From Trissonchulus latispiculum (Eukaryota; Nematoda; Enoplea; Enoplida; Ironidae), in NCBI GenBank assembly GCA_030248195.1, contig JASAND010011119.1, positions 1 through 64,000 on the forward strand: a stretch of 64,000 bases of DNA, given 5' to 3'. Shown one piece after another: positions 1 to 64,000 of this stretch. The notes under the pieces were generated by a model. It saw only the letters and a program-made list of their open reading frames with translations. It was not told the origin of the DNA and did no database searches. A program made the position numbers and the translations under genes. Within the stretch, counting starts at the first letter, position 1, and each line of letters starts with the position of its first letter.

Positions 1-60
1 ATCCTTGCAATTTTAACCATATTTGCTTGCTTCTTTGGTTTTCCGCGCAACTCAACCAAC

Positions 61-2330
61 ATGAAATTGGCAATACTGGTCATCTGCGTGGCAGTGCTGG
101 CTGTTGGAGTAAGCACTAGAACTAATATACCTTTAGCCAACTATTTAAAAACAACTACCGTTTTGGTACATGAGATTAATTGAAAAAAATTCTCAAAAAT
201 TGAGAAGCATTATGAGTTTAAAGTGTAATGTGCTTTTCTAAAAATCTGAAAAAGCGATTTTATTTGCCCATATATGCGTTTTGATATTAGAAACAGTTGT
301 CTAAATAAAGTCTGCTTAGTGGTTTTCATTCACATAGGTACAGCTGAGTCAGTTGTTACTACTTTTTATTTAAGACCATTCGTGCCCAGTTTATAATATG
401 TTAAAAGTCAGTTTTTACAAAATTTCCTAAGTGCTCAAAAGCCAGAAAGCGTTCGAAAAAGGTAAGTAAAAACATCACACAATGCTCTGCAGGGTAAACA
501 CATGCGCTTTTCACCATGAATAATGCGGCTTACTAGAACACTTACTTACTTGTTAATTAGCAGTAAGCATCCTTTCCCCACAACGAGTCGCAGCAGGGTT
601 TTCTCAATACGTCACTCTTACATTGCTTCTTTTTTGACGATATGATAGTTAGTGATCGGAACACTGGACATCCGGATAATTTTTAAATCCGGGCAATATC
701 CGATTTTGAGAGAAATATCCTAGATATCCGGATATCCGTGTACATTTCAGATAAGCAGTAATGAAAAATTAGCAAATATTTGAGAAAATTTCAAAATTTT
801 TGAAAGATTTTTCCAAAACTTTTCAGAAAATATTTTTGAAAACCAAGGTTGTAAGGTGATTGCAAAATAGAAATTCACAGCATACCGAAAAATTGACAAA
901 AAAATTGAAACCTTAACTCCAAAATCGAAAAAGTTTCTTGAACTTACCCTGGGCCAACAGGCGGAGAACGGATATCCGGATATCCGTGAATGCGTACAGT
1001 TTACGATAATTCGGATATCAAAAAATATCCGGTGCCCATCACTAATGATAGTAAAGTCGACAAAGCCCGGTCCAGCCCAGACAGGGTGGACGGACCGTTA
1101 CCGGAATGGCAAGCTTTCGGGGTAGGACCGGGCCCATCGAACTGAAAAAATAGAAGGTTTCGTGCGGGACTGGCGGCTGCTAACAGGAACGTCTCGGCCA
1201 ATCCAAGACGTAGCAAGTCTACAGCGCACGGGCTGGTCGTCGAGGCAATAGCCGTTGTACGTAGACAGGCCGAGCGGCTGGCGACTGTACGACCGGCAAA
1301 CTACAGTTGCGGACAGACCATGGTCGTACTACTAACTACTTCGATCTCAACTATTTATTATGCCAAAAACAATAAACAGAGGGTACTCCGGCTAACCCCT
1401 TTCTTGATATTATTAGGCACAATGTTTAGCAATTATGCGAGATACTGTTTCACGCAATGCTTAGGTAGTATAGTTCACAAAGTGAACTGAAAACAGGCAG
1501 TTTTATGATCAATATTGGAATAACAAACGGGTATGTTGGAAATCCATCATTAGAGACCGATAGCATCGTAGTCTCATATAGGTGAGAAAATAAAAATCCC
1601 TGCAGACTGAATTTGCTATGTTCTAAGAAGCCTCCACTTGTTTCCCAGGTCTAGCAGTAAAGCTAAGTAGTCAAATAAAAGTTGACCACGCGCTGAAAAT
1701 GGACTGACTACATTTCAGCTTTTTAAGGGTTACCAGTTCATGTAAGTTTTATTTCAGAGCTACGCAAGCAGTGAATACAGTGCAGGAAATAGTCAGAGCA
1801 GTGAATACAGTGCTGGAAATAGTCAAAGCAGCGAAGAATTCGGCCCTGACGGCGGAAATCAGGGTCAATTCCAGGGATCTCCAGGAAGCCAGGCTGGGTC
1901 CCAGGACGGAGCGAGTGGTGGCTGGCAGAACGGTCAAAATCAGGGTCAAAGGGGATTTCAACGGAGCCAAGGTCGGAGACAAGGAAACCAAGGTCAAGAC
2001 AATCAAGGTCAGCGACGAGAAAATCAAGGTCAGAGACAAGGAAGCCAAGGGCAGGGCAACCAGGGTTGGAGGCAAGGAAACGATGGTCAAGGAAGTCAAG
2101 GTCAGCGACAAGGAAGCCAAGGTCAAGGAAACCAGGGTCAAGGCAGCCAGGGTTGGAGGAAAGGAAGCGATGGTCAAGGAAGTCAAGGTCAGCGACAAGG
2201 AAGCCAAGGACAAGGAAACCAGGGTCAGAGGCAGGGAAGCCAAGGTCAGCAACAGGGAAGTCAGGGTCAGTGGGATAACCAGAGAGGGCAATCTCAGCAG
2301 GGATTCCAGGATCGTCGATTCCAGGGCTAA
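61..2330 (+). CDS. Secreted Gly/Gln/Ser-rich low-complexity protein, paralog 1 (two exons)
   Basis: Exon 1 is 61-108 and encodes a 16-residue signal peptide (MKLAILVICVAVLAVG). It ends at a GTAAGC donor. Exon 2 is 1758-2330, after a TTTCAG acceptor, phase 0, and ends at TAA, giving 206 residues. The mature part begins SYASSEYSAG, then becomes a Gly/Gln/Asn/Ser/Arg-rich chain of degenerate GQGSQGQ and GNQGQ units. The long ATG-started frames over exon 2 are shadows; the true frame has no ATG because its start is 1.65 kb upstream. Signal sequence, intron position and the SYASSE start match the genes at 18987 and 33172, which shows the family. The product is secreted; a structural, mucus or adhesive role is only inference from composition. 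The promoter lies mostly left of the window. Confidence 0.82.
650..1044. mobile_element. Short non-autonomous hAT-like element with GGATATCC palindromes
   Basis: The ends are TAGTGATCGG on the left and the complement of TAGTGATGGGCACCGG on the right. They are flanked by a perfect 8-bp duplication, ATGATAGT (642-649 and 1045-1052), as expected for hAT transposition. Both sub-terminal parts carry CGGATATCCG-type self-complementary units. The 395-bp element has no coding capacity and lies in the intron of the first secreted-protein gene. Confidence 0.85.
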
Positions 2331-2427
2331 CTGAAAGTAATCATGCTCAAGGTTTACTAACAGAAATTTATGGCAATGAAATTCACCATCTTGTAACAGG
2401 TTGTAAGCATTGCCAATTACGTGTGTC

Positions 2428-2433
2428 AATAAA
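2428..2433 (+). promoter_or_regulatory. Poly(A) signal AATAAA of secreted paralog 1
   Basis: AATAAA lies about 98 bases after the TAA stop, a normal distance for an animal 3' UTR. It confirms the strand and 3' end of the gene. Confidence 0.7.
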
Positions 2434-2737
2434 ATTATATCTTGTTCTTACTTCTTAGGAGTAATACAACGTTTGAAGAAAGGGTACTGACACGTTTCTT
2501 TTCTGTGACAGATCTGCGTTATAGTTCGGACTTATTTCAGTGACAAGATATGCAACCAGGTACTGCCTCATATAACCTTTCTCAAATATGACCTAAATAC
2601 ATGAAAGTTTGCCTTGTGAGCAAAATCAGTTGTAGTGACCGTTGATACATTCTAGAACTACGGAATAGACAATCACTACCACAGAACAGTTTCGAAAATA
2701 CGTTCGGTCGCAATTACTTGACTAAGTTATACCAAGA

Positions 2738-2890
2738 GTACAAAATATAGGAGTGTGCCACTAGGCACACCCATGTTATCAAAACAAAAACTATGCTCTG
2801 TTCGCTAACGGCCCACCCCCCCGCAAATCAAATCTTAGTGATCCCCCGCAAATGCGTGCCTAGTTGAAACTGGGGTACACTCACTCTCTC
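2738..2890. repeat. Diverged copy of the AAGAGTAC foldback MITE family
   Basis: This stretch (ACCAAGAGTAC, ACTATGCTCTG, TAACGGCCCACCC, then a CCCCCGCAAA-rich part) is similar to the arm of the better-preserved element at 36339-36715. It has diverged and no target duplication is visible. It fills the gap between the 3' ends of the convergent secreted-protein and channel genes. Confidence 0.6.
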
Positions 2891-3091
2891 TGTGTTTATG
2901 TGCTTTAAGCTCGGAAACACTTTCTTTCTTGCTTTCTTTACATTCTAACATTAATCATACTCAGTTTACAAATAGTCTGCCCGGAGAAAGTTTACGCTCC
3001 ATCAAGTTTGCATCCCTACTTTTCCACGTTACTTCTAGTATTATGTAGACATGAATTAAAAACATGCTTGAAGTCTTGTGTTAGTTCACTG

Positions 3092-3097
3092 TTTATT
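3092..3097 (-). promoter_or_regulatory. Poly(A) signal AATAAA of the DEG/ENaC channel gene
   Basis: On the minus strand GGAAATAAACAG lies about 105 bases after the TGA stop at 3201-3203. The channel gene and the first secreted-protein gene therefore converge within about 0.7 kb. Confidence 0.65.
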
Positions 3098-3200
3098 TCC
3101 AGATTTCATTCGCTATATAGTATTCGAGCAAATAGACTAGAATTCAGTAAATTCCTACTAGTATTCAGTTCAATGTAGAATTTTTTGTTTCTGGAATGAA

Positions 3201-3311
3201 TCAAAGTAATGGAATCTGAGGCACGGAAACACATAATTCAATAATAGCAACAACAGATGCTCCAAGTAAAAAGCCGATTGTTGATCCAATATTGCTTAGT
3301 AATTGGAAAAT
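3201..3311 (-). CDS. Last exon of the DEG/ENaC channel: TM2 and selectivity filter
   Basis: The 36 residues after a TTTCAG acceptor begin IFQLLSNIGSTIGF and continue LLGASVVAIIEL. This is the second membrane segment of DEG/ENaC channels with the conserved Gly-x-Ser filter, here GAS. The frame stops at TGA after a short tail (CVSVPQIPLL), so the cytoplasmic C-terminus is very short. It joins in phase 0 to the 4194-4272 exon, which supplies the pre-TM2 VYVQTLF strand. Confidence 0.88.
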   Translation of the reverse strand: MFQLLSNIGSTIGFLLGASVVAIIELCVSVPQIPLL

Positions 3312-6300
3312 CTGAAATCCAGAAGAGCATTTCCGTGAGTTTTATTGCGTGACAAAAGCAAAAAAAGACAAAAACCAAGCGTGGAATGTTTCAAAAAAAC
3401 TCAGCTGATATAATGTTCATAGCGCATGAGTTAACGTGAGATGAACCAACGAGAGCTGATTTATATATACTGGAACATTACGGTTGCCACATAAAGACCA
3501 ATCCCAGCTAGTGTACATACTACACCAATGTTAGACAGTAGTGTAAATTAATTTATGACACAAGGTTTTACTATATCTTGCTGTGTTTCAAGGAACCTAA
3601 AGGTGGTAAAGCAGAAGATATTATTTAAAACATATTGCAATCCTTTTGCCTTCTTCCTTGCCTTCCTTCCTTCCTTCCGCTGCCATGCTGATTCTGAGGA
3701 ATGACCGGGAGTACACCGCTAACTCAATCGCTGTGCTTCCATCGGTACTAAGCTATACCATAGTACAGTACAACTGGAATACGTCTCACTTGGTGGCTTC
3801 ACTTCACTTTCTTTGGTGCAAAGGCTGTTATTGCCCATCGTTTTTACATAGAAGACATGCGTGTGCGCTGCTCTTCAGGCTAGCCGCCAGACCTAGCAAC
3901 GACGAGGCCCGACGGAGCATGCTTCTTAATAGGCGAAGACATTCAACAGTCATGAAAATATGTGAGACTCTTTCTGCCAAATTGGTTGAACTGCTTTTGA
4001 CTAACCTTATGAGGCCAGTTTTCTGGCTGCTACTTTTCATCTTTGAGTGATAATCATCATTTTGTGATGCTTAATTCAGCACACACAACAATAACAACAA
4101 ATAGTAGTCTCAAAATCACAAAGAAAAGCCCTGTGACGCCTGAATTTGCATTTCAATAAGTGCATGTATGTCATGCTGCAACGATTTACTTACTTCGTAG
4201 TTAGGAGCAGATTCCAAGCTATTTGAAAATAATGTTTGAACATAAACACTGAAAGATGCTACGTCGCCATGTCTGAAAAATAGCAAAACCATTTCAATTC
4301 CTTTTTCACAGAATTCATCCTTTTAGATACCAACACTCCATTGCACTATTGTATACGCATACTAACAAAAAGTTAAAAACATCAACCTGCTTACAATTGG
4401 CTACAGTTTTCCATGCAATCGTTTATCTGAAAAAATGAACAAGTCATAAGAAACCTTTGGAACGACCAGACTTGCTAAGACCGCTAATGGTTGCTGCAAT
4501 TGTTATTGTTAAGCTTATTCTTCGAAATGTCGTTTTTTATAAAATACACACAAACGCAAATGAATTAACTCAAACGCACATCTCTCTCACAAACTCACTC
4601 ACAAACACATAAAATATCAGCCCTTAATGCCAAATAATTACCAGTTTCACTTACTGGAGTGTATTTTAGGATTGACATGGTAACAATATAGTCATGATTC
4701 CTGGGTAAATAAATGAAAATAAGATAATTTAACTATCACTACTTATGCTCTTAACGTCTATCAAAGCAAGTTAGGCTTTCTTGATTATAAATTGTGGCTA
4801 AAGATGTATAACAACGGTTCACGTTAAAAATTACAATTTGGTAAACCATAAAAGGGAGCTAGCTAACTAAGCATATTTGTAAGCTTAAGCGTACTGGCAT
4901 TGTTCCGGACAAGCGAAAGAAGTTACTGACGCTTGAGCAGTTCTCAGGCAGTCCACTAAAATAAATATTTACTCTTATTAGTCTTAAAAGCATGTATTGT
5001 AACCAGTACGCGGCATTGTTAAGCGCTGTTTACACTTGTTTGCTTGGGTGTAAACTCAATTGAAATTAAGTGAAGAGTGCTGATAATTTTCTTATGACCA
5101 AACTCCCAAACCAACAGACAGCCGGAAGGACAAGTAAAAACCGGGCTTAATGGTGAGTAGTTGGATTGTATTGTGTTAGGGCGGCTTCTACGTAAGGGCG
5201 CTCCTATCGTGCGTTTAGTGCGATTTTAGCATTTTCTGAACATGGTTTTTAGGGAGTTCAGCGTGAGCGTTAGGGCGTCCAGTGTATACATTATGAGTTG
5301 GGTATTATTCTAAACAGAGACGCAACCAAGCATGTTTCCTTCGTAGTACATATTATATATATTTCTAATGCAGTCTTGAACAAACATGCGTAAAAGGGGC
5401 AAACACCTCAGTTTTTTCCTCCCTAATGACACCTTTGTAATTGCGCATTATTCATAAAACACTTTATTATTATAAAAACATCCAGGCGCCCTAACGTACT
5501 CTACACAGGCACCCTAGCGTACTACTGGGCACCCTAACGTACACGCTGGGCGCCCTAACGCAGCAGGCGCTCTAACACACAACAAAAATAAAATGACCTA
5601 AGTTCCCGGGCGCCCCAACGCAACGTTACCATTAATTGTGTATAGCTTGAAAACAGTAGTGAAAAACTAAAAAATTTTAGTTGATAACTGGAAATAATAA
5701 ACGCAGCTTGAATGTTTGCAGTGATAGCAAAATTTTCGTGGAAGTGCGGAAGGTGTTGAGCCGTGCTTAAAGTGTAAGTTACTTCAAAGTCCATTTTATC
5801 CAGCGCATTCAGAAAATGTCTGGCACATAAAGTACAGGCTGAATTTTTGAATAGTACGCCAGCAAGCTTTGATATTGTTTTTCGATATAATGCCAAAGAA
5901 TGCATTTCCACTATAAGTACTATTGCTGGTGCTGAGCGCTGCACGTTTAAAACTACAAAGCAGAAGCTAATGGCGCCACGGGCAAGGGCAAAAATGTCTC
6001 GAAAGATGGCGATTTGACTCGAAATATTTCTGGACATTTTTCCATATTTCGTGATATTTTTGCAGTAGCATTTCAAATTTTATTATTTCTTTCAAAGTAT
6101 TTCGAGGCTTATTATCGGAGTTTTAATGTTTGTGGAGTATTTCTCAGAAATAATTATATGGACGAAAAGCACCAAATTATTACGTGAGCTACCTTATAAT
6201 ACCTTCTCTCAGTATATGTATAGTGACAAAGCCTTTTGAAACCAATGCTTTAGCTTAAAGCGTAACCTACGTGATGTCATAACAACGTCAGAAAGAGTCA

Positions 6301-9219
6301 CAAGCCGCTGAGTGTTTATTTCTACCAACGTAATAAACTGAGAAAGGTCACATTGGCGTGTAGATTAACATCTCTATTCAATGTTGGCTCAATTTGATTA
6401 AATTTTATTTTGTTTGATTAAATTGTTGGCATTAGCAAGCTACCGACTCAAGAGCTTCTTACTTTGCTCATCTGTGAAACACAGTGAGCTGTCCGATGCT
6501 ACTTTTTCTGGGATAGGATAAGCAGGATGAAAGCAGTTGCAGAGTTTGTAAATCCGATCTTGTTCTTCTGATTTTTCACATGCCTGCAGAGAACCAATAC
6601 TTCGACAAACATTTTGCCAAATATTTAACTAAGATCCATTCAATACGGGTTTTATCTTTTGAATGCCTCAAGCTTTGAATATACTTTTAATCAGCGAAGT
6701 GATCTATGCTGGGCTACACATTTGTGTAAATTCTATCAATGAACGATGTACTTTACCACTTAAAGTTGACATGGGTAGCACTTACTAACTGGTTTGTGAA
6801 AAAGCCGAGTTTACCCCTAGCTGACAAAATAGGATAAAATCAGTATTACTTTACTTCAGAATATTTGTTGGGGCATTGTTGCTGATGTCAAATGCAATGT
6901 TTGAAGCGACATCAATTTATCATAGCAACATTTGTTTTTCTAAATAACCTTAAACTACACTACTAGTCTAAAATGCCAATCGGAAATAATGATTGATATC
7001 GAATTGTGAAATCATACTAAACTGACCGTTCGAGAATATGATTTGTTGTACAAATAAAACGAAGGCAATATCCCGTTAATGCAATTTTCGTATGGTTCCG
7101 GTTTCAAGACAATATGTCTCTGAAGTATTCACAAACAAACACTTAATCTAATTCAGGAAAATTCATAGTAAGTAGGTTAAGTCAAATTCTAACAAGACAT
7201 CTACATAAATCAAAACAGCAGACATCGCAGCTCAGTAAAGACATAAAACTCCTTCAATCAAATGTGTACACTTCATTCCACTTCACTCATGAAGGAATTG
7301 TCGGCTAAAAATGGTAACAAGCACAGATTAGTTGACATAATTAAAAAACATCTACTGCCGCCAAGTGCATGCATTTTACGAAACACTCACGTATCGAAGA
7401 TGAAAGGTTGTGGAATGTCCAGGCGACACAGAGAAACCTTTCTCAGCTGGGAACAAATCAACTCCTGGACTCTCTATTGATACAACCAATCCGGCGGTCT
7501 CCATAAGAGGGGAATAGTTTTCCATGTTACTGCGTATAACTGCGTGGAGTCCTAAGCAGGGTACACAATTACGAAAACGTTAAAACTGCTGCAAATAAGT
7601 TTTGAAAACGGTAACTACTGGTTCTTAGTTGCTATTTCTTATACGTTTAAAATGTTCTCCCGCATGTCAACCCGGCATTAAAAGTTGTTCCAGTCAGCTA
7701 TATTCTACTATTAAGGTTCATAGTGGTCAGAACAAAAGGTCCTTATCCTAAAAGCTGCCACTTATGCAATTAAACTAGGTTCATAGGCCCATGCATGCGA
7801 AGTACACTTAAAGTAGATTCGATATTTCTACGGATACAATATGCACAGTAATTTCCTTCTTTGTTATTAAACAAACTACAACCAAAAGCAACAGTAAACA
7901 CGCTGATGAATACTAAACGCTGTACAAGTAATAACAATTTCTGTACAGGCATTTTTGTGTCAAGTTTTAATTACACATATTTGTAATTTTGGAAATTAAG
8001 ATAATTTAATGTTATAAATTCAAACGTTTTTATATTATTTATTAAATCGTACCATGGAAAGGGCCAGGCATGTAAGCAAAGGTTTGGGTATTGTTTCCAG
8101 CATTGAAAGTATAGCAGTTCCCATATGAAAAGTCCCAAAACATTGTATTGAACAAACTGAATTTGAAAATAAAATCCCTGATTTATTTTTTGCATCTGTG
8201 TATTTGCACTATTTGTATGCATATATTAGCACTTCCATTACAATGTTTGCAGTTTTTATGTCTGCATTAAATCTGTATTTATGCTGAAGACTTATGGTTA
8301 CGATAGCTGATTGTACTAGTTCTGTTATGTTCTATTTAGTCAGTTAAATTTAGCGTTGAAAAAAGTTTGGTTGGGGCGGCGCTAAATTTATAACAAAAGC
8401 TTGCTTCTAATCATGCTTTAATGCATACATACTATTTCATTAACAGGAATAACATACGTCCGAGCGGTGTAAGTCAATGATGATTATGAAGAAGCCATTA
8501 CTCATAAAATTACTGTACAGATACTGACCAGTTTGTTATGTAAAGCTCAATTTCAAATATCGAAAATATTAAATGTTACTCATACGCTTAAAGAGCTGGA
8601 AAATCATGGAAAACAAATAAAATAAAATTTATCGACCTGCTGCAATTGCCGTCGTTGTCGTATCGGCAATGCGAGAAAATATCTGAAAGACTGTAGCCAA
8701 GATTAATTCGGTCGTCAAGGGGAATGAGGGATGCTTCGAAGAGTAGCTTGTTTACCAGGGAAGCAACGACAGCTCTGTCGGTTTTAATGGCTTCCACCGA
8801 CAAAGGTTGATTAAAGCGTTTTGTTGTCGTGGATTCCCGCTTGGAAACCAGAGCTGGTTTGGTTGAGTGAACGTTAGTTGGAGGTGATATCGAAGACTTT
8901 ATGACAGCTGATGTCGATGACAAAGTTATTGTGGGTTTTGAGGATGTCCGTGAGACGTAGTATGATGCATCAGATGATATTGATAGAGTTTTTTGTAATG
9001 TAGTTATTTTAGTAAATAATGTAGAACTCGTTGACATTGGTGTTGCCACCGAGGCTGCAATGGTTGGTGATCTTGTTAGTGCTTCTGCAGCTGCCATGAT
9101 TGTGGTAGTAGTAGCGGTGGAAGCAGCAGTAGTAGTGGTAACAGTAGTAGTAGCAGCAGCAGCAGTAGTTGTAGCAGTAGCAGTAGCAGCTGTTGTAATA
9201 ATAGTAGTAATCGTCGTCC

Positions 9220-9252
<33 letters not shown>

Positions 9253-10130
9253 CGGTGGTGGTGGTGGTGGTGGTGGTGGTGGTGATGGTGGCGGTGGTGG
9301 TGGTAGTAGTAGTAGTAGTTGTAGAAGGAGTAGTAGTAATAGTAGTAGCAATAGACGTACTAGTAGGAATAGTAGTAGTTTTTGTGGTAGTTGTTGATGT
9401 AGATGAAGCTATAATGAATTGATGCTACTTTCGTTTACACAGTCTATGCCACCTGTTTAAGCAGTAGAATTGCACTCACTGCTTCATTCCTTAAATTGTA
9501 TGCGTTCGTAGTACCGAGTGCGCTAAACGTCCAAGTTATTTGCAAGCAACTATTTGAAGTGAATTAGTGAATGAGATGCTTTTCTGATTAGGTGACTTTT
9601 TGACTTTTTCCTCGAAGCAGACACATTTAAGTCTAACAGAGTCGTTGTGCTTTCGAGCAAAGATACAAAAACATGTACTGGGTACGTAGTTGTGTGGGTC
9701 ACTGTTTGCATATTCGTGAGGAGGCGTTCGCCGTTAGCCTGCAGCACGTACCTGTAGCTGATAAGAGAGAGCTTGTTAGCGGTCACACTCTTATCTATTG
9801 TGTGCGTTTGGTAATATTAATGCTGATATGTATAATTACACATACTTTGAGCACATGGATCAAAGAATGCTATCAGACAAACAATGGTTGCAGCATAGGT
9901 ACAAGGCAAGTCATTAATTTTTCCGGTTCCGGGAATAATCGATGCGCAATCTTCGTTATTCTGATTGTTGGGCTCGCCTCCAGACCAAACTAGGTACCTG
10001 GCGTCACAAGTTGTATCATCTGTAGTCACCACAAAGTGTCCTATAATACCCACATTGAAAGAGACTGTTGTCATGTTCTCGGTCTTTACGGAAACATAGA
10101 AGGGCAGACATCGGCATATTATTATTGTTA

Positions 10131-10176
<46 letters not shown>

Positions 10177-10191
10177 CATTATTACTATTAA

Positions 10192-10238
<47 letters not shown>

Positions 10239-13193
10239 CTCAAAGGAACAAAACAAATTTGTGGAGGTATAGAGGTAACTCTGATTCGGTAACAGTCTTG
10301 CATAGTGTGGTCTAAGAATTCTGTAGAATCGGTGACAGCTGTTATTCGCTTTATTGAAAGATCTATTCCAACTCTAACCATAAGAATCAAAATCAACCAA
10401 GGCAATTAGCACACAGTTAAATGTATAGTTAAAACGAGGTTAAGCATAGACAGAGATTTGAATTTAGAAGGCTAAGGCTTACCTTCTTCCAAAACGTCGT
10501 CCGCCATATGCCATATATATGGTCCAGGTAGTTGTCTCCTAGAGCAACCGTTTTGAGGGTTACAAATAAACTTTCGTTGAGGTTTTAGAGTAGGCGTACT
10601 GTTATAAAGCACAAAAAATAAACATTGAAGGATTTACTTAGGTTATCGCAAATTGGATTGGCAGTTCTGAGTATCTCAAGTACATCGGAGTTTAGGCTAA
10701 ATCTGCTTTATCTGGTAGTGAAACCAAGTAAAGAAAAAAGAAAGTTGCACACCACCAGGCGCCGAAAAAATCGGGCACCCGGTGAGACTCGAATCCACAG
10801 TCTCCTGCTTAACGCGCAGACGCTCTAACCAACTGAGCCACGGGAGCTTCAGTGGAATGAGCTTAAACCGGAATTAAGTTCTTTCATGTTATGTTAACCA
10901 ACAGCGCTGGATAAGTTAATAGCTACCTCTATAAAAGGTTAGGTAACTGATTATTTTAATTAAGTACAAAACTGAGAATAAAATTTCATTTACACAAAGG
11001 CGGATATTTGCTCAAGATGACTACGGTCTTCAAACACAAGTAGGGTTGCATCCTGGTTTTCCTGTCGGCACGACTGTGTAGCATTTTCGTAGTCTCCGGC
11101 AAATGGCAGCGCTTTCACACAGCTGTTCTGAAGCTGAGTCCAGTTTGCCGGGCATGCTTAAGCATAGAACAAATTAAACAATAGATTTTGTATCAATCTT
11201 TACGTACATGCTGGTGTCTGTTTGCGTACTGTCAATTTTTTTAGTTCATGAAACGTCTTTCTTGAGAGAGGATTCTTTCGGCCTTCGAGGAAACTTTTCC
11301 AGACGGAATTGCTTAAATTTAGTGCAGTCTCTTCGTTCGACTGCAGTCAACTGTCCGATTAATGAAATGTGTTAACATTTCACAGGATGTGGTTTTGAAT
11401 ATCTATTTTCCAAACGTTTAGCTGAACCAGTTGTCAAATTTTTTCTATTCAATTTCATTGTAATAGAACGCTGTTAATGTTAACATGAACTGTTCATTTA
11501 TAATCGTTACAGTTGGGTGCATTCATACTAATATTTTTAAATTCTTTTTATCATTTGAGGAATGCATACCAACTGTTTCCTTTTTTCTCCTGAGCTTAGG
11601 CTTCGGACTGCCAGGAAGATCGGAGTTTCTAGTTGTCAAACTGCTTAGAGATTTATCGCTGTTCAAGTTGTCATACGTACTTATCTGGAAAAAAGCAACA
11701 GAAAATCGGAAAAAATCAAAGTGCTGACACACTATATAACCATATAATTTATATATATACTATCCAATATTAAATCTCTAGTTTGAGATGTAGACCTTTA
11801 TTGGAACAAAATATTACACATCCCAATTGTAATTGCAATTGACCCCAAATTAAGCTTAACTCGAAAAAACGCTATTTTAAAATAAACATAAAAGTGGAAA
11901 ATGCCATGCCGTATTACGATTGGGTACTCCGCACGAGTAAGTTTTGTAAAATCGCAAAAATTATCGATTATTCAACCCCCATTCCAGAAAACATGAAAAA
12001 CTAAAGCTATCAAATCATACAATATTAACGCAAATATTTCAATGCTTGGGAACTTTGGTACCCACTATGTTAAACAATGCTGGATATTGTTTGATTGCTT
12101 CGGCTCTGTAAGGATTTATGTTGCAAACTGCGACCGCTGGGAAAGGTATCGGTTCATATCCTCTTAGCTAAAATAAATCATTATTTTAATTAATTCAATT
12201 AACTTAATTAACCTAATGAACTGATTACCATTAAGCAAAATGAAATGATTTTATAAGCTGCTTTAGAGCAAATTATAACCTTTCCTTAGAAAATAATTTC
12301 TTCTCGAAATGATAAGTGCTTTGTTCTTATAGTGGATGCATTGTCTTTAAAAGCGAATGAAAGTCTTTTAAACACTGGTTTGCCAAAATAGTCTCAATAT
12401 AAAAATATATTGCTTTATTATTGTGACTTTTCTTAACTTTAGCTTGTCAGCTCTTTCTATGTATGAAAATCAGCATACGTAATAATAAGAGTACATAATA
12501 TTGGAGTATGACACTGCGTATGCTCTCTGTTATCGGAGCAAAAACTATGCTCAGCTCGCTAACTAATAACCCCTCCCGCAAACAGTGAAAGAAAATAGTG
12601 AATATTAGTGGGACCCTAGTGAGCCCTATGTATACTCAAATTATGTAGTACTTGGTCGAATGGAAGGTATGTTCGCTCGCTCTATGTTTACGTGCTTAAG
12701 CTCAAAAATTCAAGCAGCGTGGGAGCATAATATTTATACCTGCTACGAGGTTCAGTTCGCAGTTCGCTAGTATAGGGAGCTAATTTCATTGAAGAGAAAG
12801 GTCCAAATTGCAATGCGGGTCAGCCGTTAGCGAACAGAGCACAAATTTCTCCCTGCTAACAGAAAGCATGCCTTGTAGCATTCCCTTAATCTTGGTATAT
12901 AGTAAAATGTAGTCATTATCTGTTTTGACAGCATCAACTGCGACAAGATTTGTAAGTTTTGTGTTATTTACCTTATACTGGACATGAACATCGTACTGAA
13001 GATATTGTCTGGTCAGTAGAGAGACTTGTACAACACAGTAGCCGAAGCAAACGCAGAATACAGTGTACCAAAAGCAGGCGCCGCATCGGCTGTAACTGGC
13101 GACTGCACACCTAATTCCGTGAATTGAAAAGTGTCGCATTCCATACGAGTTCACCGGAATACCGGTATATTGTCGAATTCTCGAATCTAGAAG
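3201..13193 (-). CDS. DEG/ENaC-family ion channel with embedded C-type lectin domain and Thr-rich tract
   Basis: Minus-strand exons, 5' to 3': 12972-13193, 12066-12167, 11208-11340, 10994-11156, 10280-10373, 9846-10083, 8637-9408, 8053-8156, 7391-7551, 7027-7119, 6463-6583, 4895-4955, 4655-4700, 4395-4426, 4194-4272, 3201-3311. All junctions are GT-AG and every phase matches, giving 844 codons with the stop. Family signatures appear in order: FSIHGI before TM1 (CFWYTVFCVCFGYCVVQVS), Y-x2-Y, FPAVAVCN (12066 exon), SHCRYDNDGNC, GNCYTFN (8053), KPEPYENC (7027), CNCFHPAYPIP (6463), ACPEQC (4895), YIVTMS (4655), FSVYVQTLF (4194) and the TM2 motif GFLLGASVVAIIEL (3201). Known members are trimeric plasma-membrane cation channels. 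Here about 400 extra residues sit between FPAVAVCN and SHCRYD: a C-type-lectin domain and a Ser/Thr-rich tract. The start codon is uncertain: exon 1 has an in-frame ATG at 13137-13139, but an upstream exon is possible. Exons 10280 and 9846 are least certain. Confidence 0.82.
5170..5640. repeat. Repeat with GGCGCCCTAACG arrays in a channel intron
   Basis: The left part carries GTTAGGGCGG and GTAAGGGCGC, and the right part several inverted GGCGCCCTAACGTAC-type units spaced about 17-30 bp. The core GGCGCC is self-complementary, as in other elements here. It looks like a small transposable element with repetitive inverted ends, but no target duplication was found. It lies in the intron between the 4895-4955 and 6463-6583 exons. 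Confidence 0.5.
8637..9408 (-). CDS. Thr/Ser-rich tract plus SHCRYDNDGNC segment of the DEG/ENaC channel
   Basis: This exon runs from a CATTATAG acceptor to a CAG/GTCGAT donor (772 nt, phases 1 to 2). In the only frame compatible with both neighbours, the first ~110 codons are almost all Thr, Ala, Ile and Ser, written by (ACT)n and (ACC)n runs. A less regular Ser/Thr-rich stretch of ~100 residues follows, then VEAIKTDRAVV and SLSDIFSHCRYDNDGNC, the conserved approach to GNCYTFN. The plus-strand poly-Val and minus-strand poly-Leu frames here are shadows. A Thr-rich extracellular run suggests a stiff O-glycosylated linker between the lectin domain and the channel body (inference). Confidence 0.7.
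9846..11156 (-). CDS. C-type lectin-like domain exons inside the DEG/ENaC channel
   Basis: Exon 10994-11156 starts CPANWTQLQNSCVKAL and contains ATQSCRQE and FEDRSHLEQI, the first half of a C-type lectin domain. Exon 9846-10083 gives the second half: LVWSGGEPNNQNNEDCASI, then KINDLPCTYAATIVC. It has the EPN calcium/sugar-specificity tripeptide (mannose-type in known lectins), the ED-C motif, and IND in place of WND. Exon 10280-10373 (VGIDLSIKRI...) lies between and fits both phases but is weaker; the acceptor of 9846-10083 (CGTAAAG) is also weak. Phases link the domain upstream to FPAVAVCN and downstream to the Thr-rich exon, so it is read here as part of the channel. Confidence 0.7.
10117..10237. 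repeat. (ATT)n microsatellite
   Basis: About 120 bp of nearly pure ATT repeat with a few C or G interruptions. It lies in the short intron between the 10280-10373 and 9846-10083 lectin exons. It produces the poly-Ile, poly-Leu and poly-Asn frames here, which are not coding. Confidence 0.95.
10775..10847 (-). tRNA. tRNA-Asn(GTT)-like gene or tRNA pseudogene
   Basis: A 73-nt cloverleaf can be drawn on the minus strand. The acceptor stem is GCTCCCG/CGGGTGC with one mismatch. The D stem is GCTC/GAGC. The anticodon stem is TCTGC/GCAGG with loop GCGTTAA (anticodon GTT), and the T loop is TTCGAGT. A and B boxes are recognisable and a run of six T follows at 10765-10770, like a Pol III terminator. 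Against a working gene are C instead of U at position 33 and one mismatch in the T stem. It lies in the intron between the 10994-11156 and 10280-10373 exons. Confidence 0.45.
12480..12860. repeat. Diverged copy of the AAGAGTAC foldback MITE family
   Basis: TAAGAGTACATAATATTGGAG, CAAAAACTATGCTCAG and the inner CCCTCCCGCAAA part match the left arm of the element at 36339-36715. A partner near 12815-12845 reads CAGCCGTTAGCGAACAGAGC. The arms are unequal and damaged. The element lies in intron 1 of the channel gene. Confidence 0.6.
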
Positions 13194-13675
13194 CTAAACT
13201 AAGCAGAACGGATCCGCAATTGCATTGCAAGTCAGAATGATCTCGAGGTCGGTTCCGACCAGAGAAATTTTGAAATTTTAAATTTATAAATATTATCTTC
13301 CTGCTTCAATAATTCGCACAGTGGACTAGAAAAATCGCCACAGAATTGTCCGCAGATAGATTTGCATAGAATTTGTGCATTTGACTGATTTTCTCGAAAT
13401 GTCGTGTTACTGTGCATTTGGCCGATTGACTGCTAAGTCAAATCCAAAAAAGGTTCCTCGGCCCATATCCCCTATATATTATGGCACAAAAAGAACTTTT
13501 GGCCCACACTAGTTTTGAGAAATCGATGTTCAAAAATTTTTTATCTATATTTACATAGCCGTTTTGTCAGAAAATTGTTTTTTTGCGAAAACTTGTGAAA
13601 ATTTTTGCTAACTTGGCTAGTCTCGTAAACTCATGTTGATGTCATGATTATAAGCTTTATAACTTTATAAAACTA

Positions 13676-15184
13676 TATATGTCACGTCCTAAACCCGAAA
13701 TCGCACAAAACTAGTTTTGTGAGGCTCAAACCTCACAAAACCCGTTCTGTGAGGCCTTGTCTCACAAAACTAGTTCTGCGAGGTTCATGCCTCACAAAAC
13801 CCGTTCTGTGATGCCATTTCCTCACAAAACCCGAAATGATGCAAACTCAATATTATATTGATATTTATGCTATATTAAACGATTTAAATGTTTATTGATG
13901 TCTTATAATACCATGACTTGCTGATTTTCAATGAAACTTTTCAACAACAGATTTCCATCAATTCAAATTCTTAGAAGAATGTTTTTACTGGTTCCAAAAT
14001 TGCAAATTACTGCTCTAGTTATTTAATTTACTGAAATATTACGTTTTCGATATATCAAGGAAAGTACCAATTGAATTTATACATAAATAAAATATATAAA
14101 TAAAATTTAATTTAAATTTTTATATAAATTTTGACTGAATGTCAAGTAAATGTACATTACAAGTAAGGTCAAATGATATTTGTTTAAATTAATTGGGGGG
14201 GCTATGAATTTCACTAAAAGTTCGATGTTGGAAAAGCTAGCTAGTCTTTTGCCACATAATAGTTTTACGTTTAGTGTAAATTTTCCAGAAATAGTTCTGA
14301 CATATATTGCTCTGATATCGTGTAAAATAATATCTAAACCATTGTATTCTTTTCTGTGCGATCTGATCAAAGTGCGAAAAATTGCGTGTTGTAGGTCTAT
14401 ACGGGTGGAGGTTAACTAACGTCTAATGATCTGTGGTTTACCAAATGAACCCAACTTTGCTCCAATTAATACACCAAGTATCTGTCTTAACTTATGTAAA
14501 AATGACGTGATTTCGTTAATCCCTGCGTTCGCAGTGCTAGATTACATTATCGAGATTGTCTCTGTTATTTGGTGCCATTTCGAAGATGTGAGCCCATTAC
14601 TCCAAATTACAGTGGCAGAATCGGCTGAAACTATGCGCATTACAGGCCAGTGAGTATACTCCAATGTTTAGAAATGCTAGATTGATTTCTCGAAGTATGG
14701 ATGACTATAGCTCCAAAAAGCTCTAAGACAGTTTTAAGCGCATACTGAACGAAGGAAGCGTGATATCGAAAAACGGATTTCATATTCCGATTCAGCAGGT
14801 CAAATAACCCCTATAACCACCTTTCCAGCAAAATCGGAGACAAAAAATTTTTTGACCCGATTTTCACTTTTTATTGATGGAAATTTGTTGTTGAAAAGTT
14901 TCATTGAAAATCCGGAAGTCATGGAATTATAAGACATCAATAAACTTTTAAATCTTTTAAAATAGCAATATAATGTTGAATTTGCAATCATTTCGGGTTT
15001 TGTGAGGAAATTGACCTCACAGAACTAGTTTTGTGAGAAATGGCATCACAGAACGGGTTTTGTGAGGCATGAACCTCACAGAACTAGTTTTGTGAGACAA
15101 GACCTCACAGAACGGGTTTTGTGAGGTTTGAGCCTCACAAAACGAATTTTGTGCGATTTCGGATTTGGGACGTGACATATATAT
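13676..15184. mobile_element. 1.5-kb TIR element with arrays of CTCACAAAACTAGTTTTGTGAG-type palindromes
   Basis: The outer ends are inverted copies (ATATATGTCACGTCC) and the inversion continues inward for about 300 bp on each side. Next to each end are four ~24-bp self-complementary units. They alternate an ACTAGT centre with an ACCCGT centre between CTCACAAA-type flanks. The inner 0.9 kb has no recognisable transposase. The TATA-rich flanks suggest a TA target but do not prove it. Confidence 0.75.
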
Positions 15185-15186
15185 TA

Positions 15187-15469
15187 CTGTAAGGGAAGCA
15201 GGCATAGGAAAGATTGATAAGCCTGATGTGGGAGGTCAGCTGATGGTCCCGTGGTGTAGTGGTTAGCATGTCTAACTCTGGAGCAAAAAGGTTCGATCCC
15301 CGGCGGGACCAATTCTTTACTTTTAATGATGAGTGAAAAGCTGAACCTCCCTCTTGCCTTCTCTCCTCTAGTTCCTGGTTTCGTGGATACGAGGGTACTT
15401 GACGCCTCCAGTCTTGGGCTTGTCCTTGGTTTCTTCTTCATGATCCTCCAGCCTGGTTGAAGCGCTACA
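15187..15469 (+). mobile_element. tRNA-derived SINE, copy A
   Basis: A ~57-bp leader (GTAAGGGAAGCAGGCATAGG...) precedes a tRNA-like head at 15246-15311. Its acceptor stem GGTCCCG/CGGGACC is perfect, with an A box (TGGTGTAGTGGTTAGCAT) and B box (GGTTCGATCCC). The body follows (AATTCTTTACTTTTAATG..., CCTGGTTTCGTGGATACGAG, ...GAAGCGCTAC). The same order occurs at 18253 and, inverted, at 20320. The anticodon arm is degenerate, so this is a SINE and not a tRNA gene. Confidence 0.85.
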
Positions 15470-16704
15470 TTACGGATTTTCCAACTCCCAGAATTGCGGC
15501 AGTTCTGTATATATAGCGTTTTGAAATATCACAAGAAAAGCCCTGCACACAAGGATACCTCCACCCTAAATGAGTTAACTCTACTCTACTGCACTTCAGT
15601 CTTTCACGAAAAGATCCTAAGAGGGCAGGTACCACTAGATCCAATTGATGGTAACAATCATGGCTTCATAGTGGTTTTAAAACTACATAACAGGGCTGAA
15701 CCCATTCTAAGCTTCCAACAAATGGTAAAATTATTTGTATAGCAGTGCTTCACACAGAGAAGTTAGACGAACAGTATATAATTGTCCGGTAGAAGAGTGT
15801 CATCTAAGTGCAGTTGCAAACCATATGTGAAGAAAGACAACCCTTCCAAATTGCCATAGTTATGTTAACGGGGTTCTGGTTTTTAGTTTATCAGCTGGGC
15901 ATAGTTGGCAAATCTAGACTAGATAGTTGTTAAAAGACTTGAACATTGGCAGCTATCTGCCGGAAGTTGGCCATGTCGACTTGAAGTGATAAATGATTTT
16001 AAGTATAGGCTGGCTCAAATGACTTGGCTGCGCCCTGAACGCTATGGGTGCCTAAATTTAGCGGAAACATACCTGGCATATTGTGCTTTGCTACCGTTTA
16101 AAATAATCTCTAGGAAACTACATGTTTCTCTGTACAATACAATCAAAGCGCGAAATATTGGGCATTGTAGGTCCATATGGGTGGAGGTTAACTAAGCTCT
16201 TATGAACTGTGGTGATCCAAATGAGACCAAATTTTTTTCCAACTAATGCACCAATTGTCTGCCTCTAATTGTGTAAAAATTACGTGATCTCGCTATCCCT
16301 ATACTACATTATATAATTACATTATCGGCATTACAGCTGCTAACTGGTGGGATTTCGAAGATGTGAGTCAATTACTCCAAAGTACTTTGACAAAATCCTT
16401 TGAAACCTTGCGCATTACAAGCCAGTAGCTGTAGTACCGTACCGTTCCGCACTGTACTTGTACTAAGATGTACAGAAAGTTAGCTCAAACCACCAGAGCT
16501 GAAATTATATATAAAAACCAATTTTTCGCGCCTAACTCTGCACTTTGTCGTCCTGCCAAAACAGTATACGTGAAATATATGTTGCTCGCCCACCCTAAAC
16601 TACTTGCGTTGATATGTTGGCTAACGTTGGGCAAAAAGTAGCTCTCTCCGACGATGTCGTGCCAACCCGTCGTAGCCCCGCCCCTTTAAGCTTGGTTTGA
16701 CTGT

Positions 16705-18044
16705 GCCTGGATGGCTCTATCAGCAGAGCGTTAGCCTAGGTAGCCAAATGATGCGGGTTCAATCCAGAGTTGTTATGCGGGCCGCGGGTACCCGCGGGTA
16801 CCCGCGGGGCGGGGCGGGGCGGGCCGAATTTTACTACCCGCGCGGGCCGCGCGGGCCGATGCGGGCCGATTTTGGGCGACTTTCCTGGGCTAATTTTGCT
16901 TTCTAGAAATTTCATACATTCCAAATCATATACAAAAGGAGGCAATATTTCCGATTTTTAAAGACTATTTGACTTCGTTATACCATTCGATACCTGAGCT
17001 AAGATTGCGCTACGCTACGCGTCGTCTGCGCTGACTTCAAATAGCGCAAAATTTTTCGATTTCGCGAAATTAGAATTTTTTCGATTTCTAAGGGGGGCCA
17101 AGGTAAATCGAAAACTTTTTGTCTTCGAAAGTTGTATAGGGGTTTTCGGGTCGTAGAATACGAATCTGAAGTCCGTTTTTTGATTCAGCTTTTCGATAGC
17201 TTAATAAAAGCTAAAGTTTTAAGCTTAAATTGCAAGCTTATGCTGAGCTAACGAACACCTGAATCGAAAAAACAGACTTCAGATTTGAGCTCTACGACCA
17301 CGAAAACCCCTATATATATATACGACTTTTCAGCAAAATCGAAGACAAACGTTTTTTCGGGTTTCCTTGGTTCCCCTTAGAAATCGAAAAAATTGAATTT
17401 CGCGAAATCGAAAAATTTTGCAATATTTGCACTTGTCATAGTCGAAAACATGCCCATACCACATTTTAGCTCATTTGGTTAAGTTTTAAGGATATTGAGT
17501 GGTGGGGGATAATCGAGATAAGACCCCAGGGCGTTATGGAGAAAACTGTCTGTGTTTGCTAAGGCGCCGCCGCTTTCAAAACCAATTTTCATTTTTCATA
17601 CAATTAACAGGTGGTTAGTTAAGCTCGTTAAGTGCTGATACTCGCTGTCAAGGATATATGCGACAAACATTTGAAGAAATGAGCAAAATCCCTGCCCAAA
17701 AAATTTTTCATGGTGTACCCTTTTAGTTAAGGGAAGCTAAGCTTTTGTTCCCACATTAAGAACAGTAAATTGGTAGACAACTAAGTTGAAATCAGACGCA
17801 CAGAAAAATTACAATTACATAAAATCATTATTTGAAGTATCTTTCAAACTACATCAGTTTTGATGCTCAGGAACTACATAGGTAGCAATTTTTACGTGCG
17901 GGTACCTGCGGGCCGGATTGCGCGTGTGCGGGCCGCGGGCCGGAGTGTTGCGGGCCGCGGTCATAAGGTGCGGGCTGCGGGCCGGGCGCGGGCCGGAAAA
18001 ATCGGCCCGCATACAACTCTGGTTCAATCCCCTCCTCAGGTCCA
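16705..18044 (+). pseudogene. tRNA-like sequence split by a transposon in its B box
   Basis: 16705-16764 reads as a tRNA-like acceptor, D arm (GCTC/GAGC) and anticodon loop CTAGGTA, then GCGGGTTCAATC. After the inserted element the sequence resumes at 18030 as CCCTC CTCAGGT CCA. The stems hold several mismatches, so this may be a tRNA-derived repeat more than a functional tRNA. The insertion duplicated GTTCAATC, part of the Pol III B box. Confidence 0.5.
16765..18021. mobile_element. hAT-like element with GGGTACCCGC / GGGCCG arrays
   Basis: The ends are CAGAGTTG...CAACTCTG, flanked by the perfect 8-bp duplication GTTCAATC (16757-16764 and 18022-18029). The sub-terminal regions are very GC-rich arrays of GGGTACCCGC and GCGGGCCG units; GGGTACCC is self-complementary. 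The 1257-bp element has no transposase frame. Its centre contains a foldback element of the AAGCTTA-centred family (about 16985-17530). Confidence 0.88.
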
Positions 18045-18252
18045 AACTTTTTATGTCGGAGGTGTGGTAGAGGCACATCTTAGTTCCATTCCTTCTTTCA
18101 GATGTAGGCTCATAGTATTCAATATTTCAGGAAGCTGAAGCATGAAATTATTCGAGAGACATTACATCATTTTTAAGAAAGTTACTGCTAAAAAAATGAC
18201 TTAACGGTTTGTATTGTGTTGTAGTTGATCTGTAATTATTTGCAGTAAGTAG

Positions 18253-18513
18253 TGTAAGGGAAAGCCTGCTATGGGAGTTCAGCTAATGGCCCTGTGGTGT
18301 AGTTGGTTAGCATGTCTGCTCCGGTGTCATAAGGGCCGTGGTTCGAAACCCGGCCGAGCCAATTCTTTACTTTCAATGGTGAGTGAAAAGCTGAACCTCC
18401 CTTTTCCCTTCTCTCTTCTAGGTCCTGGTTTCGTAGGTACGAGGGTGCCTGACGCCTCCCGTTCGGGCTTATCCTCGGTTTCTTCCTGGTCCACCAGCTC
18501 TGGAAGAAGCGCT
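18253..18513 (+). mobile_element. tRNA-derived SINE, copy B
   Basis: It has the same architecture as copy A: a shortened leader, a tRNA-like head from about 18290 with A box TGGTGTAGTTGGTTAGCATG and B box GGTTCGAAACCC, then the AATTCTTTACTTTCAATG body. The body ends AAGAAGCGCTAC. The leader has lost about 20 bp compared with copies A and C. Confidence 0.85.
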
Positions 18514-18639
18514 ACAGTAGTATGCGTTTCCTCAGGTATTGCACTTTGAATAGAACCAATAGTATAACAGTGTTAACTTTGATGCAATATACCAAGAAAA
18601 CCCGAATACTGTTCACCAATGTAGCAAATATATATATTG

Positions 18640-18986
18640 CAGGGTGAACTATACTTGCAATTTCAATAGCATCACAGGAGTAGCTTTAATTAGAAGCAAT
18701 TTCCGTTGCAACCTCCAACTGAGCGAAAAGCTTCAGTTCCGCACTGCAAAAACCGCCCCCCCCCTTTTTCTAAACATAGCGCGTGGGCTCCTGTAGATCG
18801 ACTGATGCAAATTCAAAGTGGTAATTTTATGAAATTAAACTTTTCCGCAATTATTGCGATTGCAATTATCCAACTCTGAAAGGCTCACTATATAAGCGTT
18901 TGTGCACTGTGAAACTTTATTCAAAGCTTTTTATCTGTTTCGACTGAGCTTGTATTATTCATCTGCTAGGCGAAAATCCTGTTGCG
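18640..18986 (+). promoter_or_regulatory. Promoter region of secreted paralog 2
   Basis: A TATA box (TATATAAG) lies at 18889-18896, 98 bp before the ATG. Blocks GCAATTTCCGTTGCAA, AGTTCCGCACT.CAAAAACCG and GGCGAAA.TCCTGTTGCG are shared at nearly the same spacing with the region before paralog 3 (TATA at 33076-33083). Conservation in two diverged intergenic contexts supports a duplicated core promoter and 5' UTR. Confidence 0.75.
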
Positions 18987-21677
18987 ATGAAGCTTACACT
19001 TGTGTTCATTTCATTGGCAGTGCTAGCTGTCGGAGTAAGTTGAAATGGTATTACTTTCGGAGTGATTTTGAAAGTCGAGTTCGAGTTCTACTATTCAAGG
19101 GGGTCCGAATTTTTCAAAATTTCGGTGGCACATAACTAGGGTTGTGCCGTTAAGAAATTTCTCGGGCCGGGCTCGGGCTCGGGCCAACCAACCTCCTCGG
19201 GCCGGGGGTCGGGCCGGGCGGGGCCCGGCCCGAAGCCCGAGGCCCGCTTCACGGCCCGAGCGGCCCGAGGAGCCCGAGCGGCCCAAATACAGCCCGACCG
19301 CTGCAGAGAGGCCCAAAATGGCTCAAACAGCATCCAGTTTGCCGAGTATATAGTTTTATTAGTATTACGCATCGGTAAACCCAAAATGAACTTTCATGGT
19401 TCGATTAGCTGTAACTTCAAGTGCAGCATTAGCTATTGTTTGAAGCTTTTCATTTAATAATTTTCAGATAATGCTTTGAGCACTAATTTGTAACCACACA
19501 CGAGAGCTATAAAGCTTATGTATTTTATAGATTGTAAAGTTTTTGGTTATTGAATCATCCAAAAAGGATAAAGATAAATCACTCACACAGCTTAAACTTA
19601 GCAGATTTAAACACACAATTGACCACTGACTAAAACGTGGGAAGTTGGCGAAGCTTTACTTGTTAGCTTCCTTGTACCAAACCAGGGTTTGTCTGCCGCC
19701 GTAGCAGAGTAACTAAAATAGTTCCTTCTGAATGTTTGTGTCTGTATACAGTTTGCTTCAAATGTATCGACAACAGTGTGTGAACAAAGGAAGCCACAAG
19801 TCACAACGAAAAAATCAATATTTTTCACCAATGACAAACTACTCAAATAGCCCGGAAAGCCCGAGAGGCCCGAGCGGCCCGAGTGGCCCGAGCGGCCCGA
19901 ATGGCCCGAGCGGCCCGAACGGCCCGCCCGAGTGGCCTGAACGGCCCGAGTCGGGCCGGGCTCAACTGAGAACTCGGGCCGGGCTCGGGCCGGGCCGTCT
20001 CATTAAAAACTCGGGCCGGGCCGGTTTCGGGCCGGCCCGAGCCCGAAGCCCGCTTCACGGCCCTGGCACAACCGTACACATAACTCTCCTTATTCTTATT
20101 CGTGATCAACGTTCGGCGTCTCGACTGACAACTGAGAGAAAAAGACTAAAAATCGAAAATTTCTTATTTGCTCATCCAAAAATTCGAGACCTATCCGACT
20201 TTCAAAGAGCACCAAAATAGCACTGATGCTTCAGGCACTGTAACAGGTTCAGGTTGTACTGGTTTCAGTTTTAGTCACTCAAACTGCAACTTAAAGTGAA
20301 TCTTATTTGGCAGGGGAGGTGTAGCGCTTCTACCAGGGCTAGTGGACCAAGAGGAAGCAAAGGACAAGCCCAAACGGTGGCGTCAGGCACCCTTGTACCC
20401 ACGAAACCAGGACCTAGAAGAGAGAAGGAAAGAGGGAGGTTCAGCTTTTCACTCACCATTGAAAGTAAAGAATTGGCTCAGCCGGGTTTCGAACCACGGC
20501 CCTTCTAAAGCCGGAGCAGACATGCTAACCAACTACACACCGCCATCAGCTGAACTCCCTTGTCAGGCTTATCAATCTTTCCTATGCCTGCTCCCCTTAC
20601 AGAGGAGTCCTTAAACTGACACTGGAACTGAAACTAAAACTAGACAGGACAGAGACCTAGGGGCAGTTGCATAAAAACTCTGCTAGCGTTGCTAGTGTGA
20701 GATACAAGTATGAGTGTTTCATAAAATGTTTTGAGAAATCGAAAAATTAGCTAAGATACTGCTGCTACTCGCAGCACTAGCATTGCTAGTGCGAGCAACA
20801 AGTCTGCTTAAATTTTATAAATTTTTGAAAGATTTTTTAAAATGTTTGAAATCTCTTTATTTTGAGCATTCAGAAAATATTGACATTGTCAAACGTAACT
20901 TGAATAATAAACTCTCCACAAAAGTTACTCATTTGGTCCAGTTTAAGTTTGCTACACTATAGTTTAGTCTTGCCTGAGAACTTGAAGATTTGAAGGTTTT
21001 AAGCAGCCTTTGGTTAATATTCCGCAACAGGAGCACAAATAAACTAAAACTGAAACTGAAACTAAACTAGGTTGCTGAAACAACACTACAGCATAGTACG
21101 TTTGAAAGGTTTCGAATGTGCCTAAAACTAAATGTAGCTGTCCGGTTGAATAAGTGTACACAGTGGATGGTGGTGGAATCACCAAGACACTGCCAATTTT
21201 GACCATATGCAACATCACCGTATCGGGTACTTTTGCATACCGTGTTCATTTCAGAGCTACGCCAGCAGCGAGGCCAGTGGCGGAAACAGCGGAAGCGGCG
21301 AGCAACGTGGACCACCGCCAGGTGGTGACGGCGGTCAACAGGGTCCTCCAGATGGCCAGGGTGGCTCAGGAGGACCCCCCGAAGGTGGACCGCAGGGTCA
21401 AGGTCAGGGTCGAGGACAAGGAACAGGAAATCAGGGTCAAGGAAATCAAGGTCAAGGAAATCAGGGTCAAGGAAATCAAGGTCAAGGAAATCAGGGTCAA
21501 GGAAATCAAGGTCAAGGAAATCAGGGTCAAGGAAATCAAGGTCAAGGAAATCAAGGTCAAGGAAATCAGGGTCAAGGAAATCAAGGTCAAGGAAATCAAG
21601 GTCAAGGAAATCAGGGTCAAGGAAATCAGCAAGGAGGTGGTGGTGGTAGACGTGGTCAGGGTCAGGGTCAACAGTAA
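18987..21677 (+). CDS. Secreted Gly/Gln/Asn-rich repeat protein, paralog 2 (two exons)
   Basis: Exon 1 is 18987-19034 (signal peptide MKLTLVFISLAVLAVG) before a GTAAGT donor. Exon 2 is 21255-21677 after TTTCAG, phase 0, giving 156 residues. The mature chain starts SYASSEASGGNSGSGEQ, then a Gly/Pro-rich part (GPPPGGDGG, GGPPEGGPQ), then 13 perfect or near-perfect GNQGQ pentapeptides plus a partial one, and a GGGGGRRGQGQGQQ tail. There is no Cys and no known domain. An ATG-started frame from 21207 covers exon 2 but wrongly reads the intron end. Paralog 3 has the same ends without the pentapeptide array, so the array expanded after duplication. A secreted structural or adhesive role is inference. 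Confidence 0.87.
19137..20076. mobile_element. hAT-like element with GGCCCGAGC arrays
   Basis: The ends are TAGGGTTGTGCC and its complement GGCACAACCGTA, flanked by a perfect 8-bp duplication CACATAAC (19129-19136 and 20077-20084). GC-rich arrays of GGGCTC/GGCCCGAG units fill both sub-terminal zones around an AT-rich core. It lies in the intron of secreted paralog 2. The Pro/Gly/Arg/Ala-rich frames across it are repeat artefacts. Confidence 0.87.
20320..20604 (-). mobile_element. tRNA-derived SINE, copy C
   Basis: This is the inverted copy of the same SINE. Read on the minus strand it has the leader GTAAGGGGAGCAGGCATAGG, a tRNA-like head with B box GGTTCGAAACCC, the AATTCTTTACTTTCAATG body, and the end AGAAGCGCTAC. 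It lies in the intron of secreted paralog 2. Confidence 0.85.
21426..21629 (+). repeat. 15-bp coding minisatellite (GNQGQ codons)
   Basis: Thirteen head-to-tail copies of GGAAATCARGGTCAA, with a partial fourteenth. The only frequent variant is the synonymous CAA/CAG. Near-identity at silent sites indicates recent or ongoing expansion, and the 15-bp period preserves the frame of secreted paralog 2. Confidence 0.95.
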
Positions 21678-21800
21678 ACTACAGAAGAATACAGTAGTCT
21701 TAAAATCTAGCACCTCAATGCACTGGGTTATCATCACTGAGGATTCTGTTATGTAAATGGTTTCTGTATTGTAACGACAAATTGTGATTGTATCGAATCT

Positions 21801-21806
21801 AATAAA
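21801..21806 (+). promoter_or_regulatory. Poly(A) signal AATAAA of secreted paralog 2
   Basis: AATAAAGTTT lies 124 bases after the stop and fits the 3' end of the gene. Confidence 0.7.
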
Positions 21807-23001
21807 GTTTATGCTCTAATCTCAACACCAGCTATAAGCTTGATGTGTTTAGGACATTGTATGCTTAGACAATAGCTTATTATACAAACGATAGTGAATG
21901 TCCCAATATTCAATAATATGACTAAATATATCGATTGAGATAGCAGACTGGACAGTTACACTACGTCGACGTTATAATAATTGTTATTCTTAATAATTCC
22001 CCAGGTAATTGCCCCGTGGCAGCACGGGCGCCAAAAACATGAGTCACATGGACTACAGTCAGGCGTGACTGAAAATACAATATCTTTTTCACGGGTGTTT
22101 TTCACTCTCACGACTTCAATCCTTTACGATGTAGGATATTGTGTGTACCTCATAAAATAAACTGTTATCGGACTTAGTAAATGATTGCAGCTAAGAGCTC
22201 GGTGTATGATCCCTTAGAGGCCTTAGAGAAGGTGGAGAGAGAGAGTTTAGAGGATAATGGGGAGAGTAAAACCTAATGTCTGCCTAGACGACCGTTCAAG
22301 TTGACCTATTAGAAAAGGAAAAACCACCCCCACGACTTTACTTTTCGAATCACAAGTATCAACTTTTAGACAAAACCCAATACGACAACTTACAAAATTA
22401 CGAGAGACGTAACACGACAAGAAAAATAATAACAAAAAGCACACGATGAGAGCCACCATTCGAATCCCCAAATATTCTACCCAACTCGGAACCCCCAACC
22501 AGACGAACCCGAAGACAAGCTATACACTGACAAAATTCAAGTATGCACTTCCGTTTATACTTATGAAGCTAACACCGTAGCTAGTCCAAAAGAAATAAGA
22601 TTTATCGTTTCAGATAGGGTAATTTCAAAATCATTTGTTATTGAGTAATTCCACATCCTAAACGCACTACTGTGCTTCAAATAGGAAGATAGTGACAACT
22701 TATATTTCACTGCTGCGGTCTTGCACAGCTAACAATCAATTGTTCAGTGAGTAATATTCCACAACGAAACAAGCTGAACCTGACGGAATAATTAATTTCA
22801 ACAATCTGTGACCAGCATCGTATTCTTTACTGGTTCTGTTATGTTATTTCTGCGCGTTGAGCAGGAGACCGCGGGATCGATTTTTTCCGATGCTTGGTGG
22901 TGTGCAACTTTCATTCATTCTTTAATTTAGTTGGAAAGATAAGAAAGTTCTTGTTTTCTACCTTATTCTGTCGGTAAGCAGTAGAGACACTGAATTGATT
23001 G

Positions 23002-23611
23002 GGGTTTTTCCAGATTACCCCCCCCCCACTACTCAAAGTTCTTAAAACTCGACCAAATGAGCTGAAATTTGGTGTGGGCATGTTTTCGACCACGCTGAGT
23101 TCAAATATCGCAAAATTTTTCGATTTCGCTAAATTCAATTTTTTTCGATTTTTTTCGATTTCCAAGGGGGGACCAAGGGCAACCGAAAAATTTTTTGTCT
23201 TCGATTTTGCTGAAAAGTTGTATATAGGGGTTTTCTGGGTCGCAGAACACGAATCTGAAGTCAGTTTTTCGATTCAGCTTTTCGTTAGCTCAGCATAAGC
23301 TTACAACTTAAGCTTACAACTTTAGCTTATATCAAGCTAACGAAAAGCTGAATCAAAAAACGGACTTCAGATTCGTGTTCTGCGGCCCAGAAATCTCCTG
23401 TACGCAACTTTTCAGCAAAATCGAAGACAAAAAATTTTTCGGTTGCCCTTGGTCCCCCCTTGGGAATCGAAAAAAATCGAATTTCGCGAAATCGAAAAAT
23501 TTTGTGATATTTGAACTCAGCGTGGTCCAAAACATAACCACACCAAATTTTAGCTCATTTGGTCGAGTTTTAAGAACTTTGAGTGGTGGGGGGGTAATCT
23601 GGAAAAGACCC
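23002..23611. mobile_element. 610-bp foldback element, AAGCTTA-centred family
   Basis: The two ~300-bp arms are inverted copies, so the whole element can fold into one hairpin around AAGCTTACAACTTTAGCTTA. The ends are GGGTTTTTCC/GGAAAAGACCC and the target duplication is a perfect 8 bp, ATTGATTG (22994-23001 and 23612-23619). Related copies are at 16985-17530, 33301-35138 and 52720-53360. The frames inside are arm artefacts. Confidence 0.85.
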
Positions 23612-24541
23612 ATTGATTGTTATGGAAAATGCAAAATTGAAAAACAGGAACAGAATAATATGAAAAATAAACAAGTAGAGCCCAAAAGGGCAAGATTACT
23701 CTGCTGAGAGTTCCATTCGCAAACTTTCTTAGGACCTACTTCTTTAAAGATTAAATGGTCAGATTAAACGGATAAAATTCAGCCGGATTAACATTGTAAT
23801 AGCTGTTTCTTCATTGCCGGATTAAACGGATTAAAAGGATTAAAATTAACTGGTTTAATCTCACCATTGTTAATCCGAGGATTAACCGAGTTAATTTTAA
23901 TTCGTTTAATTCGCCATTAAATTCCATCCAGCACCATTCCAAACTGGCAAACGTTTAACTGAAATCAGACCTAATTTGCATATTCTGAATGTAAAAAGTG
24001 TACATAGCTAGCCACACGTTGTAAGAGGTTTTCGGGATTTTGCAGCAAGAATACAGAAGTACACAAAATATACATGCCACACACCCATATTAGGCATTCC
24101 TGCTCTAGCCGAAATAAATATTAGGTATTTCGTCCCTAGCCGGAATAAAAATGAATTAACATGCTCCCATCACGCGACTTTACGTGGTAGCAATGCACTA
24201 ACTTGAAGATGTGCGTACAAGTTATGCGTACTGCGTTCTCGTGATTTATGAGCCCAGTGACTAAAGTCCTGTCCACACTGCAATGCTACAATGCATCGAG
24301 TTTCCGCATTGGACCCCACGGTAGGATTGTTGTCGCCCCTTACTAAATTAACTATATTTTTGGACTTCAGTAAAAGATTGCGCTAGGTTCGTATTCAGTG
24401 TGTGACATCCAAATCTAAGATAAAAGCGAGCGAGAGTTAAAGACTGAGCGAGAATGCGAGCCCTCTAAATTGCTGTAGCTTCGAGCAAACTGGCTGCTCG
24501 AATGCTCGCGAAATACCCGGTTATTTTTGGGCGGTACTGTA

Positions 24542-27013
24542 CACTTAATCGGAGATGCACCAGGGTCCCGATGCCAGCCAGACCAAAAGTTTGTAATTTT
24601 TGACAATTTTTGCCAAAAGTTTGGAATTTTAAAGTCAAAGTTAAGTTAAATTGGTACAGATTCTTTATATTTCTCATCAGCTTGAATGAAAACAACAATC
24701 GTAGTTTTGTCTATGCTTGAAATTATAGTAAAATCTGAATTTTTAAGAAAACTATCCTATTTAGATCTCCAATGTTCAGGCCCCGGCTTCTGTGCATCTC
24801 TGTCAAAGTATTTGCTGAAAATATTTTAAATATTCGATATGTCAATATTTTAAATTTGCTAAAAATTATTCACTGTTCGGCTCTCTCGAAAGTGCGTTTA
24901 GCCTGACAGAGTCCAAAGGCTCTTGGATACGTTTGCCGATTTAAAGTGGTGGTGTCCTTTTGTACAGTGCTTTTAGGGGGTTTTTAAAAGGTATAACTTT
25001 GGAAATTTGAGTCTGGAAACTTATTTTTAGTCAATTTTCTCACCCCTTGCAGCAGCATTTCTTACTGCTTGTGAGAGCTATTTTGGTACCCCTTGGGGTG
25101 GATTCGCCGACAGGAGTGGTATTTCTCCCTTGTCCGCTTGAGAAGAACGTAACATATAAAAAAACCTCCAAAATTGAATTAGAAAACAGGACTTAACTGT
25201 TGAACTTTTCGGATGTTTTCGGATTTCGGATTCATTCCAAAAACTGACCAGGGGCTTACTACATTCTGAATAACGAAAACAAAGAGAAATTATGTATAAC
25301 TTCTCCACTAAAAGTTCTGCTACAACCTACGGATTGTGATACGTAGTTCAGTCATTAGGATTTTTCTAGAACAGTTGCTTTGAAAAGGATGGAGAGTGAC
25401 CTTATGTGCCATCCACTATGCACTTGAAGAACACATGCTTATAATAAAATTTAAGGCATTTAAAGCTTTGTAAAAGCGGCAGAAATTGCAGTCTGTGTGC
25501 TCAGCTATTGAGTTCGTCTACTGCTTTGAAAAGCAAGAAATGCAAGTAGAGATCTGGATAAGTACACAGTGCACGCAGTAGGAACATCACATAGATTTAT
25601 GATTACTTTTCTGGATATAACCTAATATAGAATAAGTTTCGTCAAACGCCCATAAGCGCTACGATTAGTAATTGTGGAGAAGAGCACCGAGCCAAAATTA
25701 GCGATTTTTTTGAAATCCCAACATGAAGTCTATTTTTTCCGAACACTTTTCAGAAAATTCTCAGAATTTTTGTGAATATTTTAACAAGAGATACCCGCAA
25801 CTACGGGTAGCCTGCGGGTAGCAAAATTTCTATTACCCGCGGGTACCTGCTGGTACCCGCGGGTACCCGTGGGTACTCGCGGCCCACTTCCAATTCTGGT
25901 AGGAACGGCAGTGATGACGAACTAAGCAAAATTTGAGACTAAAATTAATGGCACAACCAAGCATGGAGAGCTAGAAATCCAAAGTAGATTTTTCCAGAAG
26001 TACCTACTATGTGGGGCATGACTTTAGTTCCTTCGACTCGTCAAATATGCATGTGCAGACCTTACAACCCAAATCCACCCAACCGAAAAATCAGAAATTT
26101 CTGGAACATGTGGTGTCCTCTTCGACAGTGAGCTTTATCTACACTACCTTTACTAGAGTAGTCTGAACGATCCGGATAAATCCAGGAACGCATCAAGGGC
26201 CAGTGACGCAATTGCAGCAGTACTTCAAATAGATTAAAAGAACCTCCCTGAAGTTAGCTGTTCCACTTAATGAGCCAGTGCTAAGACTGATTGAGTCAGC
26301 TAATATGTGATGAAAAATCAATGAGTCAGCACTCAGCGATCAGTTCGATTGAGTCGGTTGTTTTTCGTTTTGAGTTGACAAAAATATGTTGGAACTGCTA
26401 ACTTCAAGCTTACGGTGCCACTTTTGAGTCATGAGCTAAAACGTATGCAGCCAGTAGCTGCAACAAAAAGTACAATGAGTCACAACTCAAAATCGCTTAT
26501 CTCCTTTCTGAAAGTGTACAAAATCTAATGAACCAATATAATAAATTACTGAAGAAACGATGTTAGGAAAATAAACACATAGCTAACCACTGGCTTAGAA
26601 ACGTCCATCATCTGAATTTAACTCTAAGTTTAACTTTAAGTCTTTTTTCATCGTCTCGTCGGCATAGGTGTAAGGTTGGGAGGGGGGGGGGGTTGGGGGT
26701 AGCCCCCCAGCCCTTTTTTCAACCTTAAGTGGAACTGCTAACTTTAGGGAGGTATTAAAGGACCTTTTTGGCGAATGGGTAGAGTAGAGTAGAGTAGAGT
26801 AGAGTTCAAATTAACTCTTTTAACCCTTTTCATTAATACGCAGTGTTAGATTTAACTGTTTTAACTCTTTTAACTCTGCAGGGTTAAAATCAAATAGTTA
26901 AACGAGTTAAAACCGGCAGAGTTGAAATTAACTCTGTGCATTCGCGAAAAGAGTTAAAAGAGTTAAAATGGGGACAGTTAAAATTAAAATAGTTAAAAAG
27001 TTAAAAGAGTTAA
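24542..27013 (+). repeat. Left arm of a large inverted repeat
   Basis: About 2.47 kb is repeated in inverted orientation at 29244-31740, with only scattered single-base differences in the parts compared. The outer boundary falls inside a hAT-like copy: the left one (24542-25898) is truncated there. The inner boundary falls inside the TTTAACTC-rich element. Confidence 0.9.
26242..26753. mobile_element. ~510-bp MITE with 28-bp inverted ends
   Basis: ACCTCCCTGAAGTTAGCTGT at the left matches the inverted ACTGCTAACTTTAGGGAGGT at the right. The flanks are ATTAAAAGA and ATTAAAGGA, a 9-bp duplication with one mismatch, which would suit Mutator-like transposition. A second copy lies in the right arm of the large inverted repeat. 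Confidence 0.6.
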
Positions 27014-28512
27014 AGAAAAGAGTTAAAATGACTTTTGCATTCGCAATGCCCAACTTTTCAACAGTTGAGAACATTTAAAAAGAAACTTACCAACGTTTGG
27101 AACATTTTAAATAAAATTACTAATAAGACAAGAAAAGAAGATATTTTTACTAATTTCATTCATGAACATTGATTACATCATGAAATTACATCAAATTAAT
27201 TAAGTTTGCGCATCATTAGTCTAGATGACCTTTCAAAAATCTCAAGGTTCAAGCTTTTTTATAAAGTTTATAGTAATTTTCAGTTTTGTAATTTTACTTG
27301 TTTCGGTTATTCATAGGCATAGGCAAATTAGCCTTTTAATTAATCTACTTTTTGGATTGCTTGTATGGGTCAGGGCTGAAAGAATTTGACCAATTGTTAA
27401 GTTTTCATCGTCACTATAATCCCAGCTGTGCATTAAGCACTTAGATTGTATATATCTGTAATGTTTGAGCTGTTTCAAAATTCTTTTAGTTCATAAAATA
27501 TTAGTAAAATTAATTTTTCACTTGAATTACTGTTAACTTTGATAAAAAAGTTTCTTCATTTTTTTGTCATAAAAATTGTTCTAAGGATGTTTATCTTTCA
27601 TTTTTGAAAATTTTTAAATTGCTTGATATTTGACTTTATGGCATTGTTGTATCACATCACATTACATAATATAACACTTTTTGTTTTACTCATTTTTCAC
27701 CAGGAGTAATGCCCTTGTTTTGGCAAATTAAATTATTTTCAAGTACTATACTATTTCATCGGGGATGCCCAGTTTCTGTGAGACTCAGCTAAGTTCTTAA
27801 TTATTGTATTTTCCCTATGTTTGCTTCCCTCACTAAATATCCCTATAACCTTGCTAACTTCGTTCTTTTGTAGTGTTTCGCTGTTTAGGCTTTTAATGTG
27901 TCCAGCACCAACTCTCATACATACTTCCAATTTGCATTTATAAAGTGCTCTCGAAGATTTGGCAAAAACAATTTAGAGTTAGTACTTATTTATAAGTACT
28001 ATTATTTATTTTGATTCAATTAAATTTATTTAATGATTATTTCTAATAATGCAGCATGTTAAAAACAATAATATTTTCTATCTATTTTGATTTTAAGTAT
28101 TTCATTGTTTTAGTGACAGTAAATCAGCAGAATATTGGCAAAACCTTAAGCAATTTTGAAGCATTAAGTTCCATCCAATGAAATTATGTATTGCACTTTC
28201 CTTGGTTGAATTATTTTGTCATATTTAGACGCGGGTTAAAATTCAATGTAAAATAGCGTGAGGTTAAACGAGTTAAATTTAACCCATTCATGAAAACGGT
28301 AGAGTTAAATTTAGCTCGGCAGCCTTTCAACTCTACGTGTCATCCACGAGAAGAGTAGAGTTAAAAGAGCTAATTTTTAACTCTTTTCGCGAATGACCCA
28401 AGGGTTAAAAATTTTAACTCTGCTTAACTCGCTGAGTTAAATTTAACTCTTAACTCATTCTCGAAAAGGATCGAGTTAATTTTAACTCGTTTAACCAATT
28501 CGCGAAAAGTCC
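26760..28512. mobile_element. 1.75-kb element with TTTAACTC-rich inverted ends
   Basis: The ends are GGACCTTTTTGGCGAATGG and GGACTTTTCGCGAATTGG, inverted. Inside each end are many GAGTTAAAA/TTTAACTC units, including (AGAGT)n at 26783-26805. The AT-rich middle has no recognisable transposase. Short relatives are at 41684-41847 and 60354-60520. The right arm of the large inverted repeat holds only the first ~250 bp of it. Confidence 0.65.
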
Positions 28513-29243
28513 CTAAGAAAAAGCATTTAATACCAGTTAAAGTGAAGTGAGACGGTTGCTACCTAAAACCTAAAATCTAAAGTAGTAGTATTAGTACCTA
28601 AAATCCATCATCACCTATTAAGGACCTAAAAACTTTGTTCCTTGCGCATAATTCCACCCATGCATTTTTAATTATCTAGACCAGGTTTTAAGCGGGAAAT
28701 TCCATTTGGTTTTCGTAGAGGTACTAGACCTAAGAGCAAGAATGCACGGCGCATTGCAAGATAAGAGTGGTTGGATGGCACAAACGAAAGGTCGCATGCG
28801 GTAGGTGGCGTGGGACATTATTCACTGTGTATTGACAATTCTCTGCGCAACAGCGCAGCAGCAGAAATAGAATGGGCGCTATCTTCATATTTGTGGCACA
28901 AAGTGCGCTTAGTTTGATAAAAATTATCTGTTCTTAGATAAACCATGAAATTATTTTATTTCGGAATGTTGAATGACTTCTTTTGGGTAGCTACAGTATT
29001 GGCTCAATTCGATTGGTCGGTGGTTCGTTTAGGTGTATATCCGGGAGCAGGGTAACGCCGTCCCTTTTTGTTCTCTCTGTGTTTGTAGTCTCGCTCTTCG
29101 TATTCGTCTGAAAAAATTGTGTTGGTTCTCGTATAATTTGTGAGCTGATAAAGTAATTGTGTTTGGAAAGTAAATTCGCAAGGTTGTTTTCGATTTGAGT
29201 AGGTGTAGGGCAGAGTTGGAAGTGGGCCGCAGGTACCCACGGG

Positions 29244-31740
29244 TTAACTCTTTTAACTTTTTAACTATTTTAATTTTAACTGTCTCCATTTTAACTCTTT
29301 TAACTCTTTTCGCGAATGCACAGAGTTAATTTCAACTCTGCCGGTTTTAACTCGTTTAACTATTTGATTTAACCCTGCAGAGTTAAAAGAGTTAAAACAG
29401 TTAAATCTAACCCTGCGTATTAATGAAAAGGGTTAAAAGAGTTAATTTGAACTCTACTCTACTCTACTCTACTCTACCCATTCGCGAAAAGATCCTTTAA
29501 TACCTCCCTAAAGTTAGCAGTTCCACTTAAGGTTGAAAAAAGGGCTGGGGGGCTACCCCCAACCCCCCCCCCCTCCCAACCTTACACCTATGCCGACGAG
29601 ACGATGAAAAAAGACTTAAAGTTAAACTTAGAGTTAAATTCAGATGATGGACGTTTCTAAGCCAGTGGTTAGCTATGTGTTTATTTTCCTAACATCGTTT
29701 CTTCAGTAATTTATTATATTGGTTCATTAAATTTTGTACACTTTCAGAAAGGAGATAAGCGATTTTGAGTTGTGACTCATTGTACTTTTTGTTGCAGCTA
29801 CTGGCTGCACACGTTTTAGCTCATGACTCAAAAGTGGCACCGTAAGCTTGAAGTTAGCAGTTCCAACATATTTTTGTCAACTCAAAACGAAAAACAACCG
29901 ACTCAATCGAACTGATCGCTGAGTGCTGACTCATTGATTTTTCATCACATATTAGCTGACTCAATCAGTCTTAGCACTGGCTCATTAAGTGGAACAGCTA
30001 ACTTCAGGGAGGTTCTTTTAATCTATTTGAAGTACTGCTGCAATTGCGTCACTGGCCCTTGATGCGTTCCTGGATTTATCCGGATCGTTCAGACTACTCT
30101 AGTAAAGGTAGTGTAGATAAAGCTCACTGTCGAAGAGGACACCACATGTTCCAGAAATTTCTGATTTTTCGGTTGGGTGGATTTGGGTTGTAAGGTCTGC
30201 ACATGCATATTTGACGAGTCGAAGGAACTAAAGTCATGCCCCACATAGTAGGTACTTCTGGAAAAATCTACTTTGGATTTCTAGCTCTCCATGCTTGGTT
30301 GTGCCATTAATTTTAGTCTCAAATTTTGCTTAGTTCGTCATCACTGCCGTTCCTACCAGAATTGGAAGTGGGCCGCGAGTACCCACGGGTACCCGCGGGT
30401 ACCCGCAGGTACCCGCGGGTAATAGAAATTTTGCTACCCGCAGGCTACCCGTAGTTGCGGGTACTCTTGTTAAAATATTCACAAAAATTCTGAGAATTTT
30501 CTGAAAAGTGTTCGGAAAAAATAGACTTCATGTTGGGATTTCAAAAAAAATCGCTAATTTTGGCTCGGTGCTCTTCTCCACAATTACTAATCGTAGCGCT
30601 TGTGGGCGTTTGACGAAACTTATTCTATATTAGGTTATATCCAGAAAAGTAATCATAAATCTATGTGATGTTCCTACTGCGTGCACTGTGTACTTATCCA
30701 GATCTCTACTTGCATTTCTTGCTTTTCAAAGCAGTAGACGAACTCAATAGCTGAGCACACAGACTGCAATTTCTGCCGCTTTTACAAAGCTTTAAATGCC
30801 TTAAATTTTATTATAAGCATGTGTTCTTCAAGTGCATAGTGGATGGCACATAAGGTCACTCTCCAACCTTTTCAAAGCAACTGTTCTAGAAAAATCCTAA
30901 TGACTGAACTACGTATCACAATCCGTAGGTTGTAGCAGAACTTTTAGTGGAGAAGTTATACATAATTTCTCTTTGTTTTCGTTATTCAGAATGTAGTAAG
31001 CTCCTGGTCAGTTTTTGGAATGAATCCGAAATCCGAAAACATCCGAAAAGTTCAACAGTTAAGTCCTGTTTTCTAATTCAATTTTGGAGGTTTTTTTATA
31101 TGTTACGTTCTTCTCAAGCGGACAAGGGAGAAATACCACTCCTGTCGGCGAATCCACCCCAAGGGGTACCAAAATAGCTCTCACAAGCAGTAAGAAATGC
31201 TGCTGCAAGGGGTGAGAAAATTGACTAAAAATAAGTTTCCAGACTCAAATTTCCAAAGTTATACCTTTTAAAAACCCCCTAAAAGCACTGTACAAAAGGA
31301 CACCACCACTTTAAATCGGCAAACGTATCCAAGAGCCTTTGGACTCTGTCAGGCTAAACGCGCTTTCGAGAGAGCCGAACAGTGAATAATTTTTAGCAAA
31401 TTTAAAATATTGACATATCGAATATTTAAAATATTTTCAGCAAATACTTTGACAGAGATGCACAGAAGTCGGGGATTGGAAACATCGGTGAACATTGGAG
31501 ATCTAAATAGGATAGTTTTCTTAAAAATTCAGATTTTACTATAATTTCAAGCATAGACAAAACTACGATTGTTGTTTTCATTCAAGCTGATGAGAAATAT
31601 AACAAAGAATCTGTACCAATTTAACTTAATTTTGACTTTAAAATTCCAAACTTTTGGCAAAAATTGTCAAAAATTACAAACTTTTGGTCTGGCTGGCATC
31701 GGTGGTGCAACTCTGGTGCAACTCCGATTAAATGCTGTAT
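29244..31740 (-). repeat. Right arm of the large inverted repeat
   Basis: Inverted copy of 24542-27013. Its inner end abuts a lone hAT terminus (CAGAGTTGGAAGTGGGCCGC at about 29215-29243). Its outer end lies inside an intact hAT-like element that continues to 32057. Confidence 0.9.
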
Positions 31741-32057
31741 CAGTAGTTTAAATTTTTAACATTTCGAAAACTTTTTGGTACTTTTTTGGCAAACTTCAGC
31801 ATTGATTTTCCATATTTCGGCAACACATCTCAACACTATTAGTAACGCATATAGTTTAGAAGTTTTAAATAAAAGTTGGCAGTTTTAAGAAATCTAACAG
31901 CATAGTAATCGTATAGCATTCCAAAAAAAATTTTGCGGGTATCTTGCGGGTATCAGCTGACTGCGGGCCGCGGGCCGAGGGGCGGGACGGGGCGGGTACC
32001 ACCTTGCGGGTAGCGGGGCGGGGCGGGCCGCCAAAATGGTACCCGCTTCCAACTCTG
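30357..32057. mobile_element. hAT-like element with GGGTACCCGC arrays in the right arm
   Basis: The ends are CAGAATTGGAAGTGGGCC and ...CCCGCTTCCAACTCTG, flanked by a perfect 8-bp duplication GTTCCTAC (30349-30356 and 32058-32065). The 1.7-kb core has no transposase frame. The inverted partner in the left arm ends at 25898, beside GTAGGAAC (the same target site inverted), but is cut off at about 24542. The element therefore inserted before the region was inverted and duplicated. Confidence 0.85.
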
Positions 32058-32779
32058 GTTCCTACTCATGTGACGCCAATTCCGGAGGTATAAATCTCAG
32101 TGGACTATTGCTTGAATGTCCCAAAGTTTTGCCAGAATTCTGTAGGTTCAACTCAACGTAGTTATGTCCAAAACCGGACAAACCCAGAAAAAAATGAAAA
32201 TATTTTCTTTCTTTTTTCTTTGATAGATTCTTTCTGTATCCAGCAAGAATCTTTTTAATTGTCTTTTCATTAATCTTAAATATATAAATGCACAGCTATA
32301 TACACACTTTAACGGCACCCATGGTGACCAAGCAACAAACATGTGACTACCACCAGAAAAATGAACATAACTACAAATACCACGATGTAACTTTTGAAAT
32401 GAGCTGTCGAAAGAATTAGTTAGACTCCCACCCAGAGATTGCCCAAAAAACCGGAAAAATCCGGATTCTGGGGGGGTGAGGGACCCCTCTGGGGGGGTGA
32501 GCTCCAGGTCTGGGGGGGCGTGAACACATGTATGCTCCTACCCCACAATTTAGTAGCAGCAACAACAGCAACTTTTAGACCTGTAATCGTAATGTCGATG
32601 TAATATAAAGGTGCATTCATAATCGCGAACGCATACAGACGCGCGTCGACGCCTCAGATTGTAACATGCCGTTTTAACCGTTTAAAATCAGTTGTAACGA
32701 ATTCATGCTCACGAACGCATGCAGACGCTTACGTATGCGCGTTGACGCGCGCCTACGCGCATCTGCTTGCGACAGGAAC

Positions 32780-33171
32780 TATAAATGCACCTCAAGAGTT
32801 ATTCAGAATTTCGCTTGCGAGCTCAGCAGTTGTCTGTTATAATTTTAATAGCATAACAGGAACACCTTTAATTATGCAATTTCCGTTGCAAGCTCAGCCT
32901 TTAGCTAAAACTTTAGTTCCGCACTCCAAAAACCGGACCGTTTTTAAAACGCTGTGCGTGGGCCACTTTAATAATTCTGCTGATGCAATCCCCCTTTAAC
33001 ATAAAATGGTAATTTTATTAAATTAGCCTTTCTCACAATTATGGCTACTGCAATTATCAAACTGAAAAAGCTGACTATATAAGCTTTCGCTCGGTCTAAA
33101 ACTCTCCATTCGGAGACCTTTGTCTGTTTCGATTGAGACTGCATACATTTATCGGGCGAAATCCTGTTGCG
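32780..33171 (+). promoter_or_regulatory. Promoter region of secreted paralog 3
   Basis: TATATAAG lies at 33076-33083, 96 bp before the ATG. Upstream blocks (GCAATTTCCGTTGCAA at about 32877, AGTTCCGCACTCCAAAAACC at about 32912) and the 5' UTR block TCCTGTTGCGATGAAGCTTAC match paralog 2. Confidence 0.75.
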
Positions 33172-36149
33172 ATGAAGCTTACTCTCTTGTTCGTTTTCTT
33201 GGCTGTGCTAGCTGTCGGCGTAAGTTAAAAGTTTGTTACCTACTTGGGAACTTGAATGTTGAATGGGAACTTGAATGAACTTGAAGCAGAAAACCGCAGT
33301 GGGTCTTGTCTCGCCCCCCTCCTCCTCACTCAAAATTTTTAAAACTTGACCAAATGACCTAAAATTTTGTATGGGTATGTTTTCGACCACGCAGAGTTTA
33401 AATATTGCAAAGTTTTTCAAATTCGCGGTTAGATAGACAGACAGTACACAACACAACTCAACATCTGACCCTCAACGATTTTTGGGTCAATAGGACTATG
33501 TAATTTTGTATGGGGCATATTGGAGGCAGATGAATTAAAAAATTTTAAAGTTTTAAAGTTTAAGTTTGTCAAGGGGGACCGAGAGAAACCCAAAAATGTT
33601 TTGTCTTCGATTTGCTTTTAAAGTTGCACATAAGGGTTTTCGGGGTCGCTGACCTGACCATCTTAGGTGGTGATTCCTTTTGGAGACATCAACTTTGAAC
33701 CGTTGTTACTCATTCATTCCTAGGAGTTAAAAAGCCATATATATTTATATCGAAATGAAGCTTAATATTTTCTCTTTCTAACGAATACAGTGAACATAAC
33801 TTTAGTTCTTGGAAATTATTTTACTGCATTTTCGAAGTAATTTGATTTTCCAGATTTTTTGCAGACTAAAGCAAATTTTAAGCAAGAGGCGTCGGCCATA
33901 TCATTCGATTCTACTATCAAATAGCTGGGGACCCATTTTTAATTATCATGAAACCGCTCTTCGTTATAAAGAAATTAACTAAAATGTATGCGCAACCTGG
34001 ATTTTGCCTACTTTTCCCAACTTTGGCAAGCGACCACTTTGACTCGAAAGCAGCAAACGGGACAACTAAAAAAGGGTCCTTGGGTATTTTTGTGTAAAAC
34101 ACGTGGAGTAGGTGGCAACCCTCTATCTTGCATAGTAAATGCTCCACAATCGCTGGAAAAAATTTGGTCATGTTTTTGCAAAAACTACATTTTTATGACA
34201 GCAGCGTAAGGGATAGCATTTAGAAGATTACAATGCCATGAATAATCGGCCCGACGAGACCTTCAAATTAACACCCTTAGTTTAATTTTACGGCTTGCGT
34301 AGCTCAAGATATGGTGGATTATTTGATTTCTGCAAAAATGACGTTTTCAAAGCCAAAATAAGAAAATCTATATCTCACTATAGACAAAATCTAGAAAGGT
34401 GCTTCACAAAGCAAAAATATAGAGCTCAGCAAGATCTTTCGAATGAATACAATCATAGCTATGCAGGTACTGTCTAATTGTTAAAAATCCGCAAAAACTG
34501 CCCTGAACGGAGACGTCGAAGTTTTGAAGCGGGATTGCGCGGAGGGTGTTAGAATGCTAAAAGAAGTTATTTTGGAAAGTTTCATCAAATTTCATCTTGA
34601 TTTGTACCGTCAACCAATAATATGTGCCCAAAAGGAATCACCACCTTAAGCTGACAACTTTAGCTTATACTGAACTAACGAAAAGCTGAATAGAAAAGGG
34701 ATTTCAGATTGGAGTTAAGCGACCCCAAAAACCACTGTGTGCAACTTTTTAGCAAAATCGCACTCAAAAAATTTTTGGGTTTCCCATGGTCCCTCCTTGC
34801 GAATCGAAAAAATGAACTTCGCGAAGTTTGCGATATTTCAACTCAGCGTGGTCGAAAACATATCCATAATAACAAATTTTAGCTCATTTGGGCAAGTTTT
34901 AAAAATTTTGAGTGGTGGGAGACCAAACGAGACAAGACCATACGTGTGCTTGGGGGGGGGGTTTGGGGGGGGGGGGGTTCACCCCCCCCCAGACCTGAGC
35001 TCACCCCCCCCCCAGAGGGGTCCCTCACCCCCCCCCCAGAATCCAGATTTTTCCGGTAAAAAACCGGAAAATCCGGTTTTTCGCCTTCACCCCCCCCCCC
35101 CCCAAAATTTCCCCTCCTGCACATGTCTGGACAAGACCCACGCGGGTTCGAGCCCGGACAACCGAAACGAAATACCGGACAACCGAAGCGAAATACCGGA
35201 CAACCGACGCGAAATACCGGGCAACCGAAACGAAATACCGGACAACCGAAACTAAATACCGGACAACCGAAACGAAATACCGGACAACCGAAACGAAATA
35301 CCGGACAACCGAAACGAAATACCGGACAACCGAAGCGAAATACCGGACAACTGAAACGAAATACCGGACAACCGAAGCGAAATACCGGACAACCGAATAC
35401 CGGACAACCGAAACGAAATACCGGACAACCGAAACGAAATACCGGACAACCGAAACGAAATACCGGACAACCGAAACGAAATACCGGACAACCGAAGCGA
35501 AATACCGGACAACCGAAACGAAGTACCGGACAACCGAAACGAAATACCGGACACCCGAAACGAAATACCGGACGGGCGGTCCACACGAAGGCATTTCGTT
35601 AACGGCATCACATGGACATGAGTACTAGTGTTGTCGATAGCTTTCATTTGAGGCCCATATATTGGGCCCATATATTGACAAAATGTATTGAAATTTCTTT
35701 AGCTTTATAGTCCCAGCTCAGCATTTGAATCTCCTCCTGGCTCCGTCACTCACTTTTCCCCACATTTTCAGGCATCGATGCTAAAACCGTTTCCTCCTAG
35801 CTCTCTCTCTCTCTCCTCTCTAGCTGTTGAGACGTTCGTCACTTTCAATTTTGACCATTTGCAGCATCACCGTATCGAGTACTTTTGCATATCACAAATT
35901 ATAGGAACAAGTTAGGTTACGTACCATTACTTTTCCTTTTTCCGAATTTATTCTATTTTTCAGAGCTACGCTAGCAGTGAAGGCAGTGAAGGAAGCAGCG
36001 GAAGTGGAGAACAAGGAGGCCCCCCACCACCAGGGGGTGATGCCGGTTCCCAGGGTCCACCTCCGGAGGGTGGGCCTCAGGGTCAGGATCAAGGTCAGGG
36101 ACAGGGAAATCGGCAAGGAGGTGGTGCCGGGGGACGGGGTCAACAGTAG
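33172..36149 (+). CDS. Secreted Gly/Gln-rich protein, paralog 3 (two exons, short form)
   Basis: Exon 1 is 33172-33219 (MKLTLLFVFLAVLAVG) before a GTAAGT donor. Exon 2 is 35964-36149 after TTTTTCAG, phase 0, ending in TAG, for 77 residues. The mature chain runs SYASSEGSEGSSGSGEQGG, then a Pro/Gly part (PPPPGGDAG, GPPPEGGPQG) and a Gly/Gln tail. It matches paralog 2 end to end but lacks the GNQGQ array. The 2.74-kb intron is packed with nested repeats, including a 21-bp minisatellite whose open frame is not part of the protein. The product is secreted; its function is unknown. Confidence 0.83.
33301..35138. mobile_element. Foldback element carrying nested insertions
   Basis: The left arm (from GGGTCTTGTC at 33301) and the right arm (to GACAAGACCC) belong to the AAGCTTA-centred foldback family. 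Within the arms lies a ~980-bp element with GGTGGTGATTCC/GGAATCACCACC ends (33666-34648). A G/C-run element (34940-35129) is flanked by a 9-bp duplication GACAAGACC (34931-34939 and 35130-35138). All lie in the paralog 3 intron. Confidence 0.7.
35154..35573. repeat. 21-bp minisatellite (CCGGACAACCGAAACGAAATA)n
   Basis: About 20 tandem units with few variants and one 12-bp partial unit near 35395. As 21 is a multiple of three, open frames run through it on both strands (for example PKRNTGQ repeats). It is intronic and has no start, signal peptide or homologous exon, so I do not call it coding. Confidence 0.93.
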
Positions 36150-36206
36150 CCTGCAGAAGACTAGCACCCACCCAAATACACGGATTGCTGTGACTTTAAA
36201 TTTCTA

Positions 36207-36212
36207 AATAAA
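36207..36212 (+). promoter_or_regulatory. Poly(A) signal AATAAA of secreted paralog 3
   Basis: AATAAATGG lies about 58 bases after the stop, closing the gene. Confidence 0.7.
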
Positions 36213-36338
36213 TGGTTTCTCTTCTCTAGAAGTTAGATAAAATTTATTGTCGTCTCAACCTCGAATAACTATTGCTGTCAGGGAGGCGCAATTGTGTGAA
36301 CAATTATCAAACCTGAGCACAACAGCGCATACTGATAC

Positions 36339-36715
36339 CAAGAGTACATAATATAAGAGTATGCCACTAGGCAAGCTCTATGTTATCAGAGCAAAAACTA
36401 TGCTCTGCTCGGTAACGGCCCACCCCCCCCCGCAAATTAGACCCTTCACTTCAAAGATTTTTGTGCGCTATGTTTGTGTTCTAAAGCTCAAAGCAGGCAC
36501 AAAATTCGCGCACGCACTGCTTGTGTTTTTGAGCTTAAGCACATAAACATAGAGCGAGTGAGCGTACCCCCGTTTCGACTAGGTACTGATTTGCGGGGGG
36601 GTCACTAGGGTCTGATTTGCGGGGGGTGGGTGGGCCGTTAGCGTGCAGAGCATAGTTTTTGCTCTGATAACATAGAGCTTGCCTAGTGGCATACTCTTAT
36701 CATTATGTACTCTTG
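36339..36715. mobile_element. 377-bp foldback MITE (CAAGAGTAC ends)
   Basis: The ~115-bp arms are near-perfect inverted copies (CAAGAGTACATAATATAAGA... and its complement), with GGCCCACCCCCCCCGCAAAT at their inner ends. A 7-bp duplication CTGATAC flanks it (36332-36338 and 36716-36722). This is the best copy of the family also seen at 2738 and 12480. Confidence 0.82.
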
Positions 36716-37188
36716 CTGATACGAATTAGAATAGAATATATCTTGCAGTAAGGTCAAGAAGACTATACTGCAGAGGACAGATTGCAGTTAAGATTTGTCT
36801 CGACTATCCCGAATTTTCAGCTTGTTGGTGTATGACTTTTTTCTATACTTACTATTACAGGTTAACACAACCCCCAAGCCCGGACAAAGTCAAGCAGAAA
36901 TAATGGGGAAAACAAGTTTCGATAATAATAAATTTCGCATCAAAATTCCGAAAAATTTTCGGTCTTGTAGGAATTATCCAAAATTTCATTCAGAAAAATC
37001 GATTAAGAATTTCTCTAAAATTAATTTGGTGCAAATTTATTAAGTTTCAAATTTATTCCAAAATTTCATTCAGAAAAATCGATTAAAAATTTCTCTAAAA
37101 TTAATTTGGTGCAAATTTATTAAGTTTCAAATTTATATAACTATTAATGACAATTGTCTTTATCCTTCTCGTCGAGATCTAGCCATTT

Positions 37189-37570
37189 TTGTCGGTCTGG
37201 GATTTCCGCATCCCTCATTCCTCCGTTATCCTACGAGAACAAGCACGAAGCACCTCCCAAGGATCAGACCCTTGTTACTACAACTACTCTTTCTATGGTA
37301 GCTGCAAAGTTGGGCTGGCCAGATTGCGATGGCTGGGTCGTATCGCCCGCCTACCCGACATCCGGATCCCAAAACAGGCCCTGCCCTGTTTGGTCGAGTC
37401 CCTAATGAACGGAGACCTCCCGGGCTCCCTCACCTTCGCTGGCGGGACTTGTCCTCCTGGCTCTACGGGATGTCCAGAGCTGGTTTGATTTGGCTCAGGA
37501 CAGATCCAACTGGAAAAGATGGTTGGCAGAACGCGGCGGCATCCATGAAGGTCTTCGTCTGGGCCATTAA
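37189..37570 (+). pseudogene. LINE (non-LTR retrotransposon) reverse-transcriptase C-terminal fragment
   Basis: Three overlapping frames give one familiar ORF2 tail: LARLRWLGRIARLPDIRIPK, then GLPHLRWRDLSSWLYGM, then WFDLAQDRSNWKRWLAERGG ending GLRLGH and TAA at 37568-37570. At least two frameshifts separate the parts and the rest of the polymerase is absent. It is a dead 3' fragment, as left by 5'-truncated retrotransposition. Confidence 0.85.
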
Positions 37571-37874
37571 GTCAAGTACCTACCTACAACTACGACAGAT
37601 TCTCTCTACCCAACTATAAGTCAACAAGAATTTACTGAATAACCAAAATGTTACGTTTGATTGAGCAATCATTTGAACAACACACTATTTACACAGCAAT
37701 AAATGCAAGACAGTTACACGAAAACTGGGCCCAATACATCCTGCTTGAGTTAATAACTCTTCTTGGATTATAATTGCGTAATGGTGCCCGATCAGAAAAA
37801 CCCTTTTGCGTCATCGAAACTGGATCCTTATTGTGACTAAGCGGAACCACCTTAATTCTTCACTCCACCTTTTT

Positions 37875-39026
37875 GTCGATGTCACAGGGAAAATTTTCCC
37901 CCCAAAAATTTCACTAGGGTAATTTTCCTCCCGGAAAAATTTCCCTAACGCCGTAATTATTTTCTTCAATGCTATTCATTGTAGGAATTTTAACTAAGCT
38001 TTGCAAGTTTGCCCCTTATTTTTAGAGTTGAGTCAGTTTTGAGCTTTCTATGTAAAAATTAATTGTAATCATTTAAAATGTATGCTGCATTTTCAACTAA
38101 GAAAACGTTTGTTTAGGCCATATTTCGTTACAGATTAGAAAAGGAGTAAACGAGCTAAAAATTACCTCAGTTAAATCAAGAGTTCAGCGTTGTTAACCAT
38201 GTTTTTATATGCGAATGGCTAAATGAATCGGATTGGACGCGCCAGGCAGGTACGGTAGCTATAGTAACCAATCAAATTCGTTTTAGTTTATTCGCATATG
38301 AACACATGCTTAACAATGATAAGTGGTACCACCCCCGAGATTTCGGCCGTAATATGCCGAGTATCTCGCTAGCTTAATTATTACGAAGATCATTAATTAA
38401 TTATTTATTAATGGTTAATTATTAGATGAAATGTGCTGCCTCTTTAGGATAACGTGGAGGGAATGGGGGGCGCATAGTGTACTGCCGCCAGACCGACAAA
38501 CAATGGCTAGACCCCTCGGTGAGAAGGGAAAAAGACAGACTCCTCAGCGATTTATACCAAAAATTGCTCATTGTTTAGCAAATTCTAGCAAAATTTTCTT
38601 ACAAATCGCTAAAAATCATAGTTTACTAATTTTGGTCAAAAAAAAATTTGCAATTTTTGCAAATTTTGAGTAGACCCCCTTAAAATTTTGGAAATAAAGA
38701 AATGGATTAAATATAAATTTAAACTAAATATAAATTTCCAACTTATTTAACTTTAAGCCGTTTAATCAGAACTTCTGTTTCGGTTAGAGGAATAAGCAAC
38801 GACTGATAAAATATTAAACTAATTGGATTCGTACATGAAACTAAGTATAAATTTTGGTAACTCATACTATGTTTGCTACATCCATCACAAAAATTACTGT
38901 ATTAGGGAAATTTTTCAGGGGGGAACAATTTTCCTAGTGAAATTTTTCCGGGGGGAAAGATTTCCCTAGGGAAATTTTTCCGGGAGGAAAGATATCACGG
39001 GGGAAAATTATCCCTGTGACATCGAC
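37875..39026. mobile_element. 1.15-kb element with GGAAAATTTTCC-type palindromic ends
   Basis: The ends are GTCGATGTCACAGGG and its complement CCCTGTGACATCGAC. Both sub-terminal zones are arrays of GGGAAAATTTTCC and GGAAATTTTTCC units with C or G runs. The inner part is AT-rich and non-coding. No target duplication was found. Confidence 0.72.
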
Positions 39027-39392
39027 ACCCCCCTCCCCCTTCAAACGGAGAACACTCCCTTGTTCTAGTCAGAGTAACGTTGCGCAAATTAAAACAAGAA
39101 AAGCCTAGTGGGATATATACCATTCTTCTATAATATAGTGCAATCATGCGGTATCGGTATTTGGACTAGCCAGAGTACATAATAATTATGCAAATGCAAA
39201 TTAATTGCTCTCGTAGTGTAGTTGAGAATAAGGTGGCTTGTATACCCATTCAGTCTACTATCATTACAGACAACACAAAACGCAAACTTAACTATAACAG
39301 AAACTATACATACAGCATTGAAACGAAGTTGGTTGCCAATTTGTAATTGGCCGTTCGACAAATTGTCGGCCAACGTCTAATACCAGGCGTGT

Positions 39393-39634
39393 GCAGGAGA
39401 AAAATTTGGGGGTCGGGTAAGCCCAAAACACCGGAAAAAACCAGATTCTTGGGAGCTGAGCTCTAGGTCTTCGGGGGGGGGGAGGGTGGAACCCCCTCTC
39501 CAAGCACATGTTTGAGCACTAGAGTTGTGCCGTTATGAAATCGGTAGGCCCGGGCCTCCCTAGACTACAAGCCGGGCCTGCTCTTCCAAAATCCGGGCCC
39601 GGGCCCCATTCAACGCCCTGGCGGCACAACTCCA
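39393..39634. mobile_element. Two small adjacent elements: G/C-run element and hAT-like remnant
   Basis: 39393-39512 (CGTGTGCAGGAG...CCAAGCACATG) resembles the G/C-run element at 34940-35129. 39520-39634 has TAGAGTTGTGCCG / CGGCACAACTCCA ends and GGGCCCGGG units, the family of 19137-20076. No clean 8-bp duplication is left. Confidence 0.6.
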
Positions 39635-40308
39635 AGAACACTACTCGCAAGCTATTAGTGTAAGCATTTGGAAGAACTAAGAACCGAACTAAGAACCTGA
39701 ATGTAACTCCCTCAAGTTTAACTACAAAATTTCATGATAGGAATGTCGTGTACATTGAAACTGAACGAAATGTGAGTGAAACGTGAGCGAATCCTGAGCA
39801 AAATTGGTTATAGTGTTACAGGGGGGAGGGGGGTGCGGTGCGGTGTGCAACAAGAACAAGTTTATAAGTATAAAATATAGGTAAGTAAATAGGAAAAAAT
39901 AGCAGCTGCAATTCAATGCTGCTAATGAAAAAAAGTGCAACAAGTAGAGAAAAAGCAATGAAGCAATTAGTGACACATATATAAACACAGACACAAGCAA
40001 AAGGAGATAATTAACAGAATCTGTCAACGAACAACAGATATACATTATCCAAAGGTATGTAGGAAAAACAGGCAAATTTCATCAACAGGAATATTATTTC
40101 AGAAAACTGCAGCATAACTTTATCGCATTTAAATTCCAAATTTTAGATTAAATTTAAACGAACTTTACATACTCCAAACAGACCTTTACATACTCCAAAC
40201 AGAACTAGAAGTTGCTGAAATTTGCCAATAACCTTTTAACAATGACTATACAGACACAATTAGAAGCTTTGTAAACTATCCCTGCCATAGATTACAAGAG
40301 AGAAAGTT

Positions 40309-40314
40309 TATTGT
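40309..40314 (-). promoter_or_regulatory. Poly(A) signal AATAAA of the RdRP gene
   Basis: Minus-strand GAACAATAAACTTTC lies about 145 bases after the TAA at 40456-40458. It supports 40456-40590 as the terminal coding exon. Confidence 0.65.
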
Positions 40315-40455
40315 TCATCAGTGATTCCAGAAAAAGGGCAGAAGAGAAAGTTACTCACCAGCCAAAAAACTATAGTATAGAGGATTTTGGCTAGACTGAA
40401 CCAAAAAGAGAGCTCAGGATTGAATCAATCTCTAAAACAAGATTGAGCTTTGGAT

Positions 40456-40590
40456 TTAGGTTCCGGTTAAATCCAACGGATTTTCGCCTTGATCCAAGCA
40501 CTGCCAAACATGTTCATGAAGCATCAGCTCTCGAAGACGTTGGCGAGATTCAAGTGAGCCGGCACAGGACACCAGCACATTCTTACGTGA
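40456..40590 (-). CDS. Probable last coding exon of the RdRP gene
   Basis: After a CTGTTCTAG acceptor the frame reads SRKNVLVSCAGSLESRQRLR, continues through LMLHEHVWQCL and stops at TAA (45 codons, phase 0). It joins in phase to 42762-42919 and is followed by a poly(A) signal. The pattern VLVSCAGSLESRQRL could be a small RNA-binding-type fold, but I do not recognise a named domain. Confidence 0.65.
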   Translation of the reverse strand, partial: SRKNVLVSCAGSLESRQRLRELMLHEHVWQCLDQGENPLDLTGT

Positions 40591-43500
40591 CTAGAACAGC
40601 AACAACAAAAACTATAATTATCAGAATAGTATTGGGGGATTGAACGGGGGTGGGGGCGGGTCGGCCCAAAAATCGGTCAGTCGGTGCCAAAAAGAAAATG
40701 TTGCTAATTTTAGTCGAAATCTGGTCAAGTTTTAAAAACTCCCGGCTTCGGCAAAACCTACCCCTCCCCCATGGGCGCACCCAGGGGGGGGGGGGTTGGG
40801 GGGTCCGACCCCCCCCCCGGGAATTTTTGGGGAGAAAGCAAAAATTGAGCTATTTTTAGTGCATAAAATTAAAAATTATGAAAATTTTTCGCGCGCGCGG
40901 CGCTTTTCTATCTCGATTTTTATAATTTTTCTCGCCTGCGGCGCTTTTCTATCTCGGTTTAGAGTTTTCTCGCCTGCGGCGCTTTTCTATCTCAATTTTT
41001 ATAATTTTTATCGCCTGCGGCGCTTTTCTATATCGGGTTTTTAAAATTTTTCTCCCCTGCGGCGCTTTTCTAAATGAATTTTCAAAATTTTTCTGGCCTG
41101 CGGCACATTTCTAACTGAATTTAAAAATTTTTCTCGCCTGCGGCGCTAATATTTAATAACTTTTACAATGTTTTGGCGCCTCCGGCGCTTTTTTACCTCA
41201 ATTTTTGGCGCCTGCTTCGCTTTTCTATTTCCATTTTACTGAATTTCCGCGCCTGCGGACTGTTCTATCTCGATTTTAACAAATTAAGATTTTAACAATG
41301 CTCCTGGCATAGCTTTTTATTCAAATCTTTTCAAGCTTGCCAGTAATTTCTCAACTTTTATTGAAATATTTTTAAAGATTTTCATTACAGCTTTTTTCAA
41401 AATTTCAAAAATTTTCTCAACTTCTGGGGGGCTCCGCCCCCCTGACCCCCCCGAGTCGGCTGGCGACTAGTCGTAACTCTCATTTTTGCTGCTCCCAAAA
41501 TGAACTCTTTGTGAAAACTTTGGCGCCGCCACCCCCCTCCCCCAACGCGTAAACGTGTCAGGCAAAAGCAAACAATTTTTTCGGCTCGACCCCCCTCCCT
41601 TTTCAAAATCCTGGATGCGCCCCTGCCCTCCCCCTTCCCCTTTCAAAATACTGGATATTGAAACAGTGATGAAAACCTCTCTAGGGGAATTTTCAAGAAA
41701 GGTAGAGTAGAGTTAAAATTAACTCGATCCTTTTCAAGAAACAGTAGTTTAAAAAGGGAAATACAAGCTTGAGTGGAGCTAAAACGAGTTAAAACAGTTA
41801 TTTTTAACTCTACTTTACTGCTAGTCTACCCTTTCGTGAAAAGGCCCTGTTAGGTTGTTCCTCTAATAGTCACTGAGAACTGAAACTGAAACCAAAACTG
41901 AAATATTCTGAAATGAGATTATTTTCAGAAAAAACTAAAACAATTTCCTGAAAAGGTCTTTGGTTTAGGCTCTAACGACTGGGGTTTTTCTAGGCAAAAA
42001 TAAGTGGGGGGGGGGACGAGTGGGGGGGGGACGCCCCCCCACTAGTGGGGGGGAGGTCCAAAAGTGGGGGTGGAAATAAAATGGGCTAAAAATGCCAAAA
42101 ATACAGTATAAAAAGCCTGTTTTCTACATATACTGCTATAACTAAGCTTAAAAGTGCTCAAAAATTGAGTTTTAGCACCAAAATAGACCATTTTTGACGA
42201 AAAAATTCCGGCGAAGCCGGAAAATTTTTGAAAATTTTGACCAAAAATCCTAAAAATTTGGCATTTTCTGGGCACCTTAGGGTGAGTGGGGGGGGGAATC
42301 CCCAAAAGGTGGGGAGGGGAACGAGTGGGGGGGAAGAGGTCGAGTGGGGGGGGGGAACCCAAAAAAGTGGGGGGGCGCCCCCCCCCCCCCCCCTCAGTAA
42401 AAAACCCCAGACGACAGAGTCAAACTGAACTTCCATCAGCTAAAGTATTAAACACAGTCAGCTATTGAAACTGCAAGTCGAACGAAAAAAGTCTCAAACC
42501 TCAAACTGCAGTTGAGACTACAAAACTACAAAAGGAAATTATGGGAGTTTTCCTAATTGGGTTGGATTCATCAGGAGACAATGAACGCCCAGATACCGTT
42601 AAAAGGAACTAAACTAAAAAAGCATAACCAATACTTATTACAACGTATGTGGTAGGGATTGCTAAATGCTAATAACAATAAACGTGTACGTATATAATAA
42701 ATTTACGTGTAACCTTTTTCGACAGCAATCCCCTCAAAACAGAACCCCCGCTCAAACCTACCAGTCGAAATTCCACATCATGAACCCCCGTGAACTGCTT
42801 CAACAGGCGAACATAGCCCCGCTGTTTGACCTCACGATGAATCTGAAAGTCTTTCCAAGCCGGCCACTGAACCACCAAAGGCTCAGCTTCATCAAAATCC
42901 CAGGTCGCAGTTGTGCCCTCTGAAATAAAGAAAACAGTATGACTAAAAAGCGGGGAAGGGGCGGGGCAGAGGTAAAGGTAAAGTGACCCCTGGAGAGAAC
43001 TCCAACCTACAGAAGGTTATAGGGCCGTTATACGGTCGGGTCTTACCTATCTCTGGATTCACAGCCCGAAGCCAGGAGCGATAACTCTAATGTTGACTAC
43101 ATCTGTGGAAGGGGGGGGGGGAGGCAGCCCTTCATCAGGCATTATGCCAATGTCAATGGGTAGGTCAATTGCAACATCGTAAAGGAAATTAAATTAAATA
43201 GTAAAAGTTAAGGGGAATGAAACCAAACGGCGTATCTTCCCCTCTGACCTACCTATCCAATGACCAATTTATTTAGCGTTAGCTTAAAAAGAAGAACTAA
43301 AAAGCACATTAAATATTAAAAATGACACAAAATTTTTAGCAATTTTTGAACCTCAAAATCCACTTTTATTTTCTCATACTTCTGCAGACAATCATTAATT
43401 AACTTTTAATGAGAGTGCTGTGGTTTTATCTGCGAAAGTTGGCAATTCTTCTCCTGCAAACAACGCGTGATAATGCAAAAAATTCTGTTCCGTAAATAAT

Positions 43501-46500
43501 AGATTACAAAATCCTATCAGTTTTTGCCGGTTGTTTGCCGAATTGAGAAACTTAAGTACAAATAAATTTTACAAGAAAATTTCCTATCGCAAGCGGCAAA
43601 ATTCAAACTCCTGTGATAAAATAATATCTATGTAAGTAGTACTCGTAAGGTAGAGACTTCTAAAATCGCCGCTCAAGGCAATATCGTGATAGGCATGAAA
43701 TGAGGCCAAATGAAGTGGCAGCCAAGATTCAGCATTGGATAGGACGTATCTGAAAAATTAAAAAATAGGAGAAAATTAAAAAAAAGAATTCATCTATTGT
43801 CACATCAACATCAAAGGACAAGTAGGAAAAATGCTCCTTGCAGTCGCATGTAAAATGCAATATGAGCTATGATGGTCAACATTTAAATATGTCAAGGACA
43901 AGATTTAAAACGTCTAATATGAGCCAGCATCTAAATCGGTAAAGGACAAGCTGTAACTGGCTAATATTAGCCGCCACGTTTCTCTTGGGCTCATATTGAC
44001 GCTCGCTGCCGTGGTTTCAACGGCTTGACATCACGACGACCTCTTACCATCTTGCCTACAGACTCTTTACTTTTATTCCCAATCCCAAGTCTGAAAAAAT
44101 CCTCACCGTCTTGCGTAATGTCATTAGCTTCATATAATGTTTGGTTATAGGTATCCTGTCTGAATCTAATTTCACTAGCTCAAACACCGTATTTAAGGTA
44201 TATATGTGAACACTTTAAGCAGCTAAAGTTCTCCCCTTTAAAGTTGAATTAAGTGGCATATACATTTGGTATATACCAGTTTTCTAAATCATAGACACAC
44301 ACTGCATTCTAGATACAAATGCATAAAGCTCCAGTAAACCGGTATTCTTCAAGTCTTCAGTACCGGCTTACTGTACACAGAACTTATACAATAAAATACA
44401 CAGCTGATGTGTAAAACTTTGATGTGTGCTTACCCACTTGACTTTACTTATTGTATCAAGACCAGACGTATGTCATGACAATTACGTGTACATGCGAATT
44501 TGAAAAGTGAAAAACAGTTAACTCAACTTAGTATCCTCGCGTCAATATGAGCCCAAGAGAAACGTGGCGGCTCATATTAGCCAGTTACAGCTTGTCCTTT
44601 ACCGATTTAGATGCTGGCTCATATTAGACGTTTTAAATCTTGTCCTTGACATATTTAAATGTTGACCATCATAGCTCATATTGCATTTTACATGCGACTG
44701 CAAGGAGCATTTTTCCTACTTGTCCTTCTTCCAATTTTTGGGAGCGCTGCTCTTAGGCAGAAGTAGTCTGCAATTTATTACTCCCAGAAGATTCTCTATT
44801 CCAAACAATGACCACTGTCTTCGGGGGTTTGACCACTGGACAATAGGCCACCTAGACCATAGTGACCAGTGGTTACTTCTGTCGGGTCTGAAAATATGCT
44901 CATTGAAACGAGCGTAGTCGATTTACTATATATGCCCCCAACCGAAACCCCGAAAAACGCTGTTTTATGGGGTTTGACCACCGGTCAATAGGCCACCTAG
45001 ACCATAATGACCAGTGGTCACTTCCGTCGGGTTTGAAAATATGCTCATTGAAACTAGCGTAGACGATTTACTATATATGCCCCCAACCAAAATCCCGAAA
45101 AACGCTGTTTTAGGGGGTGACCATTGGTCAATAGGCCACCTAGGCCATAGTGACCCAGTAGTCACTTCCGTCGGGTCTGAAAATATGCTCATTGAAACGA
45201 GCGTAGTCGATTTACTATATATGCCCCCAACCAAAACCCCGAAAAACGCTGTTTTAGTGACTTTTCCAAATTTTGACCCTGGGCGAGGTGCCACGGGGCC
45301 ATGCTGACCAGTGGTCACTTCGGGCGGTTTCGGCAGTATGCTCATCGTGTTCAGCGACCCCGATTTACTATATATGGGCACCACCAAATGGCCGAAAATG
45401 GCCGTTTTTACGGACTTTTCCCAACTTTGACCCTGGGCGAGGAACCACGGGCGCCATGGGGCCTGAGGGTCATATCCATCGGTTTCGGCAGTATGCTCAT
45501 CGTTTTCAGCGACCCCGATTTACTATATATGCGCACCACCAAATGGCCACAAAATGCTATTTTAGACGACTTTTTGACAATTTTCTGTGTTGCGACCTCG
45601 AAAAATCCAAAGTCCAAACGTCGATTTTTCCATTTTTGACCATCTGTAAAAATCGACCCAGAGCGAAATTCGGAAATCAAACATAAACTTGATCTGGACC
45701 ATAACCTAGATAATCAAAAATTAGTATAGAAAAATTTTTCCTATGGGCCGTTTGAAAAATCGGTGTGCGCAAAAATCGCCCTATAAAAGTGGTCGATACA
45801 GAGAAAAAAACCCCACTTTAAACTTGTATCAAAAAGTCGATTTTTTCAAAGTTCATTTTTTCCGGACAAGTTTGGTATCATTCGAAAGCTCTTGGCCTGG
45901 AGATTTCAAAAATGTAAACTTTAGCTCTCAACTCCCTACCGTTAATTAGTTATGGCTAATTAACAGTTTCCCTAATCCGCAAAGTGCCTTTATAGCTCAT
46001 ATTATGAGGGGCGCTCCGCGCACCCTCATGATTATACGCGGAAACTTTGGTAAAATTCGAACCTCCGGCTTTCGAACTCACGCTCCAAAGCAACACTGAG
46101 CTACAGGCTATAGTGTTGCTCCAACCCAGAAGGAATTAGTATCCAAACTGAAGTGACAACAAATTAATGTTAAGGGGGGGGTAGCCAGATACCAAATTTT
46201 ATAGTCACCGATTTCGCTCATTTTTGGGTATAATATACCCCCATATGTGCCCAAAAACAAGACAAATTTCTAGAGTCCACCAGGGTCAATCCAGTCTAGA
46301 GATAATGCAGTTCAAATCTCTACAATTTAGTATTTACGTTAGTATGCCCAGCTGAGGGCTTCGAAGTCGCGTACACGTGGGATGACAAGAGACTGCGGCA
46401 TGACAAATACATCAATTTAAAGCCTTTACCTGTAGGTGTTTATTAGCGCATAAATTGCAGTGGCAAGCCAAGCAACGAGCGAGACACGGCGTTTGGACGA

Positions 46501-49500
46501 TTTGATAAAGCTTATTCCGACTGTCATTTGCTTCAAACTTTAACTCGCTCAAACTTTCTCATACTGCTTTGTAGAGACTTGGTGCAAGAAGATAAAATGT
46601 TCAGGACATCGAGAGCTTCAATTTGATATAAAATTTGAAAATTTGACATTTTTGCCCATAGGTGTCCGCCATGCTATCGTAGTATGTCACCAGAGGAAAA
46701 AACAAGCTATTGGCATGAAACTTTACATACACGTAGGTTTTATGCCAGCCTAATTTTATTGAGATATCTTAAGACTTGACTGACTTATGAAGCAGCAAAC
46801 ATGAAATTTTCGAAAAATGACGATTTTTGAGGAAAAATAGAATTTCTGCTACCAAAACGGCGAGCTGCTGAAAAGGCCTGATAGGGATTGATTATATGCG
46901 AAATAAAGCTCTAACAATATACTGTGCTGATATCTAAACGCGAAGTTTCTACACCAAAGGGCTAGTTCAGGACAGGACAAAACGTCCACTGACCTGCAAA
47001 TTTGTAGAGCTATTTTGAGCAAAAATCGACTTCTCCAGACTTTGAAAATTCGTATAAAATTAGAGACCCTACGGAAAATAACCTCGTATAGATATTAGCA
47101 CTTTACCTAGTCCAAATTCGGTTTACAGCGAGTGGTAGCCGATTTGCTCTTACGCAGCGCTCAAACGTTTGGTAGCAGAAAACTTTTCCTAACTTTTTCA
47201 TTTTCCTATGTTTAACACATGTCGGGGTCACCTTTGAAGGGCTATTGTGAATGATAGGAAAAGTTTTGCAACAAACGCACTTGTCTTGTTTTGCGGACAC
47301 ATGAGGACTACAAAATATGTGAAAGTGAGAAAAATCAATCGGAGATGGTCGAAAAATCCCTTAAGAAAACATGACTGGTATTAATATTCTCAGAAATTGG
47401 CAGCACAGAATCTAGTAGTACGTATTGAATGCACTTTTACTTAAAATACTAAAGCCGAATATATACAGAAAAACTTAATGCAATCTTTCAGTCCTCCTAC
47501 ACCAAACTTCTCCGGCCCTAGAGCAACTCCAAACAACAAAAAGTACCAGGGCTGCAACTAACTTATTGCATAGCTCTCTAGAAATGGGCAACTGCCGCGC
47601 ATTACGAACACTCTTTGGCCATAGCGCGCAAGAATCGCAACAGCAAATCGCCGGGGCTCCAGCCAGCAATTGATCCTCATTCTGCCGATCAGCCAACTCT
47701 TGCGGACTCAGCAGCACAAGCCCATCCGCCACTGTCTGTTCATAGATATGAAAGTTCAGAAACAGAAGCAGCACATGAACGGGCTTTAGGGCCGGCCGTT
47801 CTTGATGGGCAGTTGGTCCGGGTCCGGGCCCGGGTCCTGGTCCGGACCGGGAACCAGCCGGCTTACGGCTGGTCCGGTCAAACACCCTGGCCTGCTGGCA
47901 CCAGTGCAGCAAGGTGAGCAGTAGTGGGCGCATGCCTTCATAGCCGCTCAGATATCTAGCTAGGATAGGGCAGTCTTCAATTGCCGGCTGAAGTAGCAGG
48001 TGGGCTGCTTGGCTGGTGGGTGAGTCCGGGTCGGCCCATTTGGCGGTCAGGGCCTCGTCCAGGCGGTCTCGGGTCGGATTGGGGGAAAACCGGTCCACCT
48101 GGCCGTGAATTCGTTTCTGAAAAAGGAAGAGAAAAAATTATTTGAGTTTTGAATTGAAGTTTTGGACAATTTTTTAGATTCAAAATTTCAAAAACATATT
48201 GCTTTTGATGGATGCAGACTACGATGGATTCAGCAGAACATTTTGTTTGTGCCATTCTGATGTGGAAATCCCAAGGGTTCCATCAAGCATACTGAAAACA
48301 TTCACAAGCAATCAACCCCCCCCCCTAAATTTTTTCAAAAAGTCAAAAGCTGATGTCAACCCGGGTTAAATACATCCCTGAATAACAATATTCTGATAGG
48401 AAAACCAGACAACGGGAAACAACTAACAATTTATGGCAGTTTTTGGTTCAGTTACTTTCATGAAGTACTATTTTCAAGCATTAGTTTTAGTCTAAATCTA
48501 AATCTTGTAAAGCTAAATACCTCTTTAATCTCCCGAAGCACATCCCAAACAATCCACGGGAAGCTGAGCATTCGACTGTGATTTTCCCACTCCTCATGCT
48601 CGTAGGTGACCATGTACCAGGCTGAGGCTCGCTGCTGGCATTCCGCAGAACAGCGAGCTGTCTGAAAGAAAAAACAGTAGTAACCAAAAAAGTGTATTTT
48701 TGTATTTTTAAGCAAGACAGGGGGGGTAGAAGCGAGTAGATAAAAGCAATAGCGAGGGGAAACTGCCCCTTTTCACGATATCAGGAGTTTTTATGAAGCT
48801 TGTGGCTTCAACAACACATTCTAAATAAATGTCCAATGCAATAGAGAGTAATAGGCAAAATATTGTAAATAAAATACCTAAATCTCTAAAAATAAACCTT
48901 GCACTTCCATAACCCTGGGGTAACGCTGAATTTATGAACAAAAAACGGTTACCTCCCTATGCGCGAGATCAAGACACAGTACTATGCAACTAACTAACGT
49001 AATCTTGTCTGCACACACAATTAAGTATAATACAAGTAATAAAAATGCTCCTCTGGAGCATGAAAAAGTAATATGGGTGATGGTGTGAGGTTGCGAAATC
49101 AAGAGAGGACTAGTCTTAAAAATGCTTAATATGGGGGCTAGGTTCAAAAACAGAAGAGGGCTAGGTTGTGAGCGAATTAATATGGGCACAGCTTCGCCGA
49201 ACAACCCATATTCGCGGACAGCGAAATTATATATACATGCATACGTACCAATGTTTCGATTTATATACTTTATAGTGCACAAATAATTTACAGCTCAGAT
49301 AATCGAGCTTTGACGAAGACAAATTTTTCTATTAAGAATCTCTTGATAGTTACTGTGCATTTTTCATTTCTACGGAAATTTATATACATATCAAGGATAA
49401 CTGAACGAATCATTCCGACGATGATCTGTTTCCACCCGGATTGAACCAATAACCTTGGTAGCATATCCTTAGGTCTTTTCTTGTTGCTTGCCGCAGTCCA

Positions 49501-52500
49501 ACACAACGAAATTTAAATTTAAGTCTAAGTGAAATTTAAGTTAATTTACGTATACGTATAACCTAATCTAGTCTAACCGACTACGCAAACAACATCTTCA
49601 ACGATTTTTTGAACGTTTAAACTAATCTTTTAATAGACTTGACAGTTGACATTGTTCCCTCTGTATGCGACAATCAATAAGGCGAAGCGTGAAAGTCCGC
49701 GAATATGGGTTGTTCGGCGAAGCTGTGCCCATACTAATTCGCTCACAACCTAGTCCTCTTCTGCTTTTGAACCTAGCCCCCATATTAAGCATTTTTAAGA
49801 CTAGTCCTCTCTTGATTTCGCAACCTCACACCATCACCCATATTACTTTTTCATGCTCCAGAGGAGCATTTTTATTACTTGTCCTTCTGTCATTTTAAAG
49901 GGTCCCTTTCTAACACTGAGTTAATTGATATAAGGAGCTTGAACAGCGCCACAGGTAGGGCAGAAAAGTGAAAAGTGATACCAAACTTGACCACTTTTGA
50001 ATACTTTAATTTTTGACCCTCCACCAGACACACCACCAGTCACTTCCATAGGTTTCGGTAATATGCCCATTGAAACGATTGTAGTCGATTTATTATATAC
50101 GTATGCCTCCAATCAAAATGATGAAAAACGCTGTTTTGGGGGATTTGACCGGTGGTCAGTGGGTCACATAGCGGTTCTGAAAATATGCTCATTGAAACGA
50201 GCGTAGTCGATTTACTATATATGCCCCCAACCAAAACGCCGAAAACCACTGTTTTAGGGGATTTCACCATTGGTCAATAGGCCACCTAGCCCGTAGTGAA
50301 GAGTGGTCGCTTCCACCGGTTCTGAAAATATGCTCATTGAAACGAGCGTAGTCGTTTTACTATATATGCTCCCAACCAAAACGCTGAAAAACGCAGTTTT
50401 AGGGGGTTGACCAGTGGTCAGTGGACACCATAGGCCGTAGTGACCACTGGTCACTCCCACCGGTTTCGGCAATATGCCCATTGAAACGAGCGTAGTCGTT
50501 TTACTATATATGCCCCCAACCAAAATGTCGAAGAACGCTGTTTTAGGGGGTTTGACCAGTGGTCAGTGGACACCATAGGCCGTAGTGACCACTGGTCACT
50601 TCCACCGGTTCTGAAAATATGCTCATTGAAACGAGCGTAGTCGTTTACTATATATGCTCCTAACCAAAACGCTGAAAAATGCAGTTTTAGGGGATTTGAC
50701 CACTGGTCGGCGACCTAGCCTGTAGTGACCGGTGGTCACTTCCGCCGGTTCTGAAAATATGCTCATTGAAACGAGCATAGTCGATTTACTATATATGCCT
50801 CCAACCAAAACGCCGGAAAACGCTGTTTATAGTGAGTTTTCCCTACTTTGACCCTGGTCGAGGAACCACAGGAGCCGTGCTGACCAGTGGTCACTTCCGG
50901 CGGTATCGGCAGTATGCTCATCGTTTTCAGCGACCCCGATTTACTATATATGGGGACCACCCCGAGGCCGAAAAACGCCATTTTTAGTGACTTTTAGGCC
51001 ATTTCTTGTAAAAGTGGGACTTGAAAGTGAAAACAGGCGAAAAATTCAAAGTTTGGGCCCATCTCCTGAAAGCTCCAGAGCGAAATTAAAAAATCCCCCT
51101 CGTTACTTTGTGCGCATAGTCCGAAATATTCAAATAAAATAAACCAAACCGATCTAGCTGCTAGCCTGTGAAAAAAAGTTGATTTCAACCGAAGTGCCAA
51201 AATAGCGAAAGTCCGACTTTGGGGCCTTGGCACAGAGCCAAAGTTGGCCGAGTGCCAAAATGACCTTCGTTTGGTAGCATGGGGGATACTGTCTACCAAC
51301 ATATCATAGTAGCATTGGACCAAAATGCCCACATCGTTCCAACACTTCGCTAGAAAATGCACTTCCAATAAGCGTTATTAACCGAGGAAAAAAACAACCG
51401 CACCGTAACTCTCGCCTACCGTATTATGCCAAACAGTGGCCCACCCAATAAAACGCCTATGGGCGTTTTTTCGGGGGGTGGGCGATTTTTTGGATTTCTC
51501 AATGCCCACTTTCATGGCTTAGAAAATTAAAAGTTTGTGAATAAAGTTGTCAGTGTTTAAGCTATTTTAAGGCTTATAATCAATCTTCGGTTCTTTGGAT
51601 AAACATATTATGAGCAACTGACACGTGCCGAGCAGCTTGTCCGTAGAAATTTATCGAATTTATGGAAAATTGGCAAAGCTGTAATTATAAGACGGTTTCC
51701 AAAATATAGCCCATGGGCGTTTTTTCGGGGGGTCGGTGGGCGGTTTTTTGGATTACAAAAATCAAATCTGAAATTGCCGATTCTGAAAAAACGCCCATGG
51801 GCCACTGTTTGGCATAATACGGTAGTGCAAAATTTCGAAGTTCCGAATTTTAACCAAAAGTATGGTGGTACTTGTAGTACTACTCGAGTACTTTACGATG
51901 GTAACATTTTTATCCCTCCCAGACCTCTAATTAGCTGGCACCAGGCAAACACGGTCTCCAGAGGGCCGCGCAGACGCCTTACACCCATATTATGTAGGGG
52001 CGCTATCGCGCCCCTACATAATACGTATATATACTCAGTAAATTTCTTGCTACTATGCGACTAACTAACGTAATCTAATATAAATATATATACGTAGTAA
52101 ATTTCTTGCTTTTTTTGCAAAATACATAGTCCCTCCTCCTGTTCAAAAAATTACAAAAATTCACCTGTAACTCTTCCGACTCATAGTCCATCACGTTTAC
52201 ACTGTCCGATACATAGTCTCTGAAAAATTCCTTCCTATAGCCTTCCCAGATCTTTCCAATTCGCAATTCCACAATCTTTTCCGTGTTGAAAAAGGAAAAA
52301 TCTTCACGTTCCCCGTCAGAATAACGATTCCTAAAAACCCAAAACACACAAGCTGACCACATTTTCTTGAAATTCCGCCATTTTACCGACCGCTCGTAAC
52401 TATACATAGCTCCCCCACAGTTAGCGCGAAGAGTCTGAACAATTTTAACCAATTTCATAAAACTGTGAGTTTACCTTTAAGACTAAATTAATGTATATAC

Positions 52501-55500
52501 GCTGGATTCAAATATACGAGTTTCAGCTCTCAGATCATCTGTTTTTCGATCTTCTCCCCAATTTTTTGGTCATTATCTCCCAATGTTAGCCGCGCTTTAA
52601 TTGACTATAAATGCTTCGAGACGGTTGAGAAATTTCGATTCTGAATTGTACATCAGGAAGGGGACGTTCCATAAGATTCTCCGAAGCCGTGGGCATTTAG
52701 GAGCGGATTAGGAAAAATAGGGTCTTTCCCATTATCCCCCCCATAGCTTCGTAGAAGTACTGAAGATGCACACTTTGACCGATTGAGTTGAAATTTGGTA
52801 GAGGTAGGTTTTCGGACCTGCTGATTTCAAAAATGCAAAAATTTTAAAAATTTAAAAAAATTTTAAAAATTTTAAAATTTTAGTTTGGTAAGGGGGGGGG
52901 GACCAAGGGGAACCGAAAAATTTTTTGAAAAAATTTGCTGAAAACTTGCTTACAGGGGTTTTCTGGGACGCTGATCACGAATCTGAAATCAGTCTTTCGA
53001 TTTAGCTTTTCGTTAGCTCAGGATAAGCTTACATCTTTAGCTTAAAACTTTAGCTTATATTAAGCTAACGAAAAGCTGAATCGAAAAACTTAGTTCAGAT
53101 TCGTGATCAGCGCCGCAGAAAACCGGTGTATGCAAGTTTTCAGCAAAAATTTTTTCAAAAAATTTTTCGGTTCCCCTTGGTCCCCCCTTACCAAACTAAA
53201 ATTTTAAAATTTTTAAAAATTTTTTAAATTTTTAAAATTTTTGCATTTTTGAAATCAGCAGGTCCGAAAACCTACCCCTACCAAATTTCAACTCAATCCG
53301 TCAAATTGTGCATCTTCAGTACTTCTACGAAGCTATGGGGGGGGATAATGGGAAAGACCCGAAAAATATTTAAGGAGCGTTTCAGGTGCAGACTGTGTAA
53401 TAGACCGTTTCAAAAAGAATTCTCGTAAATTTACACTGACATTCTCCTAACCTAGGAGACAAACTGTGACAATTCGCGAAAGCCCCCTGCATCTTTAGCT
53501 GGGCTTATTCTAGTGGGGTGTGAGGGGGGATGGAGCCCCCCCCATAAACCCCCAAAATCACCCCCCCCCCCCTCCAAAAAGTGGGTGCTCCTTTTAGTAC
53601 CAACTTTTGCCCTGAAAACATCGCTCATAAGGCCTAATTTTCAAAAATTTTCCGGCTTCATTTTCAATCGATTTTTGCCTATTTAAGCACTAAATGCGCT
53701 TATTTTGGCGATTACTAAACAACAGCGTAATTTTTGGCATGTTTTTAGCAAAATTTTGACCCCCCCCCCCAAGAATGACTCGGCCCCAGAGGGGCCACCC
53801 AAAGACCCCCAAAGAAAAATTCCGTAAAATAGAATAAGCCCAGTTCAGTGAAACCTAAATCCACGACACATACACATAAATCCAAAAAAGCAAATTTAAT
53901 CTGAAATCTAAATAAAAACAAATTTAGAATTGTAAATTTAAATATATAAAAGATAAACAAAAATCTAAAATTTAAATAAATATTCTTCTCATAATTATTA
54001 TGCTGAATTTCTCTGCCTACCGAATGTAGACCATATGACCGCTGACCAACTGAAACTCATCCCCAATGCCATAGGTATCCAGTAGGGCCTGAATGTGCTG
54101 AAAGTAGCGGTCACGTGACCGCCGGGCCGACTCGGCATGCAGGCGCCAGCCTTCAAGGGCCAGGTCCGGGTCGGGCACAATCTGCCCAGCCGTCTGACCG
54201 ATCTGTAGCACATCCTGAACCCGATTGATTTTGCGATAGAGATGACCTAGAGCAACAAACAGATAACGTTCAAAGAAAAAATGTTTGAGTATCAGAAAAT
54301 CTACAGGGCTCTCGGGTAAAGAGCGTTCACAGCGCCCATTGGCTCTCTCCTGTTTTCGGACTACAGGTTTTGTCTTAGTGACTGCAGAGGGAAGATGTCT
54401 TTCATCGAGATATTCTCGCATAAATATAGTTTTGTGTATACTATTCGCAGTTGTGCCTCCATGAAAGTAGCTAGGAAAGCTAAGACATTTTCCTGAAACA
54501 CTTTACATGCTGGGGTTTTCTTTAGTGGGGGGGGGGGGGTGAGATTGGTTCCCCTCGTTTTAGGTTTCCCCCCATTCGACCCTCCCTCACTCGTTCCCCC
54601 CAGTTTTTGGGCTTCCCCACCTCGAAAATGCCAATTTTAAGGATCTTTGGTCCAAATTTGTCTATTTGGTACTAAAACTTGACTTTTGAGCACTTTTTAG
54701 CTTAGTTATAGCAGTATACGTAGAACACAACAATTTTGTACCGTATTCTTAGAAATAATAGCTCATTTTATTCCCCCACTGCTGGTCTCCCCCCCCCCAA
54801 GTATCCCCCTCCCCCCTTTTTCGCCTAGAGAAAACGCAGGGCATACATGGATATCATGTACAAATGGTATTCATGTACCTATATTACACCAGCAATACAT
54901 TATATACCATATGAACAATGTAGTCAGAATATTTGAATTGAAATAAGCAGTATAGCTACAATTTTACATTAAATTAACACAGACTTCTATTTCTATTTTT
55001 GGAACTCGCGAGAATTTTTCGGCAAAATGCCATAGTAGAGTGGATGTGGTAGGAGTCAGCAAGAATCTAGTCAAAGAGCTATCGCTATTTCGCTATTTTA
55101 ACAAAAGTCAGAAATTCCGCCTCTTCTTCTAGAACACGAGTTTCTTGGTCATAAAAGTATATACTATTTTCAGTTTTATTTGTTCGACATTTCCCGCTCT
55201 TCTCTTACCAAGCAGTCGTCGACTGCGATAGGTAGGCCGGTAGCGCATGGCCATAAAATCCGGATGTTTGTGCGGCTGCTCAGAGTCTTCCAACGGTTCC
55301 GGTGGGATTCCGGTTTTCGGAAAATCCACCGCAATCGAATGCTTCTGAGCCAGCGAGATGGCCGGGGGGCTGAAAATGCCCAACCGATCCGAAACGGCCA
55401 GGTGGGCAGTGGCCACAGCGCCAATGGTATCATTGGTGACGTAGTGATGAAAAAACCGTACCATCGTTTCCACCTAAAATTTAGGGTAAAAGAGTGAAAG

Positions 55501-58500
55501 ATAACGTTTCAGCAGAATTAAAGAACCACAAAACAAAACAAAGATTAACGTGGTCTATACAACATTATATTAATAAAATTAAGCCAGTAAAATTGTAGAC
55601 TGTTGTGGTATAGAAATAAGAAGTGCAAGAGCAGTGTGTGCGCCATATTACACATATAAGTGCATTATTTTCATATACGGACCGGAAAGTTGTTTAAACT
55701 ACAGGATGTTCGTGTGCTGATAAGCTGTATTCTAAGGTTGACTTTAGGTAAAAAAATGGGGGGGGCAACTCCCCTAGGCGACGAAGGGTAAAAGTGGGAA
55801 GAGGGGTCTAAGATTGCCAAAAATTCATTTCATTTAATTTTCGCATTTAGTTTTTCTTCTATTCCATTTTTAAACGTTTGCTTCGCTTTTAAGCGTGAGG
55901 ATTCAGTCTCAAGACAAAAACCTGTATCCATTTCCAGCCCACACAGTGAGTACAACGTAAATACTTGCCCCAACTTTCACACAAAACATTTTCAACTGCG
56001 ACGACAGACAAACTCAGACTACACAGCTATAGCTAATCAATCATATATACGTATATTCGTAGAATAACATAATAGAATAACATAAAAACATATTCCCTAC
56101 GGAAATTCTTCAAAGCCAATTTTCGAAAAATAAAAGACCGCCAGGTACATAGCTATAGCTAATTATATATACTACAGTACAGCTCATTTCAAAGTGCGTT
56201 TGAGGCGAAGTCCCAAATCTGGCGAAATGTGGCGAAATTGGCGACATTTCGCTTAAAAATTCGCGAAATCTTCCAAAATCTTAGAGAAATGTCGCCAAAA
56301 ATTAACGACATTTCGCGAAAAATGTCGCGTAATTTGCTTTTGCGACATCGCTTCAAACTCACTTTGAAATGAGCTGTACTGTAGTAGAATAAACACTTCC
56401 TACGTAAATTCGCCAAAGCCAATTTTCAAAAAATAAAAGACCGCCAGGAAAAAATCCCCCCCCCCCCCCAAAAATCGACATCACACAACACTCTCCACCC
56501 AGGGAAAAACCCCCAAACCCCCCACCCCAAAAAACCATCCCCCCCCAAAAACCCCACAAAAACCATCGACATCACAACACTCTCCACCTACATTCATCTC
56601 TGGCACATCCACTGGTTTCATCTTGGGAAAGGACATGGGCGGCTCGTTGCTGCGAAACATCAGATCCCTGTTCCAGATCACGGCATACTCGTCCCCGTCT
56701 AGGTCCGAGCCCGCCATCTCATCCGTATGGGGCCGAGGGCCGTGACGGGGGAAAACGATCACGTCCACCAGGTGGTGTAGGCTGGGAATTTTGGCGCCGA
56801 CGGCGATAAATAGGCGCACATCGCCGGGCGAAATGCACGGATTTTTGGTCACCATTACTGGGCCTGAGAGAAAGGCAGAAGAAAGGCAAAAATGCTGACA
56901 AAGAAGTACTTAAAGCAAAACAGGATCTTGCAGTAGAAAAAACCCAAAATACTAGTGGCGGCTAAAAACAAGAGTCAACTGCTAATAATGAGAATGTGGA
57001 TTAAAATTGCAAACCGACAATTTTACCAACATATATACACACACAGTTTCACATTTTCTCAGAAGTAAAGTTAAGTTTTGGTTTTATGATTCTGGATTTA
57101 TCCTACAGGAAGGGGAGGGTGGTCCATGCGTTGGGGGACCCTCCCCCCCGGGACTACCCCCTCCAGAAATTTATCACCTGGCAACAACCAGAGATCACAC
57201 CCTATGAGTTGATGATGTAGGAACCTGTCCTCTGACTATACTTAGGAAAGTCCTCCAGTTACTTATGTAGAAATCCTTAAAACAACCAAAAATCTTTAAA
57301 ATCTACAAAAAACCAAGTAACACAACTTATGCACCTACCGGACAAAATTTTCGTCTCCACATGCGGTTTCTTCAGGTCAGTGGAGTACTGCACAAAAACC
57401 TGCCCATACTGCAGTGTCCCCGTTTCATCCAAAACCCCGTACATCGTTCTACCCTCATCAGGGGGGATTTCAATCCGAGCCTTGACCAGATACATCAACG
57501 CTTGGCGATGTACGGCCAGCAGGAGACCGCGAAAAAATGGCTCAGAACTGAACTGGAAACAGCGTTGCTGCATGGAGCGAAAGTCTATGGTTAGGGGGGT
57601 GCGGTCTTTCAGTGCTGTAGCACTGTCCCGTTCCGACATCAGCATATCGGCCATGCTGAACAGTTGGCGTTCCAGTAGGCCGTGAATGGTGCTGCGAATA
57701 CGCAGATGCGTCTGCTTGCAGTGGCGCTCAGAGACCTGATCCAGAATCATGACTAGGGGCCGGTTCAGGGTTACGGGACCTGGAAAAACAGGAAATACAA
57801 AAAATGAAAACAAAAAAGAAAAATGTGAGGGTTACGGGGCCTGGAAAAAGGAAAAGAAAAAAAGAAATGAAAATAAATAGAAAATGGTGGAAAAAATGTG
57901 GAAAGAATCTGAGTAGATGTAAATAGATTTGAAAACTTAACCAGCCGACTAGGGGGAAAGAGGAACACTGTGCTATGAATTTGTTGAGAACACAAGGGGG
58001 AGTATAATATTTTAAACTTGAAAAATCTAAGAACAATAGGGTATGTGATTTAGAAAAACTCATGGTTCTTCAAAGATTAAAGCTTGTATTTTTGTCATCT
58101 CGATATGCACGCAGACGTTAGGCCACCCATCAAAACATATGTAGATTTCAGCAGCTCTACAGCTGCACGAGGAAGCTCATAATGCTAACAAAGTAGTTGT
58201 GTTTCCATGCCTAGAAATTGAGTACTGAGCCTTAAATTGTGGCTATTTTTAGGCCAAGATTTATGGGTGGGGGGGGGCTTCATGGGGGGTGTCAAAGTTG
58301 CCCCCCCATGGCTCACCAAGAATGGGGAGGGGCATATTTTTGCATGCGAAAAATTTCGTCAATAACCCGACGAAGCCGGAAAATTTTAACGCCTGCCAGC
58401 TGTCACACTCACAAATGTTTTATCTATCGCGCAACTACTCTCAGTAAAAGCAGTATCTAAATCTACAGCGTATATATATACATAATTAAATATTATGTTA

Positions 58501-61500
58501 AAATTAAATTATTTAAAAACTAAAATTAAACTAATTCAAAAACAACCGTACTAGGCTGTGAGTGCTTGACCACCTCCAAATCTAGGCTGGATTCTGACTC
58601 AAACTTGTGCATACTATCACGAAAGATGATCTTCTTCTGGCCATTTTCACCCGTCAGCCGAACGTCCAACGACAGCATGCCCTTGAAACCGGCCTGCCGT
58701 ATCTGATAGGCGGACGGAATGTAGTCTAGCTGGAGTTGTTTGGCAATCTGAAGAACAAAAGATAGGACTAACTGAGAAAAAATAATAGAAATTACTAAAA
58801 ATTAGTCCAAATTTAATTCAATAAAAACAGAAATTCAATCTCATCAATGTTGTCATTCAAAATGACGGTTACAGAGTGGAAAAACAAATAGTTTGTGTTT
58901 GCAATTCAGGGAAACCATGTAAAAAGAAAGTTCGTTTGTATTTAAGTTCACCTTTTCGGCAAATTCCGGACAAATTCGACCAATTCCATCCGAAAACGTG
59001 TATTCCTCTTCCTGGCCCTCCTCAATATCACCACCTGGAACAAGAAAAAAGGTTGAAAAATAAACAAGGAATAAAAGGAAACAAGCTAATTTGCATGAAC
59101 GGGTTGCCGCTGGCATTTTTCCTCTTATAAACGAGACAAGTCAATTATCCTACAATATTACTTCTTGTCCCTATGACAACTTTTTATATACTCAAAGAGA
59201 TCATTCGATTGATACCCATATTGTCGTTTTTCCATAACTTTTGATTTTGAACCAGTTTGGCCGGTTTTGCCGATTTTTGCCCCATTCGAAGGCTCGTAGC
59301 TCCTTTTTCTCACACTTTGACGCGATGAGCCTATTACAAGTTTTTATCTACTGAACGAGAGCTTTCGAATGATATTCATATTGTGGATTTCCGACACTTT
59401 TTAATTTTGACCCATTTTGCCCGTTTTTGGCCATTTTTGGCCCTTTGAGGCTCCCTAACTCATTTTTCTTACGTTTTGGTGCTTTGGCCTTATTACAACT
59501 TTTTATCCACTCAATGAGAGCTTTCGAATGATACCCATATGAGCCCGATCTGAGAACTTTCAATTTTGAGCCATTTTGGCCGTTTTTGGCCATTTTTGAT
59601 CCTTTTTCGCCTCATAACTAAAAATGGGTGCATTTTCAGGCCTTGAGCCAATAACAACTTTTCATTACTCGCCGAGAGCTTTCGAATGATACCAAAATTA
59701 GCTCATTTGGACAACTTTTTTATTTTACTCATTTTTACTCACGGGGGTGCTCCGGGAGCACCTCTGCTCCCCCGGGGCTCCCCGCGCTTCCGGGAGCAGT
59801 TCAAGTCAAGACCTTCAAAATGAGGTATCAACCACCTCTCTACCCCTTCCCAATCAAAAGTTAGAGGGGGGACAAGAATCCGGAGAATAATAAATAAATA
59901 AATAAATAAATAATAAATAACGGACATACCCAAGTTAAAGGGTTGCCTTTTTGTGAAAAAGCGGCAACCCAAAAAGTAAATTCATCTTTGTTTACCTGCG
60001 TAAACTACATACATAAATGAACTAGTATAGAAGTAATGGATCTAACCTTTTAAATTTAGTGTGGTTGTATCTCTGGATCTTGTGTTTGCTAACATTCGTA
60101 CCTGGCTGTATTTTCAATTTTTTAAGTATTGTACTTTATTTTGTAAATACTTTGGTTGTAAATTACTCGCAGGATTAAACAGGTACTTGTCTTTTATGAT
60201 ATACTATAAAAAGGCACTGTTAAAATTTGCTGGGTTGTGTACTGCATTTGTCACTACAGTTTATACACCAAGTTTGTAGTCGATTTCCGGTCACTAACGA
60301 TTTTTAGACATTTTCCGATTTCGCTCAAAAGCTTTATCTAACACAATATCTATGGACCTTTTTCAAGAAAGGCTAGAGTAGAGTAGAGTAGAATAGAGTT
60401 AAAATTAACTGTTTTAGCTAGTTTTAAAACTCCAATCAAGCTTGAGTTCCCCTCTTTTAACTCTTTCATGAAAAGGATCGAGTTAGTTTAACTCTAATCT
60501 ACCCTTTCTTGAAAAGGCCCTATGCTAGCCTACACACAATGCAGACATACTTTTAGATACAGCTTGCACAGCTGTTCCAAGCAAAATACTTCACAAATAC
60601 TAATTTTTACCCAAAAAACGAAAATTTCTGCCCCCCCTTATCACGGACATATCCATGGGTGGAGTTTTGCGGGTTGCAACTCACTCCTTTTGGCTTGTCC
60701 GAAGGAAAATTTTATCAATACTTCATTACAAACATAGTGGAAGTTTTGTCAAAAAACCTGCTCCTATTCAGTATATAAATTTTTGTGAAAAAACCCCTTC
60801 CTTTTCAAAATCTGCCTGATACAGCCCTGCCCCCTCCCTTAGCACAGACCCGGAAGGCCCAGGGCTCACACTCCAAAAAAACGTTCATTTGATCCTGTGC
60901 TACAAAACACTGTTTACCACAAATATCCGGCTCAGTCTCAATGTCTTCCGGCTTCAGGCGAAGGGCTTTCTGGGTCTGGGTGAAGCACTGGCCTATCCGG
61001 GCCATCAGTTTCGGCACATTTCGAATGTGCTGAAATGAGCCCAGACAGGCTCGAATATGATCAGCCGTAATCAGGGAGTCATCCTCCCGTGGCAGATTGT
61101 AGCCCATATCTTCGCCAGGCAGTTGGAGACGCTAGAAAATGGAAAACAGAAAAGAAAATACTGGAATTGTATGTAGATTAGTAGTAAAAACTTACTAGCC
61201 AGCCAGGAAAAAAGATATCCTAGTTTCACCACACACATTCTCTAAAACAACAAATTTGTCAGAAAAGGAACAAAACCCAGGAATTTGCCCCCCACCCGTA
61301 TGCAAATTAGCAAATTACCCATCGGATATGTTTTAACGGGGGGGGGGGGAGGCTGGTGGATCCATTCTAAAATCGACCTCCCCAAAACCCCTCCCTCCCC
61401 GAAATACGCAAGTTTTCTCTTAATTTTATGCTTCCCCATTTCTTACACAGGCAGCGACGGTAACCTCTACCAACCAGCAGAAAAAAGATATCTCGCTTTA

Positions 61501-63666
61501 ACCATACTGTACTCCTTCTAAAACAACTTTTACCAAAAAAACCAGGAAAAAAACAGAAATTTCCCTACCCTCCACCTCTCAGTTCAAGCTACCCACCTGG
61601 TTCATAGAGTGACGCCAGGCCCAAAACTCCCGACCCTGGACATCGGCATACATATAGCAGCCGTTGTCACGCAGCTGGGAGTTGGACCAGGCCAGAAACC
61701 GGTAGCGTCGACAGCCAATGGTAAATCCGTGCAGCATATGACCCTCTATCACATCCATGTAGAGGGAGCCAACGTTGATGTTGGACTGCAACAAGAAGAA
61801 GGCAAAGCATAAGCACAACATACAATTCCTAAATCTGGGAGCCGTTTCAAAAGAAGGTCCTAAGCTTAGGAGCGCTTCTATGTAAATGGGGCTTAGGCAG
61901 TTAGTTAGGAGAATACCGTTTCAAGACTTTCTTCCAACTTAGGAGCGAGTACCACGGCTCCTACTGTTCTCCTAAGTAAGGAGAATATTAGTGTATTAGT
62001 ATATTATAACTTAAAAGAATATATACTTCTGAAACGCGCTTAGCAGCGCTTTTAACTATTCTCCTAAGTCTGCTCCTGAGCGCGCTTAGGACAATCTTTT
62101 GAAACGCTTCCCTGGCTTTTCCTAGGCCAAAATTTCTGGACGGGGAAGTCTGGGAGCGGGCCCCCAGTCTGTAAGGGACGCCGATTTCTGGAGGACCGAA
62201 AATTTTTTCAAAAAATGCTTAGAAAATAAATTTTTAACTTCAATGTAAGCTTAAAATGACTGAAAAGTGCTGAAAAAGACCTAAAAATCCGGTGAAGCCG
62301 GAAAATGTTTCAAAATTTACCTTTAAAACCCTATTTTCACTTTTGAAGTCTGGGGGGACGGCGGACCCTAATCCTGGAGGGGGCGATTCTGGGGGGAGGG
62401 CCCAACCCGCCCCCTGTACGGAAAAGCCAGTAAACTGGTGAAAAAGAATAGAAATTGCAAGAAAACTAATAGAAAAATTGCAATGGAAGACACACGGCTC
62501 GGGCCGAGCCGAACAACCTCTTCCCTCCTTCTGCTGGCTTTGGCTATTATGCCACTGGTCGGAACTCTAGCCCCCTCCCCCTCCCCCACCTCAAAAACTC
62601 AAACACAATAATGTCTAGTTAAAAGTAATAATCACAACCAAAAGCTTCAAAAACATGTCATAGATACCTTAAACAGTTTGCTCATATCATCATCCCGGAA
62701 CACCATTCGCAGGGCCCAGTCATGTCCAAAATTCCGCACAACCCGGTTAGACATCATTACCTCCGGTTCCATCAGGAGACGTCGAGTGGGCGTCACGACG
62801 ACCTTGCGAACTCGAACACAGTTGACCGGCGTATCAGAGTCCGGTTGCTCTCGGCCGGAGGCAAAGTCATCAAAAAAGTGCTCAAAAGTGCACTGCAGCT
62901 CCAGCAACTTTTGCTCATCAAAGGCACAGGTGACGCGGAAAAGGGCCTTTTCCGTGGCATCCGGGTCCATCTGGACACACTGACGTAGGCGGGTCAGAAA
63001 TTGATCTTGCTGCCCGTTGGTTGTGGAAGATACCAGCTGATCCCAGACAATATAGCCTCGAGACCAGAGCGCTTCTAGGGCATACTGACACCCGAAAGAG
63101 TTGGGCAGCAGCTCAGCAGTGGGGGGCAGTCGGTTACCGCCCATCTGGGGTGGGGCATCCGCCGTTCGGATGAAGGCCAACCAAGGATCCACCTTAATCC
63201 GACGGCGTATCCGCCCGGTAATCTCATGAATCAGGGGTGCCAGCTGTAGACGGCTAGAGTACCGTTGACCGCCTGCGTCAAAATACCCATTTTGCATACT
63301 ACTACTACTACCACTACTACCACCACCAGGACCAGCACTAGTACTAGTACTAGTACTCTGGGCATACTGGGGTTTACAGTACTCCCGAGGCCGCGGGCAG
63401 TCACAGGGGAAGACAAGGCGTAGCCAGGGCGAGTGAGCCAGATAGTCTGGCTCGCAGCCAGGAATCTGTTGGACCCGAGTTACGTTGCGACTGCGCATAC
63501 GCAACGGATCAGGATCCAGCATGGGCGTTTGGGGAGAGTTGGAATTGGAGCGACCGCCGTAGCCTCCGCCGTTACCAAGATAGCCCCCGCCGTTCTGATG
63601 ATGAGGGCCGCCAGCTCTCTGCTGACGTTGCTGCTGTCGTTTGAGATACTCCAGATCTGGTTGAAC
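40456..63666 (-). CDS. Cellular RNA-dependent RNA polymerase (RDR/EGO-1/QDE-1 family), 5'-partial
   Basis: Twelve minus-strand exons, all GT-AG and phase-consistent: 62668-63666, 61597-61785, 60918-61131, 58952-59034, 58552-58747, 57339-57779, 56592-56863, 55209-55473, 54021-54246, 52165-52330, 48521-48661, 47475-48116. They give 1277 residues. Family landmarks occur in order: MMSNRVVRNFG, FLAWSNSQLRDNG, ARIGQCFTQTQ, YTFSDGIGRI, FKGMLSLDVRL, NRPLVMILDQ, NPCISPGDVR, the catalytic SDLDGDEY, HSIAVDFPKTGIP, RKEFF, ASAWYMVTY and LSFPWIVWDVL. Such enzymes copy RNA to make or amplify siRNA. Two more exons (42762-42919, 40456-40590) and the poly(A) signal probably complete the C-terminus. The join from 47475-48116, which can also stop at TAA, is unresolved. 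5' exons lie beyond the window. Exon 1 seen here has a Gln/Gly/Ser-rich low-complexity start. Confidence 0.9.
40770..41625. mobile_element. hAT-like element with a CGCCTGCGGCGCTTTTCTAT array
   Basis: The ends are CATGGGCGCACCCAGG and the complement of CAGGGGCGCATCCAGG, flanked by a perfect 8-bp duplication CCCTCCCC (40762-40769 and 41626-41633). Inside, 40890-41280 holds about nine degenerate ~45-57-bp units built on GCCTGCGGCGCTTTTCTAT. It lies in the last RdRP intron. Confidence 0.85.
41684..42410. mobile_element. TTTAACTC mini-element and G/C-run element
   Basis: 41684-41847 is a short relative of the 26760 element (CAAGAAAGGTAGAGTAGAG...CTACCCTTTCGTGAAAAGG). 41979-42410 has CTGGGGTTTTTCTAGG / CAGTAAAAAACCCCAG ends and long G runs that read as C runs at the other end. 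Only a 4-bp ACGA flanks it. Both lie in the last RdRP intron. Confidence 0.6.
42762..42919 (-). CDS. Probable penultimate RdRP exon
   Basis: It lies between a TTTATTTCAG acceptor and a CTG/GTAGGT donor. The frame encodes GTTATWDFDEAEPLVVQWPA and then RGYVRLLKQFTGVHDVEFRL. It joins in phase 0 to the 40456 exon. Its upstream phase needs one base from the previous exon, or a shifted acceptor two bases in (CAGAG). No clean donor at the end of 47475-48116 meets this, so either a small exon is missing or the shifted acceptor is used. Confidence 0.65.
43814..45700. mobile_element. Composite repeat, copy 1: 190-bp inverted arms plus ~145-bp tandem array
   Basis: 43814-44003 and 44539-44727 are inverted copies starting AAGGACAAGTAGGAAAAATG. 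The array follows at about 44820: five units of about 144-150 bp, each with TGACCAGTGGTCACTTC, ATGCTCATTGAAACGAGCG and TTTACTATATATGCCCCC. The last two are a variant (CATCGTTTTCAGCGACCCCG). A matching composite lies at 49032-50990. This copy lies between the 47475 and 42762 RdRP exons. Confidence 0.85.
45700..47474. other. Unassigned stretch between RdRP exons
   Basis: No exon was recognised. It holds a GATCATTCGAAAGCTC-type block (45865-45890) and a GC hairpin near 45998-46035 (ATGAGGGGCGC...). A tRNA-like fragment near 46065-46125 reads TAGCTCAGTG and GAGTTCGAAAGCC on the minus strand. A small RdRP exon could be hidden here. Confidence 0.4.
49032..50990. mobile_element. Composite repeat, copy 2: ~188-bp inverted arms plus ~145-bp tandem array
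   Basis: The arms are 49032-49219 and 49695-49881 (ACAAGTAATAAAAATGCTCC...). The array at 50030-50960 has about seven units of the same ~145-bp repeat as copy 1, ending with the same variant unit. A perfect hairpin TATGTAGGGGCGC / GCGCCCCTACATA lies just beyond (about 51999-52024). It is in the RdRP intron between the 52165 and 48521 exons. Confidence 0.85.
52720..53360. mobile_element. 641-bp foldback element, AAGCTTA-centred family
   Basis: It is an inverted repeat almost throughout, with ends GGGTCTTTCCC/GGGAAAGACCC. A perfect 8-bp duplication GAAAAATA flanks it (52712-52719 and 53361-53368). The centre is GCTTACATCTTTAGCTTA-like. It lies in the RdRP intron between the 54021 and 52165 exons. 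Confidence 0.85.
53510..53846. mobile_element. Small G/C-run element
   Basis: CTGGGCTTATTCTA and TAGAATAAGCCCAG form inverted ends around G- and C-run-rich DNA. A related element with GGGGTTTTCTTTAG / CTAGAGAAAACGC ends is at about 54515-54845. Both lie in RdRP introns and are non-coding. Confidence 0.6.
56592..56863 (-). CDS. RdRP catalytic exon
   Basis: This exon carries NPCISPGDVRLF and, at 56685-56705, DLDGDEY. That is the metal-binding DxDGD motif in which all three aspartates of cellular RNA-dependent RNA polymerases are present. The exon is intact with clean acceptor (CTCTCAG) and donor (GTAGGT), so the active site looks functional. Confidence 0.92.
59160..59725. repeat. ~160-bp degenerate tandem repeat
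   Basis: Three and a half units, each with ACAACTTTTTATC.ACTC, GAGAGCTTTCGAATGATACC and GGCCATTTTTGGCC. The GAGCTTTCGAATGATACC core also occurs inverted at 45865-45885. It lies in the RdRP intron between the 60918 and 58952 exons. Confidence 0.75.
60354..60520. mobile_element. Short TTTAACTC-family element
   Basis: The ends are GGACCTTTTTCAAGAAAGG and the complement of GGGCCTTTTCAAGAAAGGG, flanked by TAT on both sides. GAGTTAAAATTAAC units lie inside. It is a 167-bp relative of the 1.75-kb element at 26760. Confidence 0.65.
62668..63666 (-). CDS. RdRP N-terminal exon (first in window)
   Basis: 333 codons from a GATTTTAG acceptor to an AAG/GTATCT donor, phase 0 at both ends. It begins VQPDLEYLKRQQQRQQ, with Gly/Ser/Asn-rich inserts (written partly by an (ACT)-type microsatellite near 63300). 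It passes WLRLVFPCDCPRP and RRRIKVDPWLAFIR and ends with VVVTPTRRLLMEPEVMMSNR and RNFG. This is the start of the conserved RdRP core. Confidence 0.88.
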
Positions 63667-64000
63667 CTAAAATCAGAAAAACACAAATAATCATACGAAG
63701 ATTTAACATTAAGTAGGAACACTCTACTCTTTACTGGAAGTAGAGCGGGGAAAACTGCTATGTATGTAGTTTCAGCAACTGCTATGTAGTTTCAGTTTCA
63801 GTTTCAGTCGGTATCATGGTTTCTGGTCACTTCCCAACACAGTTTGACTTTTAATTTCAGTTAACATTCAATATATTAAAGGGAGGGGGGGGGGCTAGGA
63901 GTGCCCTCCAAAGGGGGGAGGTGAAAAGGCTTAAATAGCTGAAAGTCGGGAAAACAAACTGTTTTCAGCCTGTGCATACTGCTAAACCTAAGCTAGTCCT

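Follow-up and report, generated by a model that had tools for sequence, protein, structure and literature searches.

The DEG/ENaC channels have an HG motif before the first membrane segment, an FPAVxxCN motif after it and a GAS-type filter in the second segment, together with a framework of 14 conserved cysteine positions that pair as in chicken ASIC1. The C. elegans degenerins MEC-4 and UNC-105 are members of this family, as is the subunit described here, and their link to the matrix is made by separate proteins and is not known to involve a lectin in the channel. The C-type lectin domains of conglutinin, DC-SIGN and the mannose receptor belong to receptors or to secreted proteins and are not known to form part of an ion channel. 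Polycystin-1 differs from the subunit described here in being TRP-type, with several other extracellular domains and an unrelated pore.

The function of MEC-4 and UNC-105 depends on extracellular matrix proteins (passages of PMC10148893), and the shear response of ENaC depends on glycans and matrix; its N-glycans have been put forward as tethers, with lectins as the molecules they engage (passages of PMC7958617). Sections of PMC6197857 place the GRIP domain of ENaC between finger helices alpha1 and alpha2, and alpha1–alpha3 form the outer corner, which is divergent and for which sites of matrix tethering have been proposed (excerpts of PMC11026163). The polycystin-1 (PKD1) family, like the present subunit, carries a C-type lectin domain on the extracellular side of the channel complex; in excerpts of PMC7728438 this domain activates the PC-1/PC-2 channel, is needed for its activation, and is proposed to work on glycans that the TOP domain of the partner bears. 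Polycystin-1 has 11 membrane segments (abstract of PMC9672506).

We analysed a window of 64,000 nucleotides (the whole stretch of DNA under study) from the nematode Trissonchulus latispiculum, in which one gene appears to encode a DEG/ENaC subunit with a predicted C-type lectin domain and Thr/Ser-rich stalk in its finger. From its sequence, we put at about even the chance that this is a single subunit whose finger-inserted lectin and stalk tether the channel to glycans. What would be new is the C-type lectin domain in a DEG/ENaC finger; a lectin acting on a channel is already precedented by polycystin-1. If the reading is true, the channel could itself grasp or sense sugars. No description of a lectin domain within a DEG/ENaC channel was found in the open-access literature, among the matches listed: the word 'lectin' occurs 0 times in the main text of PMC10507113, PMC9822975 and PMC10148893, and passages of PMC10396339 mention lectin and degenerin, but separately. 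An initial reading of the DNA made from its letters alone (the sequence-only reading) had stated that it knew of no described example; to that extent this stands for DEG/ENaC, but not for channels generally, given polycystin-1 (excerpts of PMC7728438).

The DEG/ENaC gene and its exons

The gene lies on the minus strand, from 13139 to 3201 as spliced from the sequence, and it is virtually certain that the locus encodes a DEG/ENaC gene. An initial model had 16 exons and 828 amino acids; the refined model has 17 exons, all in phase with GT-AG ends, and encodes 835 residues from an ATG at 13139. The sequence-only reading had given 16 exons and 843 residues, of which the in-phase minus-strand splicing is retained and the exon number and length are not.

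Exon 1 (12972-13139) encodes the HG motif and first membrane segment, with a provisional start codon: the first in-frame ATG is only six residues before the HG motif, so a further exon upstream is possible. Exon 2 (12066-12167), which aligns to ENaC alpha, encodes FPAVAVCN and finger helix alpha1. Exons 3 (11574-11684) and 4 (11208-11340) form a linker whose internal join is ambiguous, either 11574/11340 or 11570/11330, a difference of two residues. Beyond the lectin exons 5 to 7 and the stalk exon 8, exon 9 (8053-8156) encodes YGNCYTFN, exons 10 (7391-7551) and 11 (7027-7119) channel extracellular region, exons 12 (6463-6583) and 13 (4895-4955) the Cys-rich thumb, exons 14 (4655-4700) and 15 (4395-4426) further channel extracellular region, and exon 16 (4194-4272) the extracellular region preceding the second membrane segment. 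Exon 17 (3201-3311) contains that segment, with its GAS motif, and the stop codon, and a candidate polyadenylation signal on the same strand (3092-3097) lies about 100 bases past the stop.

Two membrane segments flank one large extracellular region, with 19-residue hydrophobic windows above 1.6 starting only at 19-25 and 803-817, as expected from the earlier proposal of a single in-phase protein with both DEG/ENaC membrane segments. The motifs FPAVAVCN, SHCRYDNDGNC, YGNCYTFN and GAS are all present in the spliced protein, with HG, FPAVAVCN and GAS at residues 7, 65 and 816. The channel half matches ENaC beta (6.8e-21) and the first membrane segment matches ENaC alpha (6.6e-9). A domain search of the spliced protein, which had been suggested as a check, gave Pfam ASC at 6.8e-65 in two stretches (best, 494-819) and Lectin_C at 4.4e-7 in one chain of 828 amino acids; with two Pfam families above their cut-offs within one chain, the architecture is beyond chance.

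Twelve of the 14 conserved cysteine positions are present, and the two absent, which we take to be disulfide partners, align to ENaC beta RSC and ETC; one of seven conserved disulfides is thus missing with both its cysteines. This absence, together with microsatellite sequence in the stalk, might be read as decay, with the fusion present in the DNA but no working channel made. We regard this as highly improbable: none of the 17 exons is interrupted or out of phase, the cysteines of the presumed pair are missing together, and GAS is retained along with the remaining 12 cysteines. Eight N-glycosylation motifs occur in the protein.

No further channel or lectin copies were found in the window by tblastn to E 1, the matches being the gene's own exons; one extra match of 14 residues (E 0.99) falls in exon 9 in a different frame. 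A candidate second channel near 21150, where one frame reads LPILTICNI, was dismissed on inspection by eye.

The C-type lectin domain

The sequence-only reading had placed a C-type lectin domain with EPN and a Thr/Ser-rich stretch between FPAVAVCN and SHCRYDNDGNC, and the spliced chain and Pfam bear this out. The domain is assembled from exon 5 (10994-11156; alternative end 10996), with its first part, CPANW and the first core cysteine; exon 6 (10483-10538), with its middle, YIWHMADDVLEEG; and exon 7 (9846-10040; alternative starts 10019, 10064 and 10083), with EPN, NED, ND and the last three core cysteines. Exon 6 is absent from the exons named earlier, and the direct join of the two that were named, one ending at 10994 and the other starting at 10083, is out of phase. 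The sequence supports the proposed architecture, in which the finger region of a DEG/ENaC channel holds a mannose-type C-type lectin domain together with a Thr/Ser stalk; the exon details change.

Exon 6 was chosen from seven variants for its score against the lectin profile. The best model, which joins it to exon 5 and to exon 7 from 10040, scores 40.9 bits (3.9e-10) against Lectin_C, the highest of the seven versions, all of which exceed the curated cut-off of 22.6 bits, with only the last third matching in one. A two-exon lectin (10996-11156 joined to 9846-10083) is in phase and above the cut-off, but scores 37.0 versus 40.9 bits. Also set aside were a longer exon 6 (10483-10598), with 30.7, 36.4 and 33.1 bits when exon 7 starts at 10064, 10019 and 10040 respectively; the short exon 6 followed by an exon 7 that starts at 10064 (34.4 bits); and exon 5 joined directly to 9997 (26.5 bits, with a match in the last third only). 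Taken alone, the first half of the lectin has no Lectin_C match and the second half scores 24.7 bits. Exon 6 has a strong donor (9.7) and a weak acceptor (-1.1), and the acceptor of the longer exon 6 is stronger (4.5 versus -1.1); splice scores alone do not select the chosen lectin model, as other in-phase chains outscore it. Chains through an AAT repeat, read as poly-Ile, have good splice-site scores and were discarded by judgement rather than by test. The intron between exons 5 and 6 contains a tRNA-Asn-like element (10773-10847, minus strand), possibly a tRNA-derived repeat.

Long-form C-type lectin domains have four core cysteines and an N-terminal pair, and all six standard cysteines are present here, at residues 173, 184, 201, 276, 291 and 299. 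Calcium site 2 of such domains consists of EPN, then an acidic residue, and WND; EPN, NED and the ND of WND are present, with W replaced by I. The WIGL core motif, which is often varied among C-type lectin domains, is absent, the corresponding residues being YIWHMA in the best model and VGIIG in the two-exon model. The lectin region matches conglutinin (3.0e-7) and DC-SIGN-type lectins (3.4e-7 to 9e-6); the mannose receptor match of 9.7e-14 is a sum over three domains, of which the best single one gives 0.0011. The lectin domains of conglutinin, DC-SIGN and the mannose receptor resemble ours in profile and sequence match and in core cysteines, and EPN is common to our domain and the aligned conglutinin and DC-SIGNR. 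Judging from EPN, NED and ND, the domain should bind mannose-type sugars in a calcium-dependent manner.

Lectin exons and the channel transcript

It is highly probable, from the sequence, that lectin and channel are parts of one protein, and we infer a single transcript spanning the channel and lectin exons. The lectin block, exons 5 to 7, begins and ends in phase 1. Exon 4 ends and exon 8 starts in phase 1, so skipping the block keeps the frame, and the exon 4 donor is strong (7.0) where the exon 5 acceptor is moderate (3.2); the lectin exons could accordingly be an alternative cassette, with the main transcript joining exon 4 to exon 8 and the lectin included in some transcripts only. The weak exon 8 acceptor (-1.5) would be used either way, however, and we consider this arrangement rather unlikely.

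A self-contained phase 1-1 block could also be a separate lectin gene nested inside the channel gene, since nested genes exist, and the sequence-only reading had named this as one case that would overturn it. Such a gene is very unlikely because the intron before the lectin is only 51 bases, there is no polyadenylation signal between lectin and stalk exon (AATAAA and ATTAAA are both absent from 9409-9846 on that strand), and exon 8 joins in phase on both sides. The lectin exons are moreover on the same strand as the channel, and 11157-14500, when scanned, yielded just two candidate exons for a signal peptide, one of them within exon 1; the donors of both looked poor by eye.

Exon 8 (8637-9408) also connects the two halves of the single protein that we favour, as the Thr/Ser-rich stalk runs unbroken into finger alpha2/alpha3 and SHCRYDNDGNC and so shares an exon with undisputed channel sequence. 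The stalk follows the lectin for 195 residues (45% Thr, 14% Ser) and is probably O-glycosylated; its Thr tract is partly triplet microsatellite. The part of the stalk exon outside the repeats (8637-9090) has no stop in the required frame, as was the case in 9 of 5000 Markov simulations. The same holds for 9846-10083 in 44 of 5000 and for 10996-11156 in 386 of 5000, the last being weak alone.

The finger insert, its possible role and its relatives

Alignment to ENaC places the lectin and stalk between finger helices alpha1 and alpha2. ENaC alpha, beta and gamma, which are of the same family by sequence, likewise have an extra domain between these helices; GRIP is a protease-sensitive beta insert, whereas ours is a C-type lectin domain with a 195-residue Thr/Ser stalk. 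The shared position (sections of PMC6197857) and the basic residues that flank the insert—RRKK at 122-125 and KR at 499 and 506—raise the possibility that it acts as GRIP does, with protease cleavage at these sites freeing lectin and stalk and altering gating. Basic pairs are common, however; the 835 residues contain no RXXR furin-type motif; and residues 89-302, which were covered by the comparison, have neither an ENaC alignment nor GRIP similarity. We judge such cleavage improbable.

Because the pore looks normal, as does most of the channel core, the subunit would be expected to assemble into a trimeric cation channel, either by itself or together with other subunits. The long-form lectin domain and its probably O-glycosylated stalk would be held in the finger between alpha1 and alpha2, and the lectin, with most calcium-site residues kept, would bind mannose-type sugars with calcium, thereby anchoring the channel to glycans on an adjacent cell or in the extracellular matrix or cuticle. 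Pulling or binding could then shift the finger and change gating. On present sequence the channel is most likely tethered to, or modulated by, mannose-type glycans; granted that lectin and channel are in one protein, a tether or gating role is roughly a balanced proposition. More tentatively, a phase 1-1 lectin module may have entered the GRIP position by exon shuffling to make a one-protein glycan or touch sensor, in which the lectin, carried at the end of a mucin-like stalk, would bind sugar with calcium and pull on the finger, gating the channel directly or loading it mechanically.

The lectin might instead fold back and engage glycans or the stalk of the same channel, working as an intrinsic agonist or brake. 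This is the mode proposed for polycystin-1, whose lectin has been suggested to act on TOP-domain glycans of its partner (excerpts of PMC7728438). The eight N-glycosylation motifs and the 195-residue stalk would offer targets, but so long a stalk equally permits binding at a distance, and folding back seems unlikely. Tethering to external glycans is the reading that we prefer. A channel bearing its own lectin at the outer corner of its finger would be a simple test case for how DEG/ENaC channels are pulled by matrix tethers.

Searches beyond the window were made with several parts of the protein. One exon of 54 amino acids gave 230 pattern matches in prokaryote genome contigs, and 334 amino acids gave seven in viral contigs, with 0 confirmed in either. 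Residues 1-300 returned three lectin proteins (P0002-P0004) among 1288 candidates, which appeared bacterial by eye and were set aside. One protein search for relatives gave 0 of 1580 candidates, and another gave a single DEG/ENaC relative (1 of 2050), P0001, of 630 amino acids and 25% identity. Its precomputed Pfam entry lists only PF00858, with no lectin domain; P0001 does also carry a Thr/Ser/Lys-rich insert, after FPAVTVCNLNPF.

The channel gene

A gene for a DEG/ENaC channel subunit occupies 13139-3201 of the minus strand, with every exon join in phase and GT-AG intron ends. The sequence-only reading proposed 16 exons and 843 residues; the in-phase splicing stands, and the count is revised to 16 exons and 828 residues in a first model and 17 exons and 835 residues, counted from a provisional start codon, in a refined one. 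Its union of channel and lectin in one chain is supported by a Pfam search of the 828-residue version, which matches both the channel family ASC (6.8e-65) and the C-type lectin family Lectin_C (4.4e-7). ENaC beta aligns with the channel half (6.8e-21) and ENaC alpha with the first membrane segment (6.6e-9); residues 19-25 and 803-817 are the only starting points of strongly hydrophobic windows. One conserved DEG/ENaC disulfide is missing, its two cysteines, which we take to be partners, being gone together.

A tRNA-Asn-like sequence lies within an intron (10773-10847), and about 35 of its flank bases recur inverted at 22878-22912 (89% alike), which suggests a possible mobile repeat of tRNA origin. 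Upstream of the gene, a 59-base tandem repeat (CACAAAACCAGTTCTGTGAGG type) occurs at 13704-13831 and 14994-15153; the best mutual match of the copies is inverted (96% across 127 bases).

The lectin domain and stalk

In-phase lectin chains, with start fixed at 11156 and end at 9846, number 28 with two exons and 4176 with three, and splice scores alone do not decide among them; chains translating an AAT repeat as poly-Ile were put aside by judgement, despite the higher splice scores of some. All seven versions of the lectin region that were scored (37.0, 30.7, 36.4, 26.5, 33.1, 40.9 and 34.4 bits) exceed the Pfam Lectin_C cut-off of 22.6 bits, the 26.5-bit version by its last third only. The best version by Lectin_C score, favoured in that score because it was selected for it, joins minus-strand exons 5 (10994-11156), 6 (10483-10538) and 7 (9846-10040). 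Its PDB matches are 3.0e-7 to conglutinin and 9.7e-14 to the mannose receptor (a sum across three domains; best single domain 0.0011), versus 3.1e-6 and 1.5e-9 for the two-exon version. The acceptors of exons 6 and 8 are weak. By itself, the second half of the lectin scores 24.7 bits; the first half has no Lectin_C match in Pfam and a below-threshold match (26.0 bits, cut-off 27) to UL45, another C-type lectin-like family. The long-form fold residues are present (Cys 173, 184, 201, 276, 291 and 299), as are most of those of calcium site 2 (EPN at 267, NED at 273, ND at 287); the W preceding this ND is replaced by I, and the WIGL motif is not conserved in the domain.

Exon 8 (8637-9408) opens with 195 residues (45% Thr, 14% Ser) that continue unbroken to finger sequence and SHCRYDNDGNC. 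A triplet microsatellite (9105-9379) forms roughly its first third; across the non-repetitive part (8637-9090) the needed frame is open and the other five are closed; an open frame arose in 9 of 5000 Markov simulations. By alignment, the insert begins past finger helix alpha1 and finishes ahead of alpha2/alpha3. In ENaC this same alpha1-alpha2 position holds the GRIP domain, according to sections of PMC6197857, whereas here it holds lectin and stalk. Portions of a FaNaC study place the divergent alpha1-alpha3 region at the trimer's outer corner and mention proposed matrix-tether sites there (PMC11026163).

On the question of one gene or two, the intron preceding the lectin exons is 51 bases long; AATAAA and ATTAAA are absent from the minus strand within 9409-9846, and a signal of this type lies at 3097 on that strand, about 100 bases past the channel stop. 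When 11157-14500 was scanned for a signal-peptide exon, two candidates emerged, with donors poor by eye. The lectin block (exons 5-7) is entered and left in phase 1, as is typical of extracellular modules spread by exon shuffling. A transcript lacking it would thus keep frame, and the block is possibly a cassette, skipped in some transcripts.

Relatives and possible mechanism

The same fusion was absent among 2050 candidates (one match, P0001, a 630-aa DEG/ENaC protein lacking a lectin), among 1288 (three lectin-only proteins, bacterial by eye) and among 1580 in a further protein search. Neither one 54-aa exon against prokaryote genome contigs nor 334 aa of the protein against viral contigs gave a confirmed match. 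Animal genes are probably scarce in the collections searched, and the lack therefore says little either way. We found no description of a DEG/ENaC channel with a lectin domain in an open-access library, in part among best-ranked papers only, and the word 'lectin' is absent from the main text of three family-wide papers (PMC10507113, PMC9822975, PMC10148893). Channel and C-type lectin domain are known kinds; their union and its placement are new to us.

Extracts of PMC7958617 state that the ENaC shear response needs N-glycans and an intact matrix, with lectins suggested as a link, and parts of PMC10148893 that degenerins depend on matrix proteins. Polycystin-1 is alike in having a C-type lectin domain that works on a channel: in passages of PMC7728438 the domain is required for channel activation and thought to act on the partner subunit's glycans. 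By analogy, a built-in lectin could tie the channel to outside glycans, or could act instead on the channel's own; we infer that the outside tether is the likelier.

Other features of the window

A gene for a cellular RNA-dependent RNA polymerase (PF05183), of a kind that few animal lineages keep, is present in pieces on the minus strand across 56481-63666: 56481-56909 (1.2e-31), 57277-57831 (3.8e-20) and 62647-63666 (23.2 bits, slightly below the cut-off of 23.8). Plus-strand reading frames in 60-2330 and 21150-21677 both contain FQSYASSE ahead of extended Gln/Gly-rich repeats (NQGQG type), and perhaps encode secreted structural proteins; the former may be preceded by an exon, near 60, whose start resembles a signal peptide. 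A repeat array at 34999-35628 can be translated into NTGQPKR-like units, with several frames open.
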